Source of the DNA: Candidatus Brocadia sp.
GTDB taxonomy: Bacteria > Planctomycetota > Brocadiia > Brocadiales > Brocadiaceae
Assembly (NCBI GenBank): GCA_021646415.1
Contig: SOEU01000017.1
Span: 1 to 64,000, forward strand
DNA length: 64,000 nt
Reading direction: 5' to 3'
Shown here in pieces: positions 1 through 64,000 of this stretch. Below the pieces are notes generated by a model, which was not told the origin of the DNA, searched no databases, and saw nothing but the letters and a program-made list of their open reading frames with translations. The position numbers and the translations under genes were made by a program. Numbering within the stretch: the stretch's first letter is position 1; each line of letters opens with the position of its first letter.

Positions 1-279
1 GCCTATAACGCCACCGGGTAACTCCGCAAACCGCCAAATATTGAAGTTTATTATTGATTTTTGCGTAGTAAGGGTATTATGGAAGGCCGATTTTTGCTAC
101 GCGAAAATCATTTGCAGAATTTAGGTAATATATAAATTTGGCTTTTTGAGAAAGGTGCGGGCTTGCTGTCAAAAACCAAACCCAGGGGTGCGTATCGGTT
201 AACGATATACACGAAACAGATTCCTTGTCCTTTATCTTCACTGCCTCAATATCCTCAATTGTTATGTTATCACTCCCTT

Positions 280-2607
280 TTATTTCTTCTCCACCGTAAT
301 CGCCCCTAATGGGCAGCACTTTTCAAATCCTGGTTTAATATCCCAGCCTGTCGCCTTTTCTGCAATAATCTTTGCCTTGTCCTCGACCACATCGATAACT
401 CCATTCGAGTTCTCAACACAGATTCCGCAACCCACACACCGCCTCTGGTCTATACCAACCGTAATATATTCACTATCTTTCTTTACATTTACCTGATCAA
501 GGTACTGAATATGTTCCTGATCTGAAATTACACCTGAATACGTCGGAGAATGTTTTTTTACCTGTTGCCGGCCTGCCCGGTCGTAACGGAATATTGACCG
601 CCCGCATCGGTCACAGGTATGTAATTCCTGCATCTTCTCTAAATAGTCCATTACCGTTTGTACTACCGTGGCATGGCTCCATGTCAGGGGAGAAACAGAA
701 ACAGGTTCTCCGGTAAATGGATTTATCTGCTCTGCCAGCACACCGGAGGGCAATGCACGGGACACGGTCCATCTGAGATAATTCACTACACGTTCGAGAT
801 CTTCAACAGACTTGGCAGTTGATACATAGTATTGTGCCAACCACATGGTACAGATTATCCACGGATTTCCCGGAATCGTGTCATCATTTCCGACACGCTG
901 GTATTGGTCATATTCATAACGAGCAATGCCACCTATTTTGGTCCTGACCCATAAGGCCTCTTCGATTGCTTTCATCGTATTTTGTATCTTGATGTCATTG
1001 GCGTCATACACATTAAAGGCAAACATCCCATATAAGCTGGCATCAATTGTAGCATCGATTTCGTATTCTCCGTCTTTTCCCGGATAGATCATGCGCAAAA
1101 ATCTCTTGTGTTTCTCGCTGTAAAGATGTTGATCGATTGCCTTTTTAATCTGTGTCGCAGTCTGTCTGTATAATAGTGCCTTTTCGGTATGATAAAATAT
1201 GTCAGAAAGGTTTGCAGCGGCCATTAGTCCGCCATATACGGTGGCCGTTGTAAAGGATAGTATACCACGCCTTTCTTCCCACAGGTCATAGGAGGGAAGT
1301 GGCAGCCCCGTCTGTTCATCCCGATAACTCACAAGAAAATCTGCTGCCTTTTCGATAAAGGAATGATAGAGGGGACGTATCACCTCAATCTTTCTGTACA
1401 GGTCATAGTATTGCCATATTGTCCAGAGAATCAAGGCCGTTTCATCTTCCTGGATCGGTACATGGATCTCTTCACCCTTTACCCAGGGGTGCCAGGAGCT
1501 GCCAAAAGAACCATCTGGATTGTATTTATGCAATAAAAATCCATCTTCCACCATAACGCTTGCACAGAAATTGTAGGGTGTGATTACATTTGCGCAAAAG
1601 TTAAAAAAATTTCGGCATGTGGTAGTATAACCCGCCTTCATCAGTGCATAGGATACCAGCGCACCATCTCTTGGCCACATATAACTATAGGTATCCTTTG
1701 CATATTGCCGAATGTCCGAATCGTTTGCAGCGATAATGGCGCCGCCACTATCGATCTGCGTCATAAGGATCAGCAGGCTCCTCTTGAAAAGATCAACCAC
1801 ATCGGTTGGAAGGTTTCCAAAGTTGAATTCTTCTTTGTTTACCCAATGGTGCCAATAACTTGCCGTCCTGTTCAATATCTTTTGTGGTTTTTCCCTTAAA
1901 ATAATGTCATTCAGATCATTAATCTCTCCGTAATTCCTGCCTGCAGCAATCCAATAATAAACAACAGACTCTCCAAGAGGTGGAATTTTTAATGAAATAC
2001 CGATTGTAGAGTCTACGGACCCCTGTGCTATGGGGTTTCCACCCAGAATGCCATCTTCGGCATCACGCCATGTCCCCTCGGCACCCCGATGCCTTTTAAT
2101 CCCTGTTGCGTATTCTCTTACACCCCACACATCTCCAGCAGAACAGTTTATTAAGAAATACCGGGGTCCTTTGTAGTGGATGAGACAATTCAGCTTTGCA
2201 TCATAAAATACCGTGTCACCAACCTCATTCTCCATTACACTCAGGTCTTGATGGAAAAAAAGCCGGACGTCTCTTTCTTTGTTTTTTAGATTCAGAATCG
2301 TTACCTTGCGCATATAGATATTCTTCTCGAAATCTACAACATCGTTGCAGGCAAGCTGGATGCCCAGATTTTCATGAAACGCCCGGACGTTGGTTACGAG
2401 GGTTTCTTTCTGATATCCTAAGGCAAGCTTCCAATCCCGTGCATTGACCCACGAATACCCTTCATGTGTCCATACACCGAATCTGCTTGGATTTCCCAGT
2501 GCATGATTTTCCTTTCCCACACGTGGGTAATAGAGATCTCGAATGGTGTAGTCAGCATCAAATGCAACCAATAATGAACCGTTACCAACGGGAATATCTC
2601 TGGGCAC
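280..2607 (-). CDS. GH15 glycosidase (glucoamylase/trehalase-like) fused to a C-terminal ferredoxin
   Basis: The first ~650 residues match the cytosolic GH15 family: an N-terminal beta-sandwich, then the alpha/alpha barrel with YMWPRDGALVSYALMKAGY near residue 310, LWEERRG near 442 and a late SPLTWSHATVV near 642. A lone CDRCG motif follows near 665. The last ~60 residues are a ferredoxin with CVGCGIC near 722 and CCPLGAI near 761, enough for one iron-sulfur cluster. GH15 enzymes hydrolyse alpha-glucosidic bonds in glucans or trehalose; the ferredoxin has no known role in that chemistry. There is no signal peptide, so it is probably cytoplasmic. ATG start, single gene. The substrate and the purpose of the redox tail are unknown; the domain calls are firm. 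Confidence 0.88.
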   Translation of the reverse strand: MPRDIPVGNGSLLVAFDADYTIRDLYYPRVGKENHALGNPSRFGVWTHEGYSWVNARDWKLALGYQKETLVTNVRAFHENLGIQLACNDVVDFEKNIYMRKVTILNLKNKERDVRLFFHQDLSVMENEVGDTVFYDAKLNCLIHYKGPRYFLINCSAGDVWGVREYATGIKRHRGAEGTWRDAEDGILGGNPIAQGSVDSTIGISLKIPPLGESVVYYWIAAGRNYGEINDLNDIILREKPQKILNRTASYWHHWVNKEEFNFGNLPTDVVDLFKRSLLILMTQIDSGGAIIAANDSDIRQYAKDTYSYMWPRDGALVSYALMKAGYTTTCRNFFNFCANVITPYNFCASVMVEDGFLLHKYNPDGSFGSSWHPWVKGEEIHVPIQEDETALILWTIWQYYDLYRKIEVIRPLYHSFIEKAADFLVSYRDEQTGLPLPSYDLWEERRGILSFTTATVYGGLMAAANLSDIFYHTEKALLYRQTATQIKKAIDQHLYSEKHKRFLRMIYPGKDGEYEIDATIDASLYGMFAFNVYDANDIKIQNTMKAIEEALWVRTKIGGIARYEYDQYQRVGNDDTIPGNPWIICTMWLAQYYVSTAKSVEDLERVVNYLRWTVSRALPSGVLAEQINPFTGEPVSVSPLTWSHATVVQTVMDYLEKMQELHTCDRCGRSIFRYDRAGRQQVKKHSPTYSGVISDQEHIQYLDQVNVKKDSEYITVGIDQRRCVGCGICVENSNGVIDVVEDKAKIIAEKATGWDIKPGFEKCCPLGAITVEKK

Positions 2608-2713
2608 TGTTGTCTTCCTTCAGATATTTATATTTTCCAATTTAAACAAAAACTCTTTGCCTTGATCTTTTCTAAAAAACGGCTGTTTCAAGAGTTTTTA
2701 CAATTACAGTTTT

Positions 2714-2775
2714 TATCGTTCGATTGAGCTCACGACGAAGTCCCCTCCTTGAGAAGGAGGGGATTGAGGAGTGGT
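2714..2775. repeat. Dispersed palindromic repeat (CCCCTCCTT family)
   Basis: A perfect short hairpin, TCCCCTCCTT-GAG-AAGGAGGGGA, lies at 2741-2763. It is preceded by a TCGTTCGATTGAGCTCACGA segment that recurs in inverted form near 6825-6850. It is intergenic between pcm and the GH15 gene and belongs to the family also seen near 4661, 6785, 27082, 33276 and 59563. Confidence 0.75.
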
Positions 2776-2808
2776 CAATTGGTTACGTCAGTGCTGGGCT
2801 ATGTATGA

Positions 2809-3552
2809 TTATTCCACTTTCCAGCCTTCCTCACCAATTAAAGGTACAAAGGCGCACTCCAAAATATTCCGGCTTTCTACTCCGTTTTTCGTTTTCACGA
2901 CTTGGTGTAATACCTGATTATACGGATTCCCGATGGGTATTATCAGTCGCCCACCAATTTCAAGCTGATCTAATAAACACTCTGGGACATGAGGCGCACA
3001 GGCCGTGACAATGATCCCATGGAAAGGTGCCTTGTCTGGTAACCCCAGACTTCCATCTCCTACAATTACCTTTATAGTATCATATCCTACCTGTTTTAGA
3101 ATAGTTTTTGCTCTTAACGCTAGTGCTGCATGTCGTTCAATTGTGTAAATGTGGCTTGCCAATCTGCTCAGTATTGCAGCCTGATAGCCTGAACCAGTTC
3201 CTATTTCTAGTACCTTCTCTTTCCCTTTTAATTCAAGACATTGCGTCATGATGGCTACCATATAGGGTTGTGAGATGGTCTGTCCTTCTCCGATGGGTAA
3301 AGGATAATCCTCATACGAAGCGTGTCTATATAATTCGGGCACAAACAAATGTCTGGGCACTTCAGACATTGCCTTTATCACCCGCTCATCCTGAATACCA
3401 CGGTTTACGAGCTGGTATTGTACCATCTGAAACCTGTCTGCAGCATACGTATCGGTATCTTGTGAAGGATTCAAAATACACCTTTCCAAAACATTATTTG
3501 TTAACACGACTGATACGATACCTGTGAGGTTCAACCACGTATGATTTGCCAA
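2809..3552 (-). CDS. pcm: Protein-L-isoaspartate O-methyltransferase
   Basis: This enzyme uses S-adenosylmethionine to methylate isoaspartyl residues in aged proteins so they can be repaired. The family signatures are present: LVNRGIQDERVIKAM, VPRHLFVPE, LPIGEGQTISQPYMVA and the SAM-binding VLEIGTGSGYQAAIL, followed by the family C-terminus ending in FVPLIGEEGW. The longest frame starts at a TTG (3552) with a poor ribosome-binding site and adds ~40 non-conserved residues. An ATG at 3426 begins MVQYQL, close to where short homologues begin, but the preceding AADRF also resembles longer homologues. The start is therefore uncertain; the function is secure. Confidence 0.92.
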   Translation of the reverse strand: MANHTWLNLTGIVSVVLTNNVLERCILNPSQDTDTYAADRFQMVQYQLVNRGIQDERVIKAMSEVPRHLFVPELYRHASYEDYPLPIGEGQTISQPYMVAIMTQCLELKGKEKVLEIGTGSGYQAAILSRLASHIYTIERHAALALRAKTILKQVGYDTIKVIVGDGSLGLPDKAPFHGIIVTACAPHVPECLLDQLEIGGRLIIPIGNPYNQVLHQVVKTKNGVESRNILECAFVPLIGEEGWKVE

Positions 3553-3710
3553 AAATGCACTTCAGGATTGACCGTTATGCGACTTCTATAATCTTTCATA
3601 CATACCTCCCGATTATTAGTTTATTGTAAATACTTGGAATAACAAGAAGTTTATTCGCCCTGGCAAAACTAATGATGGGGCAGCTATCGGCTACATCCAC
3701 GTCTGACACA

Positions 3711-3983
3711 CTATTTCTTTCCTTTCTTTTCGACATATTCTAGTTGGTGCCTGAGTTCCTCCGGAGAGAAATCTGCCATTGGTATATCATATTTTGCCAT
3801 CAAACCAAAAAGATCGTATCTATCTGCAAAAGCTCCGATGTCTTTCCTTGTGATATCTTACCTTCTCTTAAAAGTTCCGTCACTATGGCTTCTTTATCCT
3901 TTTTTAAGGCCTTTTTTGTTCAACGCACCCTCTTCCGGAAATTCGGCGGGGAATTCTAAAACTAATTGCTTTGGTATGGGTAT
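3711..3983 (-). pseudogene. UPF0175-family small protein (antitoxin-like), frameshifted
   Basis: Read on the minus strand this stretch encodes a UPF0175-type protein in three pieces: EFPAEFPEEGALNKKGLKK, then DKEAIVTELLREGKISQGKT, then DRYDLFGLMAKYDIPMADF through to a lysine-rich end and TAG at 3711. The first break is a +1 insertion in an A-run (AAAAAAGG where AAAAAGG is needed). The second break is about 70 nt later, within QIDRYDLFG. No start codon lies in frame upstream; a TAA sits just before the similarity begins. UPF0175 proteins usually act as antitoxin or DNA-binding partners of small toxins, but no partner remains next to it. Clearly decayed. Confidence 0.75.
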
Positions 3984-4353
3984 CCTTCTGTATTAGATTA
4001 TGGAATTATACTCTCCTTCATAACGGAGGAAACACTTCATTTCGTTTATTTTAATGTCAGCTATGTTAATCTTTCTTTTTTAAAGTACTTTAATGTTAAA
4101 TATGCCTAACCCGAATAAATCGGAATCGTAGCGTGGGTGGTTTATCCCCCGCCAAATGCCGACCACAAGGGATCGGTGCTACAATTTTTGCCAAAAATGC
4201 AAAAATATTTTTTATAAGCGCCTAATCCGAACGAGTCGGAAGAGTTTTGCTTTGTTAGCGTTTTTCCTGTTTGTTACTATTCTTAATATTCCATTCCGAG
4301 GCGTTCGGGTTAGGGTAGCGTAAATTCCAAATTTCTGATTTTCTTTTGATATG
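3984..4353. repeat. Gene-free spacer with three copies of a CCGA-N5-TCGG hairpin repeat
   Basis: One copy of CCTAAYCCGAAYRARTCGGAA is at 4105-4125, a second at 4221-4241, and an inverted third at 4293-4314, so the last two form an inverted pair about 94 bp long. Each copy can itself fold as CCGA-N5-TCGG. Related copies occur at 54023 and 55819. No coding signal is visible in this spacer. Confidence 0.7.
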
Positions 4354-4524
4354 CTAGCCCATTAACCTTTTTTTAAATATGCCTTTGAAACGAGAAAGTT
4401 TTGGAATTTTGCGTGGCTCCTCTTCTACAATGGTTATGAGTAGCTTTGCCTTTTTAAGAGGTGGCATGGCTTCTTTATAAATAATTTTACCATTTTCGTA
4501 ATATGCCTCTATAGTTTTATACAT
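4354..4524 (-). CDS. Small AF2212/DUF104-like putative antitoxin
   Basis: A 56-residue protein beginning MYKTIEAYYENGKIIYKE. The ATG at 4524 is preceded by GAAAGAGGAAAAG, a good ribosome-binding site; the frame is open further upstream, but that part runs through repeat DNA and is not expected to be coding. The pattern of a short beta-strand plus 'YENGK-I' and a conserved hydrophobic strand (AKLLITIVEEEPR) resembles the DUF104/AF2212-like antitoxins that pair with PIN toxins. No toxin gene is adjacent, so it is either an orphan or something else. The family call is by resemblance only. Confidence 0.6.
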   Translation of the reverse strand: MYKTIEAYYENGKIIYKEAMPPLKKAKLLITIVEEEPRKIPKLSRFKGIFKKRLMG

Positions 4525-4660
4525 AATCTTTTCCTCTTTCAAAATATTCTTGTATTGACAGGCGTAATAGCTGTTCTCACTGGTTCTGTTACTTATGTGG
4601 ATTGAGTTAAATAAATCTTTTGAACCAGCTATCAGGCGGAATTCGGTAATCAATTTACAA

Positions 4661-4781
4661 CCACCCCAATTCCCCTCATTCGCAAGGAGGGGATAAAGGG
4701 GAGGTCTTCCAACAAGTATTGAGTAATTACGTGCGCCATAAAATGTTCTGAAAACCTGCATAAATAAAAATTCCTATATGA
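4661..4781. repeat. Composite dispersed repeat
   Basis: The left part (4661-4710) is a copy of the CCCCTCCTT palindrome family ending in GGGGAGGTCTTCC. The right part (4751-4781) is a copy of the AAACCTGCATAAATAAAA family. The same two parts occur in the same order at 6785-6932, which suggests one composite element. Confidence 0.65.
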
Positions 4782-4786
4782 TTAAG

Positions 4787-6238
4787 CTACCCCTTAATAA
4801 CACACATCGGCTTTAGCTGAGCAATTTTTTTGCTGATGCCGGCATGTTCGACGACATCCACAACTTCGGTTACATCCTTGTACGCCTCCGGGATCTCTTC
4901 GTCCAGCGTGGCACGGCTGTCGGCACGAACAAGGATCCCTTTTTCTTTCAGCTCCTGGGCAATACTTCGGCCTTTGGCCGTTCTCGTCGCCTGACCCCTA
5001 CTCATCACCCTCCCAGCACCATGACAGGTACTGCCAAAGGTATCAGCATATGCCTTCTCTGTGCCTACAAGCACGTAGGAACAACGCCCCATATCTCCCG
5101 GTATCAAAACGGGTTGACCTACTGATTTATATGCATCGGGGATATCGGGGTGATTGGGTGGAAATGCGCGCGTTGCCCCTTTCCGATGGACACATAACCG
5201 CTTCTTCTCACCTTCAACGATATGATCTTCAAATTTGGCGATATTGTGACACACATCATAGACCGGGGATATTTTGGACTCCTTTGGTCCTATGTGCAAT
5301 GCCCTTTCAAAGGATTCCCGAACCCAGTGTGTAATCATCTGCCGGTTGGCAAATGCATAATTGGCAGCGCAGGCCATTGCGGCAAGGTATTCCCGCCCTT
5401 CCGGAGAGTTAATCGGGGCACAGCAGAGTTGCCGATCAGGTAGTTCTATGTTATATTTTCGAGATGCATTTATCATGACCCTGAGGAAGTCGTCGCATAC
5501 CTGATAACCCAATCCTCGTGAGCCCGTGTGCACCACGATGGTAATGCCATCCTTTTCGAGTCCCAATACACGGGCAATCTCCTTATTATACACCTCTGAG
5601 ACATAGCCAACTTCTACAAAATGGTTTCCGGAACCAAGGGTGCCTAATTGTGCCAGGCCACGTTCTATAGCACGACCTGAAACCAGTTCGGGGTTAGCTC
5701 CCGGGATACAACCCTTTTCTTCGATATGTTCTAAATCTTCTTTTGTGCCGTAACCCTGCGAGACCGCCCAGAGTGCTCCGTTTTTGAGCACGTTTTTTAC
5801 TTCTTGTTGAGAAAGTTTTAAATCTTTGCGATGGGACCCAACGCCGGATGGGATATTGGCAAACAGGGTATCCACTACAGATCCCAGCTTGTTGGTAAGC
5901 TCCACACGGTAAAGTCCTGTTCTCAGTAATCTTACCCCGCAGTTGATATCATACCCCACACCGCCGGGGGAAACCACACCCTCGTCCATGTCAAATGCCG
6001 CTACGCCACCGATAGGGAAACCATACCCCCAGTGGATATCTGGCATTGCAAGCGAATGTTTTATAATCCCGGGAAGAAAAGAGACATTAATAACCTGTTG
6101 TAAACTTTCGTCTTTTTGAATATCTTCCAGCATGTGCGCATCGGCGTACACAATGCCATCTACCCGCATCTTGCCTTCCCTTGGAATTCGCCAACGATAG
6201 TCATCTATCTTCTGAATTTTATACTTGTCATTTGTCAT
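4787..6238 (-). CDS. rtcB: RtcB RNA-splicing/repair ligase
   Basis: RtcB is a GTP- and Mn-dependent ligase that joins RNA 3'-phosphate (or 2',3'-cyclic phosphate) ends to 5'-hydroxyl ends. The 483-residue protein is full length for the archaeal-type subgroup. Motifs are intact: GYGFPIGGVAAFD, GGVGYDINCG (metal-binding Cys near 99), GSGNHFVEV near 204, VVHTGSRGLG near 235, HRKGATRAFPP near 349 and GSTCHGAGRVMSR near 402, whose His accepts the guanylate. ATG start with AAGGAG upstream. The next gene upstream is archease, its activating partner, and the two are probably co-transcribed (112-bp gap). Confidence 0.97.
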   Translation of the reverse strand: MTNDKYKIQKIDDYRWRIPREGKMRVDGIVYADAHMLEDIQKDESLQQVINVSFLPGIIKHSLAMPDIHWGYGFPIGGVAAFDMDEGVVSPGGVGYDINCGVRLLRTGLYRVELTNKLGSVVDTLFANIPSGVGSHRKDLKLSQQEVKNVLKNGALWAVSQGYGTKEDLEHIEEKGCIPGANPELVSGRAIERGLAQLGTLGSGNHFVEVGYVSEVYNKEIARVLGLEKDGITIVVHTGSRGLGYQVCDDFLRVMINASRKYNIELPDRQLCCAPINSPEGREYLAAMACAANYAFANRQMITHWVRESFERALHIGPKESKISPVYDVCHNIAKFEDHIVEGEKKRLCVHRKGATRAFPPNHPDIPDAYKSVGQPVLIPGDMGRCSYVLVGTEKAYADTFGSTCHGAGRVMSRGQATRTAKGRSIAQELKEKGILVRADSRATLDEEIPEAYKDVTEVVDVVEHAGISKKIAQLKPMCVIKG

Positions 6239-6350
6239 AAAACAAAACTCCTTTTCATAAACACAAGCGTTCAGCCGTCGGCGATCAGCATCCAGCTAAA
6301 TGGATAAACGATAGAGGAGCGAACGGACGTTCTACCCCTACTGCTTACTT

Positions 6351-6767
6351 TTATATATCAAATATAACCCGCGCCTTCCATTGATGGTCTTCCTGGACGA
6401 TCGATAAGCAATGATGGGTAACAGCCTTGATCTCCGTTTTAATCACATGTTTATCCTCAGTAAATATCTCACCCCATATCGACGCGTTTAATTGAGTATC
6501 CTGAATGTCTACAACACAAAAATCCTTGAATATGAGATTTTTTACGTCATGCAGGTACAATAATTCACTTAACCAATTGACGAGGAGTTGTTCTTTATCT
6601 ATCCCGACAATACTTATTTTATATTCGACCTTACCTTCCACTTTCGATAAGTCCGTAATGATATCAAATAATGCATAGGCGGCATTTGCAAATAATTCTT
6701 GCAATGTAGCCCCGAATACATCAATCCCGATATCTGCCGTGTGGTCTATAAGTATGTATTTAGTCAT
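6351..6767 (-). CDS. Archease, RtcB cofactor
   Basis: Archease speeds guanylation and turnover of RtcB. The 138-residue protein opens with the family signature MTKYILIDHTADIGIDVFG and keeps the acidic N-terminal metal-site residues and the LLVNWLSELLYL segment typical of the family. It lies just upstream of rtcB on the same strand with a 112-bp gap, the usual pairing. ATG start. The ribosome-binding site is not strong. Confidence 0.94.
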   Translation of the reverse strand: MTKYILIDHTADIGIDVFGATLQELFANAAYALFDIITDLSKVEGKVEYKISIVGIDKEQLLVNWLSELLYLHDVKNLIFKDFCVVDIQDTQLNASIWGEIFTEDKHVIKTEIKAVTHHCLSIVQEDHQWKARVIFDI

Positions 6768-6784
6768 AAAGTGTTCAAATTATA

Positions 6785-6932
6785 GCCTCCCCTCTTTCCC
6801 CTCCTTCGCAAGGAAGGGACTTCGTCGTGAGTTCAGTCGAACGATGAAGGGGAGGTCTTCCATCGATTACTTAAGTAAGTACATACAGTTAACATATATC
6901 CAAAACCCGCATAAATAAAATGAAAATTCTTT
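6785..6932. repeat. Composite dispersed repeat (second copy)
   Basis: A CCCCTCCTT-type palindrome with an internal TTCGTCGTGAGTTCAGTCGA segment (6785-6861) is followed ~40 bp later by CAAAACCCGCATAAATAAAA (6900-6932). It occupies most of the gap between the usp gene and archease. The part order matches the copy at 4661-4781. Confidence 0.65.
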
Positions 6933-7039
6933 GTTAATTATTTTAAATCCAGATAGACATCATAACCATATTCGCTTTTATGTACAACAACTGGATATTC
7001 CCTGGCTCATTTCTCCCTTTCTTTTAAAAAACGTACACA

Positions 7040-7501
7040 CTACGGCATGATAAAATCATGCTCAGGATGTCTGATAGTAAGCACCGGACAGGGGGCCTTG
7101 CGAACTACTTTTTCGGCCACACTGCCCATAATTGCATGAGACAGACCCGTCCTGCCGTGCGTACCAAGCACAATCAAATCGATCTTATATTCTTTTGATG
7201 CCTTGATGATCTCGGAAAAAGGAACTCCCTGTATGATAATGGCCTCAACCGATATCCTGCCCTTCGTATCTTCATTTACACACTTGAGCAACCTCTCTCT
7301 CAACTTATTAACCGTTTCTGTGTCTGCTAGAGTAACGTTATAGAGATCCGGATCATTAATGTCGTAAACACGAATGTCCAATACATGCATCAGATAGAGC
7401 TTTGCCTGGTATTTATCAGCAAATTCGATTGCATATTTTAAAGCCATCTCTGAATAAATCGAGTAGTCAATCGGGCAGAGTATGTTTTTTATGTTAATCA
7501 C
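7040..7501 (-). CDS. Universal stress protein (UspA family, ATP-binding type)
   Basis: A single-domain Usp of 153 residues. It starts with the family pattern KNILCPIDYS and ends with the nucleotide-binding loop GTHGRTGLSHAIMGSVAEKV followed by APCPVLTIR. It is the last gene of an apparent ftsH - diguanylate cyclase - lon - usp operon, 20 bp after lon, which suggests a general stress role. The exact ligand and function cannot be told from sequence. Confidence 0.93.
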   Translation of the reverse strand: MINIKNILCPIDYSIYSEMALKYAIEFADKYQAKLYLMHVLDIRVYDINDPDLYNVTLADTETVNKLRERLLKCVNEDTKGRISVEAIIIQGVPFSEIIKASKEYKIDLIVLGTHGRTGLSHAIMGSVAEKVVRKAPCPVLTIRHPEHDFIMP

Positions 7502-7521
7502 TGATTCTCCCCTCCTTCTCT

Positions 7522-9897
7522 CTATTGCTTTTGAATGAGTACCGTCTCTATGGCATCATCGATTTTTTGGATATAAACGCACCGTATCTTGCCACGGATT
7601 TCCTTATCAATTTCTTCGTAATCGTCTTTATTTTTTAATGGTAGTACAATCGTCTTTACCCCGGCCCTTATGGCCGCAAGCACCTTTTCCTTCACCCCTC
7701 CGATCGGTAACACATTTCCCGTCAATGTGACCTCCCCGGTAAGTGCCACCTCTCTCCTTGCATATCTGCCTGTCAATAGTGAAAGCAGAGCCATGCACAT
7801 CGTAATACCTGCGGAAGGGCCGTCTTTCGGTATGGCACCGGAAGGGACATGGATGTGGATTTCGGAGGTGTCATAGAAATTCTCATCAATGCCCAGTCGT
7901 TTTGCATTGCTGCGGACATAGCTGAGTGCGGCAATGGCCGATTCTTGCATGACATCGCCCAGTTGTCCTGTGAGAGTTAGCTCTTTTTCTCCCTTCATCC
8001 GGGATGCTTCTACAAAGATGATGTCTCCGCCTGTCTCTGTCCAGGCAAGACCGGTAACTACTCCGACCCTGTCTTCTTCATCGGCAACCTGATAGAAGTA
8101 TTTTCTTGGACCAAGAAATTTTTCTACTATCTCCGGCATTATTTCTTTTGTGATCTGTTCACCGGCGACTATCTCTTTTGCAACCTTTCTGCAGATCGAC
8201 GCAATCTCACGTTCGAGGTTTCTCAGTCCTGCCTCTCTGGTATATTCCCGAATGATCTTATAAATAGATTGATCCTGGAATACGATAGGATGATTTTCTA
8301 ATCCATTTTCTTTAATTTGCTTGGGGATCAGGAATTGGTGCGCTATTTTTAATTTCTCTTCTTCACTGTATCCGGGGAGATATATGACCTCCATCCGATC
8401 CCTCAGCGCGGTATGAACGGTATCAAGAATATTAGCTGTCGTGATAAATAACACATGAGAAAGGTCAAAAGAAACATCGAGATAATGGTCCACAAAACTA
8501 ATATTTTGTTCGGGGTCCAGGACTTCCAGCAGGGCAGAGGCTGGGTCTCCCCGAAAGTCCGCACCGATTTTATCAATCTCGTCCAGCATAAATACGGGGT
8601 TACTGGATCCTGCACGACAGATTTCCTGCATAATACGCCCGGGCAATGCGCCTACGTAAGTACGCCGGTGCCCCCGGATCTCTGCTTCATCGCGAATACC
8701 CCCCAAAGAGATGCGGATAAACTTTCTGCCCAGGGCACGTGCAATCGATTTACCTAACGATGTTTTACCCGTTCCCGGAGGGCCGCAAAAACAGAGGATG
8801 GGGCCTTTCATCCTTTCTTTTAGTTTATGTACCGCCAGGAATTCAAGGATCCGTGCCTTAACCTTCTCCAGGCCATAATGGTCTTCATTCAGAATCCGCT
8901 CTGCCTGACTGATCTCCAGGTTGTCGATCGTCTTTTTGTTCCAGGGAATATTGATGAGATAATCCAGATATGTCCGGGAAACAGGGTACTCCGCCGATGC
9001 GGGGTTAATGTCCCTGAGTCTATCTAATTCTTTGATAGCCACATCTTCTACCTCCTTGGGCATCTTTGCCTCTTTAATTCTTTCTTCCAGTTTATTAAGT
9101 TCTTCCACATGGGGGTCTTCCTGCCCCAATTCCTTCTGGATAGCCCTTAGCTGTTCCCGTAAAAAATATTCACGTTGAGTCTTTGACATTTCTTTGGCGA
9201 CTTCTTCGTCAATCTTTCCCCGGACTTCTTTCAACTGGACTTCCTGATTCAGGTAGTGGAATACGACCCTCAGTCGTTTCTGGGGGTCAACCATCTCCAA
9301 TAATTTCTGCTTTTCATTTACAGGTAATTCCAGATAAATGGCTACCAGATCCGCCAGTATTGCCGGACTATTAATGCTATCGATCATAGAAATAATTTCT
9401 TTGGGTAATCTCTTTCCCAGCATGGCGCTCAGTTTAAAGAGCGTTGTAACGCTCTGCACAAGTACGTCGATAGTTTCAGACTTTTCTGTAAATTCTCGGA
9501 CTTCTTCCGCCCGTGCCCTGTAATAGGGTTCTGTTTGCACATAATCTGTGACCTTGATCCGCATCACTCCTTCTATGAGTGTTTTTACGGTGTCTGTAGT
9601 AGATTCCAGCACCTGAATGATCTTTGCGGCAGTTCCAACCTCGTAAAAATCACTGGGTGTTGGCGCATCAATACTATACTTTAGCGCTACAATACCGATA
9701 AATTCATTCTTGGAAACGGCATCGTTTATTGCCTTTACCAATCCTTCTCCGGTCAAGTCTAATGGAAGAATCAAGTGCGGGAAAACCACGTCGTCCTTCA
9801 GCGGGATAATGGTAATGATTTCTGGCAGAGTTCCATCTCCCCGTTTGTGAAAAGAAAAGTTGGTTTTTTTCATCATTTCAATTCGGCGGCCGGTCAC
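7522..9897 (-). CDS. lon: Lon ATP-dependent protease
   Basis: Lon is a cytosolic AAA+ serine protease that degrades damaged and regulatory proteins. At 791 residues it is full length: N-terminal substrate domain, AAA+ module with GPPGTGKTSLGKS near 374 and VFMLDEIDK near 436, and the protease domain with the Ser-Lys dyad in KDGPSAGITM (near 692) and GGVKEKVLAA (near 735). The GTG start overlaps the stop of the upstream diguanylate cyclase by four bases (GTGA), implying translational coupling. An ATG pair eight codons in is an alternative start. Confidence 0.98.
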   Translation of the reverse strand: MTGRRIEMMKKTNFSFHKRGDGTLPEIITIIPLKDDVVFPHLILPLDLTGEGLVKAINDAVSKNEFIGIVALKYSIDAPTPSDFYEVGTAAKIIQVLESTTDTVKTLIEGVMRIKVTDYVQTEPYYRARAEEVREFTEKSETIDVLVQSVTTLFKLSAMLGKRLPKEIISMIDSINSPAILADLVAIYLELPVNEKQKLLEMVDPQKRLRVVFHYLNQEVQLKEVRGKIDEEVAKEMSKTQREYFLREQLRAIQKELGQEDPHVEELNKLEERIKEAKMPKEVEDVAIKELDRLRDINPASAEYPVSRTYLDYLINIPWNKKTIDNLEISQAERILNEDHYGLEKVKARILEFLAVHKLKERMKGPILCFCGPPGTGKTSLGKSIARALGRKFIRISLGGIRDEAEIRGHRRTYVGALPGRIMQEICRAGSSNPVFMLDEIDKIGADFRGDPASALLEVLDPEQNISFVDHYLDVSFDLSHVLFITTANILDTVHTALRDRMEVIYLPGYSEEEKLKIAHQFLIPKQIKENGLENHPIVFQDQSIYKIIREYTREAGLRNLEREIASICRKVAKEIVAGEQITKEIMPEIVEKFLGPRKYFYQVADEEDRVGVVTGLAWTETGGDIIFVEASRMKGEKELTLTGQLGDVMQESAIAALSYVRSNAKRLGIDENFYDTSEIHIHVPSGAIPKDGPSAGITMCMALLSLLTGRYARREVALTGEVTLTGNVLPIGGVKEKVLAAIRAGVKTIVLPLKNKDDYEEIDKEIRGKIRCVYIQKIDDAIETVLIQKQ

Positions 9898-11012
9898 CCT
9901 TTCGAATGTGCCTTCTTCACTACTTTGGCGGCATAGAGGGCATTGTTTGCCTGTTCAATTAAATCGGTGATGTTTTTTGTCTGCGGAGTGATGGAACTTG
10001 CTCCTACCGTTACTTTAAAATCAATGTTCAGATTTTTTTCCTCGTCTTTTACGAAACAATTTTCCATTGCATTTACCAACAGACCTGATAACCTGTCCAG
10101 TTCTCCGTTATCGATCTCCGGTAATATAATCAAGAATTCGTCGTCTCCAAACCGGGAGACTACATCAGATGATTTAATATGTTTTTGGAGACATCTTGAG
10201 ACTTCTGTAAGAATGCGGTCTCCGATAAAATATCCATACCGGTTATTGATCGGCTCAAGATGGTCAATATCCATCAGCAGACAGGATAATGCCTTATTTT
10301 GTGTCCGTGCCCGGTTAAACTCATTCTGCAGGATTACGAGTGAATATCGCTTGTTGTAAATATTCGTTAAGCTATCCCGCACCGCATGATGATTGACAAT
10401 GTCATTTAATTGATGTATCCTGGCATTCAGGCTTTGCAGGTTCTTGTCGGTTCTTTTCTTCTCATCAAAATTAATTAAAATGCCGTTATAGTGGGTTACA
10501 ATGCCCCATTCATTTTTGATGGTATTCAGATGATCGGAAACCCAGGCATATGTCCTGTCTTTTTTTAATAACCGATATTCTATCGTTGCTTCACTTCCAT
10601 TTTGCAGGTTTTGTATCTGTTTCGACACTTTTTCTCTATCATCGGGATGCACCAGATCGAGTAACAAATTTCGTGTTTTGTAAATTTCATCCGGTTTGTA
10701 TCCTATCAGCTTTTCTATTCCATCACTGATATATTTTACAGAGCCGTCAAACATGGAGACGTAAACAATCTCCGGAACAATATTCATGACCCTGTGAAAT
10801 AATCTCCCGGAAATGGAATTCGATTCCTTCTCAATTGATTTATCATGTTCTTCGTCATTAATCAGAAACTGCAAGGTACAGCAAAAAGCCAGAACTACCA
10901 GGCCAAAAGCGAGCCCGTTCAGCTTAAAAATAGTTACCATGGAGCAATTCATGGCAATCAAAATCCCAATAGCACAATACTTATATTTGCTGATAAATGT
11001 CTTCAACGCCAT
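9894..11012 (-). CDS. Membrane-anchored PAS-GGDEF diguanylate cyclase (variant GDDEF)
   Basis: Two hydrophobic segments in the first ~50 residues are followed by a PAS domain (about 75-190, with YISDGIEKLIGYKPDEIY and HPDDREKVSKQ), a short helical linker and a GGDEF domain from about residue 205. The catalytic loop reads RFGDDEF rather than GGDEF, and the product-inhibition RxxD site is KSSD, so both signatures are altered. GDDEF occurs in some GGDEF proteins, but activity cannot be assumed. The gene lies between ftsH and lon, overlaps lon by four bases and is clearly in that operon. It may link a sensed signal to proteolysis or to c-di-GMP level. Confidence 0.88.
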   Translation of the reverse strand: MALKTFISKYKYCAIGILIAMNCSMVTIFKLNGLAFGLVVLAFCCTLQFLINDEEHDKSIEKESNSISGRLFHRVMNIVPEIVYVSMFDGSVKYISDGIEKLIGYKPDEIYKTRNLLLDLVHPDDREKVSKQIQNLQNGSEATIEYRLLKKDRTYAWVSDHLNTIKNEWGIVTHYNGILINFDEKKRTDKNLQSLNARIHQLNDIVNHHAVRDSLTNIYNKRYSLVILQNEFNRARTQNKALSCLLMDIDHLEPINNRYGYFIGDRILTEVSRCLQKHIKSSDVVSRFGDDEFLIILPEIDNGELDRLSGLLVNAMENCFVKDEEKNLNIDFKVTVGASSITPQTKNITDLIEQANNALYAAKVVKKAHSKG

Positions 11013-11076
11013 TCTTTATTTCCCCAAGAATACCATAAAATCCAGTTACCATCTCAAAAAAGATTCAAGATGCCTG

Positions 11077-12936
11077 CTACACAGGCACATTTTTCCCATT
11101 AGCTTTGTGAAGTTCCTCCAGGAGTTTTTTAAGCTCTTCTCCCTCAATCACCTCCTGTTCCATAAGTGTCTTTGCCATACCCTGTAAAATTTCCTTTTTC
11201 TCGGTTAATAATGCTTTTACACGATGGAACGATTCATCCATTATCTTCTTAATTTCCAGATCTATCTCCCGTGCCGTCTCTTCGCTATATTCCTTACTGG
11301 CAGCAAACCCTCCGCTCAAAAAGAGTGGCCTGTCACCTTGCTCGAAGGTCACCAAACCCATCTTATCGCTCATACCGTATTCTTTTACCATCAACTTAGC
11401 AATTTCCGTAGCCTTTTCTAAATCGTTCTGAGCACCTGTTGATATTTCGTTAAAAATAATTTCCTCTGCAACCCGTCCTCCCAGTAAGATGGCAACCCGA
11501 TCGAGGAGTTCTGCTCTGGTCATGAGATATCGGTCTTCGGTTGGTTTTTGTAATGTATATCCCAGCGCCCCGATACCACGGGGGATCATTGAAATCTTGC
11601 GAACGGGGTCTGCATGCGGCACCGAGCACGCAACCAGCGCATGGCCTGATTCATGATGGGCAACGATCTCCTTTTCTTTCTTATTCATCAGGCGCTTCTT
11701 CTTCTCGAGACCTGCCATAAGGCGGTCAATTGCCTCTTCAAATTCTGGCATACCCACTGCCTTTTTATTTCTTCGTGCTGCAAGTAAGGCTGCTTCGTTC
11801 ACAAGATTGGCAAGGTCTGCTCCGACAAACCCTGGTGTCATGGCGGCAATTGAATGCAAATTAATCTCCTTTTCCAATTTTACCTCTTTTGCATGCACTT
11901 TCAGTATTGCTTCGCGGCCGTGGAGATCTGGCCGGTCAACGACTACCTGACGATCGAACCTGCCTGGCCTTAAAAGGGCAGTATCTAACATCTCGGGGCG
12001 ATTGGTTGAGCCCATAATAATTACTCCCTTATTGGAGTCAAATCCATCCATCTCTACCAGTAACTGGTTTAATGTCTGTTCACGCTCATCGTGTCCTCCC
12101 ATAGGATTTGTACCGCGGGCCTTGCCAAGGGCATCAAGTTCGTCGATAAAGATAATACACGGCGCTTTCTGGTCCGCCTGATTAAACAAATCCCTCACCC
12201 GCGCAGCACCGACGCCGACAAACATCTCGACAAACTCCGAACCGCTCATATTAAAAAATGGGACCCCGGCCTCACCTGCCACCGCCTTTGCCAGGAGGGT
12301 TTTCCCTGTTCCAGGGGCACCCACGAGCAAAACGCCCTTTGGTATTTTCCCACCCAGGGCACGAAATTTTTCAGGTGTCTTCAAAAATTCAATAATCTCT
12401 TGTAGTTCCTCCTTGGCCTCATCGATCCCCGCCACGTCGTCAAAGGTAACATTCAGGTCTTCTTGTGCGTAAAGACGCCCCCTGCTTTTCCCAAAGGTCA
12501 TGATACTGCTGGCGGGACCGAATCGTTTGAATACAAAACGCCAGATCACAAACAAAATTAATAATGGCATTACCCAGGAGAAAAAGAACGTCTTAAACCA
12601 TGGGCTCTCATAATGTCCTGCATACCTGACTCCCATGGATTCCAGGTCTTTTACCAGGTCAGGATCTTCCACGCGGGCCGTAATAAAGATAACATTTTTT
12701 GTGGTTCCACGTTCTATCTCACGCAGTTTGCCACGAATCATTGTATGGGTAATATGGCATTCCAGGACATTTCCCTCTTTGACCAGCTTTTTAAAATCGC
12801 TGTACGTGATGTCCCTCACTCCGGGATTCATCAAATACATCTGCAGCAGGATAAAGAATCCAAAGGCGATAATAATATGCCAAATAGAAAACTTTTTTGG
12901 CATTTTAAACGGTATTTTTTTGAAATCCTTGAACAT
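11077..12936 (-). CDS. ftsH: FtsH membrane-bound ATP-dependent zinc metalloprotease
   Basis: FtsH removes misfolded membrane and short-lived cytosolic proteins. The 619-residue chain has two N-terminal membrane segments (about 15-35 and 110-130) around a periplasmic domain, an AAA+ module with [12 protein letters not shown] near 207 and [12 protein letters not shown], and the zinc protease site HHESGH near 424 with the third ligand in [13 protein letters not shown] near 504. The ATG start has AAGGAG upstream. First gene of the apparent ftsH - diguanylate cyclase - lon - usp operon (64-bp gap to the next gene). Confidence 0.98.
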
Positions 12937-13524
12937 AAAAACTCCTTAGAAAGAAAGCACACTTTTTAAATATTTAGGGTTATATCTTATTTTCCCACCC
13001 TGGCAAAGAAAACTCCATTTCACTCCGTACCAATCTTTTTTAGATATCGTCCATGAAATGAGTTTAAAATCTATTTGTATATAGGCCTCGATAATTAGCA
13101 TATATTATTTTAGCAAAAAGAGCTACGTCACTCAAAAGAAGTTTAATAATGTGATAGAGTTTGTTTATAATCATTCCAGCACATGCTTATCTTCACTAGG
13201 AGAGTAAACGTCAAAATATTTATAGAATTGCAGGTTTTTTGTAATACCACATCAATCCGCATCTAAAAAACCTATCATACCTCATTCGTTATGTCTTAAA
13301 CAGTAGAAAACTAAATTTTTTAGAGAGAATTTGTTAATTAAAAACTGCCAAACTTAAAATAGTTCAATAAACAGAAACTCGATTAAATTATCGTACCTCT
13401 TAATGCCAAAAACCCGCGTAAATAAAATGAACAATTCTATACAATCCAGTTATGCCTCAATATCCCGCAAGAACATTTTACTGTATTTTCAGTATTGTCG
13501 TACTATTTTTTGGAAATGAGATTG
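12937..13524. other. Gene-free spacer upstream of ftsH, with one dispersed repeat
   Basis: I see no convincing reading frame in this ~590-bp stretch. It holds the upstream region of ftsH and, at 13408-13447, a copy of the AAACCCGCGTAAATAAAATGA repeat family that continues into TTCTATACAATCC. Confidence 0.55.
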
Positions 13525-13849
13525 TTACAAAAACATTTTTCTCAAAGTCGTCTTTAGATTCACTATTTCTATGGGCTCTAGTGTACCCAATTGTTTAATA
13601 ACGTATCTTTTTTCTATAGTTGCCAGTTTAGCAAGTCTGATATACGATTCTCCAAGAAGACCGCATTTTTTTCCATTGAAGGATTTTGTAATCAGTTTCT
13701 GTGGTGTATTCCTGCGTAGTTATCCTTGCAACAAGTACATCTTGATCGCCAGAATCATAAAGAACTATTGCAGGCCTTTTTGAGACATCCAGCAAATCAG
13801 TATGAGGAAATCCAATAAGGATAATATCTCCAAAATTATAGTTTGTCAT
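13525..13849 (-). pseudogene. MazF/PemK-family endoribonuclease toxin, frameshifted
   Basis: The frame opens with the MazF/PemK signature NFGDIILIGFPHTDLLDVSK and RPAIVLYDSGDQDVLVARIT. After LQWKK it leaves frame at a run of seven A. Removing one A restores the family C-terminus (CGLLGESYIRLAKLATIEKR and on to a TAA at 13525). As sequenced the product is a 73-residue truncated protein lacking the C-terminal helix. The upstream antitoxin gene overlaps by 14 bp in the usual order. Either a decayed toxin or a homopolymer sequencing error; the antitoxin is intact. Confidence 0.82.
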
Positions 13850-14039
13850 AGATGAAATCTTTTTCTGAATAACCTTTTAGGAATTGTGTCATTGCAAAGT
13901 TATTCCACACTGCTTCCTCCTCATCAAGTAAAAGCATTACTCTTACTTTCGAGTCTGGTTTCAGCTTTTCCTTTAGATTTTCAAGGATAGATAAGTGCCC
14001 ATCTGGCAAAACGTCTGCATAGTATTCATACGCTTTCAT
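13836..14039 (-). CDS. Putative antitoxin of the MazF-like module
   Basis: A 67-residue protein starting MKAYEYYADVLPDGHLSIL, with the ATG at 14039 placed after ACGGAGGC. A longer frame reaches 14078, but its extra start has no comparable ribosome-binding site. The N-terminal strand pattern and 'LPDGHLSI' resemble small antitoxins found before MazF/PemK toxins. It overlaps the toxin start by 14 bp, typical of a coupled module. The family assignment rests mostly on position. Confidence 0.72.
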   Translation of the reverse strand: MKAYEYYADVLPDGHLSILENLKEKLKPDSKVRVMLLLDEEEAVWNNFAMTQFLKGYSEKDFIYDKL

Positions 14040-14186
14040 TGTTTGCCTCCGTAATTTTTTTAATTTTATATTGTCCAACTAATCATCTTTAACATCCACA
14101 CCCACATCTCTGGAATAATCCGCCAGATGTGCCTTTCTGCCACTTGCCGTAAAGGCCACGCGCCTTCAAATGCCTCTATCTCTTTG

Positions 14187-14449
14187 TCAAGTAGGTTCGA
14201 TTTCATAAGCCTTTAATGCATGTACGGTGTCAGGCATGATTTCTTTGTCCTGATCATTGAGCACAGCTAGAGCAGTCAAATTTTCTGACCTTATCTTTCT
14301 GGTATCATCCCAGGAAAAAATCATAGCAGAAACATCATTTTTGTGGGATGATTAATTGCCCTTAAAATCCTTTCCGGTTCTTTTTTTACTTTTTCCTTAA
14401 GCCAGTGCGCATAGGCTTCGGCAAGTTGATAGTAATCCAAGACACTCAT
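14187..14449 (-). pseudogene. Decayed copy of the 101-residue gene at 16849-17154
   Basis: From the ATG at 14449 the translation begins MSVLDYYQLAEAYAHWLKEK and stays parallel to the protein at 16849-17154, then loses frame near 14340 where one base of a T-run is missing (minus-strand ACAAAAATGATG against ACAAAAAATAACG in the intact copy). Downstream similarity resumes (AMIFSWDDTRKIRSEN type) and ends early in ...YEIEPT-TGA at 14187. Both copies precede (in transcription) or flank DUF1016 nuclease genes, so a gene pair appears to have been duplicated here. Confidence 0.8.
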
Positions 14450-14537
14450 ACGAATAACCCTCTTTTTATACAGACATATCTTGTACATTGGAACATCTTA
14501 TAAAATTTGGGTCTTCTGAGTTTTGTTGGGTAAATTT

Positions 14538-15572
14538 TCATGATTCCTGCTTTAATTCCTGCTGTATCGGCAGTTTCAGGTCCTGGACATCAGGAAGTTT
14601 TCCTTTGAACGCCTTGGGCAGTCTCTTTGTGAGGTAATATTCGGCCACCCCTATTGGTTTTTTGACACTGCGCAACGCATACTCAACTACTATGTTATCT
14701 TTATCCGCGCATAAAATAATGCCTACGGATGGATTCTCATCTTTCATCTTCACCTGTTCATCCAAAAGATGCAGATAAAAATCCATCTTCCCCGCGTATT
14801 CGGGTTCAAACCTGCCGGTTTTAAGTTCAAGCGCCACAAGACATTTAAGTTTTCGGTTGTAAAACAAGAGATCGATAAAATATTCATTATTACCCAATGT
14901 CAGGCGGTACTGATTGCCGATAAACGAAAATCCAAACCCAAGTTCTAATATGAATTGCTTTATTTTCTCCACAAGCCTCTTTTCCAGTTCTCGTTCCAAA
15001 ACCGGCTTTGTGATGCCAAGAAAACCCAAGCAGTAAGCGCTCTTTATGGTTTCATCCGCCTGCTCGGCAAGATGCACGGACAGGGTTTTTGGAAAATTAT
15101 GTATTTTATGTTTCAGGCTAAGTGGGTAAGCACCGGCTTTTATCTGGTTGAGAAGCACATTCCTTGACCAACCAAAATCACGAGACGATCTGATATAATA
15201 TTCCCGTTCTTTATCATCGGTCAATTTCTCCATAATCAATAAATTATGTCCCCAGGGTATTTCTGCAACAAGCTGTTGCAGAAATGGCTTATCTTTATAT
15301 TCCTCGTAAAATCTGCGCATATTCCAGAGGTTTCTTCCTGAAAAACCAACTGATTCCGGAAATGCCTCTCTCAAATCACGGGCAAGAGCTTCAACAATAT
15401 TGTCGCCCCACGTATATTTTTTCTGCCTCTCTACAATTGCTTTGCCGATATCCCAGTATAATTTTATCAGCTTTTTATTAACCGACCGAACGGTCTGTAT
15501 CCGCGCCGTAGCGATACGCGTTTTAATCTCGTTCAAGAAATTGAGATACTCTTTGCTTATAACGGTTTTCAT
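14538..15572 (-). CDS. DUF1016/YhcG-type PD-(D/E)XK nuclease-domain protein (copy 1)
   Basis: 344 residues. The N-terminal DUF1016_N helical domain includes LIKLYWDIGKAIVERQKK and SVGFSGRNLWNMRRFYEEY; the C-terminal PD-(D/E)XK fold has the core ...FIDLLFYNRKLKCLVALELK followed by GRFEPEYAGKMDFYL. The family lies in defence islands and is predicted to cut or bind DNA; its precise task is unproven. Copy 1 is ~35% alike to copies 2 and 3 by eye and is a different subgroup (IPWGHN where the others have WTHY). The segment just before IPWGHN is encoded by a 27-bp palindrome (15259-15285). Complete. Confidence 0.9.
   Translation of the reverse strand: MKTVISKEYLNFLNEIKTRIATARIQTVRSVNKKLIKLYWDIGKAIVERQKKYTWGDNIVEALARDLREAFPESVGFSGRNLWNMRRFYEEYKDKPFLQQLVAEIPWGHNLLIMEKLTDDKEREYYIRSSRDFGWSRNVLLNQIKAGAYPLSLKHKIHNFPKTLSVHLAEQADETIKSAYCLGFLGITKPVLERELEKRLVEKIKQFILELGFGFSFIGNQYRLTLGNNEYFIDLLFYNRKLKCLVALELKTGRFEPEYAGKMDFYLHLLDEQVKMKDENPSVGIILCADKDNIVVEYALRSVKKPIGVAEYYLTKRLPKAFKGKLPDVQDLKLPIQQELKQES
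15259..15285. repeat. Palindrome inside DUF1016 copy 1
   Basis: Perfect 12-bp arms ATTTCTGCAACA and TGTTGCAGAAAT are separated by AGC. It encodes part of FLQQLVAE just before the conserved IPWGHN motif, the same structural point at which copies 2 and 3 carry different palindromes. Confidence 0.8.
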
Positions 15573-15596
15573 TCCAATCTCCCAATCTTTCCGGCT

Positions 15597-15749
15597 TTAA
15601 TCTTTTTTGAGTAACGACTCGGCGGAATTCTCGCCGGAGATTAAATCCTTGCGCCACTGTTCAGTCTGCTTGCCTTCAAACCCATCCGCCTGTTTTTCAT
15701 TAAGCTGCCGGAGGAGTTCAATGATGTCTTCGATTGAGAAAGGTTTCAT
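15597..15749 (-). CDS. Small 50-residue protein between two DUF1016 genes
   Basis: An ATG frame encoding MKPFSIEDIIELLRQLNEKQ... and ending in SLLKKD. The ATG overlaps the stop of the short frame upstream (ATGA), and GGAGAGGAAG precedes it. The opening resembles the leader helix of some AlbA_2/ATP-binding regulator proteins, so this could be the remnant of a larger gene, or an intact small partner of the nuclease. I cannot decide between these. Confidence 0.45.
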   Translation of the reverse strand: MKPFSIEDIIELLRQLNEKQADGFEGKQTEQWRKDLISGENSAESLLKKD

Positions 15750-15838
15750 GTGATATCTTCCTCTCCCAACACCTCTGCAATAATTCTTTCAATACACCTT
15801 TCCGCCTCTTGCCACAGGAAACGCACGACTTCTATTTT

Positions 15839-16786
15839 TTATGAAATATCCTTTTTCAGCTTGAATTCCATCTCAACAAGCTCCTTCTCGCGGAGCAACT
15901 CGGCCTTTAGCTCATCTTCGGTGGGCAGGTAGGGGACGTATTTAGAGACAAATATCTGTTTCTGCCCTTCAGGAAGCGTGAATTTCACTATGGCATCATT
16001 TTTTCGGGCACAGAGAAGTATCCCGATTGGCTCGTTTTCGCCCTCAAGCATCTGCACACTTCTGTAATAATTTACGTACATCTGCATCTGTCCGATGTCT
16101 TGATGCGTCAACTTCCCAACCTTGAGGTCTATGAGAACAAAACTGCGGGTCAGTCTGTTGTAAAAGACAAGATCAATATAGAAATGATCACCGTCAAGAG
16201 TGATGCGCTGTTGCCGTGCCACAAACGAAAAACCCTTGCCAAGTTCAAGCAGAAATGTCTGGAGGTGGTTAATAAGTGCCTGTTCAAGGTCTTTTCCGGG
16301 ATATTGCTCCCGTTTTTCCAGGCCGAGGAATTCAAGCACGTATGGGTCTTTTACAAGGTCGGAAGTCCTGTTTATCTCGTGTCCCTTTTTCGCAAGTTCG
16401 AGCACACCTTTTTTGTTCCTGCTCAATGCAAGGCGCTCGAAGAGCAGGGAGTTTATCTGCCGCTCAAGCTCTCTTGTGCTCCAGTTGCTGTTAATCGCCT
16501 CGTTTATATAAAACTCTCGTGTCTCCGGTTTTTCTATCTTCAATAAAAGTCTGTAATGTGTCCAGGTCAATTCTCCACGCAGTGCGTGGAGATTCTGGAA
16601 GGAAAGGTAAAATTGCCTCATATACCAAAGATTAGTTTTGTTAAACCCCTGACCGTATTCAATTGTCAGTCTTTTAGAAAGCTCTTCAATAAGTGCCGTG
16701 CCATATTCGGCTCTCTGCTTACCTTGCTGCTCCCCTTTCACAATGACTTTTTCAATATGCCAGTAAGCCTGCACCATTGCCGCCAA
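15839..16786 (-). CDS. DUF1016/YhcG-type nuclease-domain protein (copy 2), 5'-shortened
   Basis: 315 residues. MVQAYWHIEKVIVKGEQQGK onward matches the DUF1016_N domain, NLWYMRQFYLSF precedes LTWTHYRLLLKIEKPE, and the C-terminal nuclease core reads HFYIDLVFYNRLTRSFVLIDLK, then GKLTHQDIGQMQMYV. Compared with copy 3 the N-terminus is ~40-60 residues short; the only in-frame start is a TTG four codons before the MVQAYWH block, and the frame is open but lacks a start further upstream. So it is either 5'-truncated or inactive. A 21-bp palindrome (16572-16592) encodes NLHALRGE just before LTWTHY. Confidence 0.85.
   Translation of the reverse strand: MAAMVQAYWHIEKVIVKGEQQGKQRAEYGTALIEELSKRLTIEYGQGFNKTNLWYMRQFYLSFQNLHALRGELTWTHYRLLLKIEKPETREFYINEAINSNWSTRELERQINSLLFERLALSRNKKGVLELAKKGHEINRTSDLVKDPYVLEFLGLEKREQYPGKDLEQALINHLQTFLLELGKGFSFVARQQRITLDGDHFYIDLVFYNRLTRSFVLIDLKVGKLTHQDIGQMQMYVNYYRSVQMLEGENEPIGILLCARKNDAIVKFTLPEGQKQIFVSKYVPYLPTEDELKAELLREKELVEMEFKLKKDIS
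16572..16592. repeat. Palindrome inside DUF1016 copy 2
   Basis: Arms TCTCCACGCA and TGCGTGGAGA flank a single G. The core ACGCAGTGCGT is shared with the three palindromes in copy 3 (25450-25546), but the outer bases differ, so each palindrome is a distinct sequence around the same core. Confidence 0.8.
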
Positions 16787-16848
16787 GTCTGAAACAAGTT
16801 TTTGTAAAAGTGCCGCTGACCCTATTTGGTGTTTTTGGTATTTATTCC

Positions 16849-17154
16849 CTAAGCAACAAGCTTTTCAATATATCCTTCCCGTTTACTCCATACAATCGGT
16901 TCGATTTCATAGGTCTTTAAGGCGTGTATAGCGTCAGGAGTAATTTCTTTGTCCTGGTCATTGAGTACAGCTATTGCAATCGAATTTTCTGATCGTATTT
17001 TTCTGGCATCGTCCCAGGAAAAAATCATAGCAGAAACGTTATTTTTTGTGGGATGATTAATTGCCCTCAAAATCCTTTCTGGTTCTTTTTTTACTTTTTC
17101 TTTAAGCCAGTGTGCATAGGTTTCTACAAGCTGATCGCAATCCAAAACGCTCAT
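16849..17154 (-). CDS. Hypothetical protein, 101 residues
   Basis: Not recognised. It begins MSVLDCDQLVETYAHWLKEK, has a central MIFSWDDARKIRSEN and ends in PIVWSKREGYIEKL. No membrane segment or signal peptide. ATG start with a weak ribosome-binding site. A frameshifted second copy lies at 14187-14449. Each copy sits upstream-adjacent to a nuclease or toxin gene in the same orientation, so it may be an accessory partner of the DUF1016 or toxin loci; that is inference from position only. Confidence 0.6.
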   Translation of the reverse strand: MSVLDCDQLVETYAHWLKEKVKKEPERILRAINHPTKNNVSAMIFSWDDARKIRSENSIAIAVLNDQDKEITPDAIHALKTYEIEPIVWSKREGYIEKLVA

Positions 17155-17162
17155 ATGAGAAA

Positions 17163-17462
17163 TTATTCATTCATTAGTCTGTCTGCCCAATATCGTGGTT
17201 CCCGATGCAAATGTGCAATCGCAATAATAACAATTGTATCGTTATCAACACCGTAAATAATTCCATATGGGAACCTTGAAAGTAAGCAGCGTCTGAGACC
17301 AGGTTCAATCTCCGGAGATGAAAGGGGATAAGCAACTATCCTTCTGACAGTCCGATCCAGATCGTCCAGAAACTGAGTTCCAGGCCCGATAGAGCGGGAA
17401 TCGTACCCTGCAACGGCATCGTCAAGCTCACGTTGAGCAGGTTTTAGAAAGCGGATTTTCAT
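17163..17462 (-). CDS. ParE/RelE-family toxin
   Basis: 99 residues with the RelE/ParE fold pattern: MKIRFLKPAQRELDDAVAGY at the N-terminus, a helix with FLDDLDRTVRRIVAYPLSSP, then RRCLLSRFPYGIIYGVDN and IIAIAHLHREPRYWADR. ParE-type toxins poison gyrase, RelE types cut mRNA; HREPRYW is more often seen in ParE-like members. It overlaps the upstream antitoxin by four bases. Complete and apparently intact, unlike most toxin genes nearby. Confidence 0.88.
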   Translation of the reverse strand: MKIRFLKPAQRELDDAVAGYDSRSIGPGTQFLDDLDRTVRRIVAYPLSSPEIEPGLRRCLLSRFPYGIIYGVDNDTIVIIAIAHLHREPRYWADRLMNE

Positions 17463-17680
17463 CTGGTGCGATACTTTTCCATTACCTGTTCATAAGATAC
17501 TGTTTCTAATTTGCCTGCCTTGTATGCCTGCCAGCGTTTTCGTGCCTCTCTCGCCCATACACGATCAATATCCGGGTCTGGTTTATCCAGTTGCATAAGA
17601 ATTGAATCAACGAGTTCGAGCTTTTCAATATCCGACAAAGCTTGAATATTTTCCATCAGTTTATTTTTAATGGTTGCCAT
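17459..17680 (-). CDS. Addiction-module antitoxin (TIGR02574-like)
   Basis: 73 residues with the pattern of the putative addiction-module component family: an N-terminal helix ending in LSDIEKLELVDSILMQLD, then WAREARKRWQAYKAG and a C-terminal VSYEQVMEKYR that would wrap the toxin. Its stop overlaps the ParE-like toxin start by four bases. The ATG start is plausible; AGAGAGG lies upstream. Confidence 0.85.
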   Translation of the reverse strand: MATIKNKLMENIQALSDIEKLELVDSILMQLDKPDPDIDRVWAREARKRWQAYKAGKLETVSYEQVMEKYRTR

Positions 17681-17811
17681 AATCTTATTTCCTCTCTCGT
17701 ATGAATATCAAAATACCTTCCATGAGAATCAACCTTCATGAAATCATAGCGATATTAAATTTTTTATAGCATTGAACAGCGCACAAATGAGGGTATTTAC
17801 CAATCATCTGT

Positions 17812-17872
17812 AACACCTTAGCTCTGTCATTTTACCTATTTAATTTTTTTAAATGACACAGCTAAGGTGTTG
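17812..17872. terminator. Long inverted repeat downstream of the AlbA_2 gene
   Basis: AACACCTTAGCTCTGTCATTT at 17812-17832 is mirrored by AAATGACACAGCTAAGGTGTT at 17851-17871 with one mismatch, around an AT-rich loop. It starts a few bases past the stop at 17877 and could end transcription or be the remnant of an element end. A partial echo, TGTAACACATAGCTTTATCA, lies inside the gene end at 17899-17918. Confidence 0.6.
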
Positions 17873-17876
17873 TTTA

Positions 17877-19133
17877 TCAATGATTTTCGTTCTTATCTGT
17901 AACACATAGCTTTATCATTATAATCATTGTTTCGTTAGAAATACGTTCCAAATATTTTACAAACTTTTTATCCCTGACAACCGCATCAATTACTAGCTTT
18001 ACGCAAAAATCTGTTGATCCGTTATAATCCGGAATTCCCTTACCTTCTCTGATGGTTTGCTTGAAAATTTTATCCACGCCCGGTCCCGATCTTTCGACAA
18101 AACCTATTTTTTGCAATACCTCAATGATCAGCCTATTTCTCGGTTTGCTGGCAACCTCAATAATATTTACAGGTGTTATTCCTGGCAAGAATCCGCCCGG
18201 GCTAATGATTTCAATTTTCGTTGGATATTGCTTGATGAAGGATGAACCCTGGTTCTTATAGTCTCGATGGCTAATAGCGTTTAATACGGCTTCCCTTATA
18301 ACTTCTTCATTAAATGCCTTGATATCGAATACAAATAAGCCTTCCTGAATGGGGTATATTTCATTTCGACTATTTATCTTATCCCAGAGTTTGTCAAAAT
18401 AAAGCAAGAAGGGTTCTCGAAAATCTACTCTATCCTGATATTCAATTGAAGAAATATCCTTCCGATATTCCCAAATGATTTCGGCATTTCTCAAATAACG
18501 ATTAATTATTTCTTTTTTACCTGTTAGAATTATAGTGGCATAAGTTACTAAACTATCCACAATCAACCCTAAATCGATAAGTGCCTGTCGGTCTTCTAAA
18601 CGTAAAATATCCGGATTACCTGATTTTTTACACCATAGTTCTTTTAACCGTTTTATCGCGTCTTTATCTAAATCTTCAAATTTAACACCATTACATACTT
18701 CAGCAGAAAAATCATCTTCGTATTCATTAAATATCTTCTTCAATGTTTGAGAATCCATCGGTACCAAACTTTGTCCGCTACGCATAAAGTATGCACCATT
18801 AAAAGCAATTGCCTCTCCCTTTGGGCGAGTAGGCACAGCAATAATAAGAACTCTTCTTCCATCCTGTTCAAGTTCCTCGACATCGATTCTAACCTTACGA
18901 CTTACCTTTTGAGAATTTAAAACGTCGATCTTTAATTTTTCAATGTCGTTAAATACAGCAGTACCAACAATCTGTCTCTGATTGTTAACACCAAGAACAA
19001 GTTTGCCACCACCTTCATTGGACAAAGCGCATACATACTTAAGCAAATCCTCAAAGTGAAAATTGTTTTGTACGCTTTTAAATTCGATATGTTCGTTTTC
19101 TTTGCTTTGCAAAAGCTTTTGAAGATTAGTCAT
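17877..19133 (-). CDS. AlbA_2/Schlafen-type ATP-binding protein (putative transcriptional regulator)
   Basis: 418 residues from the ATG at 19133 (MTNLQKLLQSKENEHIEFKS), where the family begins; the frame extends to 19223 but through a non-conserved leader. The N-terminal AlbA_2 domain (EHIEFKS, ALSNEGGGKLVLGVNN, FMRSGQSLVPM) is followed by the HATPase-like C-terminal part with EVIREAVLNAISHRDY, ISPGGFLPG and RNRLIIEVLQKIGFVERSGPG. Such proteins are common in defence islands. The C-terminus after FVKYLERISNE is shorter than usual and ends inside repeat-like sequence, so it may be clipped. Last gene after the type III restriction cluster. Confidence 0.85.
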   Translation of the reverse strand: MTNLQKLLQSKENEHIEFKSVQNNFHFEDLLKYVCALSNEGGGKLVLGVNNQRQIVGTAVFNDIEKLKIDVLNSQKVSRKVRIDVEELEQDGRRVLIIAVPTRPKGEAIAFNGAYFMRSGQSLVPMDSQTLKKIFNEYEDDFSAEVCNGVKFEDLDKDAIKRLKELWCKKSGNPDILRLEDRQALIDLGLIVDSLVTYATIILTGKKEIINRYLRNAEIIWEYRKDISSIEYQDRVDFREPFLLYFDKLWDKINSRNEIYPIQEGLFVFDIKAFNEEVIREAVLNAISHRDYKNQGSSFIKQYPTKIEIISPGGFLPGITPVNIIEVASKPRNRLIIEVLQKIGFVERSGPGVDKIFKQTIREGKGIPDYNGSTDFCVKLVIDAVVRDKKFVKYLERISNETMIIMIKLCVTDKNENH

Positions 19134-19246
19134 AACTGATAAATTTTTCTCCCCAAATATCGGCAATAATACGCTCGATGCACCTTTATGCCTCTTGGCG
19201 CAAGAGGCACACACACCTTTCAATGCTGTCGTACATGCGACAGTTA

Positions 19247-21817
19247 TTATCTACCATTTGCCATAGCGTTACTCAACGCTACATCAAGTTCCGAGCGGAA
19301 CCCGACGAGATCATTATTTTGTAATTTCTGGAAATACTTGTTGTAATCTTTGGGGGTCAAAAAATTGAACTGGTAACGAATATTGAGTTTCTCATGTTCC
19401 AACCATTTATTAAGGCGCTCAAAATGCGCAAGCGCATATTCATTCTTCTTGATATTCTCAGGAGAAGGGTCTGCTATCTCTTCATCGACCTTGATTTCAA
19501 CGACAAAAATCATGTCTCCTTTTTTTAGAAAAAAATCCGGGCTAAACTCTCCACGCTTTGGATGTTCGCCTTTCTTCCATGCGTATTCTATAGGGTAAAA
19601 CCTCTGAGGCGTATTTTTAATATAAGCATCTATTGCTTGGGCATTCTCTCTTTCGCAAAGCAGTCGGACGAACTTGCGTTCAGGCTTGGCATCTGCAATA
19701 ACCAGATTCAGAGGCGTCTTAAAATCATGTGAGTTTTCTATGGCTTCACGACCACCCCTGAAATCGCCATCCGGGTCTAAAACCTCTCTAAAAAATTCGA
19801 CCTGATCATCCGGAACAGAGGCTTCGCTATCAGGTCCAAAGAAAATAGTCTTATCACCCCTCCTGAGTTCTGCCGCACTGCAACTTTCGGGATGACGCTC
19901 TTTTGTATTTATGGTGATAAGGGCCTTTGAATTGAGTTTGTAAATCACACGTTTTGCCTTTTTCCGTTTCAGTGTACCAAGCGCCTGTAAGAATTTTTGC
20001 TTATTAGCTTCAGTGATTCGCCCTGTTCTAATCTTTGACCTTTTCAAAGATTCCTTGACTATCTGCTCCAAACGCTCTAAAGGGAACTTCTTTGTATAGT
20101 TGGTTCTGTCATGGGGGTCTTCAGCATCCTTTGATTCTTCATCAATGGATTGGAGTCTTCTGTACATCTGCTCTGCAACTTCTTCAATACTGTAAGTCTT
20201 ATGCTCAATCCGGGTTTTGAATTTGTTATGCTCCCCGGACACAGCACGTTCAAAATCAATGGTAACATCCTCCGCCTCTACCTGAGTGGGCAAATCTACA
20301 AAGCCACCTTCCAGTAAACGGTATTCTCCTTTTTTCGTATATTCACTCATGTCTTCATCACGATCGTAATTGAGATTATGAATATCAAAATGATACGGGG
20401 AAGATACTATTACATCAGAAGACAAACGGCGCTCTATTTCCAATATTTCATTAACCAGATGCCTTATCCTGCCGGACCATGCATCATGATTAAAAACCGT
20501 TACTATCGGCTGTTCACCTTTCCAGCCGTCAGGAACTCTGAGACCCCGGCCAAGCACCTGAGCTATAAGGAGTTTACTGTTAAATGCCCTTTCCTCATGA
20601 GGCACAATCAAGAAGACATTTTTTACATCCCAGCCTTCGCTGAGCATAGATACAGAAGCAATCCATTCAACCTTACTTGCAGGGCTATCAACAACCCTTA
20701 GTTTTGCAACATTTGGCTGGTGCTCTTTGGCAGAAGTTACGGCTAACACTTTATTTTCCGCATCTTCTGGCGAAATACCTTCCCAATCCTGCAGGAATCC
20801 TTGCAGCTCCTCGGCAACCCGCTTACAGTCTGAGATTCCCTTTGTTACTATAATGGAGAGCGGCTTAATACCATATTTTTTTAATCTTCTTTTCCAATCC
20901 TTATGCCGGTTATGGATAAGCTGCCATTTTTCTTCCGCGTCATCTGTTTCAGGCATCTCAGCCACATATTCAACCTTTTTTACAAAACGGTCTTCAATGG
21001 CCTGCCGCAATGAATACCGGCTGACCACATCGGCAAAATATTCATCGCCGACATAGCAAGTGCCGGATACGCCAACTAAAATCCTAAATCCGTATTCAGG
21101 ATTAAGCAAAAACTCCTTCCATCTCTTTGCCTTAGCGCCGGTCTCATTTGCAACATGATGTGCCTCATCGCTGAAAACAGCAACCCGTTCACCCTTTCCT
21201 ATAAGACTGTCACGGATTGATGACTTTACATGCTCAAGGATTGCATGATAATTCTCCACGCATATTGAACTGTCAACAATAGTTTCAGAGGCGTTTATTA
21301 TCTTTGGTGATTGTACTTTTACTCCGTTCGGCAATACATCCCGCAGATCGGAATTGCCGGCAAGTTCACGGAACTTTTCAAGCAAACCCGCTTCTATCGT
21401 ATTCGATGGGCAACGAATGAGTACTCTATCCACCTCGCCTTCCGCAAGCAATATCGCAGCAAGTCCATACAGCACATAGCTCTTGCCGGTTCCGGTAGCA
21501 AGGTCTATTGAGCAGGACAGTTGATCCGGCAACTGCAGATGCCGCTCCATGCCTGCCCATGAGCCGTAACGCTGCTGAATCTCATCATTGCTTTCAAAAT
21601 TCTCCTTTGCAAGTTCACGAAGGTTCGCATATTTGCTGCCAAGAAGATACCTCAACGTTGTTCGGATGGCTTCTTTCTGATATTCCCGCATCCCGCAAAG
21701 TTCATCAAGGAATGCTTCGTATTTAGTCTCATCCCATACAGTGGGATCAATATTCGTTGAGACCTTAAGGACAAGGTCTTCATTTTTGAAGGTTTTCCGG
21801 TCGCCGCGCGTGGTCAT
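19247..21817 (-). CDS. Type III restriction enzyme, Res subunit (SF2 helicase-nuclease)
   Basis: 856 residues. SF2 ATPase motifs: ATGTGKSYVLYG near 103, DEAHHVANE near 215, SEGWDVKNV, and motif VI QVLGRGLRVP near 419. A C-terminal PD-(D/E)XK site reads SPDFF...MIFVVEIK near 761-780. Res needs the partner Mod for target recognition and cuts DNA after ATP-driven signalling between sites. Here res is intact but the adjoining mod gene, two bases upstream, contains an in-frame stop, so the complex may be inactive. ATG start. Confidence 0.93.
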   Translation of the reverse strand: MTTRGDRKTFKNEDLVLKVSTNIDPTVWDETKYEAFLDELCGMREYQKEAIRTTLRYLLGSKYANLRELAKENFESNDEIQQRYGSWAGMERHLQLPDQLSCSIDLATGTGKSYVLYGLAAILLAEGEVDRVLIRCPSNTIEAGLLEKFRELAGNSDLRDVLPNGVKVQSPKIINASETIVDSSICVENYHAILEHVKSSIRDSLIGKGERVAVFSDEAHHVANETGAKAKRWKEFLLNPEYGFRILVGVSGTCYVGDEYFADVVSRYSLRQAIEDRFVKKVEYVAEMPETDDAEEKWQLIHNRHKDWKRRLKKYGIKPLSIIVTKGISDCKRVAEELQGFLQDWEGISPEDAENKVLAVTSAKEHQPNVAKLRVVDSPASKVEWIASVSMLSEGWDVKNVFLIVPHEERAFNSKLLIAQVLGRGLRVPDGWKGEQPIVTVFNHDAWSGRIRHLVNEILEIERRLSSDVIVSSPYHFDIHNLNYDRDEDMSEYTKKGEYRLLEGGFVDLPTQVEAEDVTIDFERAVSGEHNKFKTRIEHKTYSIEEVAEQMYRRLQSIDEESKDAEDPHDRTNYTKKFPLERLEQIVKESLKRSKIRTGRITEANKQKFLQALGTLKRKKAKRVIYKLNSKALITINTKERHPESCSAAELRRGDKTIFFGPDSEASVPDDQVEFFREVLDPDGDFRGGREAIENSHDFKTPLNLVIADAKPERKFVRLLCERENAQAIDAYIKNTPQRFYPIEYAWKKGEHPKRGEFSPDFFLKKGDMIFVVEIKVDEEIADPSPENIKKNEYALAHFERLNKWLEHEKLNIRYQFNFLTPKDYNKYFQKLQNNDLVGFRSELDVALSNAMANGR

Positions 21818-21819
21818 GC

Positions 21820-23163
21820 TTACTGTTTCCCCTTTTTTTTCTTTGGCGAAGTAATTCCGAACTGCTCTGGCTCAATAACAACCCGCGCCTCATTGCCATA
21901 AATATCAATAAAGACCGCCATTATCTTTTTGCCTATCGAATCAATGGGAAAGGTAAGCGCCCATCCAGCTTTTTCAAGCGCATCGGCATAAAAGACGGCA
22001 TCAAGGTCAAAGACCTGTGAATTATCATCAAAGTCGTAATCCAGCATAGCCATTGAAAGTGTCTCCAGATTTCCTTTTTTGCGCATAGGCTCTCTGACAA
22101 CCGCTTCACTCTTGAAGGTCTTGATTTTAATATATGCCGTATCCTGAGATTCACCTTTTCCTTTTCTTACGCCACACTCAAACTTTAATTCCGGTGTCCT
22201 GATGAAATCAAAGCCGACAGCTTCAACCGTATCATTGACCGCCATTTCATCCGAAGGCTGTTTCAGGCAGGTAAACTCCCGCTGATGAAGCTCGTTAATA
22301 ATAGAATACGGTATTCGTAAGGCATAATAACGAACACTGCCTAATGTTATGTAGTCTTGCTGAAAGTCAAATGTCAAAGCAGGTGCTATGATGAAAAGCC
22401 TATTGCCGATACGCGTGCCAAGCGCTTCATGAAGGCTCTCTATTGTTTCTTCATCAATTCTCACACCCTTCTCCTTCATGTGATTAAAGATGAGGACACT
22501 TGCGCTTTTCAGATAGCCGTCAAGCCTAATGCCACCAATAGTATGAGGCTCATCTCGGCATTGGAAAAGCTGTAGGGCAAAAAACCTCCACGAATCCCAT
22601 GAAAGTTCTTTCAGCTTTGAAAAGTCATAAAGACCAGCATTATAGAGGGTAAATGGCTTGCATTGCTTGCCATATTTCTTTCTGGGATTTTCTAAATCCA
22701 TACTTTCAGTAATATTCAAAAGACGTTTCTGCATTGTATAAATTGCCAACTTGCCGCAGTCCACACCAATCCAGCGTCTGCCGAGTTTTTCAGCAATGGC
22801 AAGTGTAGTCCCTGAACCTGCAAAACAGTCAAGGACAATATCGCCTAGTTCCGTTCCAGCCTCAATAATCAAAGATAGCAGATCCTCAGGTTTTTCTGTT
22901 GGGTATTCAGTGATTTTTGTTTGCGTAATTACATCGCTATTCCACACATCGCCTCTCGAAACATATTTAGCATCCGGTGATGTAATCTTCTTTAATACCT
23001 CTTCTTTTGTTTCTGTTGGGTTATCGCTAACATAGGTTTTTTTCCCTATACCTGCATCTACTTCCCACTGAGCAGGCTGTCGTCCCATGCGACCACGAGT
23101 ATAGTACCAACCATTTGAATCTTTCTCTATTCCTTTGACCGTTGAAAGTTTGTACGGACCCAA
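21820..23163 (-). pseudogene. Type III DNA methyltransferase (Mod), C-terminal half after an in-frame TGA
   Basis: This stretch continues the mod reading frame without any shift after the TGA at 23179-23181; the first available start is a TTG at 23163. It carries the SAM-binding motif DCFAGSGTTLAIAEKLGR (motif I) needed by beta-class methyltransferases, then the C-terminal region of the Mod family ending in a lysine-rich tail (SPKKKKGKQ). Without the N-terminal half it lacks the catalytic DPPF motif, so alone it cannot methylate. Two bases separate it from res. Confidence 0.85.
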
Positions 23164-23178
23164 GAGCGGTTTCCAAAG

Positions 23179-23847
23179 TCATTCAGACCTCTGTCGTGCG
23201 TAGATAAGAAGATTTTGATATTCAGTCGGTATGGCAGAGCCAGACGCATGTGACCGTGAACTTCCTCCCTCTCTTCCCTTATGCCAAATAATTTCGTTAA
23301 TAAAGTTTTCCTCACCAAAAACTTCATCGCAGACAACTTTTATGTAATGCATCTTTCGGGGGTCGAGATGAATTACTATATTTCCATTTATAGACAAAAG
23401 ATCACGAAGCATAACCAACCGACGCCGAATGAATTCAACAAATCGCGCACCAGCCACCTTGTCTTGATATGCCTTCTGATCCTGGCTTCCTTTGAATTCC
23501 TGCTTCGTTGCAAACGGTGGATCAATATAAATGAGTCTCACGCCGGGCGTGCCGTCTGCGTTGCATAGCCTTCCGACCTTTTTCATCTCCAAGAGTGATT
23601 TCATTACCTGAAGGTTATCGCCGAAGATGAGCATATTAGACCAGTCACCGTTACTTCCAAAAGTCCGCACAGGCTGCAAAGGCACGGCCAGCGTATTGGC
23701 AAGGATGTCTTCTTCCCGTTCCTTGCCGTAATAGACAAGCTCGTATTCCCGTTTCTCTGGAGGGAAAAGGATTCTTACCCATTCTGGAGAAAGTTCCTCA
23801 CCCTTTTCAAGTAATCTGATGATTTCCTGCCGCTGCTCAGGCGTCAT
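23179..23847 (-). CDS. Type III DNA methyltransferase (Mod), N-terminal half truncated by TGA
   Basis: The first 222 codons of a beta-class N6-adenine/N4-cytosine methyltransferase: EYELVYYGKEREEDILANTL, SNMLIFGDNLQVMKSL, then motif IV LIYIDPPFATKQEF near 105 and the INGNIVIHLDPRKMHYIK segment. The frame stops at TGA (23179) after YARQRSE and continues in the same frame with LWKPLLGPYKL. One base change would restore a ~675-residue enzyme, the normal Mod length. No SECIS-like stem is evident after the TGA. The start overlaps radC by four bases. Confidence 0.85.
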   Translation of the reverse strand: MTPEQRQEIIRLLEKGEELSPEWVRILFPPEKREYELVYYGKEREEDILANTLAVPLQPVRTFGSNGDWSNMLIFGDNLQVMKSLLEMKKVGRLCNADGTPGVRLIYIDPPFATKQEFKGSQDQKAYQDKVAGARFVEFIRRRLVMLRDLLSINGNIVIHLDPRKMHYIKVVCDEVFGEENFINEIIWHKGREGGSSRSHASGSAIPTEYQNLLIYARQRSE

Positions 23848-24620
23848 AATGACGACTCCTTAATTTTCATTTGTTTTCTTTTTGCCGGATACGGAGAAAA
23901 AGATTCCAGTTCCAGTTCGTCAAGCAGCCCGCTATCTGCAAAGCTGTACGTTGTTTCTTCTCCAACAATAATGTGATCCAATATCTTCATGCCAAGCGGC
24001 CGTGTAGCTGAAATTATATCACGGGTCAGTATTATATCTGATTCGCTCGGATCAATTGCCCCGGAAGGATGGTTATGCGCTGCTATCAGACTGCTTGCAT
24101 TTGTCCGCAGGGCATGGGTAATTATGTTCCTTACAGGTGGTTTGACACCATCAACATCACCTTGCGCAATAAGCACATCATCAAGCAGACGATTTTGACG
24201 ATTCAGATAAAGAATCCTAAAATACTCATCGGGTAAACCTCTTAACCGCTCCTTCACATATTCACCTGCCTGCGCAGTGCCTTTTATCTGAATGCGTTTC
24301 TTGCCATCCGGCAGAGAAACACGCCTTGCAATTTCCATTGCTGCCGCCAGTTGAGCGGCCTTTGCACCCTTTAAACCCTTAACATCGAGCATCGCAGATA
24401 ACGGCGCCTCTGCCATTGCCCGCAATGAGCCAAATTGTTTCATAAGGTTGCGACCCAATTCAACAGCATTAGTCCCCTGAAACCCAACTCTAACCAGGAT
24501 CGCAATCAATTCTGCATCGGTCAATGAGTGCGGTCCTCTGCTTAGCAATCGTTCTCTTGGCCGCTCCTCAACAGGCCACGAAACAATACCTTTTGACTTC
24601 CCCTTAGTTTGATTTCTCAT
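23844..24620 (-). CDS. radC: RadC/JAB-domain DNA repair-like protein
   Basis: 258 residues. A helix-hairpin-helix part (SLTDAELIAILVRVGFQG, AMLDVKGLKGAKAAQL) precedes the MPN/JAMM metallohydrolase core with H-x-H-P-S-G...D-P-S-x-x-D: AHNHPSGAIDPSESD near 182. All metal ligands are present. RadC's cellular role is not settled and it is often carried in mobile and defence islands, as here between a DUF1016 gene and mod. ATG start; the stop overlaps mod by four bases. Its upstream leader repeats the leader of the DUF1016 gene before it. Confidence 0.93.
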   Translation of the reverse strand: MRNQTKGKSKGIVSWPVEERPRERLLSRGPHSLTDAELIAILVRVGFQGTNAVELGRNLMKQFGSLRAMAEAPLSAMLDVKGLKGAKAAQLAAAMEIARRVSLPDGKKRIQIKGTAQAGEYVKERLRGLPDEYFRILYLNRQNRLLDDVLIAQGDVDGVKPPVRNIITHALRTNASSLIAAHNHPSGAIDPSESDIILTRDIISATRPLGMKILDHIIVGEETTYSFADSGLLDELELESFSPYPAKRKQMKIKESSL

Positions 24621-24637
24621 AACTCTTAATAATTATT

Positions 24638-24666
24638 AAATCCGTATCCGTCTCCTCGTTGGTTCC
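24638..24666. repeat. Direct repeat, left copy (29 bp)
   Basis: AAATCCGTATCCGTCTCCTC plus nine further bases, repeated at 25836-25864 with 27 of 29 matches. The two copies bracket the third DUF1016 gene and each includes the GAGGAGAC ribosome-binding-like box on the minus strand. Confidence 0.8.
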
Positions 24667-24685
24667 GGGTGTTTATCTGAATACC

Positions 24686-25900
24686 TTATTTCTTGCCTTT
24701 TGATTTTGACAGCTTAAGCTCTATTTCAAGCATTCTTTTTTCACGCTCTAACTCCTCTTTCAACTCTTTTTCAGTAGGCAGGTATAGCTTGTACTTTGAG
24801 GCAAAGATCGTCTTGCTGTCTTTTAGCAGAGTATATTTTGCCATTGCCTCGTTCTTCTGAGCGCAAAGTATCAGTCCAATGGTAGGATTATCCTCGGGCT
24901 GTCTGATCTCTTTCTCAAAGTACCGCACATAAAAGTCCATCTGCCCGATGTCCTGATGCGTCAGCTTACCGACTTTCAGGTCAATTATAACAAAACACTT
25001 CAATATGTAATTGTAAAAAACAAGGTCAATATAATAGTATTCGTCTTCAACGGTTATCCTTTTCTGGCGGGCGATAAAAGAAAAACCCTTGCCAAGTTCG
25101 AGAAGGAAGTTATGAAGCTTATCAATCAGACCATGCTCAAGGTCGGTCTCAAGATATTTTTTGCTTTCCTTCATACCAAGGAATTCGAGGACATAGGGAT
25201 CTTTGATGATGTCGTTTGGTGACGGTCCCGGTTCAAGTTTTTTTATCTCTGATCTGACAATGTTTTTGTTACGGCTTGAAAGAAGACGTTCGTAATAGAA
25301 GGAATTTATCTGCCGCTCAAGCTGACGGGTAGACCAGTTGCCTGTTATGCATTCATCCACATAGAACTTTCTTACATCAGGCCGTTCAACCTTCAGAAGC
25401 AAACGATAGTGCGTCCATGAAAGTTCCGGGCGGACTACTGGCAACTCGTCACGCAGTGCGTGGCTTTTTTGCGCATGTGAAGATATGTGACGCACTGCGT
25501 CATATATCTCTATGGCTGAAGATTGTGAACGCACTGCGTTCACAATTTCAAAGGAAAGATAAAACAGGCGCATATAACGAAGGTTGCTCGGATCAAAGCC
25601 CTTACCAAACTCTTTGGCAAGACGCTCCGACAGCTCCTTTAAAAGATATTCTCCATATTGTGCCCTTGCTTTGCCTTTCTGTTCTTCCTCGACAATCTCT
25701 CTGCCGATATGCCAGTATGCCTGAACCATAGCAAAATTCACAGCGCGATAAGCGCTACCTCTTGCAGCCTCAAGAATCTCCCTGACACGGCTATAAATTG
25801 ATTCAACTGTTTTTGTGTCTTCTAATTGTTTTTTCAAATCCGTATCTGTCTCCTCGTTTGTTCCATAACAAATTAATAAACAAAGGTTGTTATTCTTCAA
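24686..25900 (-). CDS. DUF1016/YhcG-type nuclease-domain protein (copy 3)
   Basis: Up to 404 residues; the conserved part starts at SIYSRVREILEAARGSAYRA then MVQAYWHIGREIVEEEQKGK. LRYMRLFYLSFEIVNAV is followed by a ~40-residue insertion absent from copy 2 (built of xAVR/xALR units), then LSWTHYRLLLKVERPDV and the nuclease core YYYIDLVFYNYILKCFVIIDLK plus GKLTHQDIGQMDFYV. The longest frame begins at a TTG (25900); a TTG at 25837 with GAGGAG ten bases upstream is a better start. The gene is bracketed by 29-bp direct repeats. Full length and apparently intact. Confidence 0.9.
   Translation of the reverse strand: MKNNNLCLLICYGTNEETDTDLKKQLEDTKTVESIYSRVREILEAARGSAYRAVNFAMVQAYWHIGREIVEEEQKGKARAQYGEYLLKELSERLAKEFGKGFDPSNLRYMRLFYLSFEIVNAVRSQSSAIEIYDAVRHISSHAQKSHALRDELPVVRPELSWTHYRLLLKVERPDVRKFYVDECITGNWSTRQLERQINSFYYERLLSSRNKNIVRSEIKKLEPGPSPNDIIKDPYVLEFLGMKESKKYLETDLEHGLIDKLHNFLLELGKGFSFIARQKRITVEDEYYYIDLVFYNYILKCFVIIDLKVGKLTHQDIGQMDFYVRYFEKEIRQPEDNPTIGLILCAQKNEAMAKYTLLKDSKTIFASKYKLYLPTEKELKEELEREKRMLEIELKLSKSKGKK
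25450..25546. repeat. Three palindromes inside DUF1016 copy 3
   Basis: 25450-25462 has the core CACGCAGTGCGTG; 25488-25502 is TGACGCACTGCGTCA; 25522-25546 has 12-bp arms ATTGTGAACGCA and TGCGTTCACAAT around a C. All share an ACGCA-S-TGCGT core but differ outside it. They encode the variable ALR/AVR insertion just before LSWTHY, keeping the frame open. Confidence 0.85.
25836..25864. repeat. Direct repeat, right copy (29 bp)
   Basis: Matches 24638-24666 at 27 of 29 positions (differences: C to T and G to T). On the minus strand it supplies the GAGGAGACAGATACGGATTTG leader and likely start region of DUF1016 copy 3, just as the other copy forms the leader of radC. Confidence 0.8.
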
Positions 25901-26002
25901 TCTCAGGTGGCAAGGACGGCAATAGCGGTTTGATTAACTCAATTAGCTCTGGTAATTCAGCATGTCTCAAAGATACGCAGCGTCGCGGTCTTCAGATTGC
26001 AT
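25890..26002 (-). pseudogene. Remnant of a HEPN-domain toxin (DUF86-like) with internal deletion
   Basis: Directly after the nucleotidyltransferase gene an ATG opens MQSEDRDAAYL, the usual start of DUF86 HEPN proteins, then TGA. A second frame supplies AELPELIELIKPLLPSLPPE, the typical HEPN C-terminus. About 80 middle residues, including the RNase RX4-6H motif, are gone. The intact MNT antitoxin precedes it, so this was a MNT/HEPN module that lost its toxin. Confidence 0.7.
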
Positions 26003-26297
26003 AGATAACCTCTTTTGAACGCAAAATAGAATGCCTGCGGAACGGATTACGTAGCGCTGCCTTTTCAACCAAATCTACCTCACGTCCGAAGATCTCCTTT
26101 AGTTCCTCCTGCATGCGGACGGAGTCAAAAAGGCTCCATTGTGCATCTTCTGTAAAGCTTACCAGTACATCAATGTCACTATCTGGGCGGAAATTTCTAT
26201 TTAAAACAGACCCAAAGAGGGCGAGTTCGGTAATCTTCCACTTACGGCAGAAGTTTGCTATCTTTTGTTGAGATATCGCTATGTTGCGTTTTGCCAT
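25992..26297 (-). CDS. Minimal nucleotidyltransferase (MNT-type antitoxin)
   Basis: 101 residues with the DNA polymerase beta-like nucleotidyltransferase signature LALFGSVLNRNFRPDSDIDVLV (GS-x9-D-x-D) and a third acidic strand REVDLVEKAALRN. MNT proteins paired with HEPN toxins neutralise them, in known systems by AMPylating or otherwise modifying the toxin. The partner HEPN gene overlaps its end by 11 bases but survives only as a fragment. ATG start. Confidence 0.88.
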   Translation of the reverse strand: MAKRNIAISQQKIANFCRKWKITELALFGSVLNRNFRPDSDIDVLVSFTEDAQWSLFDSVRMQEELKEIFGREVDLVEKAALRNPFRRHSILRSKEVIYAI

Positions 26298-26337
26298 ACT
26301 CTATAATTCTAATGGCTGGAAATATCTGGCTATGTTT

Positions 26338-26773
26338 CTATTTATAAACCACAGGATTTATACTATTCTGGTTTTCAGAACTGGCAGCGTTAAGTAAGTT
26401 TATATCGGCGGCTACAAAAGCAACCTCATCATTTATTGTATCTTTCAGCCACAACGCTGAAGATAAATGAATGCTATCGGCTCCCCACAGATAATGTTTC
26501 TCAATTAAACGTTTTATAATTGGCAGGAGTTCTTCGTGAATATCCAAGATAGTAAAGCAATCCCAGTCGGATTCAAAATCTTTCAATATTTCTTTCAATT
26601 TGTTGTTTGTAATATCTCCGACTCTGAATTGCCTTACAAAGGTAGATAATATTTCCGGATAGGTTAGTCTGGATGTTGTAACTATAGAACTTCGCATAAT
26701 AGTGACTATGTTCTCAGAGCCTTCTTCTGCAACGTATTTTTTTGATCAAAGCGCTCGTGTCTAAATATATCAC
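26338..26773 (-). pseudogene. VapC-type PIN-domain toxin, frameshifted
   Basis: Starting at the GTG at 26773, which overlaps the antitoxin stop by four bases, the frame reads IYLDTSALIKK, the PIN N-terminus with its catalytic Asp, then shifts at seven A. Dropping one A joins it to YVAEEGSENIVTIMRSSIVT and the long downstream frame TSRLTYPEILSTF...GADSIHLSSALWL...VAFVAADINLLNAA with the remaining PIN acidic residues. As sequenced, only an N-terminally truncated 119-residue product could start at 26697. Same +1 A-run lesion type as the MazF gene. Confidence 0.82.
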
Positions 26774-27054
26774 CTTCTTTCCTCGAGAACAGTTTCAGAA
26801 ATGGGTTTACCTTTTACCTTTACGGGTCTGAAAGGCGTTAACCCAGTCCCCTTTCTGGGAAGCCTTATTTTTCCCTGTTTTGCCAGTAATGCAAGTTTTT
26901 CATCAAACCCTGCATTTTTTTCTATTTTATCAACACTGTGAAGCACTGCAATAGGGGTGCCTCTATCTGTTACGATAATTCTATCTCCTTCCTTAGTAAG
27001 ACCCAGATAGTACGTTAGTCTGTTCTTCAACTCTCTGATACCTACAATGTGCAT
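26770..27054 (-). CDS. Phd/YefM-family antitoxin
   Basis: 94 residues beginning MHIVGIRELKNRLTYYLGL, with the Phd core GDRIIVTDRGTPIAVLHSVD, then a basic proline-rich tail likely to bind the toxin. It would repress its own operon and neutralise the PIN toxin downstream, which overlaps it by four bases. Intact, whereas the toxin is frameshifted. Confidence 0.88.
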   Translation of the reverse strand: MHIVGIRELKNRLTYYLGLTKEGDRIIVTDRGTPIAVLHSVDKIEKNAGFDEKLALLAKQGKIRLPRKGTGLTPFRPVKVKGKPISETVLEERR

Positions 27055-27081
27055 AATTATCTCTTTTTTAGTAAGTTTTTC

Positions 27082-27128
27082 ACCTCCCCTGTATCCCCTC
27101 CTTACGAAGGAGGGGATACAGGGGAGGT
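27082..27128. repeat. Perfect dispersed palindrome (CCCCTCCTT family)
   Basis: Perfect 22-bp arms (ACCTCCCCTGTATCCCCTCC plus TT, and its mirror) around ACG. The best-preserved copy of this family in the window, between the Phd antitoxin and the next gene; it could also act as a bidirectional terminator. Confidence 0.8.
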
Positions 27129-27174
27129 TATTTTGGTTGCGGTTTCGCTGCGTTAAGAAATGCTGTGGAAATAT

Positions 27175-28245
27175 TTATTTCGGTAACCCCAATTGCGCAT
27201 AGATAGTCTTAAAATCTATTTCTCTCGCCACCACTTCTGCGGCGCGTTGTATCTTAGACTTTGAATGCAGGCTCACGTACCCTGAGAGGTTTTCGCAAGC
27301 CTCCAGTGTCGTTGCAGTATCCGATCTTACTATGACAATTGGTACGCCAATTTCCTCAGCACGTCCCAGGATAGAGGCATTTGGATAGAGTTCACCCGTA
27401 AGAATAAGGCACTTCGTAGGGGTTTCGAGGGCAGCCAATTGGATATCACTCCGATCACCTCCGGTAATGACGGCCTTGTTTGGGACCTTTCGGAAATAAC
27501 TCAAGGCGCTCTCGACATTCATCGCCCCGATCATGAAATGTTCAATCAATTCATCTATCTTATCCTCGCAACAGAGAACGGTTCCGTTAATGGTGTTGAC
27601 GATTTCCCGGATTGATACTGCACCAAGGATCGGGTCTTTGGGGATAATTCCCAGGGTAGTAATACCGTGGTTTTTAAGAAAGGGAACAAGGAGTTCGCGT
27701 ATATAATCTAACTTTGTTGAGGGGACCAAATTAAACACAACACCCAGCAATTGATCCCCTAACATCTTTGATGCATAGATAAATCCGTCAAGGGTGTCAA
27801 TATAAGCCTGGAATTTATCCACGAAGATTACTTTTGCATGTGTTTCTTTGATAAAATCTAATTCCGAAAACTGCAGACACGTACCACCCGACAGCCTTCC
27901 CACCCCCCGTGCAATCATGATGTCCTTTCCCTGGGAGGCAAGATTGAAGGCTGCCAGCGTCTTCTGACGAATATTCAGTTCCTCGCCACGTATCAGGCGC
28001 CCAATAATTTCATCCGTTAACACCACAGGGCAAATGGACTGGAGCGGCTCATCGACTTCCAATGCCTTTGAAAGGAAGACGGCATCCTCATCAGTAAGTA
28101 TGTCTTCAATAAGAACCGGTGAAAATCCGATTGGTTTAAAGTATCCGGTGTTGTATCCGTCTCTCTTGAATTTTAATCCTAAGCCGAGACAAATTAAGTT
28201 CTTTCCGGAAAAGGGCGAAACTGAGGCAATAAATACGGGTATCAT
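27175..28245 (-). CDS. P-loop (BioD-like) plus DRTGG-domain protein, phosphotransacetylase-N-like
   Basis: 356 residues. The N-terminal part is a degenerate BioD/CobQ-like P-loop domain (MIPVFIASVSPFSGKNLICL, TGYFKPIGF), as in the N-terminal half of some phosphotransacetylases. From about residue 210 it is a DRTGG domain (LGAVSIREIVNTINGTVLC, KAVITGGDRSDIQLAALE). No phosphotransacetylase catalytic domain follows. It sits downstream of an ADP-forming acyl-CoA synthetase (147-bp gap), fitting a regulatory or sensory role in acetate/acetyl-CoA metabolism; the exact role is unknown. Confidence 0.85.
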   Translation of the reverse strand: MIPVFIASVSPFSGKNLICLGLGLKFKRDGYNTGYFKPIGFSPVLIEDILTDEDAVFLSKALEVDEPLQSICPVVLTDEIIGRLIRGEELNIRQKTLAAFNLASQGKDIMIARGVGRLSGGTCLQFSELDFIKETHAKVIFVDKFQAYIDTLDGFIYASKMLGDQLLGVVFNLVPSTKLDYIRELLVPFLKNHGITTLGIIPKDPILGAVSIREIVNTINGTVLCCEDKIDELIEHFMIGAMNVESALSYFRKVPNKAVITGGDRSDIQLAALETPTKCLILTGELYPNASILGRAEEIGVPIVIVRSDTATTLEACENLSGYVSLHSKSKIQRAAEVVAREIDFKTIYAQLGLPK

Positions 28246-28392
28246 AATAACCCCCTTTTATACAGTAATACTATAAGTGAAAACATATTTATTAACAAGT
28301 TTCCGATAACTGTTCAGCTTGCTTGGATAAGTAAGCAGGAGGCGGCGGGCTGTAAACAATTCTCATTTGCTGATTTGCTTACGGCCTACTCG

Positions 28393-30516
28393 CTACTGTC
28401 CTTTTTGGTTGTGATTTGCCGCTGTCTGCGATATCGTCATGCGCGCATCTATGGCCATGGCGCCTCCTCCTTCAGGGAAAACAACCAAGGGATTTATATC
28501 CATTTCCAGGATCTCGGGAAAATCTGTTACCAGCTGAGAAAGCCTTAAAATACTATCAACAAGGGCATTTATATCCACGGGTCTTTCTCCGCGCACACCT
28601 TTTAACAGTGGAAGAGATCGAATTTCATGGATCATCTCTTCTGCTTCATTGGGTCCAATGGGTGCTATCCGGAATGTTACGTCTTTTAGCACTTCTATAT
28701 AAATACCGCCAAGTCCAAACATCAATAGGGGACCAAACTGTGGATCGCGGGACATCCCGAGGATTACCTCTTTGCCACCCGTAATCATCTGTTGCACCAG
28801 AACGCCCTTTATTTCTGCGGAAGGCATAAGCCTCCGCGCCTTTTGGGTAATGTCAGAAAAAAACCTCCTGACCGCTGTCGCATCTTTTATTCCGATTCTT
28901 ACTCCGCCAAAATCAGATTTATGAAGGATGTCCGGTGAAGAAATCTTAGCAACAACCGGATATCCGATCTCTTCCGCAGCCTGCGCTGCCTCTGTTCCTG
29001 TGGTAGCAAGAATACTTTTTGGAATTTTGAAACCGTAGACCGAAATAACCTGTTTTGCCTCATCTTCGCACAAATATTGATGCCCCATTTGCCTTATTTT
29101 TTCAAAGATTGATGCCACCTTCTCTTTTTGAATACTTATTTTTTTTGTTTTTGATATAGGTTTTTTTTGCCATAAGGTGTATTTATACATCGCCTCGACG
29201 GCTGATATTGCGCGCTCAGGGAATGGATAATTAGGTACTTTTCTCTGTTGCATAACTTTTAAACCCGCTCCAATCCGTTTGCCACCCATGAAGGAGGTTG
29301 CGATGGGTTTGTCGGTACGGTTTGCAATCTCGCCTATTACCTCTGCCGTCTTCTCTATTTCCGTCATGGTTTGAGGCGTCAAAATGACAAGAATTGCATC
29401 CACGTTGGGGTCTTCTATTACTTTTTCGATAACAAATTTATACCGGTCGGCCTTTGCGTCTCCCAGCACGTCGACAGGGTTATATACATTTGCCATAGCG
29501 GGTAAGGAGGCGCGGAGGAGTTTTATGGTGCTCTTTGAAAATGCCGCCATTTTCAGTTTTGACCGTTCCACCGCATCTGCCGCAATAATTCCTGGTCCGC
29601 CAGCATTTGTGATCAATGCCATGCGTGGTCCTTTGGGTAGCGGTTGATGGCTGAATATTCTGGCAAAGTCAAAGAGTTCTTCAACTGTTTTTGCACGCAA
29701 AATTCCCGATTGTTTAAATGCCGTATCAAAGGCATTTTCAGCGCCGGCCAATGTCCCCGTATGCGATGAGGCTGCCTTTGCGCCTGCCGTCGTACCCCCG
29801 GATTTTACTACAATCATGGGTTTTTTTTTCGTGATTTTATTTGCGGCATTCATAAATGCCATCCCGTTTTTTACCCCTTCTAAGTACCCAAGAACGACTT
29901 TCGTATGGACATCCTCATCGATAACTTGTATAAGATCCACCTCATCAATGTCGGTCTTATTTCCCATGCTGATAAATTTGGAAAATCCTATACGTTCGTT
30001 CACTGCCCAGTCCAAAACTGAAGTGCAAAGTGCTCCTGATTGGGAAACGAACGCAATATTGCCCTGTTCGGGCATATCGGCAGCAAAAGAGGCATTGAGG
30101 AATGATTGTGTATCGATCAACCCAAGACAGTTTGGTCCGAGCATGCGTATCGAATGTTGTTTGATTTTCTGATGTAATTCCCGCTCTCTTGATGCACCGT
30201 CAATACCACTTTCTTTAAAGCCGGCACTGATAACAATAATCGAATCAATCCCTTTGGCGCTGCATTCGTCTATCACTTTCAGCACATGCGGAGCGGGTAC
30301 AACAACTACCGCAAGATCAATCGTGCCGCTGATTTCCTTAAGGCTTGTGTATGTCTTGATGCCCAGGATATTATCTGCATAAGGATTTACCGGATAGACC
30401 TTCCCTTTGTATCCATAAGTGACCAGATTTTTGAGTAAATCGTATCCTACCTTGCCCTCTTCACGGGAGGCACCAATAACAGCAACTGTTCCTGGTGAGA
30501 AGAAATGTTCTAGCAT
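28393..30516 (-). CDS. Acetate-CoA ligase (ADP-forming), fused alpha-beta
   Basis: Interconverts acetyl-CoA (or another acyl-CoA), ADP and phosphate with the acid, CoA and ATP. 707 residues: CoA-binding domain (GTVAVIGASREEGKVGYDLL), two ligase-CoA domains with SQSGALCTSVLDWA and the SHTGTLAG segment, then an ATP-grasp domain (GYPVVAKISSPDILHKSDFG, GKEVILGMSRDPQFGPLLMFGLGG). Alpha and beta parts are in one chain, as in many bacterial members. The AsmA-like gene ends three bases upstream and the DRTGG gene follows. Substrate range cannot be told from sequence; acyltransferase fusions are absent. Confidence 0.93.
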   Translation of the reverse strand: MLEHFFSPGTVAVIGASREEGKVGYDLLKNLVTYGYKGKVYPVNPYADNILGIKTYTSLKEISGTIDLAVVVVPAPHVLKVIDECSAKGIDSIIVISAGFKESGIDGASRERELHQKIKQHSIRMLGPNCLGLIDTQSFLNASFAADMPEQGNIAFVSQSGALCTSVLDWAVNERIGFSKFISMGNKTDIDEVDLIQVIDEDVHTKVVLGYLEGVKNGMAFMNAANKITKKKPMIVVKSGGTTAGAKAASSHTGTLAGAENAFDTAFKQSGILRAKTVEELFDFARIFSHQPLPKGPRMALITNAGGPGIIAADAVERSKLKMAAFSKSTIKLLRASLPAMANVYNPVDVLGDAKADRYKFVIEKVIEDPNVDAILVILTPQTMTEIEKTAEVIGEIANRTDKPIATSFMGGKRIGAGLKVMQQRKVPNYPFPERAISAVEAMYKYTLWQKKPISKTKKISIQKEKVASIFEKIRQMGHQYLCEDEAKQVISVYGFKIPKSILATTGTEAAQAAEEIGYPVVAKISSPDILHKSDFGGVRIGIKDATAVRRFFSDITQKARRLMPSAEIKGVLVQQMITGGKEVILGMSRDPQFGPLLMFGLGGIYIEVLKDVTFRIAPIGPNEAEEMIHEIRSLPLLKGVRGERPVDINALVDSILRLSQLVTDFPEILEMDINPLVVFPEGGGAMAIDARMTISQTAANHNQKGQ

Positions 30517-30519
30517 TCG

Positions 30520-32844
30520 TTAGCTTTCTGTCTTTTTGCTTTCGGTGTCTTTTGTAATTTCATGCCCTTCCTTTGGAAGTACTTCAAACATGCTCTTGAT
30601 TGACTCGGTGAAGGGTTTAAAAGGGACCGAATGAATTTCTGGATTTGAGTATGTGCCTTTGATTTCTACCATTGTTAGCTGTTTTCGCACGCCACCCACC
30701 ACTAAATCAAAAAACTTTCCCACAATAGGAAGTTGAGAAAATAAACCTTTGTTGAATCCGGCAACAACATCAATATGAATATTACCGTCAAAATTAATAT
30801 TTCCGCGACCATCGAGTTCTATTGTATCGCTATAGACCCTTCCTTCCTCAATATGAATTATGCCATCTTTGACGATAAACTTTGCCTTTGCACTGTGAAA
30901 ACTTTCTTTTTTGGATAAACTGACGTTAAGAAAGTTAAAAACGCTTAGGAGGATAGGAACCTCAGTGAGATACCCTTCACTTACATTGATTTGCCCCTCA
31001 GCGTGAAAATTTTTGGGATCTGTGCCGTTTCCCTGGAATTTTATGTTACCGTTGAGTGACCCGGACAACGAACTTTCTGTTTTTGTGACCTTTTGAGCCA
31101 GTTCTTCCAGTGCGACCCTTGAAAAAATTAATTCCCCATTGTATTGATGCGGGTCAGTGTCTGTCTGGATTGATAGGGTCCCTTCTACATGCCCCCCACA
31201 GCATTTAGCGTCAATGTGTTTGCTGGAAAATCCTCTTTTATTGAGTTCTAGCCTTCCTGCCATCCCCCAGAGAGGGATCTTATATGTGCCAGCAGTAATC
31301 TCGCAATCCTTGAGGTTGATCTCTATAGTGTAGTCATCGTTCTTCTTTTCGCCAAAACCCTGAAAATTGGCGCGAATATCTACCTTCCCTGCCGGGTGCA
31401 AATTAGTCCAAAGCTTTTCGCCAATTTCCTTGCTGGGAAGATCTTTCAAAAAGGACTCTGTGATGGACAGGTGCGGGGCATGGAAATTGAATATCTTTCG
31501 ACCGCTATTCATATCGTAAACGCCATTCATTTCAGTAAAAACAGACTGATCCCCACGTTGGATAAGACCACTGGCATTTTTGAACACAATGATGTTATTG
31601 GCTAGCTTGAACTCTCCATTCACATACGAGATAGGCCGGGAAAAATCCGGAGGTTTTATTTCTAATCCCTTGCAATTCACCGTCAGGAAATAATTACGTT
31701 CCTGATTTTCTCCTTCGTTGTGTTGAAGAGTCAGTCCCACTAAACCCGTTGGCTGTGCTTTTGACCATACCTGTTCGCCGAATTCGGGTATATTTTTTAA
31801 CAATTCCTGATTTACATATAAATTAGGAATCGTTACTACAAAGGTCTTTTGAGGACCGTAGAGATCAAATTCTCCTTTGAATTCAGCCTGAGAGGTATAG
31901 TTTCCACACTTGAGATAACCCACAATCCCCTTCAGATACAGCTTTTCTGGATTCAGTTCTACCTCGCCATTCAGATTATAAATCAGAATCGGCCAATCTT
32001 TATACATAGCCTCCAGTCCGTTGAGGTTGATGTTGATTCCATAGTCCATCTTTTTTTGCTGATCCTGATTATTAAAACTCGCGTTACAGGATACACTGAC
32101 ATTTCCCATGGGTTTATAATCGTTCCAGAGCATTCTGCCGATGTATGGAAATCTGTTACAAAACTCCTCATTCATTATAATGCTATTCGCATAGACCTCA
32201 ACGTCAAGTCTGGGGATATCCGGATAAAGCCTCATGGTAAATGAGTGATTCCCCAAAAATTTATCATTGATGTATCCTTTGATCAGAAGGTCTTTAAAAG
32301 AGCCTGCATAAGGGAGAAACGTGATATCAATTCCTGATACCTTGATTTCCGGGCTATTTGTCTGAGGATTTTCCTTGATATGGATCTTCAAGTCCCGGAC
32401 CTCAATACCTTGCCTTAATGCGTCCATATAGGCCGGTATTTTCAGATTATCAAAGTTTGTCTTGATGGTGTTAAGGAGTGACCAAATGTCTGTTGGCTTT
32501 TCTACGGTCAATTCCGGGGAAATAATGACTGCATTACTAATATTGAGTTGGCCTTTTATAAGGCTTTGTGGGTCATGTTTTAATACGATCTTGGGGATTT
32601 TAAGAGATTTGCCTTGTATATCCTTAATTGTACCAACAAATGAGAGGTTATCGATAGTAATCCCTTCTAAAAAATCCATATGCGCATGATCAATTTCAGT
32701 ATCTCCAAAATCTCTCAGCATGCCTAACAAACGGTTCTTTATTGCTTCATCAGAGGTTGCCCGTTTGACAAGGATGTAACTAGCTGCTGTTATTCCGATT
32801 ACAAAACCGACAATGATCGAGATAATAATTACTGTCTTTTTCAT
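30520..32844 (-). CDS. AsmA/TamB-like membrane-anchored repeat protein
   Basis: 774 residues. One N-terminal membrane segment (about 5-26) is followed by a long beta-strand-rich chain with AsmA-family features: IDNLSFVG near the start, repeated 'LWxxxKPxG' boxes (MLWNDYKPMG, VWSKAQPTG, LWTNLHPAG) and the AsmA_2-type C-terminus ELDGRGNINFDG...VVAGFN...LPIVGKFFDLVVGGV...IKGTYSNPEIHSVPF. Proteins of this group span the periplasm and are implicated in lipid movement between membranes. Three bases separate it from the acyl-CoA ligase, so they are co-transcribed. Function is by family only. Confidence 0.8.
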   Translation of the reverse strand: MKKTVIIISIIVGFVIGITAASYILVKRATSDEAIKNRLLGMLRDFGDTEIDHAHMDFLEGITIDNLSFVGTIKDIQGKSLKIPKIVLKHDPQSLIKGQLNISNAVIISPELTVEKPTDIWSLLNTIKTNFDNLKIPAYMDALRQGIEVRDLKIHIKENPQTNSPEIKVSGIDITFLPYAGSFKDLLIKGYINDKFLGNHSFTMRLYPDIPRLDVEVYANSIIMNEEFCNRFPYIGRMLWNDYKPMGNVSVSCNASFNNQDQQKKMDYGININLNGLEAMYKDWPILIYNLNGEVELNPEKLYLKGIVGYLKCGNYTSQAEFKGEFDLYGPQKTFVVTIPNLYVNQELLKNIPEFGEQVWSKAQPTGLVGLTLQHNEGENQERNYFLTVNCKGLEIKPPDFSRPISYVNGEFKLANNIIVFKNASGLIQRGDQSVFTEMNGVYDMNSGRKIFNFHAPHLSITESFLKDLPSKEIGEKLWTNLHPAGKVDIRANFQGFGEKKNDDYTIEINLKDCEITAGTYKIPLWGMAGRLELNKRGFSSKHIDAKCCGGHVEGTLSIQTDTDPHQYNGELIFSRVALEELAQKVTKTESSLSGSLNGNIKFQGNGTDPKNFHAEGQINVSEGYLTEVPILLSVFNFLNVSLSKKESFHSAKAKFIVKDGIIHIEEGRVYSDTIELDGRGNINFDGNIHIDVVAGFNKGLFSQLPIVGKFFDLVVGGVRKQLTMVEIKGTYSNPEIHSVPFKPFTESIKSMFEVLPKEGHEITKDTESKKTES

Positions 32845-33049
32845 TAAATATATTTTCTCTTTTTCCGATTAATAAATAATAATTGCTACAATTTTCTTAA
32901 GGTTACTGTTATTACGGATTTATTTCAAGTGTAAATTTCTAAATAGGTTAAAACATGTCGAGGCAATTCATAAATTGCCCCTGCATATTTTATCCAGGAA
33001 TCGTTTTTGTGCCTTTTTGAGTAACTCCTTGAAAAAAAATATCTTTGAT

Positions 33050-33321
33050 AGCTCCGTTAGGAGCGGTGCGGTATGTTAATAGAAATACAATTACACCAAG
33101 GTCAAGCTCCGTAGGAGCGATATATTGTTTATACGTTTTATATGTCGTTCCTCTGGAGCTTTTAATAGATTTGATACTTTAAGCTATTAATATTTCACCC
33201 CTACGGGGTTAATTTTCAAAAACTAGAGTGTTATAGTATTACTCAATAAAAACTTCTTTTTTTATGAAGTTTTTTACCTGCCCTTTTTCCCCTCCTTGCA
33301 AAGGAGGGGAAGAGGGACGGT
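33050..33321. repeat. Gene-free spacer with AGCTCCGTAGGAGCG repeats and a CCCCTCCTT palindrome
   Basis: Direct copies AGCTCCGTTAGGAGCGG (33050) and AGCTCCGTAGGAGCGATAT (33105) and an inverted copy at 33139-33160 are followed by ACCCCTACGGGGTTA (33198-33212) and a CCCCTCCTT-family palindrome (33276-33321). The stretch 32845-33360 has no convincing gene. Confidence 0.7.
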
Positions 33322-33360
33322 TATAACTTGACGTTATTTTTATAATTTTAGGGATGGATT

Positions 33361-33657
33361 ATGAATATCGGGCGGATATGGATATATGTATTTGTATGTG
33401 CTGTGGCACTGGCAAATATCAGTAGCATTGTGAAAGGTGGAACTGACGACTGTCTGATTTCCTCCAGGAAAAGCACGATAACCATGTATACCAAAGAAGG
33501 CAAGTTACAGGAACGCATCGTCATCAGGAATAACCAAATAACCGTGTATGATAGGCGTGGCAAGATAAAGAACCGCGCAGTTGTCAGGGATGGACGGATA
33601 ACTTTGTATAGTAAGGAAGGTGCAGTAACGGGTAGGGTGGTAATTGAAAATGATTAA
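33361..33657 (+). CDS. Secreted small protein with three 20-residue beta-hairpin-like repeats
   Basis: 98 residues: an N-terminal hydrophobic signal (WIYVFVCAVALANISSIV), a short linker with DDCLISSRKS, then three tandem ~20-residue units starting ITMYTKEGKLQERIVIR, ITVYDRRGKIKNRAVVR and ITLYSKEGAVTGRVVIE. The pattern 'IT-x-Y-x2-(E/R)-G-(K/A)-(L/I/V)...R-(I/V/A)-V-(I/V)-R-(N/D)' suggests stacked hairpins. ATG start with AGGGATGG upstream. Family unknown to me; periplasmic or surface location is inferred from the signal peptide. Confidence 0.75.
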   Translation: MNIGRIWIYVFVCAVALANISSIVKGGTDDCLISSRKSTITMYTKEGKLQERIVIRNNQITVYDRRGKIKNRAVVRDGRITLYSKEGAVTGRVVIEND

Positions 33658-33773
33658 ATCAGGGTACCTCTAGCAGCGACTTTACTGGCCTTCGTCGATT
33701 CAATCTTGCAGATTGGACCAGTTGCGAGCAACGAAAATGGTATTGTAGGCAATGCTACGCTTTCGTACGCAGT

Positions 33774-33801
33774 TTGACATCCTATTTGTGCTTGATATAA
33801 T
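33774..33801 (+). promoter_or_regulatory. Consensus sigma-70-type promoter
   Basis: TTGACA at 33774-33779 and TATAAT at 33796-33801 with a 16-bp spacer: a perfect match to both boxes. It points at the small frame at 33865 and the IS-interrupted gene at 33997. Confidence 0.75.
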
Positions 33802-33864
33802 GCGCAATGTTTTGTTACCGGATCCTTAAAAGCATGTTGTAAACAATAAAAGGGAGAGAGCAAA

Positions 33865-33978
33865 ATGACAGAAGAAATACATTTGGGTGCGTATGAATAT
33901 TTTAAAAGAGTTATGCATATTGTTAAGCACAATATTAAGCAAGCCTGTAAAAAACGATCCAATAATCCACAAATATAA
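33865..33978 (+). CDS. Short 37-residue frame behind a strong promoter and ribosome-binding site
   Basis: ATG preceded by AAGGGAGAG at a good distance; encodes MTEEIHLGAYEYFKRVMHIV then a basic tail (KHNIKQACKKRSNN). It lies 64 bp after a perfect promoter and 18 bp before the next gene's start, so it may be a leader peptide, a small protein or a chance frame. Not recognised. Confidence 0.4.
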   Translation: MTEEIHLGAYEYFKRVMHIVKHNIKQACKKRSNNPQI

Positions 33979-33996
33979 ACCCGTTAAATTGTATTA

Positions 33997-34716
33997 ATGG
34001 AAAGGATTTCAATGATGACTGACTGGTTCATTCCGGAAATGGAGGAGTTTGAAACGCAGCGAGCCCTTTTAAATCTGAACCTGAATAAAGCCATTCGTTA
34101 TTACCGTGAACTGGTGGTGCCGGGTATCGGAGGAGTTTGGTTTGTTCGTCAGATGTCATGGGCGGTTGCCGGAATTCAACTTGTACAAGAGATAAATAGC
34201 TTTGGGCCGGTAAAAATTGCCAATGCGATTGAGGCTCTGGCATGTAAGCTGGTGTGGGAGCAGGATCAGAATCAAGGTGTGCGCGGTAAAAGAGCCTTTA
34301 ATAAATATCGGGATGCACGGAGTTTTAAGGAGATTTCACAACCCAAGTATTATGTACGTATTCCGTATCGGTCATCAACTGTTCGCGCTCTTTCCGGTCT
34401 TGGATTAACTAGGGGGACGCGGTTTAATTCAATGGAATTGGAACCGAACGGGTTGGTGCTGGCGGAAGCCTTTTTAAACCAGAAAAAAGGTGGGCAAGGA
34501 GGTAAAAGTGTCCGAAATGCAATTACAGACTGGATTGGTGGGGATGAAATAGGAAAAGGAAATATTGTTGATGGTTTATGGAGAGATGGTGTAACAGGTG
34601 AAGAAAAACAAATTTCCCGGGATCGCCTTAGGGCAGATTCAAAAGATTCTTTGGCAGATAGAGGGCGCAGGGCACGCTTAATTGAAGCATTTGGTAATTG
34701 CGACGAACTAAATCTA
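33997..34716 (+). pseudogene. 5' part of a gene interrupted by IS630; unknown N-terminal domain
   Basis: 240 codons before the insertion. The start MERISMMTDWFIPEMEEFET has ATG at 33997 (an internal ATG-ATG at 34012 is equally possible). Segments such as YYRELVVPGIGGVWFVRQ, KYYVRIPYRSSTVRALSGLG and GLVLAEAFLNQ look like a real conserved protein, but I cannot name the family. Removing IS630 and one TA joins this frame exactly to the HsdS-like 3' part at 35879 (…DELNLVFNNVFAWEGAV…), predicting a 368-residue protein. With the IS in place it ends nine codons into the element. Confidence 0.7.
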
Positions 34717-34733
34717 GTACTAAGACATATTAG

Positions 34734-35396
34734 TTATGATACATAATGCCTGGATAGTTTATCATCAGCATCTTGTCGGGTAAACTTCCATTCGATCTTG
34801 GTCTTAGTTTGATTACGGCGATGCTGCCAGGCGGCTACTTCGGATCTCAGTATCGCTTCGCTGGGCAGTCTGCCTCCGATGCACTGTCTATCCATAACTC
34901 CTATTTCAATTTCTGCCATATTCAACCAGCTGGCGTGTTTCGGTGTGTAGTGAAACTCCACCCTCGCCAACATCCGTTCCGCACGCTCGACACCCAAGAC
35001 CTCCTCAAAACTCTTGCGGAAATGAGTGTTCAGATTGTCCATCACCAGATGAATCTTCTGTGCTCCGGCATAGACCTTTTCTACCAATTGGCCTATGAAC
35101 CGAACAAAATCAGGCTTGGTGCGACGGGCTGTCACCTTCGCTTGGCGGTGTCCTCCCTTTGGCTCGACTGCCAGGAAGATGTTGCGCGTTCCGGTGCGCC
35201 GGTATTCGTAATCCTCCTTCGTTGGCGCACCCGGCCTGACCACAATCGGTGTCCGGGTCTGTTGTAAAAGCTGTTTGCTTTTCTCGTCCACACAGATCAC
35301 CGGTTCCTCTTCCCGATAGGGCCGTGCATAAAGCTCCAACAGATCATACATCCTTTGTCGATACTCCGCGGTGATTTTGCCAATACACCACATCAA
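34734..35396 (-). CDS. IS630 transposase, catalytic DDE part (OrfB)
   Basis: 220 residues with the IS630/Tc1-like DDE core: VICVDEKSKQ (first Asp), HLVMDNLNTHFRK (second Asp) and HASWLNMAEIEIGVMDRQ (Glu). It ends RHYVS inside the left terminal repeat. The real product is probably made by -1 frameshifting from OrfA at eight A (35419-35426 on the plus strand as T), which would give ...FLKKNDCKPWRKLMWCIGK. All three acidic residues are present, so the element may still be active. Confidence 0.92.
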   Translation of the reverse strand: MMWCIGKITAEYRQRMYDLLELYARPYREEEPVICVDEKSKQLLQQTRTPIVVRPGAPTKEDYEYRRTGTRNIFLAVEPKGGHRQAKVTARRTKPDFVRFIGQLVEKVYAGAQKIHLVMDNLNTHFRKSFEEVLGVERAERMLARVEFHYTPKHASWLNMAEIEIGVMDRQCIGGRLPSEAILRSEVAAWQHRRNQTKTKIEWKFTRQDADDKLSRHYVS

Positions 35397-35836
35397 CTTG
35401 CGCCAGGGCTTGCAGTCGTTTTTTTTAGAAATCGGCGAATGCTTTCACGGCTGATATTTTTCAGATTGGGACGCCGACGCGCTGCCTTGGTAAGCAACCG
35501 GATCGTCCAACGCTTTGCACCCTTCGGAGGCTTACTACATGCCAAAGCTACAACTTCGGCTTGCTGATCAGTTCCGTATTGCCGTGGTTGCCCAGGACGA
35601 GCCACATCATACACAGCATAATCCAACCCCTTCTCTACATAAGCCGAACGCGTGCGCCAAATGGCGGTGCGTCCAACACCCAGAACCTGCATGATGAGCG
35701 ATTCAGGCACTTTTTCATCTAATGCTAATAAAATGTGCGCCCGGTTGATTTCCCTGGCCATGTGCTGCCCCTTCGAACGAAAGGCCTTCAGTTCCGCCTT
35801 ATCCTCTTCGGTAAGATGTATTTCGGTTTGTCTCAT
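35393..35836 (-). CDS. IS630 transposase, N-terminal helix-turn-helix part (OrfA)
   Basis: 147 residues: LTEEDKAELKAFRSKGQHMA, then a winged helix-turn-helix (RAHILLALDEKVPESLIMQV, VGRTAIWRTRSAYVEKGLDY) and the SVRRFLKK-like end (SRESIRRFLKK). DNA-binding half that recognises the terminal repeats. It overlaps OrfB by four bases (ATGA) and carries the slippery A-run just before its own end. Confidence 0.9.
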   Translation of the reverse strand: MRQTEIHLTEEDKAELKAFRSKGQHMAREINRAHILLALDEKVPESLIMQVLGVGRTAIWRTRSAYVEKGLDYAVYDVARPGQPRQYGTDQQAEVVALACSKPPKGAKRWTIRLLTKAARRRPNLKNISRESIRRFLKKTTASPGAS

Positions 35837-35878
35837 ACATCATATTATATGTTCCGTTATTAAAAAGTCAATATACTA

Positions 35879-36265
35879 GTATTCAACAACGTGTTTGCGT
35901 GGGAAGGTGCAGTTGCGGTTGCAAAGCTAACTGATGCAGGACGGGTTGGCTCACATAGGTTCATTACATGTGCTCCTAAAAAAGGTGTTGCTACTTCCAA
36001 CTTTCTTTGCTTCTACTTTCTTACAAAAGAAGGACTTGCCAAGCTCGGAGAGGCTTCACCCGGTGGTGCTGGCCGTAACAGAACTTTAGGCATAGAAGCC
36101 CTCAGCAAAATTAATGTTCCTGTATTACAATATGAGAAACAAATTTGGTTTGATAACCTGCTGAAGAAGGTAGGCGTTATAAAATGTCTTCAGAATGAGA
36201 CTGAAGCCGAGCTTAATGCACTGCTGTCATCTGTCCTTGACAAGGCGTTTAACAGAGCGTTATGA
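35879..36265 (+). pseudogene. 3' part of the IS-interrupted gene: HsdS-like C-terminal half
   Basis: 128 codons in the frame of the 5' part at 33997. VFNNVFAWEGAVAVAKLTDA, GRVGSHRFITCAPKKGVATS, FLCFYFLTKEGL and SPGGAGRNRTLGIEALSKI are typical of the C-terminal half of type I restriction specificity (HsdS) subunits, ending in a coiled-coil helix (NETEAELNALLSSVLDKAF). No hsdM or hsdR is nearby. It has no start codon of its own with a good ribosome-binding site. Confidence 0.8.
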
Positions 36266-36534
36266 ACGGATTCTATTAATAGACAAGTATTTTTGTAAAT
36301 ATAAATATTGAAGAATATCTCTTAAGATTGTAAGTTAACTTTTGTCATAGTTAGCATTTACTCTATTTTATCAAACTACAAATATTTCAAATCCCTTATC
36401 GCGTAATGTATAGGTTCTATTCATCTCGGATTCATAAGAAAGTGCCTCTACAACATAAATCTTCGTCAGCTAGAAACTCAAATCTTTGGTTAATAATTGT
36501 TAATTGATCCACACCTATATTTTACTCTAAAAAA

Positions 36535-36611
36535 GGCGTAATATTTAATTAATTTTTAAAAAATAAGTACTTATAATGCGTAAAGATTACGCCAATGCAT
36601 GGCGTAATATT
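36535..36611. promoter_or_regulatory. Probable operator of the XRE gene (GGCGTAAT repeats)
   Basis: GGCGTAATATT occurs at 36535 and 36601, and the mirrored ATTACGCC at 36586-36593. Together ATTACGCC-AATGCAT-GGCGTAAT forms a perfect dyad (36586-36608), and GCGTAA-AGA-TTACGC a second overlapping one (36578-36592). It lies 40-115 bp before the XRE gene start at 36651, as expected for autoregulation. Confidence 0.65.
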
Positions 36612-36650
36612 AGAAATTCGGAAGGTTTAAAAGAAAGGAAGGAGGAGAAA

Positions 36651-37001
36651 ATGGCAAATTTTGGTAAAGCCCTCAAGGAAGCCAGAATAGCCAAAAAAGT
36701 AACCCTTAGGGAGGTGGGTGAATATATTGGGAAATCGATTGGGTATATTGCGGATATTGAGCATGGAAGGAAACGTCCACCCGACCTCGAAACAGTCAGT
36801 AAAATTGAAAATTTTCTTGGCATAAAAGATGGTTTTCTTGTGAATTTGGCTAGAGAAATTCGAAATAGGGTTTCGTTAGATTTTTCTCGGAAACTAAAGA
36901 TGGATCCTAAATTATCGACTATTCTATTACGAGCTGAAAAACTTTCAGATGATAAAAAAGATCAATTATTAGAAACTATCATGAAAATGGAGGAAAAATA
37001 A
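36651..37001 (+). CDS. XRE-family helix-turn-helix regulator
   Basis: 116 residues. ATG at 36651 follows AAGGAGGAGAAA; a longer frame reaching 36576 lacks such a site. The HTH_3 domain reads MANFGKALKEARIAKKVTLR, EVGEYIGKSIGYIADIEHGR and KIENFLGIKDGFLVNLA; the C-terminal helical tail is lysine-rich. It is paired with an ImmA/IrrE-type metalloprotease gene starting directly after its stop, the arrangement of phage and ICE repressor modules in which the protease cleaves the repressor. Confidence 0.88.
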   Translation: MANFGKALKEARIAKKVTLREVGEYIGKSIGYIADIEHGRKRPPDLETVSKIENFLGIKDGFLVNLAREIRNRVSLDFSRKLKMDPKLSTILLRAEKLSDDKKDQLLETIMKMEEK

Positions 37002-37625
37002 TTGGCTAGACGTCTTATTCCTGCTAAACCAAGAAGTAGCGCCGAAATTGAAAGGCTTGCGTTAGCCATTATCAAAAGCTACCAGCCATAAGTTCTCAAT
37101 AACGAAAAGTATTTCGATGTTGAGCGTTTTTTCGATTGTGAGTTAGAAGCTCTCACTGGGGTTAAAATTGACTATCAACCGTTGGAATATGGAATTTATG
37201 GGTACACGGATTCCAATACGATGGTTTCCGTAATCTCCTGTGATTTGGTTGAAGAACCTCGACAAAAATATTTTTGCCGTTCGACTATGGCTCATGAAAT
37301 AGGACATGCTATTTTACATGTTTCAGATTATAAAAGGGCAAAAGCCATTCTAAAGTCAATACATAATAAAGACCACATTTTACGAATGTATTACGAGAAA
37401 GAATTAAAGCCATACATGAACCCAGAATGGCAGGCATGGCGATTTGCAGGTGCTTTATTAATGCCAGCTCCTGCAATAAAAGAGGCTACTATGGAAGGAA
37501 ATGGTATTTATAATATGTCGCAAAGATTTGGAGTTAATTCAGCTTTTGTAAAAAGTAGGTTAAAAACTTTAACAAAAATATTACCAATAAATAAGGGGGC
37601 ATCTGGCAATGCCCCCTTATTGTAA
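37002..37625 (+). pseudogene. ImmA/IrrE-family metallopeptidase with an early in-frame TAA
   Basis: The frame begins at a TTG directly after the XRE stop (MARRLIPAKPRSSAEIERLA), meets TAA at codon 30 (37089-37091) and continues in the same frame: NEKYFDVERFFDCELEALTG, then the zinc-protease site STMAHEIGHAILH, then AWRFAGALLMPAPAIKEA and FVKSRLKTL. A CAA-to-TAA change would explain the stop. A later in-frame ATG at 37182 could still give a 147-residue protein that keeps HEIGH, so partial function is possible. ImmA-type proteases clear the partner repressor. Confidence 0.82.
37590..37621 (+). terminator. Intrinsic-terminator-like hairpin at the ImmA gene end
   Basis: AATAAGGGGGCAT and ATGCCCCCTTATT form perfect 13-bp arms around CTGGCA. 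It overlaps the last codons of the metallopeptidase frame and is followed by only a short T-run, so it may be a terminator or a repeat insertion that altered the C-terminus. Confidence 0.7.
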
Positions 37626-37781
37626 TTAGCGGACCATATTTTCGATCAGGAGCACGAACAATATGGTAAATTTTCTGCACAGGGCAGAAAACCGGCCGCT
37701 TTCGTGATGTTAACGCATAGTAATAATGATGTCATGTAACCGGAATGTCAAGAAAAAAATGCTCCTATATAGGAGACTTGT

Positions 37782-37925
37782 ATGGCTGAAGATATTAGCC
37801 GCAAGCATCGCCGAGTCATCGGGTACATTTTCCGTCCTTGGATTACCAGGAGAGATGGTACTCGAGACTATGCGCGCGACCATGGCTTCAAAGCCTGGCG
37901 TATACCAATTTACTTTTGCGGGTAA
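37782..37925 (+). CDS. Small conserved-looking protein, 47 residues
   Basis: ATG at 37782 with AGGAG six bases upstream; encodes MAEDISRKHRRVIGYIFRPW, then ITRRDGTRDYARDHGFKAWR and IPIYFCG. The 'FRPWIT-x-R-x-GTRDYARDHGFKAW-IP' layout resembles small conserved proteins seen beside toxin-antitoxin and integrated elements, but I cannot name a family. The surrounding 37626-38269 stretch has no other gene that I can see. Confidence 0.6.
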   Translation: MAEDISRKHRRVIGYIFRPWITRRDGTRDYARDHGFKAWRIPIYFCG

Positions 37926-38269
37926 ATTGGTAGTTATAATGTGGGACAGGCCCGGTTGCTTTTGCCGCCGGGTCTACCCCGCTTGGGAACTAAAGTAGGG
38001 TGTTTGCTTTTTAGGTAAGTTTAGAAAGAACTCTTAAGCAAGTAAGTTAATTATTAATTGGGACCAACATTTTATCTGCAAGAAAACAATGCAATATTAC
38101 AGATAGCAAACTTTGAAAGTAAGTACGGATTACTCAGAAAAACAAAGCATCGACAAGACATTTGCAATTGATTGTTGGTTTTCATTTTACCCAACTCCAC
38201 TTACATAACTAAACCGATGCGAACTCCCGAACATGCAGAATTTCACGGTGGTTTGTTGGTCGAATATCT

Positions 38270-39247
38270 TTAGGTAGGTGTTATAAACCCTTGTTCTTCC
38301 GGATTGACGTTGATAAGCTTATTTACTGCGTCCAGAACAGGTTCTCTGGAATTGTGGAATTTGGCAATGGGATTCACGATTGCAAGACCACGATAATAGG
38401 TAACAAGTCCTTCGGCGATCTCTGCCATGATCTTGTTGAAGGTATTCCGCTTCTTTGCCCTTGCAAGCTTCACCTCAGGACCTTTATCACCGGTAATTGG
38501 AATTCTTTCGTAACTACCGAAGTCCATACGCAATATATTAATCATACCACCTTGTCCGGACAATTGATTTACAATCTCAGCTGAAGGTAACGAGGCAATA
38601 TAGGCCAGAGGATAGGTGTAATCTTTGTATCCTTCTTTCTGGAAATAAAAATCACTTCGAATACCCAATGTTTCAAAATAGTCTTGCACCCTTGCTAAAC
38701 ATTTTTTATTTACGGCCGCTTCATCTATTTCTTTGACCTGTTTGCCTGCAGTTTTCAGTCTTCCCAGGATGATAGTCGTAGCAATTACCCTGTCTTGCTG
38801 ATAGGTTTTTACTTCAATCTGAATATAGTCGTTACTTACAAACTGCCATAAAAACAGACTGCATGTCCTCTCGCTATAAAAGGCCGAACCGGTAAATTTT
38901 ATATTTACAGAAGATATTTCTAATTCTGGGAAGAGGATCTCTAAGGGAAGGATGATCTTGGAAACGGTCATTGCACCGGGAACAATGTTGCCTTTTCTGT
39001 GAATGAGATTGTTGTCGTTCGTTACATCAACGAAACGTTCCCCATGCTGTTTTGGGATTCTATATTCATGCTTGATTAAAAATTTATCCCACACCAGTAA
39101 CCAGCGTTCGTTATGATCGTCAGTTCCTAGTGTTAAACCAGGATGCGGAGTTCGCGCCTTTGCATCTCTAAAACAGATTTTATCGGTTGAAAATCCATCA
39201 ATCCTTTTTAATGGCATGGAAAATATAGGTGATTGTAATCTGCTCAT
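38270..39247 (-). CDS. Hotdog-fold (MaoC/FabZ-like) protein
   Basis: 325 residues from the ATG at 39247. A hotdog-like segment is visible around FVDVTNDNNLIHRKGNIVPG and AMTVSKIILPLEILFPELEI, the pattern of MaoC-type acyl dehydratases with their Asp and His. The second half (KKCLARVQDYFETLGIRSDF...) is not recognised and could be a second, degenerate hotdog repeat. The frame extends to 39307, but a promoter (-10 at 39294-39299) overlies that start, so the internal ATG is chosen. The acyl substrate is unknown. Confidence 0.65.
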   Translation of the reverse strand: MSRLQSPIFSMPLKRIDGFSTDKICFRDAKARTPHPGLTLGTDDHNERWLLVWDKFLIKHEYRIPKQHGERFVDVTNDNNLIHRKGNIVPGAMTVSKIILPLEILFPELEISSVNIKFTGSAFYSERTCSLFLWQFVSNDYIQIEVKTYQQDRVIATTIILGRLKTAGKQVKEIDEAAVNKKCLARVQDYFETLGIRSDFYFQKEGYKDYTYPLAYIASLPSAEIVNQLSGQGGMINILRMDFGSYERIPITGDKGPEVKLARAKKRNTFNKIMAEIAEGLVTYYRGLAIVNPIAKFHNSREPVLDAVNKLINVNPEEQGFITPT

Positions 39248-39293
39248 AGGATATTTACCGATAAAAAAAGTGTATCTTCCCCGCTTTTTCCCG

Positions 39294-39322
39294 ATTTTAT
39301 TATGCAAACTGCCTTATGTCAA
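39294..39322 (-). promoter_or_regulatory. Promoter for the hotdog-fold gene
   Basis: On the minus strand TTGACA (39322-39317) and TAAAAT (39299-39294) are separated by 17 bp. Transcription would start near 39287, upstream of the ATG at 39247 but downstream of the longer-frame ATG at 39307, which decides the start. Confidence 0.7.
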
Positions 39323-39682
39323 GGATATAAAAAATTTTTTTGGGATCGAAAGTAATTTCTTACGGACCAGCAGTAATAACACTGGTATTTCTGATTGCAT
39401 ACTTGACAAAGATTACGAGTCTAAGTATGCTAACAACATTTGACAAAACGACATACTATCATTAATCCGGAAAATATAGCGAATGAAAATGTATATAAGT
39501 AAACGATAAAAGTGTACAAATATAAAAATCTAAGTTTTGTTATCGACCATTGGGCCGTGCATAATAGTTTGAAAGAAACACGAGTAAGGTGTAAATTCTT
39601 ACTATAATATGTAACTACCTTTAAGTTTTGTCTACAAAATAAATTCTTCAAGGGAAGTTTTTATAAGAAGGGAAATTCTGAA

Positions 39683-40930
39683 GTGATCTATAGTGTCTGT
39701 ATTTTCGAAGATAGTCGGTGTTTACAATTAATTCCCTTAGTATATACAAGAGCGGCCTTTGAACTTCGATGCGGACTCTTTACCCCTTTGGAAAGGGTCG
39801 TCAGTCATCATCCCAATGCCACGATTCATCTTTTTTGTAGAGACTATTTATCCGATGTACTACAAGAACGATATCCCTACCGTATCAATGAGCCGCATAC
39901 AACTGATGGTATCTGTCTTTTTTTGAACGGTCGCGCCATCCTTTCCCTTCCTATTCCTTTAGAAGGTCGGGAGGAAATGGGGATTCAGGATAATACCCTT
40001 GTTTATGCCCGACTTAAGAAGGAAAATGCAAAAAAAATATTACCCGGGATGCTTCTTTCTGGCGATCCAATTGCATTGTTAAAAGGCACAGTTCCGGTCG
40101 TTTCTACACAGGTACCCCTCATAAACTATTTTTGGGATATTGTTAAACACAACAAGTCTCAAATAGAGAAGGATTTCATGGTCTTTGTCAAGGAAGGATC
40201 CATCTTTGGCAAACTCTATGAAGGGGTTCACCTTATCAATGAAGACCAGATATTTATTGGCAAAGGCAGTCGGATTAAACCGGGCAGCGTATTTGATGCC
40301 GATGATGGGCCAATTTATATTGGTCAACACGTTACCATTGCCCCTAACACGACTATCGAGGGACCCGTTTTCATTGGCAACCATTCTGTGGTTCAATCTA
40401 ATTCGAGGATCCGTGGCGGTGCAAATATTGGGGAGGTTTGCAAGATAGGAGGAGAAGTTGTAAATACAATCTTCCATAGTTACACCAACAAGCAACACGA
40501 TGGATTTCTCGGCGATTCTTATATCGGTTCATGGGTTAATATGGGGGCTGATACCGTAAACAGTAACCTGCTTAACACCTATGGAGAAGTAAAAGTTGAA
40601 ATCGATGGAACTATGATAAATACAAATCATATGTTCCTTGGTATGGCGATGGGAGACCACACGAAAACGGCTATCAACACAACCATCATGACGGGTAGCA
40701 TCGTTGGTTTCGCTTGTAATATCATCACCTTTACCTATCCCCCAAAATATCTTCCCTCTTTTGCGTGGTATTCATATCGTGGCATGAAGGTCTATGTCTT
40801 AGAAAACGCATTACATATGGCAAAGATTGCGATGAAAAGACGGGATAAAGAAATGACTTCAGCAGAAGAACGGCTCTTCCGGTTGGTATTTCAGCTTACA
40901 GAAAAAGAAAGAAATTCCGTATTTAAATGA
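39683..40930 (+). CDS. GlmU-like putative sugar nucleotidyltransferase with left-handed beta-helix
   Basis: 415 residues resembling the alternative GlmU family of bacteria: a degenerate N-terminal nucleotidyltransferase-like region opening [20 protein letters not shown] and R-x6-G-(L/I)-T/P ([16 protein letters not shown]), then a hexapeptide-repeat beta-helix (about 205-385: [40 protein letters not shown]). Likely makes or modifies a sugar nucleotide for envelope synthesis. It is the first gene of a unit with the RNA ligase partner gene, ten bases downstream. The spacer 39308-39682 holds a TTGACA-N17-TATGCT promoter candidate near 39404 and nothing else I recognise. Confidence 0.82.
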
Positions 40931-40940
40931 AAGGTCGTTT

Positions 40941-41645
40941 ATGGAAAAGGACATTAAACGCGAACGGGTTATTATTGATACGAGTATTTTTACCAATCCG
41001 GAGGTTTACCAATCGTTTGGCGCAAGCCCAACAGAGGCATTACGCACGTTTCTGGAGATTATTGGCAATTTGGATGGGCCGGCTTTTTATATGCCGCCAA
41101 CGATCTATCAGGAATTGCTCAATTTTGTTGACATAAAAGATATCCCGCCCGATCTTCAAATTCGTATAATCCAAAAACCACCAAAGCGATATGAACTGTC
41201 GGTTCCGGCATTTTTGCTGTATGAACTCATCGAGGATGTGCGTCACAGGATAGACAAGGGATTGCGGGTAGCAGAAGAAGCCATACGGAAAAGGATTAAT
41301 AAGGGATTGAAGGCGGCCGAGGAGATTGAACGGAAGCGGAAGGCCTCGCTCGAGAAGTCGGTCTTTCTTTTCCCGGATGTGCGTATGACTGAAGAGATTC
41401 CACACAGAACCGAGTCGGAAGCTTTAGAGGCTATTGCTATTGCTGATCTGAGGAAAAAATATCGCGCTGCCCTCAGAGAAGGGATTATTGATAGCAAGGA
41501 GGACGTAGACCTTATTCTCCTGGCCAAGGAACTTGACGGCATACTGGTGACGGCTGATACGGGTATTGTAAAATGGGCGGATAAGCTTGGTATCCGTTAC
41601 ATCGACCCCCGAACATTGCGGGGTATACTCGACAAACTGATGTAG
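40941..41645 (+). CDS. RNA ligase partner protein (PIN-like)
   Basis: 234 residues matching the RNA ligase partner family: [20 protein letters not shown] at the start, [20 protein letters not shown], and the PIN-like end [39 protein letters not shown]-type acidic residues (D-T-S, E, D-G, D-T-G) are present, so a ribonuclease activity is conceivable. A lysine/glutamate-rich helical stretch near 95-135 contains two similar units ([30 protein letters not shown]). It faces the ATP RNA ligase gene tail to tail, the association that names the family. Confidence 0.93.
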
Positions 41646-41746
41646 TGAGTTTGCGAAAACAATTGATGAAATTTTCACATTTTTACTCAGGACGGAATTT
41701 TCATGCCACTTCCGGATTCCCAGTGGTGGCTATAATGGTTTCTTCA

Positions 41747-42865
41747 TTAGTCCACGTGGGCTGAACCTTCCAGGTGTTTTTGGAGGATATCATACGAGGC
41801 ATAACACTTTCTTGCGAACTTCACATGCCAGTAATCACCTTCCTTGTTTTTCGATAATACATCGAACTTTACTTTGCATTTATAGAGATGATTAATCATT
41901 TTTTGTATGTTTTTTTCTTCCCGGAAACGGAGTACAAATTTTTCGTCAATGATTTCGCTTCGTGCCGCCTTGCTAACATTTTCATAGACAGGTTTTAATA
42001 ATACCTCACCCAACTGAGTGAAAATTTCCGGTTTTAATGAATGCGCATGCTCGTGGATGAATATGGCCGCGCGAATAATCCGATGGGTAAAAAATTCTGA
42101 TGCCATCTCCGCCATCAACGGGGCAGTGACACGAATATCACGCAGACAAGAGCTTAAGGTCACGTACTTGAGAATCTTTTCAGCGGGATGAGTTGGTTTC
42201 ATTACGATTCCTTCACATCCCGTCTCGTCCAACTCTTTAATAACCTTTTTCAATGCGGGAATGTCCGATGCTGAAAACCTTCCAAACCTCTTCACGGTGG
42301 GTATATGATAAGTATCAAAAATTTCGTATCGCTTATCAACGGGGATTTTATGAGGCTTGTTCATTAGCATTAAATCAAAAGCAAAAAATCGGATGTCTTC
42401 CTTTACATAAGGGGGATGTTCGATGTTATAAGGATTATCGGGTCCGGCGAATTCGCCGCAAATGACCAGTCCCGGATTTTCATCGAATATCTTTTTTGCA
42501 TCTAAAAAATCCACAATCCGATCCGTCGAAAACGGGCAGATATATGCGCCACGTGAAAAGACTATGATACGGCCCTGAATACGTGCAATCCTGACGTTAT
42601 AACCATCGACTTTTTCTTCGATATAAAAGGGTTGAGTATAGGCATTGCGGATACCGTTTTCCAGATGCAATATTCGAGCAATACTTGGGAAATCAAAAAT
42701 GATACCTTCCTGAGTAACGATCGATCCCCTTCTCAGTGTGTCAATTTTTTTCGTTACCCGATAATAGTCAATACCATCGAATTCATCGTGGATAGCATCG
42801 TGCTTTGCAATTGATTCCTGCCACATGGACTCTGAAATACCGACCTGTTTAACGATATCATGCAT
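41747..42865 (-). CDS. ATP-dependent RNA ligase (archaeal Rnl3-like)
   Basis: 372 residues. The nucleotidyl-transfer motif EEKVDGYNVRIARI near 82-90 has the lysine that takes AMP; further motifs VICGEFAG, DIRFFAFDLML and CEGIVMKPT follow in order. The C-terminal helical domain (FFTHRIIRAAIFIHEHAHSL...) is that of the Rnl3/Pab1020-type RNA ligases, which circularise or seal 5'-phosphate/3'-hydroxyl RNA. Such ligases are usual in archaea and scattered in bacteria. It converges on the gene for its partner protein. ATG start. Confidence 0.93.
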   Translation of the reverse strand: MHDIVKQVGISESMWQESIAKHDAIHDEFDGIDYYRVTKKIDTLRRGSIVTQEGIIFDFPSIARILHLENGIRNAYTQPFYIEEKVDGYNVRIARIQGRIIVFSRGAYICPFSTDRIVDFLDAKKIFDENPGLVICGEFAGPDNPYNIEHPPYVKEDIRFFAFDLMLMNKPHKIPVDKRYEIFDTYHIPTVKRFGRFSASDIPALKKVIKELDETGCEGIVMKPTHPAEKILKYVTLSSCLRDIRVTAPLMAEMASEFFTHRIIRAAIFIHEHAHSLKPEIFTQLGEVLLKPVYENVSKAARSEIIDEKFVLRFREEKNIQKMINHLYKCKVKFDVLSKNKEGDYWHVKFARKCYASYDILQKHLEGSAHVD

Positions 42866-43058
42866 AGGTGTTGTCTTTCTTTAAATATAATATATATTAA
42901 TTGTGTCGGATTTGATATGATGTTACATAAACCGGTTCCCTGATTTCAAGACAAAACTGAATTGCAGGTGAGTGCCTATCACGCTGTTCATAATACAATT
43001 CTATGTATAACTCCTATATCTGTAAAGGTTAAACGTAAGATGCGATCTGTTTTTAGTA

Positions 43059-43087
43059 TTGACTTCCAAAAGACATAATCGTATAAT
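43059..43087 (+). promoter_or_regulatory. Promoter for the TrkA-N/DHH gene
   Basis: TTGACT (43059-43064) and TATAAT (43082-43087) with a 17-bp spacer, 54 bp before the start codon. It lies in the divergent space shared with the RNA ligase gene. Confidence 0.75.
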
Positions 43088-43141
43088 GTAATGCCATTTT
43101 AATTATAACTGAAAATTCAGGTTTCATGTAAGGATGTAACA

Positions 43142-44614
43142 ATGTATATAATTTTTGGTTGTGATGATGTCGGCGGTGCGCTGGCCAGAAATTTAAGTAA
43201 ATCCGGCGAGGAGATACTTTTAATAGATAATGACGAAACCACTTTAGCAGGGCTGAAAGCCCCCAACCTTCGTACTGTCCTGGCGGATGTTCATACATTG
43301 GACTTTGACTTGTTATCAGCAAAAGATGCTATCGCCTTCATCCTCCTGCAAAAAAAATTTGAAGATAACCTGGCCCTGGCAAAGCGCATCAAGAAGTTAT
43401 TTCCGGACAAATTTATCTTATCAAGGGCAACCGATGAGAAAGAAGACTCTGAATTATTAGGTAATGGCGTAGACCAAACTATTCAAACAGTTAGAATCAT
43501 TACGAACGCAATCTTGTGTGAGCTGGAAACAGCAAAATTAAAAAGGTCGGTTTTTCATTTGGTTAGTATTATCAAGGAAGCGACAGGTAAAGGGTTAGCG
43601 ATTTTTCTACAGGATAATCCCGACCCGGATGCAATTGCCTCAGGATTTGCGCTAAAGCGCATTGCTGAAAAATATGATATCAAATCCAATATTTATTATG
43701 GAGGAAATATTGGACATCAGCAAAATAAGACGTTGGTCAATTTATTAGAAACCGATCTTGTTCGATTAAAAAATCCGGACGAGGCGCTGAGAATAATTAA
43801 TGCTGTTGATAAAGTGGCATTGATAGAGGCTTCTATTTCTTCAAAAAACAATATATTACCAACAGATATAGTTCCTAATATTGTTATTGATCATCATCAA
43901 ACAGATTTTAACCTTGTAAAAGGGGAGTTTGTTGAAATATTACCAAATATTGGTGCCACCTCTACCATCATGACAAGATATCTGCGACATCTGGATATTA
44001 TCCCCGATCCACCTCTTGCTACGGCGCTTCGTTATGGAATCAGGGTGGATACGTGTGGATTTACCAGAAATACGACCACCGAGGACCTTGAAGCGGCGGC
44101 TTACCTCTCGCCATTGCTGGATGTTGGTCTGTTGAACCAAATTGAAAATCCTCCCATGAGTGCGGAAACTATCGACATTATTGGAAGGACCATACGAAAC
44201 CGTGAGGTCAGAGGTTCTTATCTGATATCCTTTGTGGAATTTATAACCGATCGGGATGCACTACCACAGGCAGCCGAATTAATGTTGCAGATGGAAGGTG
44301 TTTCTACCGTTCTTGTTTTTGGGATTGACAAAGACAAGGTTCAGTTATCGGCCAGAAGCGTGGATACAAGAATTAATCTTGCTTTCTTATTGCAAAAAGC
44401 ATTTGGGTTTATGAATGCCGGTGGACATGCTACTATGGCTGCGGGAAGCATTGACCTTGGCATTTTTGGGGATGTAACCGATAAAAAATCGCTTTTGAGA
44501 ATTACCTTTGATGCCGTTAGAAAAAAGTTTTTCTCTGCAGTAGGGATAGATATAGAAAAGCGGGAAATACCGGATGAGTTAGAATTAATGGTTAGCAACA
44601 GTACAAAGAATTAG
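43142..44614 (+). CDS. TrkA-N (RCK-like) plus DHH/DHHA1 phosphoesterase
   Basis: 490 residues in three parts: a Rossmann TrkA-N domain (MYIIFGCDDVGGALARNLSK, LLIDNDE), a DHH phosphoesterase with FLQDNPDPDAIASGFALK near 158 and NIVIDHHQTDF near 249, and a DHHA1 domain ending in MNAGGHATMAAGSI near 425. DHH-DHHA1 enzymes cleave short RNA or cyclic dinucleotides such as c-di-AMP/pApA, and RCK domains bind nucleotides or c-di-AMP in potassium transport control. Metal ligands are intact. The role here, nucleotide turnover linked to an RCK sensor, is inferred. Confidence 0.88.
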   Translation: MYIIFGCDDVGGALARNLSKSGEEILLIDNDETTLAGLKAPNLRTVLADVHTLDFDLLSAKDAIAFILLQKKFEDNLALAKRIKKLFPDKFILSRATDEKEDSELLGNGVDQTIQTVRIITNAILCELETAKLKRSVFHLVSIIKEATGKGLAIFLQDNPDPDAIASGFALKRIAEKYDIKSNIYYGGNIGHQQNKTLVNLLETDLVRLKNPDEALRIINAVDKVALIEASISSKNNILPTDIVPNIVIDHHQTDFNLVKGEFVEILPNIGATSTIMTRYLRHLDIIPDPPLATALRYGIRVDTCGFTRNTTTEDLEAAAYLSPLLDVGLLNQIENPPMSAETIDIIGRTIRNREVRGSYLISFVEFITDRDALPQAAELMLQMEGVSTVLVFGIDKDKVQLSARSVDTRINLAFLLQKAFGFMNAGGHATMAAGSIDLGIFGDVTDKKSLLRITFDAVRKKFFSAVGIDIEKREIPDELELMVSNSTKN

Positions 44615-44653
44615 CCGTAATAACTATTTATTATTATAGAAGGAGAAGGAATT

Positions 44654-45652
44654 ATGGGAAGAGGGGTTTTGGGGGTAGGTTTAGTAAGTCTTACAATTTT
44701 TTTGAGTTCTTGTGTTGCCACCCAAACACAAGTAAAGGAAGCAAGGGAGCCAGAAGTAACGGTAGAAATGAAGGCAAAACCTTATGAGGAAGAAGAGAAG
44801 GCGGGAGCACCTGTTCCTGTACCAGTAGAACCATCTGTCCCAGAAACTCCAAAGGCCGCTGAGCCAGAATCTCCGAAAGTAGAAGAGCCAGAGGTTACCG
44901 TACCCGAAGTTCCAGAAGTTCCGGAAGTAGAGGCGCCAGAGGTGCCAGAGGTTACTGTACCAGAAGTTCCTGAAGCTCCGGAAGTAGAGGCGCCAGAGGT
45001 GCCAGAAGTTACTGTACCCGAAGTTCCAGAAGCTCCGGAAATAGAGGCGCCGGAGGTGCCAGAGGTTACCGTACCCGAAGTTCCAGAAGTTCCGGAAGTA
45101 GAGGCGCCAGAAGGTGCTGTGCCAGTAGTTCCAGCTCCTGAAACTATTGAACCGCCGGCAGAAGAGGTAAAACCTGCGGAACCTTCCAAAGAGCCAGAAG
45201 AAGAAAAGGCAGAGGCATTACCATTAGAAAAAGAAGAATCCAAGGCAGAGGGATTACATCAATGTGCCACTTGTAATAAAGAGGTCGGGGAAGGACATAT
45301 TTGTGGTCTTACAACTTATTGTCCGCAGTGCAAGGAAGAGGTGGGCACTGGCCATATTTGTGATTTAACCTTCTTTTGCCAAGATTGTAAAAAAGAAGTT
45401 GGAGATGGTCATATCTGTGCAGTAACGACTTTTTGTTCGAATTGCGAAGAAGAAGTTGGGCCTGGTCACATCTGTGATGTAACCTATTTTTGTTATGATT
45501 GCGAGAAAGAAGTCGGAGATGAGCACATTTGCGGTGTCACCAATTTTTGTTTCACATGTAAGGCAGAAGCTGGAGAAGGACATGAATGCGGAAGGACTTA
45601 CTTCTGTTTTGATTGTGAAAAGGAAGTGCCAAAGGATCATAAGCACGAATAG
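44654..45652 (+). CDS. Lipoprotein with Pro/Glu/Val repeats and seven CxxC...HxC units
   Basis: 332 residues. Signal peptide with lipobox FLSSC (lipid Cys near 23). Residues ~80-155 hold four 19-residue P-E-V-rich repeats ([19 protein letters not shown] type), likely an extended envelope-spanning rod. From ~204 to the end there are seven tandem 19-residue units of the form CxxCxxEVGxGHICxxTxF, each with three Cys and a His, suited to metal (Zn or Fe) binding; the seventh is shortened ([15 protein letters not shown]). GAAGGAGAAGG precedes the ATG. I know of no characterised homologue. Outer-membrane or periplasmic location is likely. Confidence 0.88.
44891..45118 (+). repeat. 57-bp tandem repeat, four copies
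   Basis: Copies begin at 44891, 44948, 45005 and 45062 with GAGGTTACYGTACC or GAAGTTACTGTACC. They encode the 19-residue P-E-V repeats of the lipoprotein and are nearly identical at DNA level, so recent copy-number change is likely. Confidence 0.85.
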
Positions 45653-45691
45653 ACTACAAAGTAATTATTTTTGTTTATCCAAGGATAAATT

Positions 45692-45728
45692 GAAAAAGGC
45701 ATGTTTGTGAATCAAACATGCCTTTTTT
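45692..45728 (+). terminator. Rho-independent terminator
   Basis: AAAAAGGCATGTTTG and CAAACATGCCTTTTTT form a 15-bp stem around TGAAT, followed by T-rich DNA, 40 bp after the lipoprotein stop. Confidence 0.88.
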
Positions 45729-45852
45729 GTTTCGTGATATTTTCAACGAGTGAAGTGCCATTTCGCTCCCCATCAAAAATTATTAGAAATGAATTTACAA
45801 GTAACATAGTTCGCTTTCCATGATCTGCAAAATTCTAAGTCTGTAATGTATT

Positions 45853-46908
45853 CTATCGAATTCCATCAACTTCTCCGTAGGAGAGGTGCCAGTTTGATGC
45901 TTCCATAATATAATTGCGGTCTATCTCATCATTTATAAGCACGCAGGCTATTTGCAAAGGTTTAATGTCTTTATGCCTTCTAAACCCGGCCACCAGCAAG
46001 TCTTTTTCCATGACGTCACCTTTTACAAGACCACAAAGTGAGAAATCAACGTCATATGCAATAAAGATCTTTAAGGCTCTTGCCAAAAGAGCGTTTGTTG
46101 CTTCTTCCCTTGAAAAGATGTCTATTATAGAGCCCACAGTTGCATCATTCCGGACTTCTACCCGCAACACAATATATCCGTAAATTTCTGTCCCTTGTTT
46201 AGCTAAAAAGATTTTAAATCCCTTGTCCTTATACCTCCAGTTCAGGTAGTCTTTGTTCCTTATAATGGTAATGCCGAAACGTTCTTTGATCCTATCCCAG
46301 AGTGCGTTTGCCCTGTCGTCGAAGTCGTAGATTTCTTCTGTTTGGTATCTATTGTCTTCTTGTATCAAAAGAGAGAAAAACATCTGGCTTAGCCTGTGGA
46401 TAATATTGAGCATGAAGGAAGGGATATTGGGGAACCTCCGTTTCATTGCACTTCTCAAACTCAATCTTTTAAAAAGCTGAACAAATTCTCCAAGATTTTG
46501 ATATCCAAGAAATTTCTTCCCGATCAGGTATGCCCTTTCATTAGGGAATCCAAAACCGAATAAGGGCTTGATATTAGTTGCAAGGTGGTATTTATAGAGT
46601 TCATAAAGAAACTTTATCCCCATCTTTTCAGTCGGGTCAAGCATCGTGTCAATTGCCTGGCCGCTTTTTACGGTTTTGTTTTTATATTTTACTTCAAAAG
46701 GCATGCTTGCGAAGTGACCGACAATTCTGCCGTCCTTCTCTAAAACCGTAATCCAGTCAGCAGGCGCTGTTATAGCAGGGTTTTTCTTGTACTTCCATTC
46801 CCATTCTTCAGGGGTCATCGAACTATCAAAAACCCTGTTAAAGAGATCGATTATAGACTTTTCGTCTCCTTCTCTATAAGGTCTGGCTTTAATATTTGTG
46901 TCTGCCAA
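45853..46908 (-). CDS. GNAT-family N-acetyltransferase-like protein
   Basis: 351 residues. The N-terminal GNAT pattern is visible: IKARPYREGDEKSIIDLFNR, WEWKYKKNP, WITVLEKDGRIVGHFASMPF, and a turn with YELYKYH...KPLFGFGFPNERAY where the acetyl-CoA loop falls. The second half (GITIIRNKDYLNWRYKDKGF, YGYIVLRVE, FLAKQGT) repeats the fold and resembles FemAB/GNAT-type double domains. Substrate unknown. ATG start at 46908 with the AGTAAGT leader; its own transcription unit. Downstream spacer 45729-45852 carries no gene. Confidence 0.78.
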   Translation of the reverse strand: MADTNIKARPYREGDEKSIIDLFNRVFDSSMTPEEWEWKYKKNPAITAPADWITVLEKDGRIVGHFASMPFEVKYKNKTVKSGQAIDTMLDPTEKMGIKFLYELYKYHLATNIKPLFGFGFPNERAYLIGKKFLGYQNLGEFVQLFKRLSLRSAMKRRFPNIPSFMLNIIHRLSQMFFSLLIQEDNRYQTEEIYDFDDRANALWDRIKERFGITIIRNKDYLNWRYKDKGFKIFLAKQGTEIYGYIVLRVEVRNDATVGSIIDIFSREEATNALLARALKIFIAYDVDFSLCGLVKGDVMEKDLLVAGFRRHKDIKPLQIACVLINDEIDRNYIMEASNWHLSYGEVDGIR

Positions 46909-46929
46909 CTTACTTACTCCGTAAGTCTT

Positions 46930-47236
46930 TTATACGCGTAGATTTTGTGAAAGTAAGCGGTTTTTTGTCTTTTTACAGATGTAAACCAGAAACAAGTTGG
47001 TAGGTACCTCAATCAAGACGCCGACTACAGTTGCAAGTGGGGAACCGAAGGCAAGTCCAAAAAGTATTGTGAAAGTGGCAATAAAAATTTCAAAATGATT
47101 ATTTCAACATATTATAGCAGACAGAGCTGCATCTACATAAGTAAATTTTAATGCTTTGGTAAAAATATACGTTATCCAGAAAATTAGATTTGTCTGAATA
47201 AATATGGTAAATGGTTTAATCGTCCAGTTGGAAAAA
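46930..47236 (-). pseudogene. ACR3-type arsenite permease, C-terminal fragment
   Basis: Minus-strand translation gives NWTIKPFT, IQTNLIFWITYIFTKALKF, TYVDAALSAII, then a TGA where the family has GASNHFE, then NHFEIFIATFTILFGLAFGS and PLATVVGVLIEVPTNLFLVY. These are the last two membrane helices of ACR3 arsenite efflux pumps, with the middle of the protein missing before them. The fragment fills most of the 46909-47329 spacer between the FabF and GNAT genes. Confidence 0.7.
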
Positions 47237-47329
47237 GTGTTAACCAACAGGCCTGATTGATTTATTAGTCTTCAAGACCTCAGCAAAATCAATTTTTACC
47301 ATAAGAGGTTAATGATAAATGATTCTTCT

Positions 47330-48562
47330 CTATGAAAACTTTTTTAGGACAATGACTGCATTGTTTCCGCCAAAACCAAATGAGTTAGAAAGGGTTATAT
47401 AAATATTTGCCTGTCGTGCAGTATTAGGCACATAATCAAGGTCACATTGCGGGTCGGATTCCTCATAGTTTATCGTGGGTGGGATTATAGATTCTTTAAT
47501 AGCCAAGGCACAGGTTATTACCTCTATTGCGCCAGATGCTCCAAGTGTGTGCCCAATCATTGACTTTGTAGAACTGATTGGAATGGAGTAGGCTTTTTCC
47601 CTAAAAACCCTTTTTATTGAGTCCGTTTCAACGCTATCATTGAGTATTGTGGCTGTTCCATGTGCGTTGATATAGTTTACGTCACCTGAAGAAATTTGTG
47701 CGTCTTTCAGTGCTCTTTCAATAGCCTTTACCTCACCATCAATGTGAGGAAATGTTAAATGATATGCGTCATTCGTCGAACCATAACCAAGAATTTCACC
47801 ATAAATCGGTGCAGACCTTTCCCGGGCGCTGCCAAGTTCCTCAAGTACCATTATACCAGCCCCTTCCCCGATGACAATGCCGTCTCTATTTTTACTAAAA
47901 GGTTTACAGGCCCTCTGCGGACAATCATTTTGGCGGGAGAGTATTCTCATTTTGTGCCACGCTGCAAAAAAGACTGGTGTAAGAGGTGCATCCACGCCTC
48001 CCGCTACCATTGCTCTTGCATACCCGTCACGAATTATTCTGTATGCCTCTCCAACGGCGTTTGCTCCAGATGCACATGCAGTAGAGATCGTATAATTGGG
48101 GCCCATGAGGCCAAAGTGCCTGGCGATGTGGCATGCACCGGCGTTAGATATTACCTTGACAATTGACATTGGGTCGACAAACTTATAACCTCTGGTAAAG
48201 AGGTCTTCGGCTGCTTTTTCCTGAGAAGAAAGACCTCCGATACTTGTGCCAAGTATCACGCCAATGTCATCTCCCATCCCTTTTTTTATCTCGAGATTGC
48301 TTTTGCTGACTGCCTGATAAGCGGCAGCGAGAGCAAATTGAGAAAACCTGTCCATCCTATCCATTTTATCATCGGTAAAAAAGTTATCAGGAGTGAAATC
48401 AGCGACTTCTCCCGCTATCTTTACCGGGAAATTTTCTCTGTGAAATCGTGTAATATTTTTTATGCCGGATTTGCCCTCAGCGATTGCGCTCCAAAAGTCT
48501 TTTATGCATGTACCAAGAGGTGTAATTGCTCCCATTCCTGTTATAACAACCCTTTTTTTCAT
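47330..48562 (-). CDS. fabF: Beta-ketoacyl-ACP synthase II (FabF-like)
   Basis: 410 residues. Condenses acyl-ACP with malonyl-ACP in fatty-acid chain extension. Active-site Cys in STACASGANAVGEAY near 162; catalytic His in INAHGTATILND near 298 and MIGHTLGASGAIE near 336; the C-terminal SNSFGFGGNNAV loop is present. It overlaps the ACP gene upstream by four bases, forming an acpP-fabF pair. Anammox bacteria hold several FabF/ACP pairs, some tied to ladderane lipids; whether this pair is one of those cannot be told from sequence. ATG start. Confidence 0.94.
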   Translation of the reverse strand: MKKRVVITGMGAITPLGTCIKDFWSAIAEGKSGIKNITRFHRENFPVKIAGEVADFTPDNFFTDDKMDRMDRFSQFALAAAYQAVSKSNLEIKKGMGDDIGVILGTSIGGLSSQEKAAEDLFTRGYKFVDPMSIVKVISNAGACHIARHFGLMGPNYTISTACASGANAVGEAYRIIRDGYARAMVAGGVDAPLTPVFFAAWHKMRILSRQNDCPQRACKPFSKNRDGIVIGEGAGIMVLEELGSARERSAPIYGEILGYGSTNDAYHLTFPHIDGEVKAIERALKDAQISSGDVNYINAHGTATILNDSVETDSIKRVFREKAYSIPISSTKSMIGHTLGASGAIEVITCALAIKESIIPPTINYEESDPQCDLDYVPNTARQANIYITLSNSFGFGGNNAVIVLKKFS

Positions 48563-48813
48563 TTGTTGCCCTTTATGTGCTTTTTTACTAACTGTACGGC
48601 ACCAGAAAAACTATCTATCTCCGCTGTTTCTTCATCCGGGATGTTTATATTAAATTCCTCTTCAATGGCAGACAGAATACTCAGTGCAGACAGTGAATCT
48701 CCACCAAGCTCAGCAATACTTGATTCTTTTTTTATTTCCGTGTCTTTTACCTTTAAGACTCTTTTTATAATCTCCTTTACTTTCTGCTCGGCCTCACCAA
48801 ATTTCTCTTCCAT
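48559..48813 (-). CDS. acpP: Acyl carrier protein
   Basis: 84 residues; EEKFGEAEQKVKEIIKRVLK at the start, and the phosphopantetheine site GGDSLSALSILSAIEEEF with its Ser. Acidic, helical, normal ACP length. ATG start with GGAGAGATAC upstream; four-base overlap with fabF. It shuttles acyl chains to the FabF partner. It is not in the usual fabD-fabG-acpP arrangement, so probably a secondary ACP. Confidence 0.93.
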   Translation of the reverse strand: MEEKFGEAEQKVKEIIKRVLKVKDTEIKKESSIAELGGDSLSALSILSAIEEEFNINIPDEETAEIDSFSGAVQLVKKHIKGNK

Positions 48814-48962
48814 GTATCTCTCCTTCTCAATCCCTAGTTTATTCTGGTGAACTGTATTACCTTGCCCTTATTACTCACCCGTAATGTAATTTTGATGTAA
48901 CGTTAAAGCCGAAAAAAACAAATTCTCGGGAAATATTCTGTAAAACTGGTAAGACGTATTTT

Positions 48963-48991
48963 ATTATAAGCAACTGAATATTTTGTCTCAA
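48963..48991 (-). promoter_or_regulatory. Promoter for the acpP-fabF operon
   Basis: On the minus strand TTGAGA (48991-48986) and TATAAT (48968-48963) with a 17-bp spacer, about 150 bp before the ACP start. The surrounding 48814-49205 spacer shows no gene. Confidence 0.68.
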
Positions 48992-49205
48992 CGCCAAAAT
49001 AAAGATGATTTTTAAAATGGTATGGGAAAAATAAAAAGTTTAATGATTTTATCGAAAAGTAGCAATAATGAAGGAAATAAAAACTATTTTGCAGGCATAG
49101 GGAATGCTTTGTGATACTCAGGGAATTTCACTGCAAAAAAGTGACACCGGCAATATCGTGAGTGATCAATTGAATGGTAAAACTTATTTTTGTTTGCGAC
49201 GGGTA

Positions 49206-50177
49206 TTAGTAGTTACTAACCGTTCTGGCAATAATCCTGAGGATTACGAGAATCATGCCGGTGGAAAAGAAGAATATAGTTACAAAAGTAAGCGGAATGC
49301 TGGGATTGTTTTTTGTATTGACAAGGACACCCGGTACGGAATTGATGTCTGCAAAGGCAATCTTTGCTCCATGGATATCTTTTGCGTTATTTTCTCCAAT
49401 TGTCAGGAAGGTTTGTTGGTTTTCGTTGTTTTCGGCGAGAGAAATTAGTTGCACTACAGGGTAGCGATATTGCGGGGGCATGTACAAATCTGCTACGCGT
49501 ACCTGAGTACCGTTTGCATTGAATGTGTCGTTGATCTTCAGGTTGCAGGTGCGATTATCTATCTTAAGAATTACACTTGATGTAATCCATCCGTAGTCCC
49601 GCATGAGGATCTCGATGATACCATGCTGCAAAAGAACAGGTCTATTGTAGCCAAGGATGTCTGAGAATTCAATTCCACCCTTTCGAACGGTAACAAATGC
49701 CTCTATTATTTTGGGCATACCATTTGGGTAAGAACTTGTCTTAAGGTCTGTAACCTTCATTTCAACACCACCCAAATCAGTCCACTCATCTGCCACAGTT
49801 ACCGGTGGTTCCGTCGATGAGTAAAGTCCGCCGATGAGGTGGGCAACAAGAGTGATTACAAATCCAATATGTACCATCGATGCTCCATACAGGGTAACCT
49901 TCTTTACGCCTCCCTTCGCCTTTCTTATAATCGAGTCGAGGGTACATAAAAAGGTATTAATGCCGTAAAGAACACAGGCGAGAAACAACAGATAAAACCA
50001 GATGTGAATCGGTTTCTTATGATTGAAAAAAAAGGAAATATCTTCACCAGAGAGGCCAGCATATTGGCTGGGATAGAAACTCATGACGAGGCTTCCGATA
50101 ATGAGTAATCCGGTGATTGTAAATCCAGTAAGGATGCCTACTTTTTGTGACTTAAAGATATTGTAAATTTTTTTCAC
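49206..50177 (-). CDS. ResB-like cytochrome c biogenesis protein
   Basis: 323 residues with membrane segments near 14-34, 58-78, 98-120 and a last one near 295-315, and a large extracytoplasmic loop between. It follows the ResB/Ccs1 plan: early helices, a long periplasmic domain, a terminal helix. ResB/Ccs1 with CcsA forms System II, which carries haem out and attaches it to apocytochromes. The ccsA gene is 93 bp upstream on the same strand. Shorter than typical ResB, so the subtype is uncertain. ATG start. Confidence 0.8.
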   Translation of the reverse strand: MKKIYNIFKSQKVGILTGFTITGLLIIGSLVMSFYPSQYAGLSGEDISFFFNHKKPIHIWFYLLFLACVLYGINTFLCTLDSIIRKAKGGVKKVTLYGASMVHIGFVITLVAHLIGGLYSSTEPPVTVADEWTDLGGVEMKVTDLKTSSYPNGMPKIIEAFVTVRKGGIEFSDILGYNRPVLLQHGIIEILMRDYGWITSSVILKIDNRTCNLKINDTFNANGTQVRVADLYMPPQYRYPVVQLISLAENNENQQTFLTIGENNAKDIHGAKIAFADINSVPGVLVNTKNNPSIPLTFVTIFFFSTGMILVILRIIARTVSNY

Positions 50178-50270
50178 TTTGAAATTGTTTCGCGACTTCT
50201 CTATTCAGACAATGGAAAAGATGTCCTGGTTGAAAATAGTATAATTGCCGAATCTAAAATAAGATTTCAT

Positions 50271-51038
50271 TTATCTGAAGCTATGGGAACCACCGATAAA
50301 AAAACTGGTTCCTACGTATGTCATTATGAGTATTATAAATCCCACAATGGCCATAGGCGGCTTGAATCGTTTTGCCTCCTGCCAGTAATCCAGGTGCAGG
50401 CAAGTAGCGTAAAAAAACCATATAATGACAGACCAGACGACCTTTGCATCCCAGAGAAAATATGCCCCCCATGCGACATATCCCCATAAGCCCCCAAAAA
50501 TCATCGAAATGGAAAAGGTAATGAGACCATATTGAAACCCGGAGTCGATAATCTGGTCATATGGTCTTTTTTCGTTTGATGTGAAATAGCGTGCTACAGC
50601 AGCAGCCATGGCGCTAACCCACAATGCATAACAAAAGAAGGAGAGGGGGACATGTAATACATACCAAATCGTAAGCATCAGTGGCGGGGCATAGCTTAAT
50701 CCCTTCGGGAAAAGCGCGGCGGCGACGAAGAAGGCATATCCAACCCCGAACAAAGACATGCGATAGATACGGCTTTCTGTTCTGGCATAGATGAGCAGGA
50801 TAATAAAAGTTGCAGCGGCGAAGGCACTAAACGATTCGAATTTATTGGTGAGAGGAAAATACTCTATTGATATCCCACGTAACGCAATCGTCGCAATGTG
50901 AAGAAGTACGAATCCCAATAAAACAGAGAAGCGTAATTTCCATCGTGTAAATCCGAGACCCCAATAAGTTGTATAGGCAATAAAGCAAAGCCAGTATAAA
51001 CTTATCGATGTTTGGTTAAGAAATTGGGCAGTATCCAT
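50271..51038 (-). CDS. ccsA: CcsA-like haem-handling cytochrome c assembly protein
   Basis: 255 residues, about eight membrane segments. The tryptophan-rich haem-handling motif appears as WGYVAWGAYFLWDAKVVWS near 190, and conserved His residues lie in FSAFAA-preceding and VLHVPLSFFCYALW segments. Partner of ResB in System II cytochrome c maturation, which anammox cells need for their many c-type cytochromes. Its ATG overlaps the stop of the upstream PpiC gene (one base), so the three genes form an operon. Confidence 0.9.
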   Translation of the reverse strand: MDTAQFLNQTSISLYWLCFIAYTTYWGLGFTRWKLRFSVLLGFVLLHIATIALRGISIEYFPLTNKFESFSAFAAATFIILLIYARTESRIYRMSLFGVGYAFFVAAALFPKGLSYAPPLMLTIWYVLHVPLSFFCYALWVSAMAAAVARYFTSNEKRPYDQIIDSGFQYGLITFSISMIFGGLWGYVAWGAYFLWDAKVVWSVIIWFFYATCLHLDYWQEAKRFKPPMAIVGFIILIMTYVGTSFFIGGSHSFR

Positions 51039-52150
51039 TATTGCAAGGTAATCTCTATCTTTGCCTTTTCTTTCAGGTCTTTTACCATGTTATTCATTTC
51101 AAATGCAATCATTTCTTCCCGTACTTTGTCTTTTACCTCGGAAAAACTCACATCTTTAGGAGAGGTCTTTGCAGTAACTTTTATTAAGTGATATCCAAAT
51201 TCCGTTTTGACAGGATCGCTAATTTTGCCAACTTCTGTGGCAAATGCGACCTTTGCAAAATCTTCTACCATAACGCCGTGTCTGGGAAATGTACCTAGAT
51301 CACCACCGGTTTTTCCTGTTGGACAGTCGGAATATTTCTTTGCCAATTCAGCAAACTCGGCTCCTTCGTCAAGTTCTTTTTTAATCGAATCTATCTTTGC
51401 CCTTGCCCTGTCTATTTCTTCCTGCGTATTCTTCCCTTTTGTGTCAACCAGTATGTGGCTTGCTGTGACGGTCTCGCCATTAAAATTGCCGATATTCTTT
51501 ATAAAGTATTCTTCCATCCTTTTCTCATCGACATTTTTGGAGACGTAGTTTTCGATTGCCGCCGACATATTGATTGCGGTTTTTAATTCATCAATGTTGC
51601 TGCCTTGAAACTCTAAGAACTGTTCTAGCGTTTTGTCCTTCGTTGCGGGATTCTTTTTGATGTTATCCCGCATCTTGGCAATCTCTTTATCTACGATTTC
51701 ATTGGAAACACTCAATTTCTTTTCTACAACAAATTGTCTTAACACACTTTGTGTGACAAGTTGATCGGTGATTTGCTGTTCCATGGAAGGTAACGCAGCT
51801 GGATTTACATGATTTTTGAACCGATCCAGAATTTTGTCAAGGTCTTTGCGGAGAATTTTTTCGTTATTGATGGTGGCAATTACTTTGTTCGGATCAGGTT
51901 TTTCCTTTTTGCCATGTACACTGCCCATGCCGTGTCCACCGTAACCACTGTCTTCCGATGTCAGTCCTAACCCATGCATTTTTTCCTTGTCACCCTGGTT
52001 GAAGTTAACATCCTTGTGTATCTTCGCAAAATCTTGTTCTGTCGTCTGACTGCTTAATTGAGGGTTGCCCGGTTCATTTTCCCTGCAGCCGCAAACGGAT
52101 AATACAAGTAAACTTGAAAAAAACACAAAAACAGTAATTCCTTTGATCAT
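51038..52150 (-). CDS. PpiC/parvulin-type peptidyl-prolyl isomerase lipoprotein
   Basis: 370 residues. A lipoprotein signal (VFFSSLLVLSVCGC) anchors it in the envelope. A SurA-like N-terminal helical part (KVIATINNEKILRKDLDKIL, SAAIENYVSKNVDEKRMEEY) is followed by the parvulin domain near 228-320: VTASHILVDTKGKNTQEEID, FAELAKKYSDCPTGKTGGDL and FGYHLIKVTAK. It assists folding of exported proteins. A His/Gly-rich stretch (GYGGHGMGSVHGKKE) sits near 70. First gene of the PpiC-CcsA-ResB unit, hinting at help in cytochrome maturation. Confidence 0.92.
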   Translation of the reverse strand: MIKGITVFVFFSSLLVLSVCGCRENEPGNPQLSSQTTEQDFAKIHKDVNFNQGDKEKMHGLGLTSEDSGYGGHGMGSVHGKKEKPDPNKVIATINNEKILRKDLDKILDRFKNHVNPAALPSMEQQITDQLVTQSVLRQFVVEKKLSVSNEIVDKEIAKMRDNIKKNPATKDKTLEQFLEFQGSNIDELKTAINMSAAIENYVSKNVDEKRMEEYFIKNIGNFNGETVTASHILVDTKGKNTQEEIDRARAKIDSIKKELDEGAEFAELAKKYSDCPTGKTGGDLGTFPRHGVMVEDFAKVAFATEVGKISDPVKTEFGYHLIKVTAKTSPKDVSFSEVKDKVREEMIAFEMNNMVKDLKEKAKIEITLQ

Positions 52151-52200
52151 AACTACTCCTTAATGAAAAATAATTTTGGCTAGAATCAACAAAAAGCTAC

Positions 52201-52434
52201 CTACGGAGAAGTAGGCGAGGTATGTTTTCTTCCATAATATTCTGTGATAAGCTTCAGGAGGTCTTCTTCTTTGAGATTCGAAATGTAGTCTAATGCAACA
52301 TCTATAATAAGGTTGACAGAAAGCCGCGGATTCTTTGCAGTGATCTGCTTTAGTGCCTCATAAATTTCAGGATCTATATCTATTGCAGTTTTAGGTTTAA
52401 ACATAAGATATTTTTTCAATTTAATGGTATCCAT
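52201..52434 (-). CDS. Small ribbon-helix-helix-like protein
   Basis: 77 residues: MDTIKLKKYLMFKPKTAIDI, DPEIYEALKQITAKNPRLSV, then two helices (NLIIDVALDYISNLKEEDLL). The strand-helix-helix layout 'TAIDIDPEIYEALKQ' resembles Arc/MetJ-type DNA-binding proteins. ATG at 52434. It lies between the tRNA pair and ppiC, 50 bp from the latter. Function by fold guess only. Confidence 0.6.
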   Translation of the reverse strand: MDTIKLKKYLMFKPKTAIDIDPEIYEALKQITAKNPRLSVNLIIDVALDYISNLKEEDLLKLITEYYGRKHTSPTSP

Positions 52435-52535
52435 GTTTTCTATAACAAGTCACCGATAAAATAAGTTCCCTGAATTTATTGGTTTTGCCAAATGATGTGG
52501 CGGATTGCGTCTAAATTCAAACGATAACCGTCATA

Positions 52536-52620
52536 TGGGCGAGGTGGGAGTCGAACCCACACAACCTTTAACGGTCAAAGGATTTTAAGTCCTTCGTGTC
52601 TGCCATTCCACCACTCGCCC
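52536..52620 (-). tRNA. tRNA-Leu (UAA anticodon)
   Basis: On the minus strand GGGCGAGTGGTGGAATGGCA starts the gene; GGACTTAAAATCC gives the TAA anticodon loop, and GTGGGTTCGACTCCCAC the T arm. Long variable arm as in class II tRNAs, discriminator A, no encoded CCA. Confidence 0.95.
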
Positions 52621-52634
52621 AATGATTTGGAAAT

Positions 52635-52707
52635 AGGCGGCTCTGGGATTCGAACCCAGGATAACGGTTTTGCAAACCGTGGCCTTAGTCCACTTGGCGA
52701 AGCCGCC
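52635..52707 (-). tRNA. tRNA-Cys (GCA anticodon)
   Basis: GGCGGCTTCGCCAAGTGG starts the gene on the minus strand; CGGTTTGCAAAACCG carries GCA, and CTGGGTTCGAATCCCAG is the T arm. Discriminator is U, as in all cysteine tRNAs. 15 bp from the tRNA-Leu gene. Confidence 0.96.
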
Positions 52708-53038
52708 AGCATTGCTTTTCGATCAGCAAAAACGTTATAATACCATCAAAAAATGTGTAAGGCAAGAAGTTTTTTGATGTCTTCAAAAGAATAAAAACAA
52801 GAATTTTTTGCGGTAAATAAAGATTTGACAACAAAGTATGTATGATATCTCAGATTACCAAAACCGGTGAATTAATGGAAATGGAAGACTGGACGTATTT
52901 GGGACCAGAAACCTACTATGAAAGGAAACAAAACAAAAGCCGCGCTATCCCCTTAAATGAAAAAGGGGAAGGTTTACTCTTCCCCCTGAACAAGTTCAAA
53001 AAAACGACAAAGAAAACAGAATGATATTTCACAAATTT

Positions 53039-53881
53039 TTATTTTAGGTTTTTTAATGCCTTTTCCATCCTGGAAAGTAATATACTTACTTCAGAGATAG
53101 ATATTGTAGGAGAACTAACCCTTTCTCGTAATAAGGCAAAGGTTTTATCTAACTCTTCTGCCGTAGCATTTCCAGATTCCATGAGCGGAAAATGAACTCC
53201 TGATGTGGAAGAACTTTCAGGCGCAGCAGAGGGCTCCTCTTCTTTGATTTTTGCTAATTCTTTCTCTAAATCTTCTTTTGCCTTTTGGAGTTCCGTAATG
53301 ATCTTTTGCTTTTCAGCAAGTTCCTGATCAGCGACCTTTTTCGCCTCTGTATAATAAGTGAGTTGATTTTTTAGTTCTTCCTGACTCCTCTTCTTGTCCG
53401 CAATCTGCAATTCAAATTTTTCGGCAATACCCTTGCTCTCTTCTTCAAGTGAAGCAATTCGTTCTGCTAATGTATTTCTTTCACCTTCTAATTCGCCAAC
53501 CTTGCCCTGCTGTTCCTGTATTGTGGCTTGTAAGCCGCTAATCTGAACACCTACTGCCGCTTTGATAGCGCCAAAGGTATCTACCTCTTTCTGCAATTCA
53601 GCCACCTTTGCTGTCAAATCATCCTTTTCTGTAGCACAGGCAGTAAATTTATCCTCTACTTCTTTCTTTGCAGCTTCTACCTTATCGAGGTTTTCCATAA
53701 GCTCAGGAACTTTCAAAACCTCCTTACGCCCGGCACCAAGCTGTCTTTCAAGTCCATGGACTCGCTCCTTCTGCAATCTGTACTTTTCAGTAACCGATAC
53801 TGCAAAACCAACACACAGTAGTCCGAAAAGACCTACCAATACCACCATAATTGCCTTTGCTTTCGTGTTACAACTAGACAT
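53039..53881 (-). CDS. Membrane-anchored coiled-coil protein
   Basis: 280 residues: one N-terminal membrane segment (AIMVVLVGLFGLLCVGFAVS, about 11-30), then an almost unbroken coiled coil of Glu/Lys/Leu heptads from ~35 to ~215, a Ser-rich linker and a short helical C-terminus (ISISEVSILLSRMEKALKNL). No catalytic motif. Probably a structural or scaffold protein on the periplasmic or cytoplasmic side of the membrane. ATG preceded by GGGGGATG. Function unknown. Confidence 0.75.
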   Translation of the reverse strand: MSSCNTKAKAIMVVLVGLFGLLCVGFAVSVTEKYRLQKERVHGLERQLGAGRKEVLKVPELMENLDKVEAAKKEVEDKFTACATEKDDLTAKVAELQKEVDTFGAIKAAVGVQISGLQATIQEQQGKVGELEGERNTLAERIASLEEESKGIAEKFELQIADKKRSQEELKNQLTYYTEAKKVADQELAEKQKIITELQKAKEDLEKELAKIKEEEPSAAPESSSTSGVHFPLMESGNATAEELDKTFALLRERVSSPTISISEVSILLSRMEKALKNLK

Positions 53882-54276
53882 AACATCCCCCCCCTTTTAT
53901 TGTACTTTAATGTAAGTTTTTACTGTTTTCATATCTATATACCCTGGGATATGGAAGAAATTTTCAAAATTTGATACGGGATAATAGCAAAATATGAATC
54001 GGGTTTCAAGTAAAATTGTATGCCCTGATCCGAATGAATCGGAAAAGACCGTAGTGGCAAGGCGCGCCTTGCCACTACAAAAATATTTTTGCTGAAAATA
54101 TCAAAATATTTTTTGCAAGGTACTAAATATTCTTAGATAGAAATCTCGAAGGCCGTGTGCTTTTGCTACACGGCTTAACCATACTCTAGCCAAGCTGACG
54201 TAAGAACCGTCTTTTTCTGCATATGTATTACCCCGCTCCTCTTTATGGCTCTGGTAACGTTATGTATCTGGTGCAC
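53882..54276. repeat. Gene-free spacer with two hairpin repeats
   Basis: A CCGA-N5-TCGG copy lies at 54023-54044 (CCCTGATCCGAATGAATCGG) and is followed directly by the perfect 28-bp palindrome of arms GTAGTGGCAAGGCG and CGCCTTGCCACTAC at 54051-54078. AT-rich tracts with AAAATATTTTT follow, similar to those after the copies near 4105-4220. No gene seen. Confidence 0.75.
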
Positions 54277-54456
54277 CTATTTGGCCTGCCGTAATGTTTC
54301 CAAAGTCTTCTGTAAAACTACCTTCTGGTTTTTCAATGTCTCTCTGAAATCCATATTGTCCGTATCCGTTATCTCCATACGAAGGTCAGAAAGGTCATTT
54401 TCCAAAATTCCAATCAGAATGTCATTTTCCTCTTTTGTGAGATCAAGATGAATCAT
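54277..54456 (-). CDS. Small conserved hypothetical protein, 59 residues
   Basis: Start chosen at the ATG at 54456, preceded by GAGGAGATAAATCT; a frame to 54492 exists but is not needed. MIHLDLTKEENDILIGILEN, then DLSDLRMEITDTDNMDFRE and a final helix LKNQKVVLQKTLETLRQ. It resembles short conserved proteins of unknown function found in several anaerobes ('HLDLxxEE...LESxLSDLRMEIADTD'). No membrane segment. Confidence 0.75.
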   Translation of the reverse strand: MIHLDLTKEENDILIGILENDLSDLRMEITDTDNMDFRETLKNQKVVLQKTLETLRQAK

Positions 54457-54603
54457 AGATTTATCTCCTCTGTTCGCTCTTGGCATTGTCAAAAACTAGA
54501 CAGAATAAACTAAAAATCTTTGAAAATCTGCAAGTATCAGTGAAGTATTCCGATAACTCAAATGTCATATTTGCAACATATTAGCTAAATGTTTTATTGT
54601 TTA

Positions 54604-55035
54604 TTATCTTCTGTATTCTGGACTCTCACGAAGATGTCTTCCCTTTCGCTCTGGCTCTTGCACTTCGGGCTTTACAAACAGGGAAAAGGCTACAAGAAAC
54701 ACACTTACAACAACAATAATCGTAGCAATAATACGTCTTGCAACCTTACTTCCTATTAATCTGCCGTAGAATGACAATATTACCTTCCAGTGAAGGAGGA
54801 TATGAAGCACCAGCAAACCCAGAAAGGCAAAGGCAATGATGAGATGAAGCGTTCCCCACTGGTGGCGGTCCATTCCAAACAGAAACAATTCTACTTTTCT
54901 GCCGTATACAGCCCATGTATCCTTGCCAGGCAATAAGACAAATTTCATCAGGAGCCCAATCCCTGCCATTGCCATCACACAGAGGAACATTAAGGCGTCA
55001 ATTACCAGATTAACTTTTGATTTATCCAGCGCCAT
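54604..55035 (-). CDS. DUF4405-like small membrane cytochrome b-type protein
   Basis: 143 residues from the ATG at 55035 (a TTG at 55062 extends the frame). Three or four membrane helices: VNLVIDALMFLCVMAMAGIG, HQWGTLHLIIAFAFLGLLVL with HILLHWKVI, and IIATIIVVVSVFLVAFSLFV. The paired His residues in HQWGTLH and HILLHW could bind haem, as suggested for DUF4405. It follows the secreted OB-fold gene, and the two may form a redox unit. Confidence 0.75.
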   Translation of the reverse strand: MALDKSKVNLVIDALMFLCVMAMAGIGLLMKFVLLPGKDTWAVYGRKVELFLFGMDRHQWGTLHLIIAFAFLGLLVLHILLHWKVILSFYGRLIGSKVARRIIATIIVVVSVFLVAFSLFVKPEVQEPERKGRHLRESPEYRR

Positions 55036-55130
55036 CTGATTCTTATTCCTGAAAGTGTTCAAGAAAAAAACCTATTTTGTAATTGGGTGGGACTCAGTGA
55101 AATTAGGCCTTCAGCCTATTTTATGATAGT

Positions 55131-55158
55131 GTAGTGGCAAGGTGCGCATTGCCACTAC
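55131..55158. repeat. GTAGTGGCAAGG palindrome, second copy
   Basis: GTAGTGGCAAGGTG and CGCATTGCCACTAC, near-perfect arms; same family as 54051-54078. It lies between the DUF4405 gene and the OB-fold gene. Confidence 0.8.
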
Positions 55159-55192
55159 AGTTGGTTTGGATTTTCTTGACATCAACATGAAA

Positions 55193-55651
55193 CTAGCGTC
55201 TCCGCCACCCACTCCAAAAGGGAAAACCTTTTTCATTCCGGAGCTTCAGTACTTCTTCACCTTTTTTCACTTCAGCGGCAATGATGGCAGGTTTGCCTTC
55301 AAAGGTAATCCTTGATCCCGTAATCTCAACCTTATCCTTCGGCTCGATCTTGGTGTCCTGGTTTTCAATGTACCATCCCGGTCCTAAATGAACAGAAATT
55401 GTTTCTTTGTCCGTCTTTACCATCAGATGCACGCCATGATACATCCCTTTCATTGGGGTAATGACATCCACGCTGACCACTTCTCCACTGATGGTCTCAA
55501 CGGTTTTCGGATCATACATCCTGCTGTACTGCCCACCCATTCCCCAGCCTCCTCCTCCTTTCCACTTCATTCCTTGTTGGGCAAATGACTGGTTAATGTA
55601 AAGAAGACTAAAAATGGAAATCATCACTAGGAATAATCCTTTTTTTTTCAT
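55193..55651 (-). CDS. Secreted OB-fold-like protein
   Basis: 152 residues from the ATG at 55651, after CGAAAGGAGTATACA. Signal peptide KKKGLFLVMISIFSLLYINQ-SFA, then a Gly/Trp/Met-rich segment (KWKGGGGWGMGGQYSRM) and a beta-rich domain: ETISGEVVSVDVITPMKGMY, VHLGPGWYIENQDTKIEPKD, KVEITGSRITFEGKPAIIAA. The layout is that of small periplasmic OB-fold proteins found beside DUF4405 genes in anaerobes. Ligand unknown. Confidence 0.75.
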   Translation of the reverse strand: MKKKGLFLVMISIFSLLYINQSFAQQGMKWKGGGGWGMGGQYSRMYDPKTVETISGEVVSVDVITPMKGMYHGVHLMVKTDKETISVHLGPGWYIENQDTKIEPKDKVEITGSRITFEGKPAIIAAEVKKGEEVLKLRNEKGFPFWSGWRRR

Positions 55652-55818
55652 TGTATACTCCTTTCGCTTGGTTACTATTTCTGACCCACCCAATTACAAA
55701 ATAGTTATTTTCTGCAATATTTTCACTTGTGCAGAGCGAAGTACCACTTTGCTCTACATCGAAATTCGGATTCCCGGCGAATAAACAAAGGCATGGATAT
55801 TTTTGCCTTCAAAATTTC

Positions 55819-55903
55819 TGACCCGAACGAGTCGGAAGAGACAAAACCAGAAGCACAAGACTCACGAGTCAACCCTGCCAGGGTTTCAAACCCTGGCAGG
55901 GTT
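55819..55903. repeat. CCGA-N5-TCGG copy plus an AACCCTGCCAGGGTTT palindrome
   Basis: CTGACCCGAACGAGTCGGAAG at 55819-55839, then arms AACCCTGCCAGGGTTT and AAACCCTGGCAGGGTT (55871-55903) just after the superoxide dismutase stop; the second could act as its terminator. Confidence 0.72.
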
Positions 55904-55911
55904 AACCTACC

Positions 55912-56601
55912 TTATTTCAGCCTTGCTTCGGCGGCTGACCAATCAATGTTTTTAAAGAACGCCTCGATATAATCAGCCCTCTTGAGCCCATAATCAAGCA
56001 TAAACGCATGTTCAAATACATCCATAATTAATATGGGGTAGCATCCTGCGGGATGGGAGACATCGTGTTCGTTTATCCAGAAGTTGATGAGTTGCCCAGT
56101 GGAGCTATCCTGATAGAGAACGGCCCATCCGATTCCTCTCATGGCTCCTACTGCCCTGAAGTCCTTTTCCCATGTTGTATAATCACCAAAAGCCTCTGCC
56201 ATCTTTTTGGCCAGTTTTCCCCCTTTGTCAATCCCTGCTTTCCCACCGAGGTTTTCAAAATAATATTCATGAAGCCTCATTCCATTAAATTCCCATCCAA
56301 GATGCCTCTTTAATTCAGCAAATTCCGGGGCAGCTGTCTTCCCTTCTTTCAACATCTGACTAAGGGTATCGAGTACCTTATTGGTGTTTGTCACATATCC
56401 CTGATAGAGGGTGAAGTGATTTTTTAAAAGCGTCTCGCTGAATCCCTCCATCCCGATAAGCTTCGAATAATCCTTTGCAGTGTACGACATAGTTTTTTCC
56501 TCCTTTTCTATTGTTGATGCATGTAAGGGGTTCGGAATACCAAATAACAGTGCAGCCCCTCCTGCACCAGTTATCGTTAAAAATTCGCGCCTATTAAGCA
56601 T
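55912..56601 (-). CDS. Superoxide dismutase (Fe/Mn family) with Tat signal
   Basis: 229 residues from the ATG at 56601, behind TGGGAGAA. Twin-arginine signal NRREFLTITGAGGAALLFG exports the folded enzyme. Fe/Mn-SOD domain: metal His residues in LLKNHFTLYQGYV and MRLHEYYFENLGG, and the Asp/His pair in LIMDVFEHAFMLDYG. The stretch INEHDVSHPAGCYPILIMD replaces the more common WEHAYY arrangement, as in an anaerobe-type subgroup. It removes superoxide outside the cytoplasm or in the anammoxosome; location is inferred. Confidence 0.93.
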   Translation of the reverse strand: MLNRREFLTITGAGGAALLFGIPNPLHASTIEKEEKTMSYTAKDYSKLIGMEGFSETLLKNHFTLYQGYVTNTNKVLDTLSQMLKEGKTAAPEFAELKRHLGWEFNGMRLHEYYFENLGGKAGIDKGGKLAKKMAEAFGDYTTWEKDFRAVGAMRGIGWAVLYQDSSTGQLINFWINEHDVSHPAGCYPILIMDVFEHAFMLDYGLKRADYIEAFFKNIDWSAAEARLK

Positions 56602-56650
56602 AGCTGCATTCTCCCACAATAAAAGTTACATTGTGCCTTTGACAACTAAA

Positions 56651-56875
56651 TACCTCCCTTGATGGGAGGGGTCAGGTGAGGGTGATCAGCCTTTTTTGTT
56701 CACCTCCTCCTGTCTCTCCCCATCGAGAATGAGGAGATAATAGTTTGAAATGAACATCAAGTTTGTCAGTGTCACCCTTACTATTAAATTATGACTTCGG
56801 AGGCCTTTTGAATGTAGAGCGAAGAGCCTCCTCGCTTAAAAACCGCTTAAATAAAATGAAAATTTCTATACAATC
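56651..56875. repeat. Composite repeat region
   Basis: CTCCCTTGATGGGAGG-type hairpins (56651-56735) are followed by an AAAACCGCTTAAATAAAATG copy at 56838-56875. It has the same order of parts as the repeats at 4661 and 6785, but more diverged. No gene in 56602-56902. Confidence 0.55.
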
Positions 56876-56902
56876 AAAGTACTTTTGCTTTGATGCAAAC
56901 TA

Positions 56903-58309
56903 CTATAATGCCCTCAGGAAGGACACCAAATCCTCTTTTTCCTGCTTTGCAAGCCTGAGTTCAAGGATCATGTTAAAGAATTCTACCGTGTCTTCCAAGG
57001 TTAGCAACCTTCCGTCATGCAAGTATGGCGGAGAATCTTTGATGCCGCGGAGCGGGAATGTCTTAATGGGACCATCGGCACTGGCCATACGTCCGTTGAT
57101 CATCTGCGGCTTGAAAAAACGCTCTGCCTTGAGGTTGTGCATGAGGTTGTCGGTATAATACGGAGGTGGGTGGCAAATGGAACATTTTGCCTTCCCGAAG
57201 AACATATCCTGCCCCCGTAGCTCAGCCTCTGTAGCTTTTCTTGGATCCAGCATGCCGTAAATGTTTAACTTGGGAGCCGGAGGGAAGTCAAATAACTCCT
57301 GTACTTCTGCCATAAAGTGCACCTGGCTTCCGCGTTCAAGGATATTAACACCCTTTTTTGTGGCTATGACCGGGTCACCGTCAAAATAAGCGGCACGCTG
57401 TTCGAATTCCGTGAAGTCTTCAATGCTTTTTAATGCCCGTTGAGAGCCAAACAACCGTTGGATATTCACCCCGCGGAGAGAAGGGGTATCAAGGCGATGG
57501 CGGAATTCCTGTGGGCGAATATCTCCAGCCAGATGGGTTGCAGCATTGGTATGTCCATTCACGTGGCAGTCAAAGCAGGCAACTCCCCGGCCCGGTTTTT
57601 CCGAGCGGCGGTCTTCCGTCTGGTTAAATTGCTGCTGTGGAAACGGCGTTACCAGCAGCCTTAAGCCTTCAAGCTGTTTGGGATTCAGTATCCCGGTGAA
57701 CAATTCGTAATAGTTGTCAATGGTTACCAGATTACCCTGAGAGACATCGCCTAAATCAGGCCGTGTGGTTAAATATATTGGTGGTGGAAACTCTGGTAGA
57801 AAGTGGTCCGGCAAGTCATAATCGAGGTCAAAACGGGCAAGATCTCGCTTTTCTTGTTTCTCGATCTCGGTAATATGGAATTTAGGGAAAAGCATACCAC
57901 CCTCAACATGGTTGGGATGAGGAAGTGGCATAAACCCTTTCGGGAAAAGGTCCTTTTCGCGGATCTCTTCCGGTGTCATTGCTGCCAGATTTTCCCAGGT
58001 TACTTCCTTTGGAAGTTTTACCCGTATACCCGCTTGAACGGGTTTTCCCCGAGACATTGTTACATCTTTGGCCGAGTTGCTGCTTAAGTCATAACGCTCA
58101 TGAAGCAAGTCCATATGACGCTTCATAACCCCTCTCTTGGCAGCCTTCTTTATACTCATCGTCTCTTTGAAAGGCTCAGTTATGGTCACGGGTGAATAGC
58201 TAGACCTTCCCGTTTTCTTTTCCTGTGAGTAGGACACACCGGAAGCAAAGGACATCACAATAAGCATTACCAATGGCACTCTTCCGTATTTCAGTACTTC
58301 TTGTCTCAT
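56903..58309 (-). CDS. Di-haem cytochrome c peroxidase/MauG-like protein
   Basis: 468 residues. Signal peptide (RVPLVMLIVMSFASGVSYSQ), a basic ~100-residue N-terminal region, then two haem sites: CFDCH near 246 and CSICH near 373, and a distal DSPPYLHDGRLLTLEDTVEF motif typical of the family. Reduces hydrogen peroxide, or oxidises a partner in MauG-like enzymes. Long for a peroxidase (usual ~330), with extra N-terminal sequence (PLPHPNHVEGGMLFPKFHIT). Another peroxidase is at 63221. ATG start. Confidence 0.88.
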   Translation of the reverse strand: MRQEVLKYGRVPLVMLIVMSFASGVSYSQEKKTGRSSYSPVTITEPFKETMSIKKAAKRGVMKRHMDLLHERYDLSSNSAKDVTMSRGKPVQAGIRVKLPKEVTWENLAAMTPEEIREKDLFPKGFMPLPHPNHVEGGMLFPKFHITEIEKQEKRDLARFDLDYDLPDHFLPEFPPPIYLTTRPDLGDVSQGNLVTIDNYYELFTGILNPKQLEGLRLLVTPFPQQQFNQTEDRRSEKPGRGVACFDCHVNGHTNAATHLAGDIRPQEFRHRLDTPSLRGVNIQRLFGSQRALKSIEDFTEFEQRAAYFDGDPVIATKKGVNILERGSQVHFMAEVQELFDFPPAPKLNIYGMLDPRKATEAELRGQDMFFGKAKCSICHPPPYYTDNLMHNLKAERFFKPQMINGRMASADGPIKTFPLRGIKDSPPYLHDGRLLTLEDTVEFFNMILELRLAKQEKEDLVSFLRAL

Positions 58310-58350
58310 ATCTTACCTCCCTTTCGTCTATCCTTATTAATGATTGAGTA

Positions 58351-59493
58351 TTACGATAAAGCCTGCACAAGGCCGTCCATTAAATCACCAACATTTTCAA
58401 TTCCTACAGAGATTCTGATAAGTTCGTCAGAAATCCCTAATTTCTCCCTGACTTCTTTTGGGAGAGATGCATGCGTCATTATTGCAGGATGTTCTATAAG
58501 AGACTCGACACCACCAAGACTCTCTGCCAGCGAGAATATCTTTACCCTTTCGAGAAATCTCCGCGCCTCTTCCAGTCCCCCCTTTATAAAAAAAGTTATT
58601 ATCCCGCCAAAACCGGCCATTTGTTTCCTTGCAAGTCCGTGCTGTGGATGTGATTTAAGCCCTGGATAAACAACTCTTCTTACTTTGGGATGAGTTTCTA
58701 AAAATTGTGCGATCTTCATCGCATTTTCCGCATGTCTTTCCATCCTGACAGCAAGGGTTTTAATTCCGCGGAGGACCAGGAAGCAGTCTAGAGGACCCGG
58801 TACCGCGCCCACTGCATTTTGAACAAACTGGAGCCTGTCGTATAATTCCCGGTTATTCGTTACAAGGGCACCCCCAATAACATCGCTGTGGCCGTTCAGG
58901 TACTTCGTGGTGCTATGCATAACTATGTCTGCCCCAAGTTCCAGAGGCTTTTGGAAGAAAGGAGTTGCAAAGGTATTATCAACAACAACGAATATATTTT
59001 TCTTTTTGGCAGTACGAACAATTGCTTCAATATCTACGAGTTTTAAAAGTGGATTTGAAGGACTTTCAAGCCACACAAGCTTTGTGTTGTCTCTTATGTA
59101 TCTTTCCAAAGATTGGGGGTTGGTTAAATCAGCAAAATCAAATTCAAGCTTGTATCTCTTCAGCACCTTGTCAAATAATCTGAACGTTCCTCCATAAACA
59201 TCATCACAGCAGATAATATGATCACCGCTATTAAATAATTGGGTAACTGTTGAAATGGCGGACATCCCGGACGAAAAGACAAGCCCGTAATTTCCTTCCT
59301 CAAGAGAGGCAATATTTTTTTCAAGAGCCGTTCTGGTAGGATTGTGCGTTCTTGAGTAGTCGTATCCTTTGTGTTTACCAGGAGATTCCTGAACATACGT
59401 GCTTGTTTGAAATATGGGTGTCATAATAGCACCTGTCCCTGAATCAGGCTCACAGCCGGCATGAATGGCCCTTGTTTCAAATCTGTATTCCAT
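58351..59493 (-). CDS. Cystathionine gamma-synthase/gamma-lyase (PLP)
   Basis: 380 residues from the ATG at 59493, after GAGGTATAT. PLP enzyme of the Cys/Met metabolism family: FETRAIHAGCEPDSGTGAIM, YDYSRTHNPTRTALEK, the PLP lysine in MHSTTKYLNGHSDVIGGALV, and AESLGGVESLIEHPAIMTHAS. It makes or cleaves cystathionine; with the beta-synthase gene ~190 bp upstream it fits reverse transsulfuration (Met/homocysteine to Cys). Which direction dominates cannot be told from sequence. The frame also opens at 59508. Confidence 0.92.
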   Translation of the reverse strand: MEYRFETRAIHAGCEPDSGTGAIMTPIFQTSTYVQESPGKHKGYDYSRTHNPTRTALEKNIASLEEGNYGLVFSSGMSAISTVTQLFNSGDHIICCDDVYGGTFRLFDKVLKRYKLEFDFADLTNPQSLERYIRDNTKLVWLESPSNPLLKLVDIEAIVRTAKKKNIFVVVDNTFATPFFQKPLELGADIVMHSTTKYLNGHSDVIGGALVTNNRELYDRLQFVQNAVGAVPGPLDCFLVLRGIKTLAVRMERHAENAMKIAQFLETHPKVRRVVYPGLKSHPQHGLARKQMAGFGGIITFFIKGGLEEARRFLERVKIFSLAESLGGVESLIEHPAIMTHASLPKEVREKLGISDELIRISVGIENVGDLMDGLVQALS

Positions 59494-59562
59494 ATATACC
59501 TCATTCATTTCAAATAATTATTGCGAACGATAGCCATTGATCATTTTTTCCTTATCTCCATT

Positions 59563-59590
59563 TTATCCCCCTTACGAAGGAGGGGATTAT
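59563..59590. repeat. CCCCTCCTT-family palindrome (short copy)
   Basis: ATCCCCCTTACGAAGGAGGG lies between the two transsulfuration genes; it may serve as an attenuator or terminator between them. Confidence 0.65.
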
Positions 59591-59683
59591 TTCTTCCTAT
59601 CTACGAAATAAAGATGTGGTTAATAACAAGTTGGCAAATAAGAGAGAAAAAGGTCTTTTGGTGCGACATAGCAGTTCACGAAA

Positions 59684-60697
59684 TCATTCCAAAAAGCCGT
59701 TGGCCTTCATCCATTCGTCATTATAGATCTTACTCAGGTATCTGTCTCCGGAATCCGGAAGGATTACAACGATACGTTTGTTTTCTTTCATTCCCCTGGC
59801 AATCTCAATGGCTGCCCATACAGCGCTGCCGCTCGATCCCCCGGCAAAGATTCCCTCCTCGCTTGCCAGCCTCCTCGCCATCAAAAATGATTCCTTGTCA
59901 TGAACCTGGATAATGTCATCGATAAGGCTAAAATCGACAGCCTTTACCAGGTAATCCTCCCCGATTCCCTCCACCTTGTAGACGTGTGGTTTTACGAGTC
60001 TCCCCGTCTTGAAATAATCGTAAAAAACTGAGCCTTCCGGGTCAACCGCAATGGTCTTTATCGCAGGATTCTTTTCTTTGAGATATTTTCCAGCCCCGCT
60101 CAAGGTACCACCCGTGCCTATTCCAGCCACAAAATAATCGATATTTCCGTCTGTCTGTTTCCATATCTCTGGCCCGGTGGTATAGTAATGAGAATCAATA
60201 TTCCTGGGATTGTTATACTGATCCGGATAGTATGAGTTTGGGGTTTCCCTTGCTATTCTTCTGGCAACACTGTAATAACTTTCAGGAGAATCCGGGGGAA
60301 CATCTGTTGGCGTTACAACAACTCTTGCGCCAAATGCCTTCATCAGATTCTTTTTCTCGTCGCTCATTTTGTCAGGCATGGTGATGATGCATTTGTAACC
60401 TTTAACTGCTGCAATCATTGCAAGGGCAGCACCCGTATTGCCAGATGAGTTTTCCACAATGACACCACCGGTTCTTAAAAGACCCTTCCTCTCAGCATCC
60501 TCAATAATAAACAGAGCCATCCTGTCTTTTACACTTCCGGCAGGATTGAGGAATTCCAACTTCGCAAAGATGCTTGAGTTTATTTTCCCCGATACCTTGT
60601 TTAATTTTACTATGGGTGTCCAGCCAATGGTTTTCAAAATATCCGGGGTTACACTTCCAAAATTTTCTATCAGGGTTCTGAAGTCTGTGGAAATCAT
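59684..60697 (-). CDS. Cystathionine beta-synthase/cysteine synthase (PLP)
   Basis: 337 residues: TIGWTPIVKLNKVSGKINSS, PLP lysine in NPAGSVKDRMALFII, the phosphate-cradle GTGGTLSGAGKYLKE, and EGSVFYDY...VEGIGEDYLVKAVDFSLID, the pattern of cystathionine beta-synthase rather than CysK. No C-terminal CBS-domain pair. It joins serine (or O-acetylserine) with homocysteine or sulfide. It is upstream of a cystathionine gamma enzyme, supporting a transsulfuration unit. ATG start. Confidence 0.9.
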   Translation of the reverse strand: MISTDFRTLIENFGSVTPDILKTIGWTPIVKLNKVSGKINSSIFAKLEFLNPAGSVKDRMALFIIEDAERKGLLRTGGVIVENSSGNTGAALAMIAAVKGYKCIITMPDKMSDEKKNLMKAFGARVVVTPTDVPPDSPESYYSVARRIARETPNSYYPDQYNNPRNIDSHYYTTGPEIWKQTDGNIDYFVAGIGTGGTLSGAGKYLKEKNPAIKTIAVDPEGSVFYDYFKTGRLVKPHVYKVEGIGEDYLVKAVDFSLIDDIIQVHDKESFLMARRLASEEGIFAGGSSGSAVWAAIEIARGMKENKRIVVILPDSGDRYLSKIYNDEWMKANGFLE

Positions 60698-60737
60698 TTT
60701 TCGTCCTGGATCACAGTGCTACAGGAGTAGTGCAATG

Positions 60738-61241
60738 TTATACGGTTGTCTTCTTTCGCTCTTTCATTTGTTCTGCGAGTAATTTTAAATGTTTTTTTTC
60801 TTCGGTTGCCAGTTGTTCAAATGCCCTTTTACCGGTATCGAATCTGGTATTTTTTGCGGCTTCAGTGTAATAAAGAATAGAGTCCTTCTCTGCCTGGATT
60901 CCAATTTTCAAAGCATCGATATCCGTTTTCATTTCCGCAGCAAGCCTCCCGGCTTCTCCTTTTTGAGTAAAGATGCCTGTGTCGATCAAATATTTTATAT
61001 ACAGGTCTGCTGTGTAATCCTCGCTACCCTGTGCAGGACTTGCAGAAGAGGTTATTTCAAGATATGCCTTTTGAAAGCGGGCAAGATGTTCCTTTTCATC
61101 AGAGGCGAGTTTGGAAAATACCTCTTTTACACTGATATCTTTGGTGTTTTTTGCGAGGATAGAATAAAATTCTAAACCTTCTTCCTCGATGTTTATTGCA
61201 ATCTTCAGCGCCTCAGCATCATTAAAATGTTCATATTTCAT
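60738..61241 (-). CDS. Ferritin-like/rubrerythrin-type di-iron protein
   Basis: 167 residues, all-helical: two helix pairs with the ExxE/ExxH di-iron ligands (INIEEEGLEFYSILAKNT, ASDEKEHLARFQKAYLE; IGIQAEKDSILYYTEAAKNT, ATEEKKHLKLLAEQM). There is no C-terminal rubredoxin domain, so it is a rubrerythrin-like ferritin domain that may reduce peroxide or hold iron. It is in a run with transsulfuration and glutamate dehydrogenase genes, 40 bp before the cysteine/cystathionine synthase. ATG start. Confidence 0.88.
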   Translation of the reverse strand: MKYEHFNDAEALKIAINIEEEGLEFYSILAKNTKDISVKEVFSKLASDEKEHLARFQKAYLEITSSASPAQGSEDYTADLYIKYLIDTGIFTQKGEAGRLAAEMKTDIDALKIGIQAEKDSILYYTEAAKNTRFDTGKRAFEQLATEEKKHLKLLAEQMKERKKTTV

Positions 61242-61327
61242 TTCGTGTTATTCTCCAAATCTGGACGAATCAGGATGAACATGTTTTTCACTAGAAAACT
61301 TCAAATCAAATTTTTTGCATTTTTGTT

Positions 61328-62587
61328 TCATGGATACATACCCCGTACCAGCATTGCGTCTGCTACCTTCTGGACGGCTAATATCATGGCCGCGGTACGT
61401 AAGGTAATACGTTTTCCCTGAGAAAGGAGCAGGACTTCATCGTAGGAGCGGTCCATGAGATTTTTCAGCCTTGTATTTACCTCATGCTCACACCAGAAAT
61501 AACATTGTACGTCTTGAACCCACTCGAAGTAAGATACAATCACACCTCCCGCATTAGCCAGGATATCAGGAATTACCGGTATTTTGCGTTCAGCCAATAT
61601 CTGATCTGCCTCCATTGTTGTAGGTCCGTTGGCGCCCTCAACAATGATCTTTGCTTTTATTTTATCCGCATTCTTCTTTGTGATTTGATTTCCCATTGCC
61701 GCTGGCACCAGCACGTCACAGGGTAATTCCAGGAGAGACGAGTTCGTTATGCTTTCTGCATGTGGGAAATTTTCAAATGACCCACGTTCTGTATAATATT
61801 TTATCAGTGCATCATGGCTTAGCCCCTTTGGATTATAGATACCCCCTCTTGAACTACTCACAGCGACAATCTTGCAACCCATTTCACTGAGGAATTTTCC
61901 AACGGACGATCCCACATTCCCATATCCCTGAATTACTACCTTAATACCTTTCAGGTTCGTCTTTTTCTGTTTCATGGCGTTGGTAATGGTGAAGACTATA
62001 CCAAGACCTGTTGCATCTGTTCTTCCCAGAGAGCCACCGACATTCACAGGTTTACCCGTCACAATCCCCGGTGTACAATAACCGTTATTCATGCTGTACG
62101 TATCCATCATCCATGCCATGATTTGTTCATTGGTGTTTACATCGGGAGCTGGGATATCCTTTTCGATACCAATGATGGGCATGATGGCGTAGGTATAGCG
62201 ACGTGTAAGCCTTTCCAACTCGCTTTTTGAAAAGGTTTTCGGATTGCAGATAATGCCGCCTTTGGCGCCTCCGAATGGTACTCCCGCCAGAGAGCACTTC
62301 CATGTCATTTCCATTGCCAGCGCTTTAAGGTCATCGAGGGTAAGTTCGGAATGGTATCGCACGCCACCCTTATAAGGGCCCCGTGACGCATTGTGCTGTA
62401 CCCGAAATCCGGTGAATATCCGCATAAAACCATCGTCCATGCGTAGGGGAACAGAAACAGTCAGTATACGATCAAAATTTCTCAGTGTCTGATAGATGTC
62501 CTCTGGAAGCATCATCCGTTTCGATACATTGTCGAGTTGTGCCAGTGCCGTTTGCCATGCACTATGTATTATTGTCTTTTCCGGCAT
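61328..62587 (-). CDS. gdhA: Glutamate dehydrogenase (Glu/Leu/Phe/Val family)
   Basis: 419 residues. Interconverts glutamate and 2-oxoglutarate with NAD(P)H and ammonium. N-terminal dimerisation/catalytic part with GPYKGGVRYHSELTLDDLKA, the active lysine in FGGAKGGIICNPK near 109, and DIPAPDVNTNEQIMAWMMD near 146; then the Rossmann domain VVIQGYGNVGSSVGKFLSEM. The family length is met. Cofactor preference is uncertain. Ammonium assimilation is a sensible role in an ammonium oxidiser. ATG start. Confidence 0.95.
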   Translation of the reverse strand: MPEKTIIHSAWQTALAQLDNVSKRMMLPEDIYQTLRNFDRILTVSVPLRMDDGFMRIFTGFRVQHNASRGPYKGGVRYHSELTLDDLKALAMEMTWKCSLAGVPFGGAKGGIICNPKTFSKSELERLTRRYTYAIMPIIGIEKDIPAPDVNTNEQIMAWMMDTYSMNNGYCTPGIVTGKPVNVGGSLGRTDATGLGIVFTITNAMKQKKTNLKGIKVVIQGYGNVGSSVGKFLSEMGCKIVAVSSSRGGIYNPKGLSHDALIKYYTERGSFENFPHAESITNSSLLELPCDVLVPAAMGNQITKKNADKIKAKIIVEGANGPTTMEADQILAERKIPVIPDILANAGGVIVSYFEWVQDVQCYFWCEHEVNTRLKNLMDRSYDEVLLLSQGKRITLRTAAMILAVQKVADAMLVRGMYP

Positions 62588-62695
62588 ACTATCCTGCCTT
62601 CCGCGTTAGGACAAAAATTCAGCGCATATTTTGTTTTATGCAGAAATAGTTGAAATAGAGAGGGAATACAAATTCGAATGCAAAAAGAAAAATCT

Positions 62696-63217
62696 TCATT
62701 CCTGTTTCTTAACGGAATAATCTGCAACCCATTTTTCTGTGTTGGTATTTTCCATATTATAAAAATTCATCAGTGTTAAAGGGGGAAAATAGATATTGAT
62801 AGTGACCAATCCCCCCGTATGAGCATTTGATACACGATGGATAGTTGTGAGGTTTACATAAGACAACTCACCCATATGAAATCTGCGGGTAAAGGTGGGA
62901 ACAATCATCCTGGCAGGCTGCACGTTGAACAACTCCTCTGTCATGGTACCCTGCCGGATGACCGTAACGCCAATGGAACCGCCATGGTCGTGAATTGGCG
63001 TAGTCTGCCCTTTTTTAAAGCACAGAACTGCGACCTCACACTTACTGCTGACATGAACGATGTTTCTTTTATATTCCTGGTCTGAAAAACTGATGTACTC
63101 CTCAATTGGTAATTGCCTCCCGTCTGTTTCCATCACACATTTTTTAAGCATGTCCAGAGATGGTTTGTCCGGTAAAGATTCCAGGCGATTGATGAATGAT
63201 CTTAAAATGATATCCAT
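62696..63217 (-). CDS. Cysteine dioxygenase-like cupin
   Basis: 173 residues with the cysteine dioxygenase fold: iron His residues in TTPIHDHGGSIGVTVI near 74 and the later His in NLTTIHRVSNAHTGG. The family oxidises cysteine to cysteine sulfinate with iron and oxygen; in an anaerobe it may use limited oxygen or a related thiol. It sits between the peroxidase at 63221 (3-base gap) and gdhA, close to the transsulfuration genes. ATG start. Confidence 0.88.
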   Translation of the reverse strand: MDIILRSFINRLESLPDKPSLDMLKKCVMETDGRQLPIEEYISFSDQEYKRNIVHVSSKCEVAVLCFKKGQTTPIHDHGGSIGVTVIRQGTMTEELFNVQPARMIVPTFTRRFHMGELSYVNLTTIHRVSNAHTGGLVTINIYFPPLTLMNFYNMENTNTEKWVADYSVKKQE

Positions 63218-63220
63218 AAG

Positions 63221-64000
63221 TCAAAATCCCTTTGGTAAATTTGGATAAACAAGAGGGGTGGCATTATATGTAATCTGAACCAATTCTCCGGTTAATGCCT
63301 TCATGAATTCAATCAGGTCGTTAACCTCCTGCCCGGTCAAATTTAAGGCGTGAATATCGGGGCTGCCCTTACTCTCACATCCACCTCCATTGTAAAACTG
63401 TACTACCTCAAACAGCGTGGGGAAGTATCCATTATGCATATAGGGTCCTGTTTCCGTAATATTCCTCAATGTGGGCGTTTTGAATGCCCCTTTGTCAGCC
63501 TCATTCTTAGTGACGTTATACCGTCCTAAATCTTCTTTGAGTGGGCCATCTGCTGGTACACCAATATTGTGAAATTTATTATCAGTAAAATTCGGGCCAT
63601 TATGGCATTCGATACACTCTGCCTTACCGATAAACAACTCCATACCTCGCCTGGCCGATTCACTCATGGCATTCACGTCTCCTTGCATATATCTGTCAAA
63701 AGGTGAATTTGCAAACACAATGGTACGTTCAAACGCAGCAATGGCCTTTGCTATGCCGTCAGCGGTTACCCCTGTCCCAAAGACCTCTTTAAAGGCCTTG
63801 ACGTAACCGGGAATTCCACTCAACTTTCTTACAACATTATCCAAAGTTTCAACCATCTCGTTAGGGTTTTGGATGGGGCCCAGTGCCTGTTCTTCCAGAG
63901 TAGCGGCACGGCCATCCCAGAACTGGAATTCATTATAGGCACAATTAATTATCGTGGGAGAATTTCTGCCTCCCTCTTGGGAGGTTGGTCCACCCAGCAT
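63221..64000 (-). CDS. Di-haem cytochrome c peroxidase, C-terminal part (gene runs off the window)
   Basis: At least 259 residues of a MauG/CcpA-type peroxidase: MLGGPTSQEGGRNSPTIINC, FQFWDGRAATLEEQALGPIQ, the C-terminal haem site GKAECIECHNGPNFTDN, and the distal TGPYMHNGYFPTLFEVVQFY. The first haem motif and the signal peptide would lie beyond 64000. Three bases separate it from the cysteine dioxygenase gene, so they share a transcript. A second peroxidase of different layout is at 56903. Confidence 0.93.
   Translation of the reverse strand: MLGGPTSQEGGRNSPTIINCAYNEFQFWDGRAATLEEQALGPIQNPNEMVETLDNVVRKLSGIPGYVKAFKEVFGTGVTADGIAKAIAAFERTIVFANSPFDRYMQGDVNAMSESARRGMELFIGKAECIECHNGPNFTDNKFHNIGVPADGPLKEDLGRYNVTKNEADKGAFKTPTLRNITETGPYMHNGYFPTLFEVVQFYNGGGCESKGSPDIHALNLTGQEVNDLIEFMKALTGELVQITYNATPLVYPNLPKGF

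Follow-up and report, generated by a model that had tools for sequence, protein, structure and literature searches.

In the 64,000-nucleotide stretch of Candidatus Brocadia sp. DNA analyzed here (contig SOEU01000017.1, positions 1 to 64,000; hereafter the window), a gene on the reverse strand at positions 280–2607 encodes a GH15 domain, a CxxC knuckle, a linker, and, at the C-terminus, a ferredoxin-type domain of the single-cluster kind (CxxCxxC...CCP), in that order and in a single uninterrupted open reading frame of 775 amino acids with a GTG start codon and no internal stop. We tentatively read its product as a cytoplasmic GH15 alpha-glucosidase whose [4Fe-4S] tail would have a regulatory role, tuning the use of carbohydrate reserves to redox/NO state. 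Anammox bacteria, which store glycogen and have NO among their intermediates, remove much of the fixed nitrogen of the ocean and of wastewater. To our knowledge, GH15 chemistry works without redox cofactors, and a selected iron-sulfur domain on a GH15 enzyme points for that reason to polysaccharide breakdown being controlled in a new way.

Results

The fused protein retains a GH15 catalytic domain with both catalytic glutamates

All parts of the gene are given in window coordinates on the reverse strand. Residues 1–270 (1798–2607) form the N-terminal part of the GH15-type protein, which is kept in all GH15 homologues, and residues 271–655 (643–1797) form the catalytic domain. Pfam Glyco_hydro_15 (PF00723) matched residues 279–651 with 103.4 bits, above its cut-off of 22, and the oligosaccharide-amylase model TIGR01577 matched residues 12–656 over the whole model length with 335.6 bits, below its curated cut-off of 820.7. 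Profile alignment to the glucoamylase 1lf6 placed E444 (WEE; 1276–1278) on position 438 and E626 (AEQ; 730–732) on position 636, which we take to be the catalytic acid and base of that solved enzyme. Both residues, the predicted general acid and general base of the fused protein, are invariant among close orthologues (A2). From what is established for the family, we infer that the protein hydrolyzes alpha-glucans exo-wise to glucose, as an enzyme of the glucoamylase or oligosaccharide-amylase type that probably frees glucose from storage glucan or maltodextrin. The archaeal GH15 trehalases TreH1 and TreH2 were rejected as assignments, scoring 88.3 bits versus a cut-off of 820 and 82.7 bits versus 1000, respectively. 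The N-terminus, read directly from the sequence, has no hydrophobic signal-like stretch, suggesting that the fused enzyme is likely cytoplasmic.

The tail is a conserved, predicted single-cluster ferredoxin-type domain

After residue 655 the protein continues with CDRCGRSIF (C665, C668), the linker, and then VGIDQRRCVGCGIC...EKCCPLGAITV. The knuckle segment (CxxCGRSIF, residues 656–685; 553–642) and the linker (residues 686–709; 481–552) precede the ferredoxin-type domain (residues 710–775; 283–480), in which CVGCGIC (418–438) holds the first three predicted cluster ligands (C724, C727, C730) and the CC of CCP (313–318) holds the predicted fourth ligand, C765, and an extra cysteine, C764. None of the seven tail cysteines varies among the 28 aligned fused sequences, a set in which two pairs are probably the same species. 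Fer4_15 scored 23.0 bits on the trimmed tail (cut-off 22.4) versus 14.9 bits, under the cut-off, on the whole protein, and individual tails score close to Pfam cut-offs. A profile built from 14 tails matched the ferredoxin chain 1rof/1vjw (E=3.4e-6), covering the entire 58-residue fold, and the ferredoxin 2z8q (E=1.4e-5) across the whole fold. Together with the unbroken reading frame and the GH15 score, this match bears out the first-pass annotation, which had described a GH15 domain running without a break into a CxxCxxC...CP ferredoxin. AlphaFold2 models were too poor for use (pLDDT 35.7 for the full protein from 7 sequences and 41.5 for the tail from 6 sequences).

Established knowledge of this ferredoxin family indicates that the tail very probably binds a [4Fe-4S] cluster on C724, C727, C730, and C765, and that one cluster (three CxxCxxC cysteines plus the cysteine before the proline) rather than two is to be expected. 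Nei-Gojobori dN/dS values, which are medians over unsaturated pairs and approximate, were ~0.06 in the catalytic domain and ~0.07 in the CxxC segment, with ~0.41 in the linker and ~0.19 in the ferredoxin domain, a pattern indicating two folded, selected domains joined by a loose linker.

The fusion is widespread in the Brocadiaceae

We found the complete fusion in 26 of 33 genomes of Candidatus Brocadiaceae (anammox), at 75–93% identity to the window's protein and with Brocadia carolinensis and Jettenia ecosi among the named carriers, as well as in one genome from another family of the order (G381, 76% identity). The fused tail is present in a 27th family genome, G308, where a contig end cuts the N-terminus; locus L093 also has the tail and a cut N-terminus. 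G297 shows just the final 42 residues, next to the kinase gene described below and where a contig ends, and G301 only a fragment; the G302 protein is identical to Brocadia carolinensis L065 across the aligned GH15 part. The homologues are thus not two separate genes, and the same joint in 26 intact genomes answers the concern, raised when the domain pair was first pointed out as worth searching for, that the fusion might be an assembly error near 600–660.

A profile search of 392 genomes gave no match covering both halves outside Brocadiales, and the plasmids searched held no tail homologue, only GH15 parts of related enzymes; rarer fusions may exist in other phyla. Three candidate fusions from outside the order were rejected: L068 and L069 are ordinary multi-cluster proteins of the ferredoxin type, and the GH15 of L067 nests inside Brocadiaceae and lacks the ferredoxin. 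The L067 contig (JACQQJ010000004.1), titled Nitrospinota, is Brocadiaceae-like with a GH15/kinase pair and is probably mis-binned or mislabelled.

The CxxC knuckle is older than the ferredoxin domain

The fused proteins make up a single clade of the GH15 tree, within which only two ferredoxin-less species stand out, L067 and L092/L075 (L092 and L075 being one gene); the GH15 proteins of other Planctomycetota, outside this clade, end soon past the catalytic domain without a ferredoxin. On this tree, one gain followed by one or two losses would be the most economical explanation. The pair of ferredoxin-less orthologues share 80% identity, keep the CxxC, and then run into an overlapping kinase start. 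L075 ends in ...GKKHEDQA* and the fused L011 in ...EKKHEDQT*, a likeness in the final codons that a deletion of the intervening segment would be expected to leave. A stand-alone single-cluster ferredoxin gene occurs in G122 (L107 1579–1767, Fer4_13 58.1 bits), and the fused tail may derive from a gene of this sort. In L006 (G258:C341:5258–5347), a partial duplication comprising the final 30 residues of the tail lies ~0.9 kb downstream, just ahead of the kinase.

Most of the same genomes carry a second GH15 copy, paralogue B, with ~53% identity over the GH15 part and no ferredoxin. It ends in CxxCG in 12 of the 13 copies read (exception, L033), and CxxCG is also present in L020. The CxxC knuckle is therefore older than the ferredoxin, and of the earlier description of a ferredoxin "plus an extra CxxC" the CxxC itself stands (C665, C668), although it was not added to the ferredoxin: the ferredoxin-less paralogue has it too. 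Neighbors of paralogue B include a glycogen debranching enzyme (L037), a 6-phosphogluconolactonase-family gene (L032, with similar starts in L041–L043), and a GMC oxidoreductase (L040, with a similar start in L044). An aldehyde dehydrogenase is also among the neighbors at these loci (L032, L037, L040–L044), and L032 has a ferritin-family gene nearby on the opposite strand. The data suggest that paralogue B has been lost from the window's genome. The first 59 residues of a further GH15 gene survive as a remnant at G000 C11:115611–115784.

The fusion often overlaps a heme-Cache kinase gene

In 13 fused species the stop codon of the fusion and the start of a hybrid histidine kinase gene overlap by 4–17 bases, an arrangement that is new here. 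The kinase (~805 amino acids) has a Tll0287-like domain (113.7 bits versus a cut-off of 24.1), HAMP, HisKA, and HATPase_c domains, and two REC domains, and it is followed by two response regulators wherever the flanking sequence reaches far enough. The CxxCH of the Tll0287-like domain is present in every kinase copy examined. The Tll0287/sCache_heme domain is reported to bind c-type heme and, in proteins where it is joined to signalling modules, to have NO-sensor rather than oxygen-sensor properties (2026 preprint, PMC12889525). NO is among the anammox intermediates (PMC7438415). The kinase with its two response regulators (L055 12220–15797 and equivalents; G000 C8:8061–10478) is a candidate anammox NO-sensing system.

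This arrangement varies among genomes. In L091 an 11-base gap separates fusion and kinase, and in several others the two are 0.8–2.6 kb apart. The kinase is not adjacent to the fusion in some genomes, nor in that of the window, where the fused gene lies at the start of its contig and the kinase is on contig C8, 8 kb from the contig's end and with an unrelated upstream region. Both ferredoxin-less orthologues keep hydrolase and kinase overlap, and G106 has the kinase without a GH15 gene.

Upstream of the fusion lie RtcB and PCMT genes or, at five loci, rubrerythrin. The window has a PCMT gene (protein-L-isoaspartate methyltransferase; 2809–3552, reverse strand; PF01135, 215 bits), which is a neighbor in several relatives and whose link to the fusion is uncertain. 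No conserved oxidoreductase or glucose-oxidizing gene was found beside the fused gene in the neighborhoods compared. Of 20 family genomes, 16 have glycogen synthase-type genes and all, the window's own included, have phosphorylase-type genes. Jettenia ecosi is reported to have pathways for both glycogen and trehalose and to lack secreted carbohydrate-active enzymes (PMC6828613).

Discussion

A possible link between redox/NO state and carbohydrate reserves

We propose that the state of the predicted cluster, whether reduced, oxidized, or damaged by NO or oxygen, would alter how active or stable the hydrolase is or how it binds partners, and the bacteria would use their carbohydrate reserves in step with redox/NO state. 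The fusion, the heme-Cache hybrid kinase, and the two response regulators form in many relatives an apparent operon, in which kinase and regulators would answer the same class of signal, and because the fusion often stands directly before the gene of a predicted NO-sensing kinase, breakdown of sugar stores may be tied to redox or NO state. That the predicted cluster adjusts, or reports on, the hydrolase in this way is the leading but tentative reading. Both catalytic glutamates, the ferredoxin-fold profile match, the invariant ligand cysteines, the constrained ferredoxin domain, and the loose linker support the overall reading, and the kinase overlap in 13 fused species and the rubrerythrin upstream at five loci add circumstantial weight to redox or NO sensing. 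The glucan reading agrees with the presence of glycogen synthase-type and phosphorylase-type genes and with the placement of paralogue B beside a debranching enzyme or a 6-phosphogluconolactonase-family gene. Against regulation stands the loss of the ferredoxin domain in L067 and L092/L075, where hydrolase and kinase overlap persist, indicating that the domain is dispensable there, along with the separate location of the kinase in the window's genome and some others and its occurrence without a GH15 gene in G106. The first-pass suggestion that the tail senses redox state gained circumstantial support from the overlapping kinase of NO-sensor type and, in some species, from the upstream rubrerythrin.

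A more specific form of this proposal, in which the predicted [4Fe-4S] domain gates glucan hydrolysis directly by NO/redox and forms with the co-encoded heme-Cache kinase a two-level link from the NO intermediate to the reserves, we consider rather unlikely. If true, hydrolase gating and kinase together would join the NO intermediate of anammox to the use of its carbohydrate reserve. The natural ferredoxin-less orthologues and paralogue B offer built-in controls for experiments.

Alternative roles for the tail

The main rival is a purely structural cluster that, with the CxxC knuckle, acts as a brace at the C-terminus or at an interface within an oligomer and whose redox state is irrelevant. 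This is consistent with a knuckle as conserved as the catalytic domain and with paralogue B, which without a ferredoxin ends in a similar CxxC plus HxH, resembling a metal-bound brace. A ferredoxin carried on a fast-evolving 24-residue linker (dN/dS ~0.41) would nevertheless be an odd brace, and two species have cleanly lost it while keeping the hydrolase, leaving a structural role somewhat unlikely.

Unlikely, too, is a module for electron transfer or docking, the latter also suggested in the first-pass annotation, which would tether the hydrolase to an oxidoreductase (e.g. a GMC-type glucose dehydrogenase or another ferredoxin-using enzyme), with glucose oxidized on site and its electrons passed to the fused ferredoxin. 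Although the tail profile matches the electron-carrier fold of the Thermotoga maritima type, and although paralogue B has a GMC oxidoreductase gene as its neighbor at L040 and L044 and a 6-phosphogluconolactonase-family gene elsewhere, no oxidoreductase gene is conserved next to the fused gene, and the GMC gene adjoins paralogue B and not the fusion. The earlier idea that glycogen breakdown is coupled directly to ferredoxin reduction is not supported: GH15 hydrolysis gives off no electrons, so that coupling would need a separate glucose-oxidizing enzyme, and none is conserved beside the fusion.

It is quite improbable that the tail is a degraded ferredoxin without a cluster, a neutral passenger of a past fusion. 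Its Pfam score under the threshold in the whole protein, the absence of the fourth "CxxxCP" cysteine, and the loss in two species would fit such decay, whereas the cysteines invariant in 28/28 sequences, a dN/dS of ~0.19, and a tail kept in 27 of 33 family genomes would not; the absent cysteine is, in single-cluster ferredoxins of the T. maritima type, a disulfide partner and no ligand. An assembly or gene-calling artifact merging two genes, for which we found nothing in favor, has virtually no probability left, since the identical joint in 26 independent family assemblies, several of them single-contig genomes, and the invariance of all seven tail cysteines exclude chance and assembly error.

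Relation to known systems

With GH15 oligosaccharide amylases and prokaryotic glucoamylases (TIGR01577, TIGR01535; 1lf6), the fused protein shares the catalytic domain, the two glutamates, and the layout of N-terminal part and catalytic domain, but it scores far under the TIGR01577 cut-off and has the C-terminal knuckle and ferredoxin domain. Paralogue B (L032–L044) resembles it in the whole GH15 part and the terminal CxxCG, and differs in lacking the ferredoxin and in lying near debranching, 6-phosphogluconolactonase-family, or GMC genes rather than the heme-Cache kinase. The tail has the CxxCxxC...CP pattern and domain length of single-cluster [4Fe-4S] ferredoxins (T. maritima 1vjw; Brocadia L107), yet it sits on a hydrolase, has no CxxxCP cysteine, reads CCP where those ferredoxins have xCP, and has diverged to near the Pfam cut-off. 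Plant thioredoxin-controlled beta-amylase would be alike in working principle only, if the cluster gates hydrolysis, and is a thiol switch in an unrelated enzyme family. The downstream kinase shares Tll0287-like, HAMP, HisKA, HATPase, and REC domains and the CxxCH with described Tll0287/sCache_heme sensor kinases (PMC12889525); unlike those, its gene overlaps a metabolic hydrolase gene, and its NO binding is putative. Stable NO binding is reported for another signalling-associated member. A literature search that left subscription journals mostly outside its reach found no precedent for a GH15, glucoamylase, or glycosyl hydrolase with a ferredoxin or iron-sulfur domain, which we word as no precedent found and not as none existing.

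Other features of the window

Elsewhere in the window, translations of positions 14538–25900 read as a defense-like stretch with DUF1016-type, ATP-binding/DNA-binding-like, type III restriction helicase-like, DNA methylase-like, and RadC-like proteins. Two adjacent, slightly overlapping open reading frames at 34734–35836 resemble an IS630-type transposase, and positions 44654–45652 encode a predicted lipoprotein-like protein with Pro/Glu/Val-rich repeats followed by about six CxxC...GHxC zinc-ribbon-like repeats.
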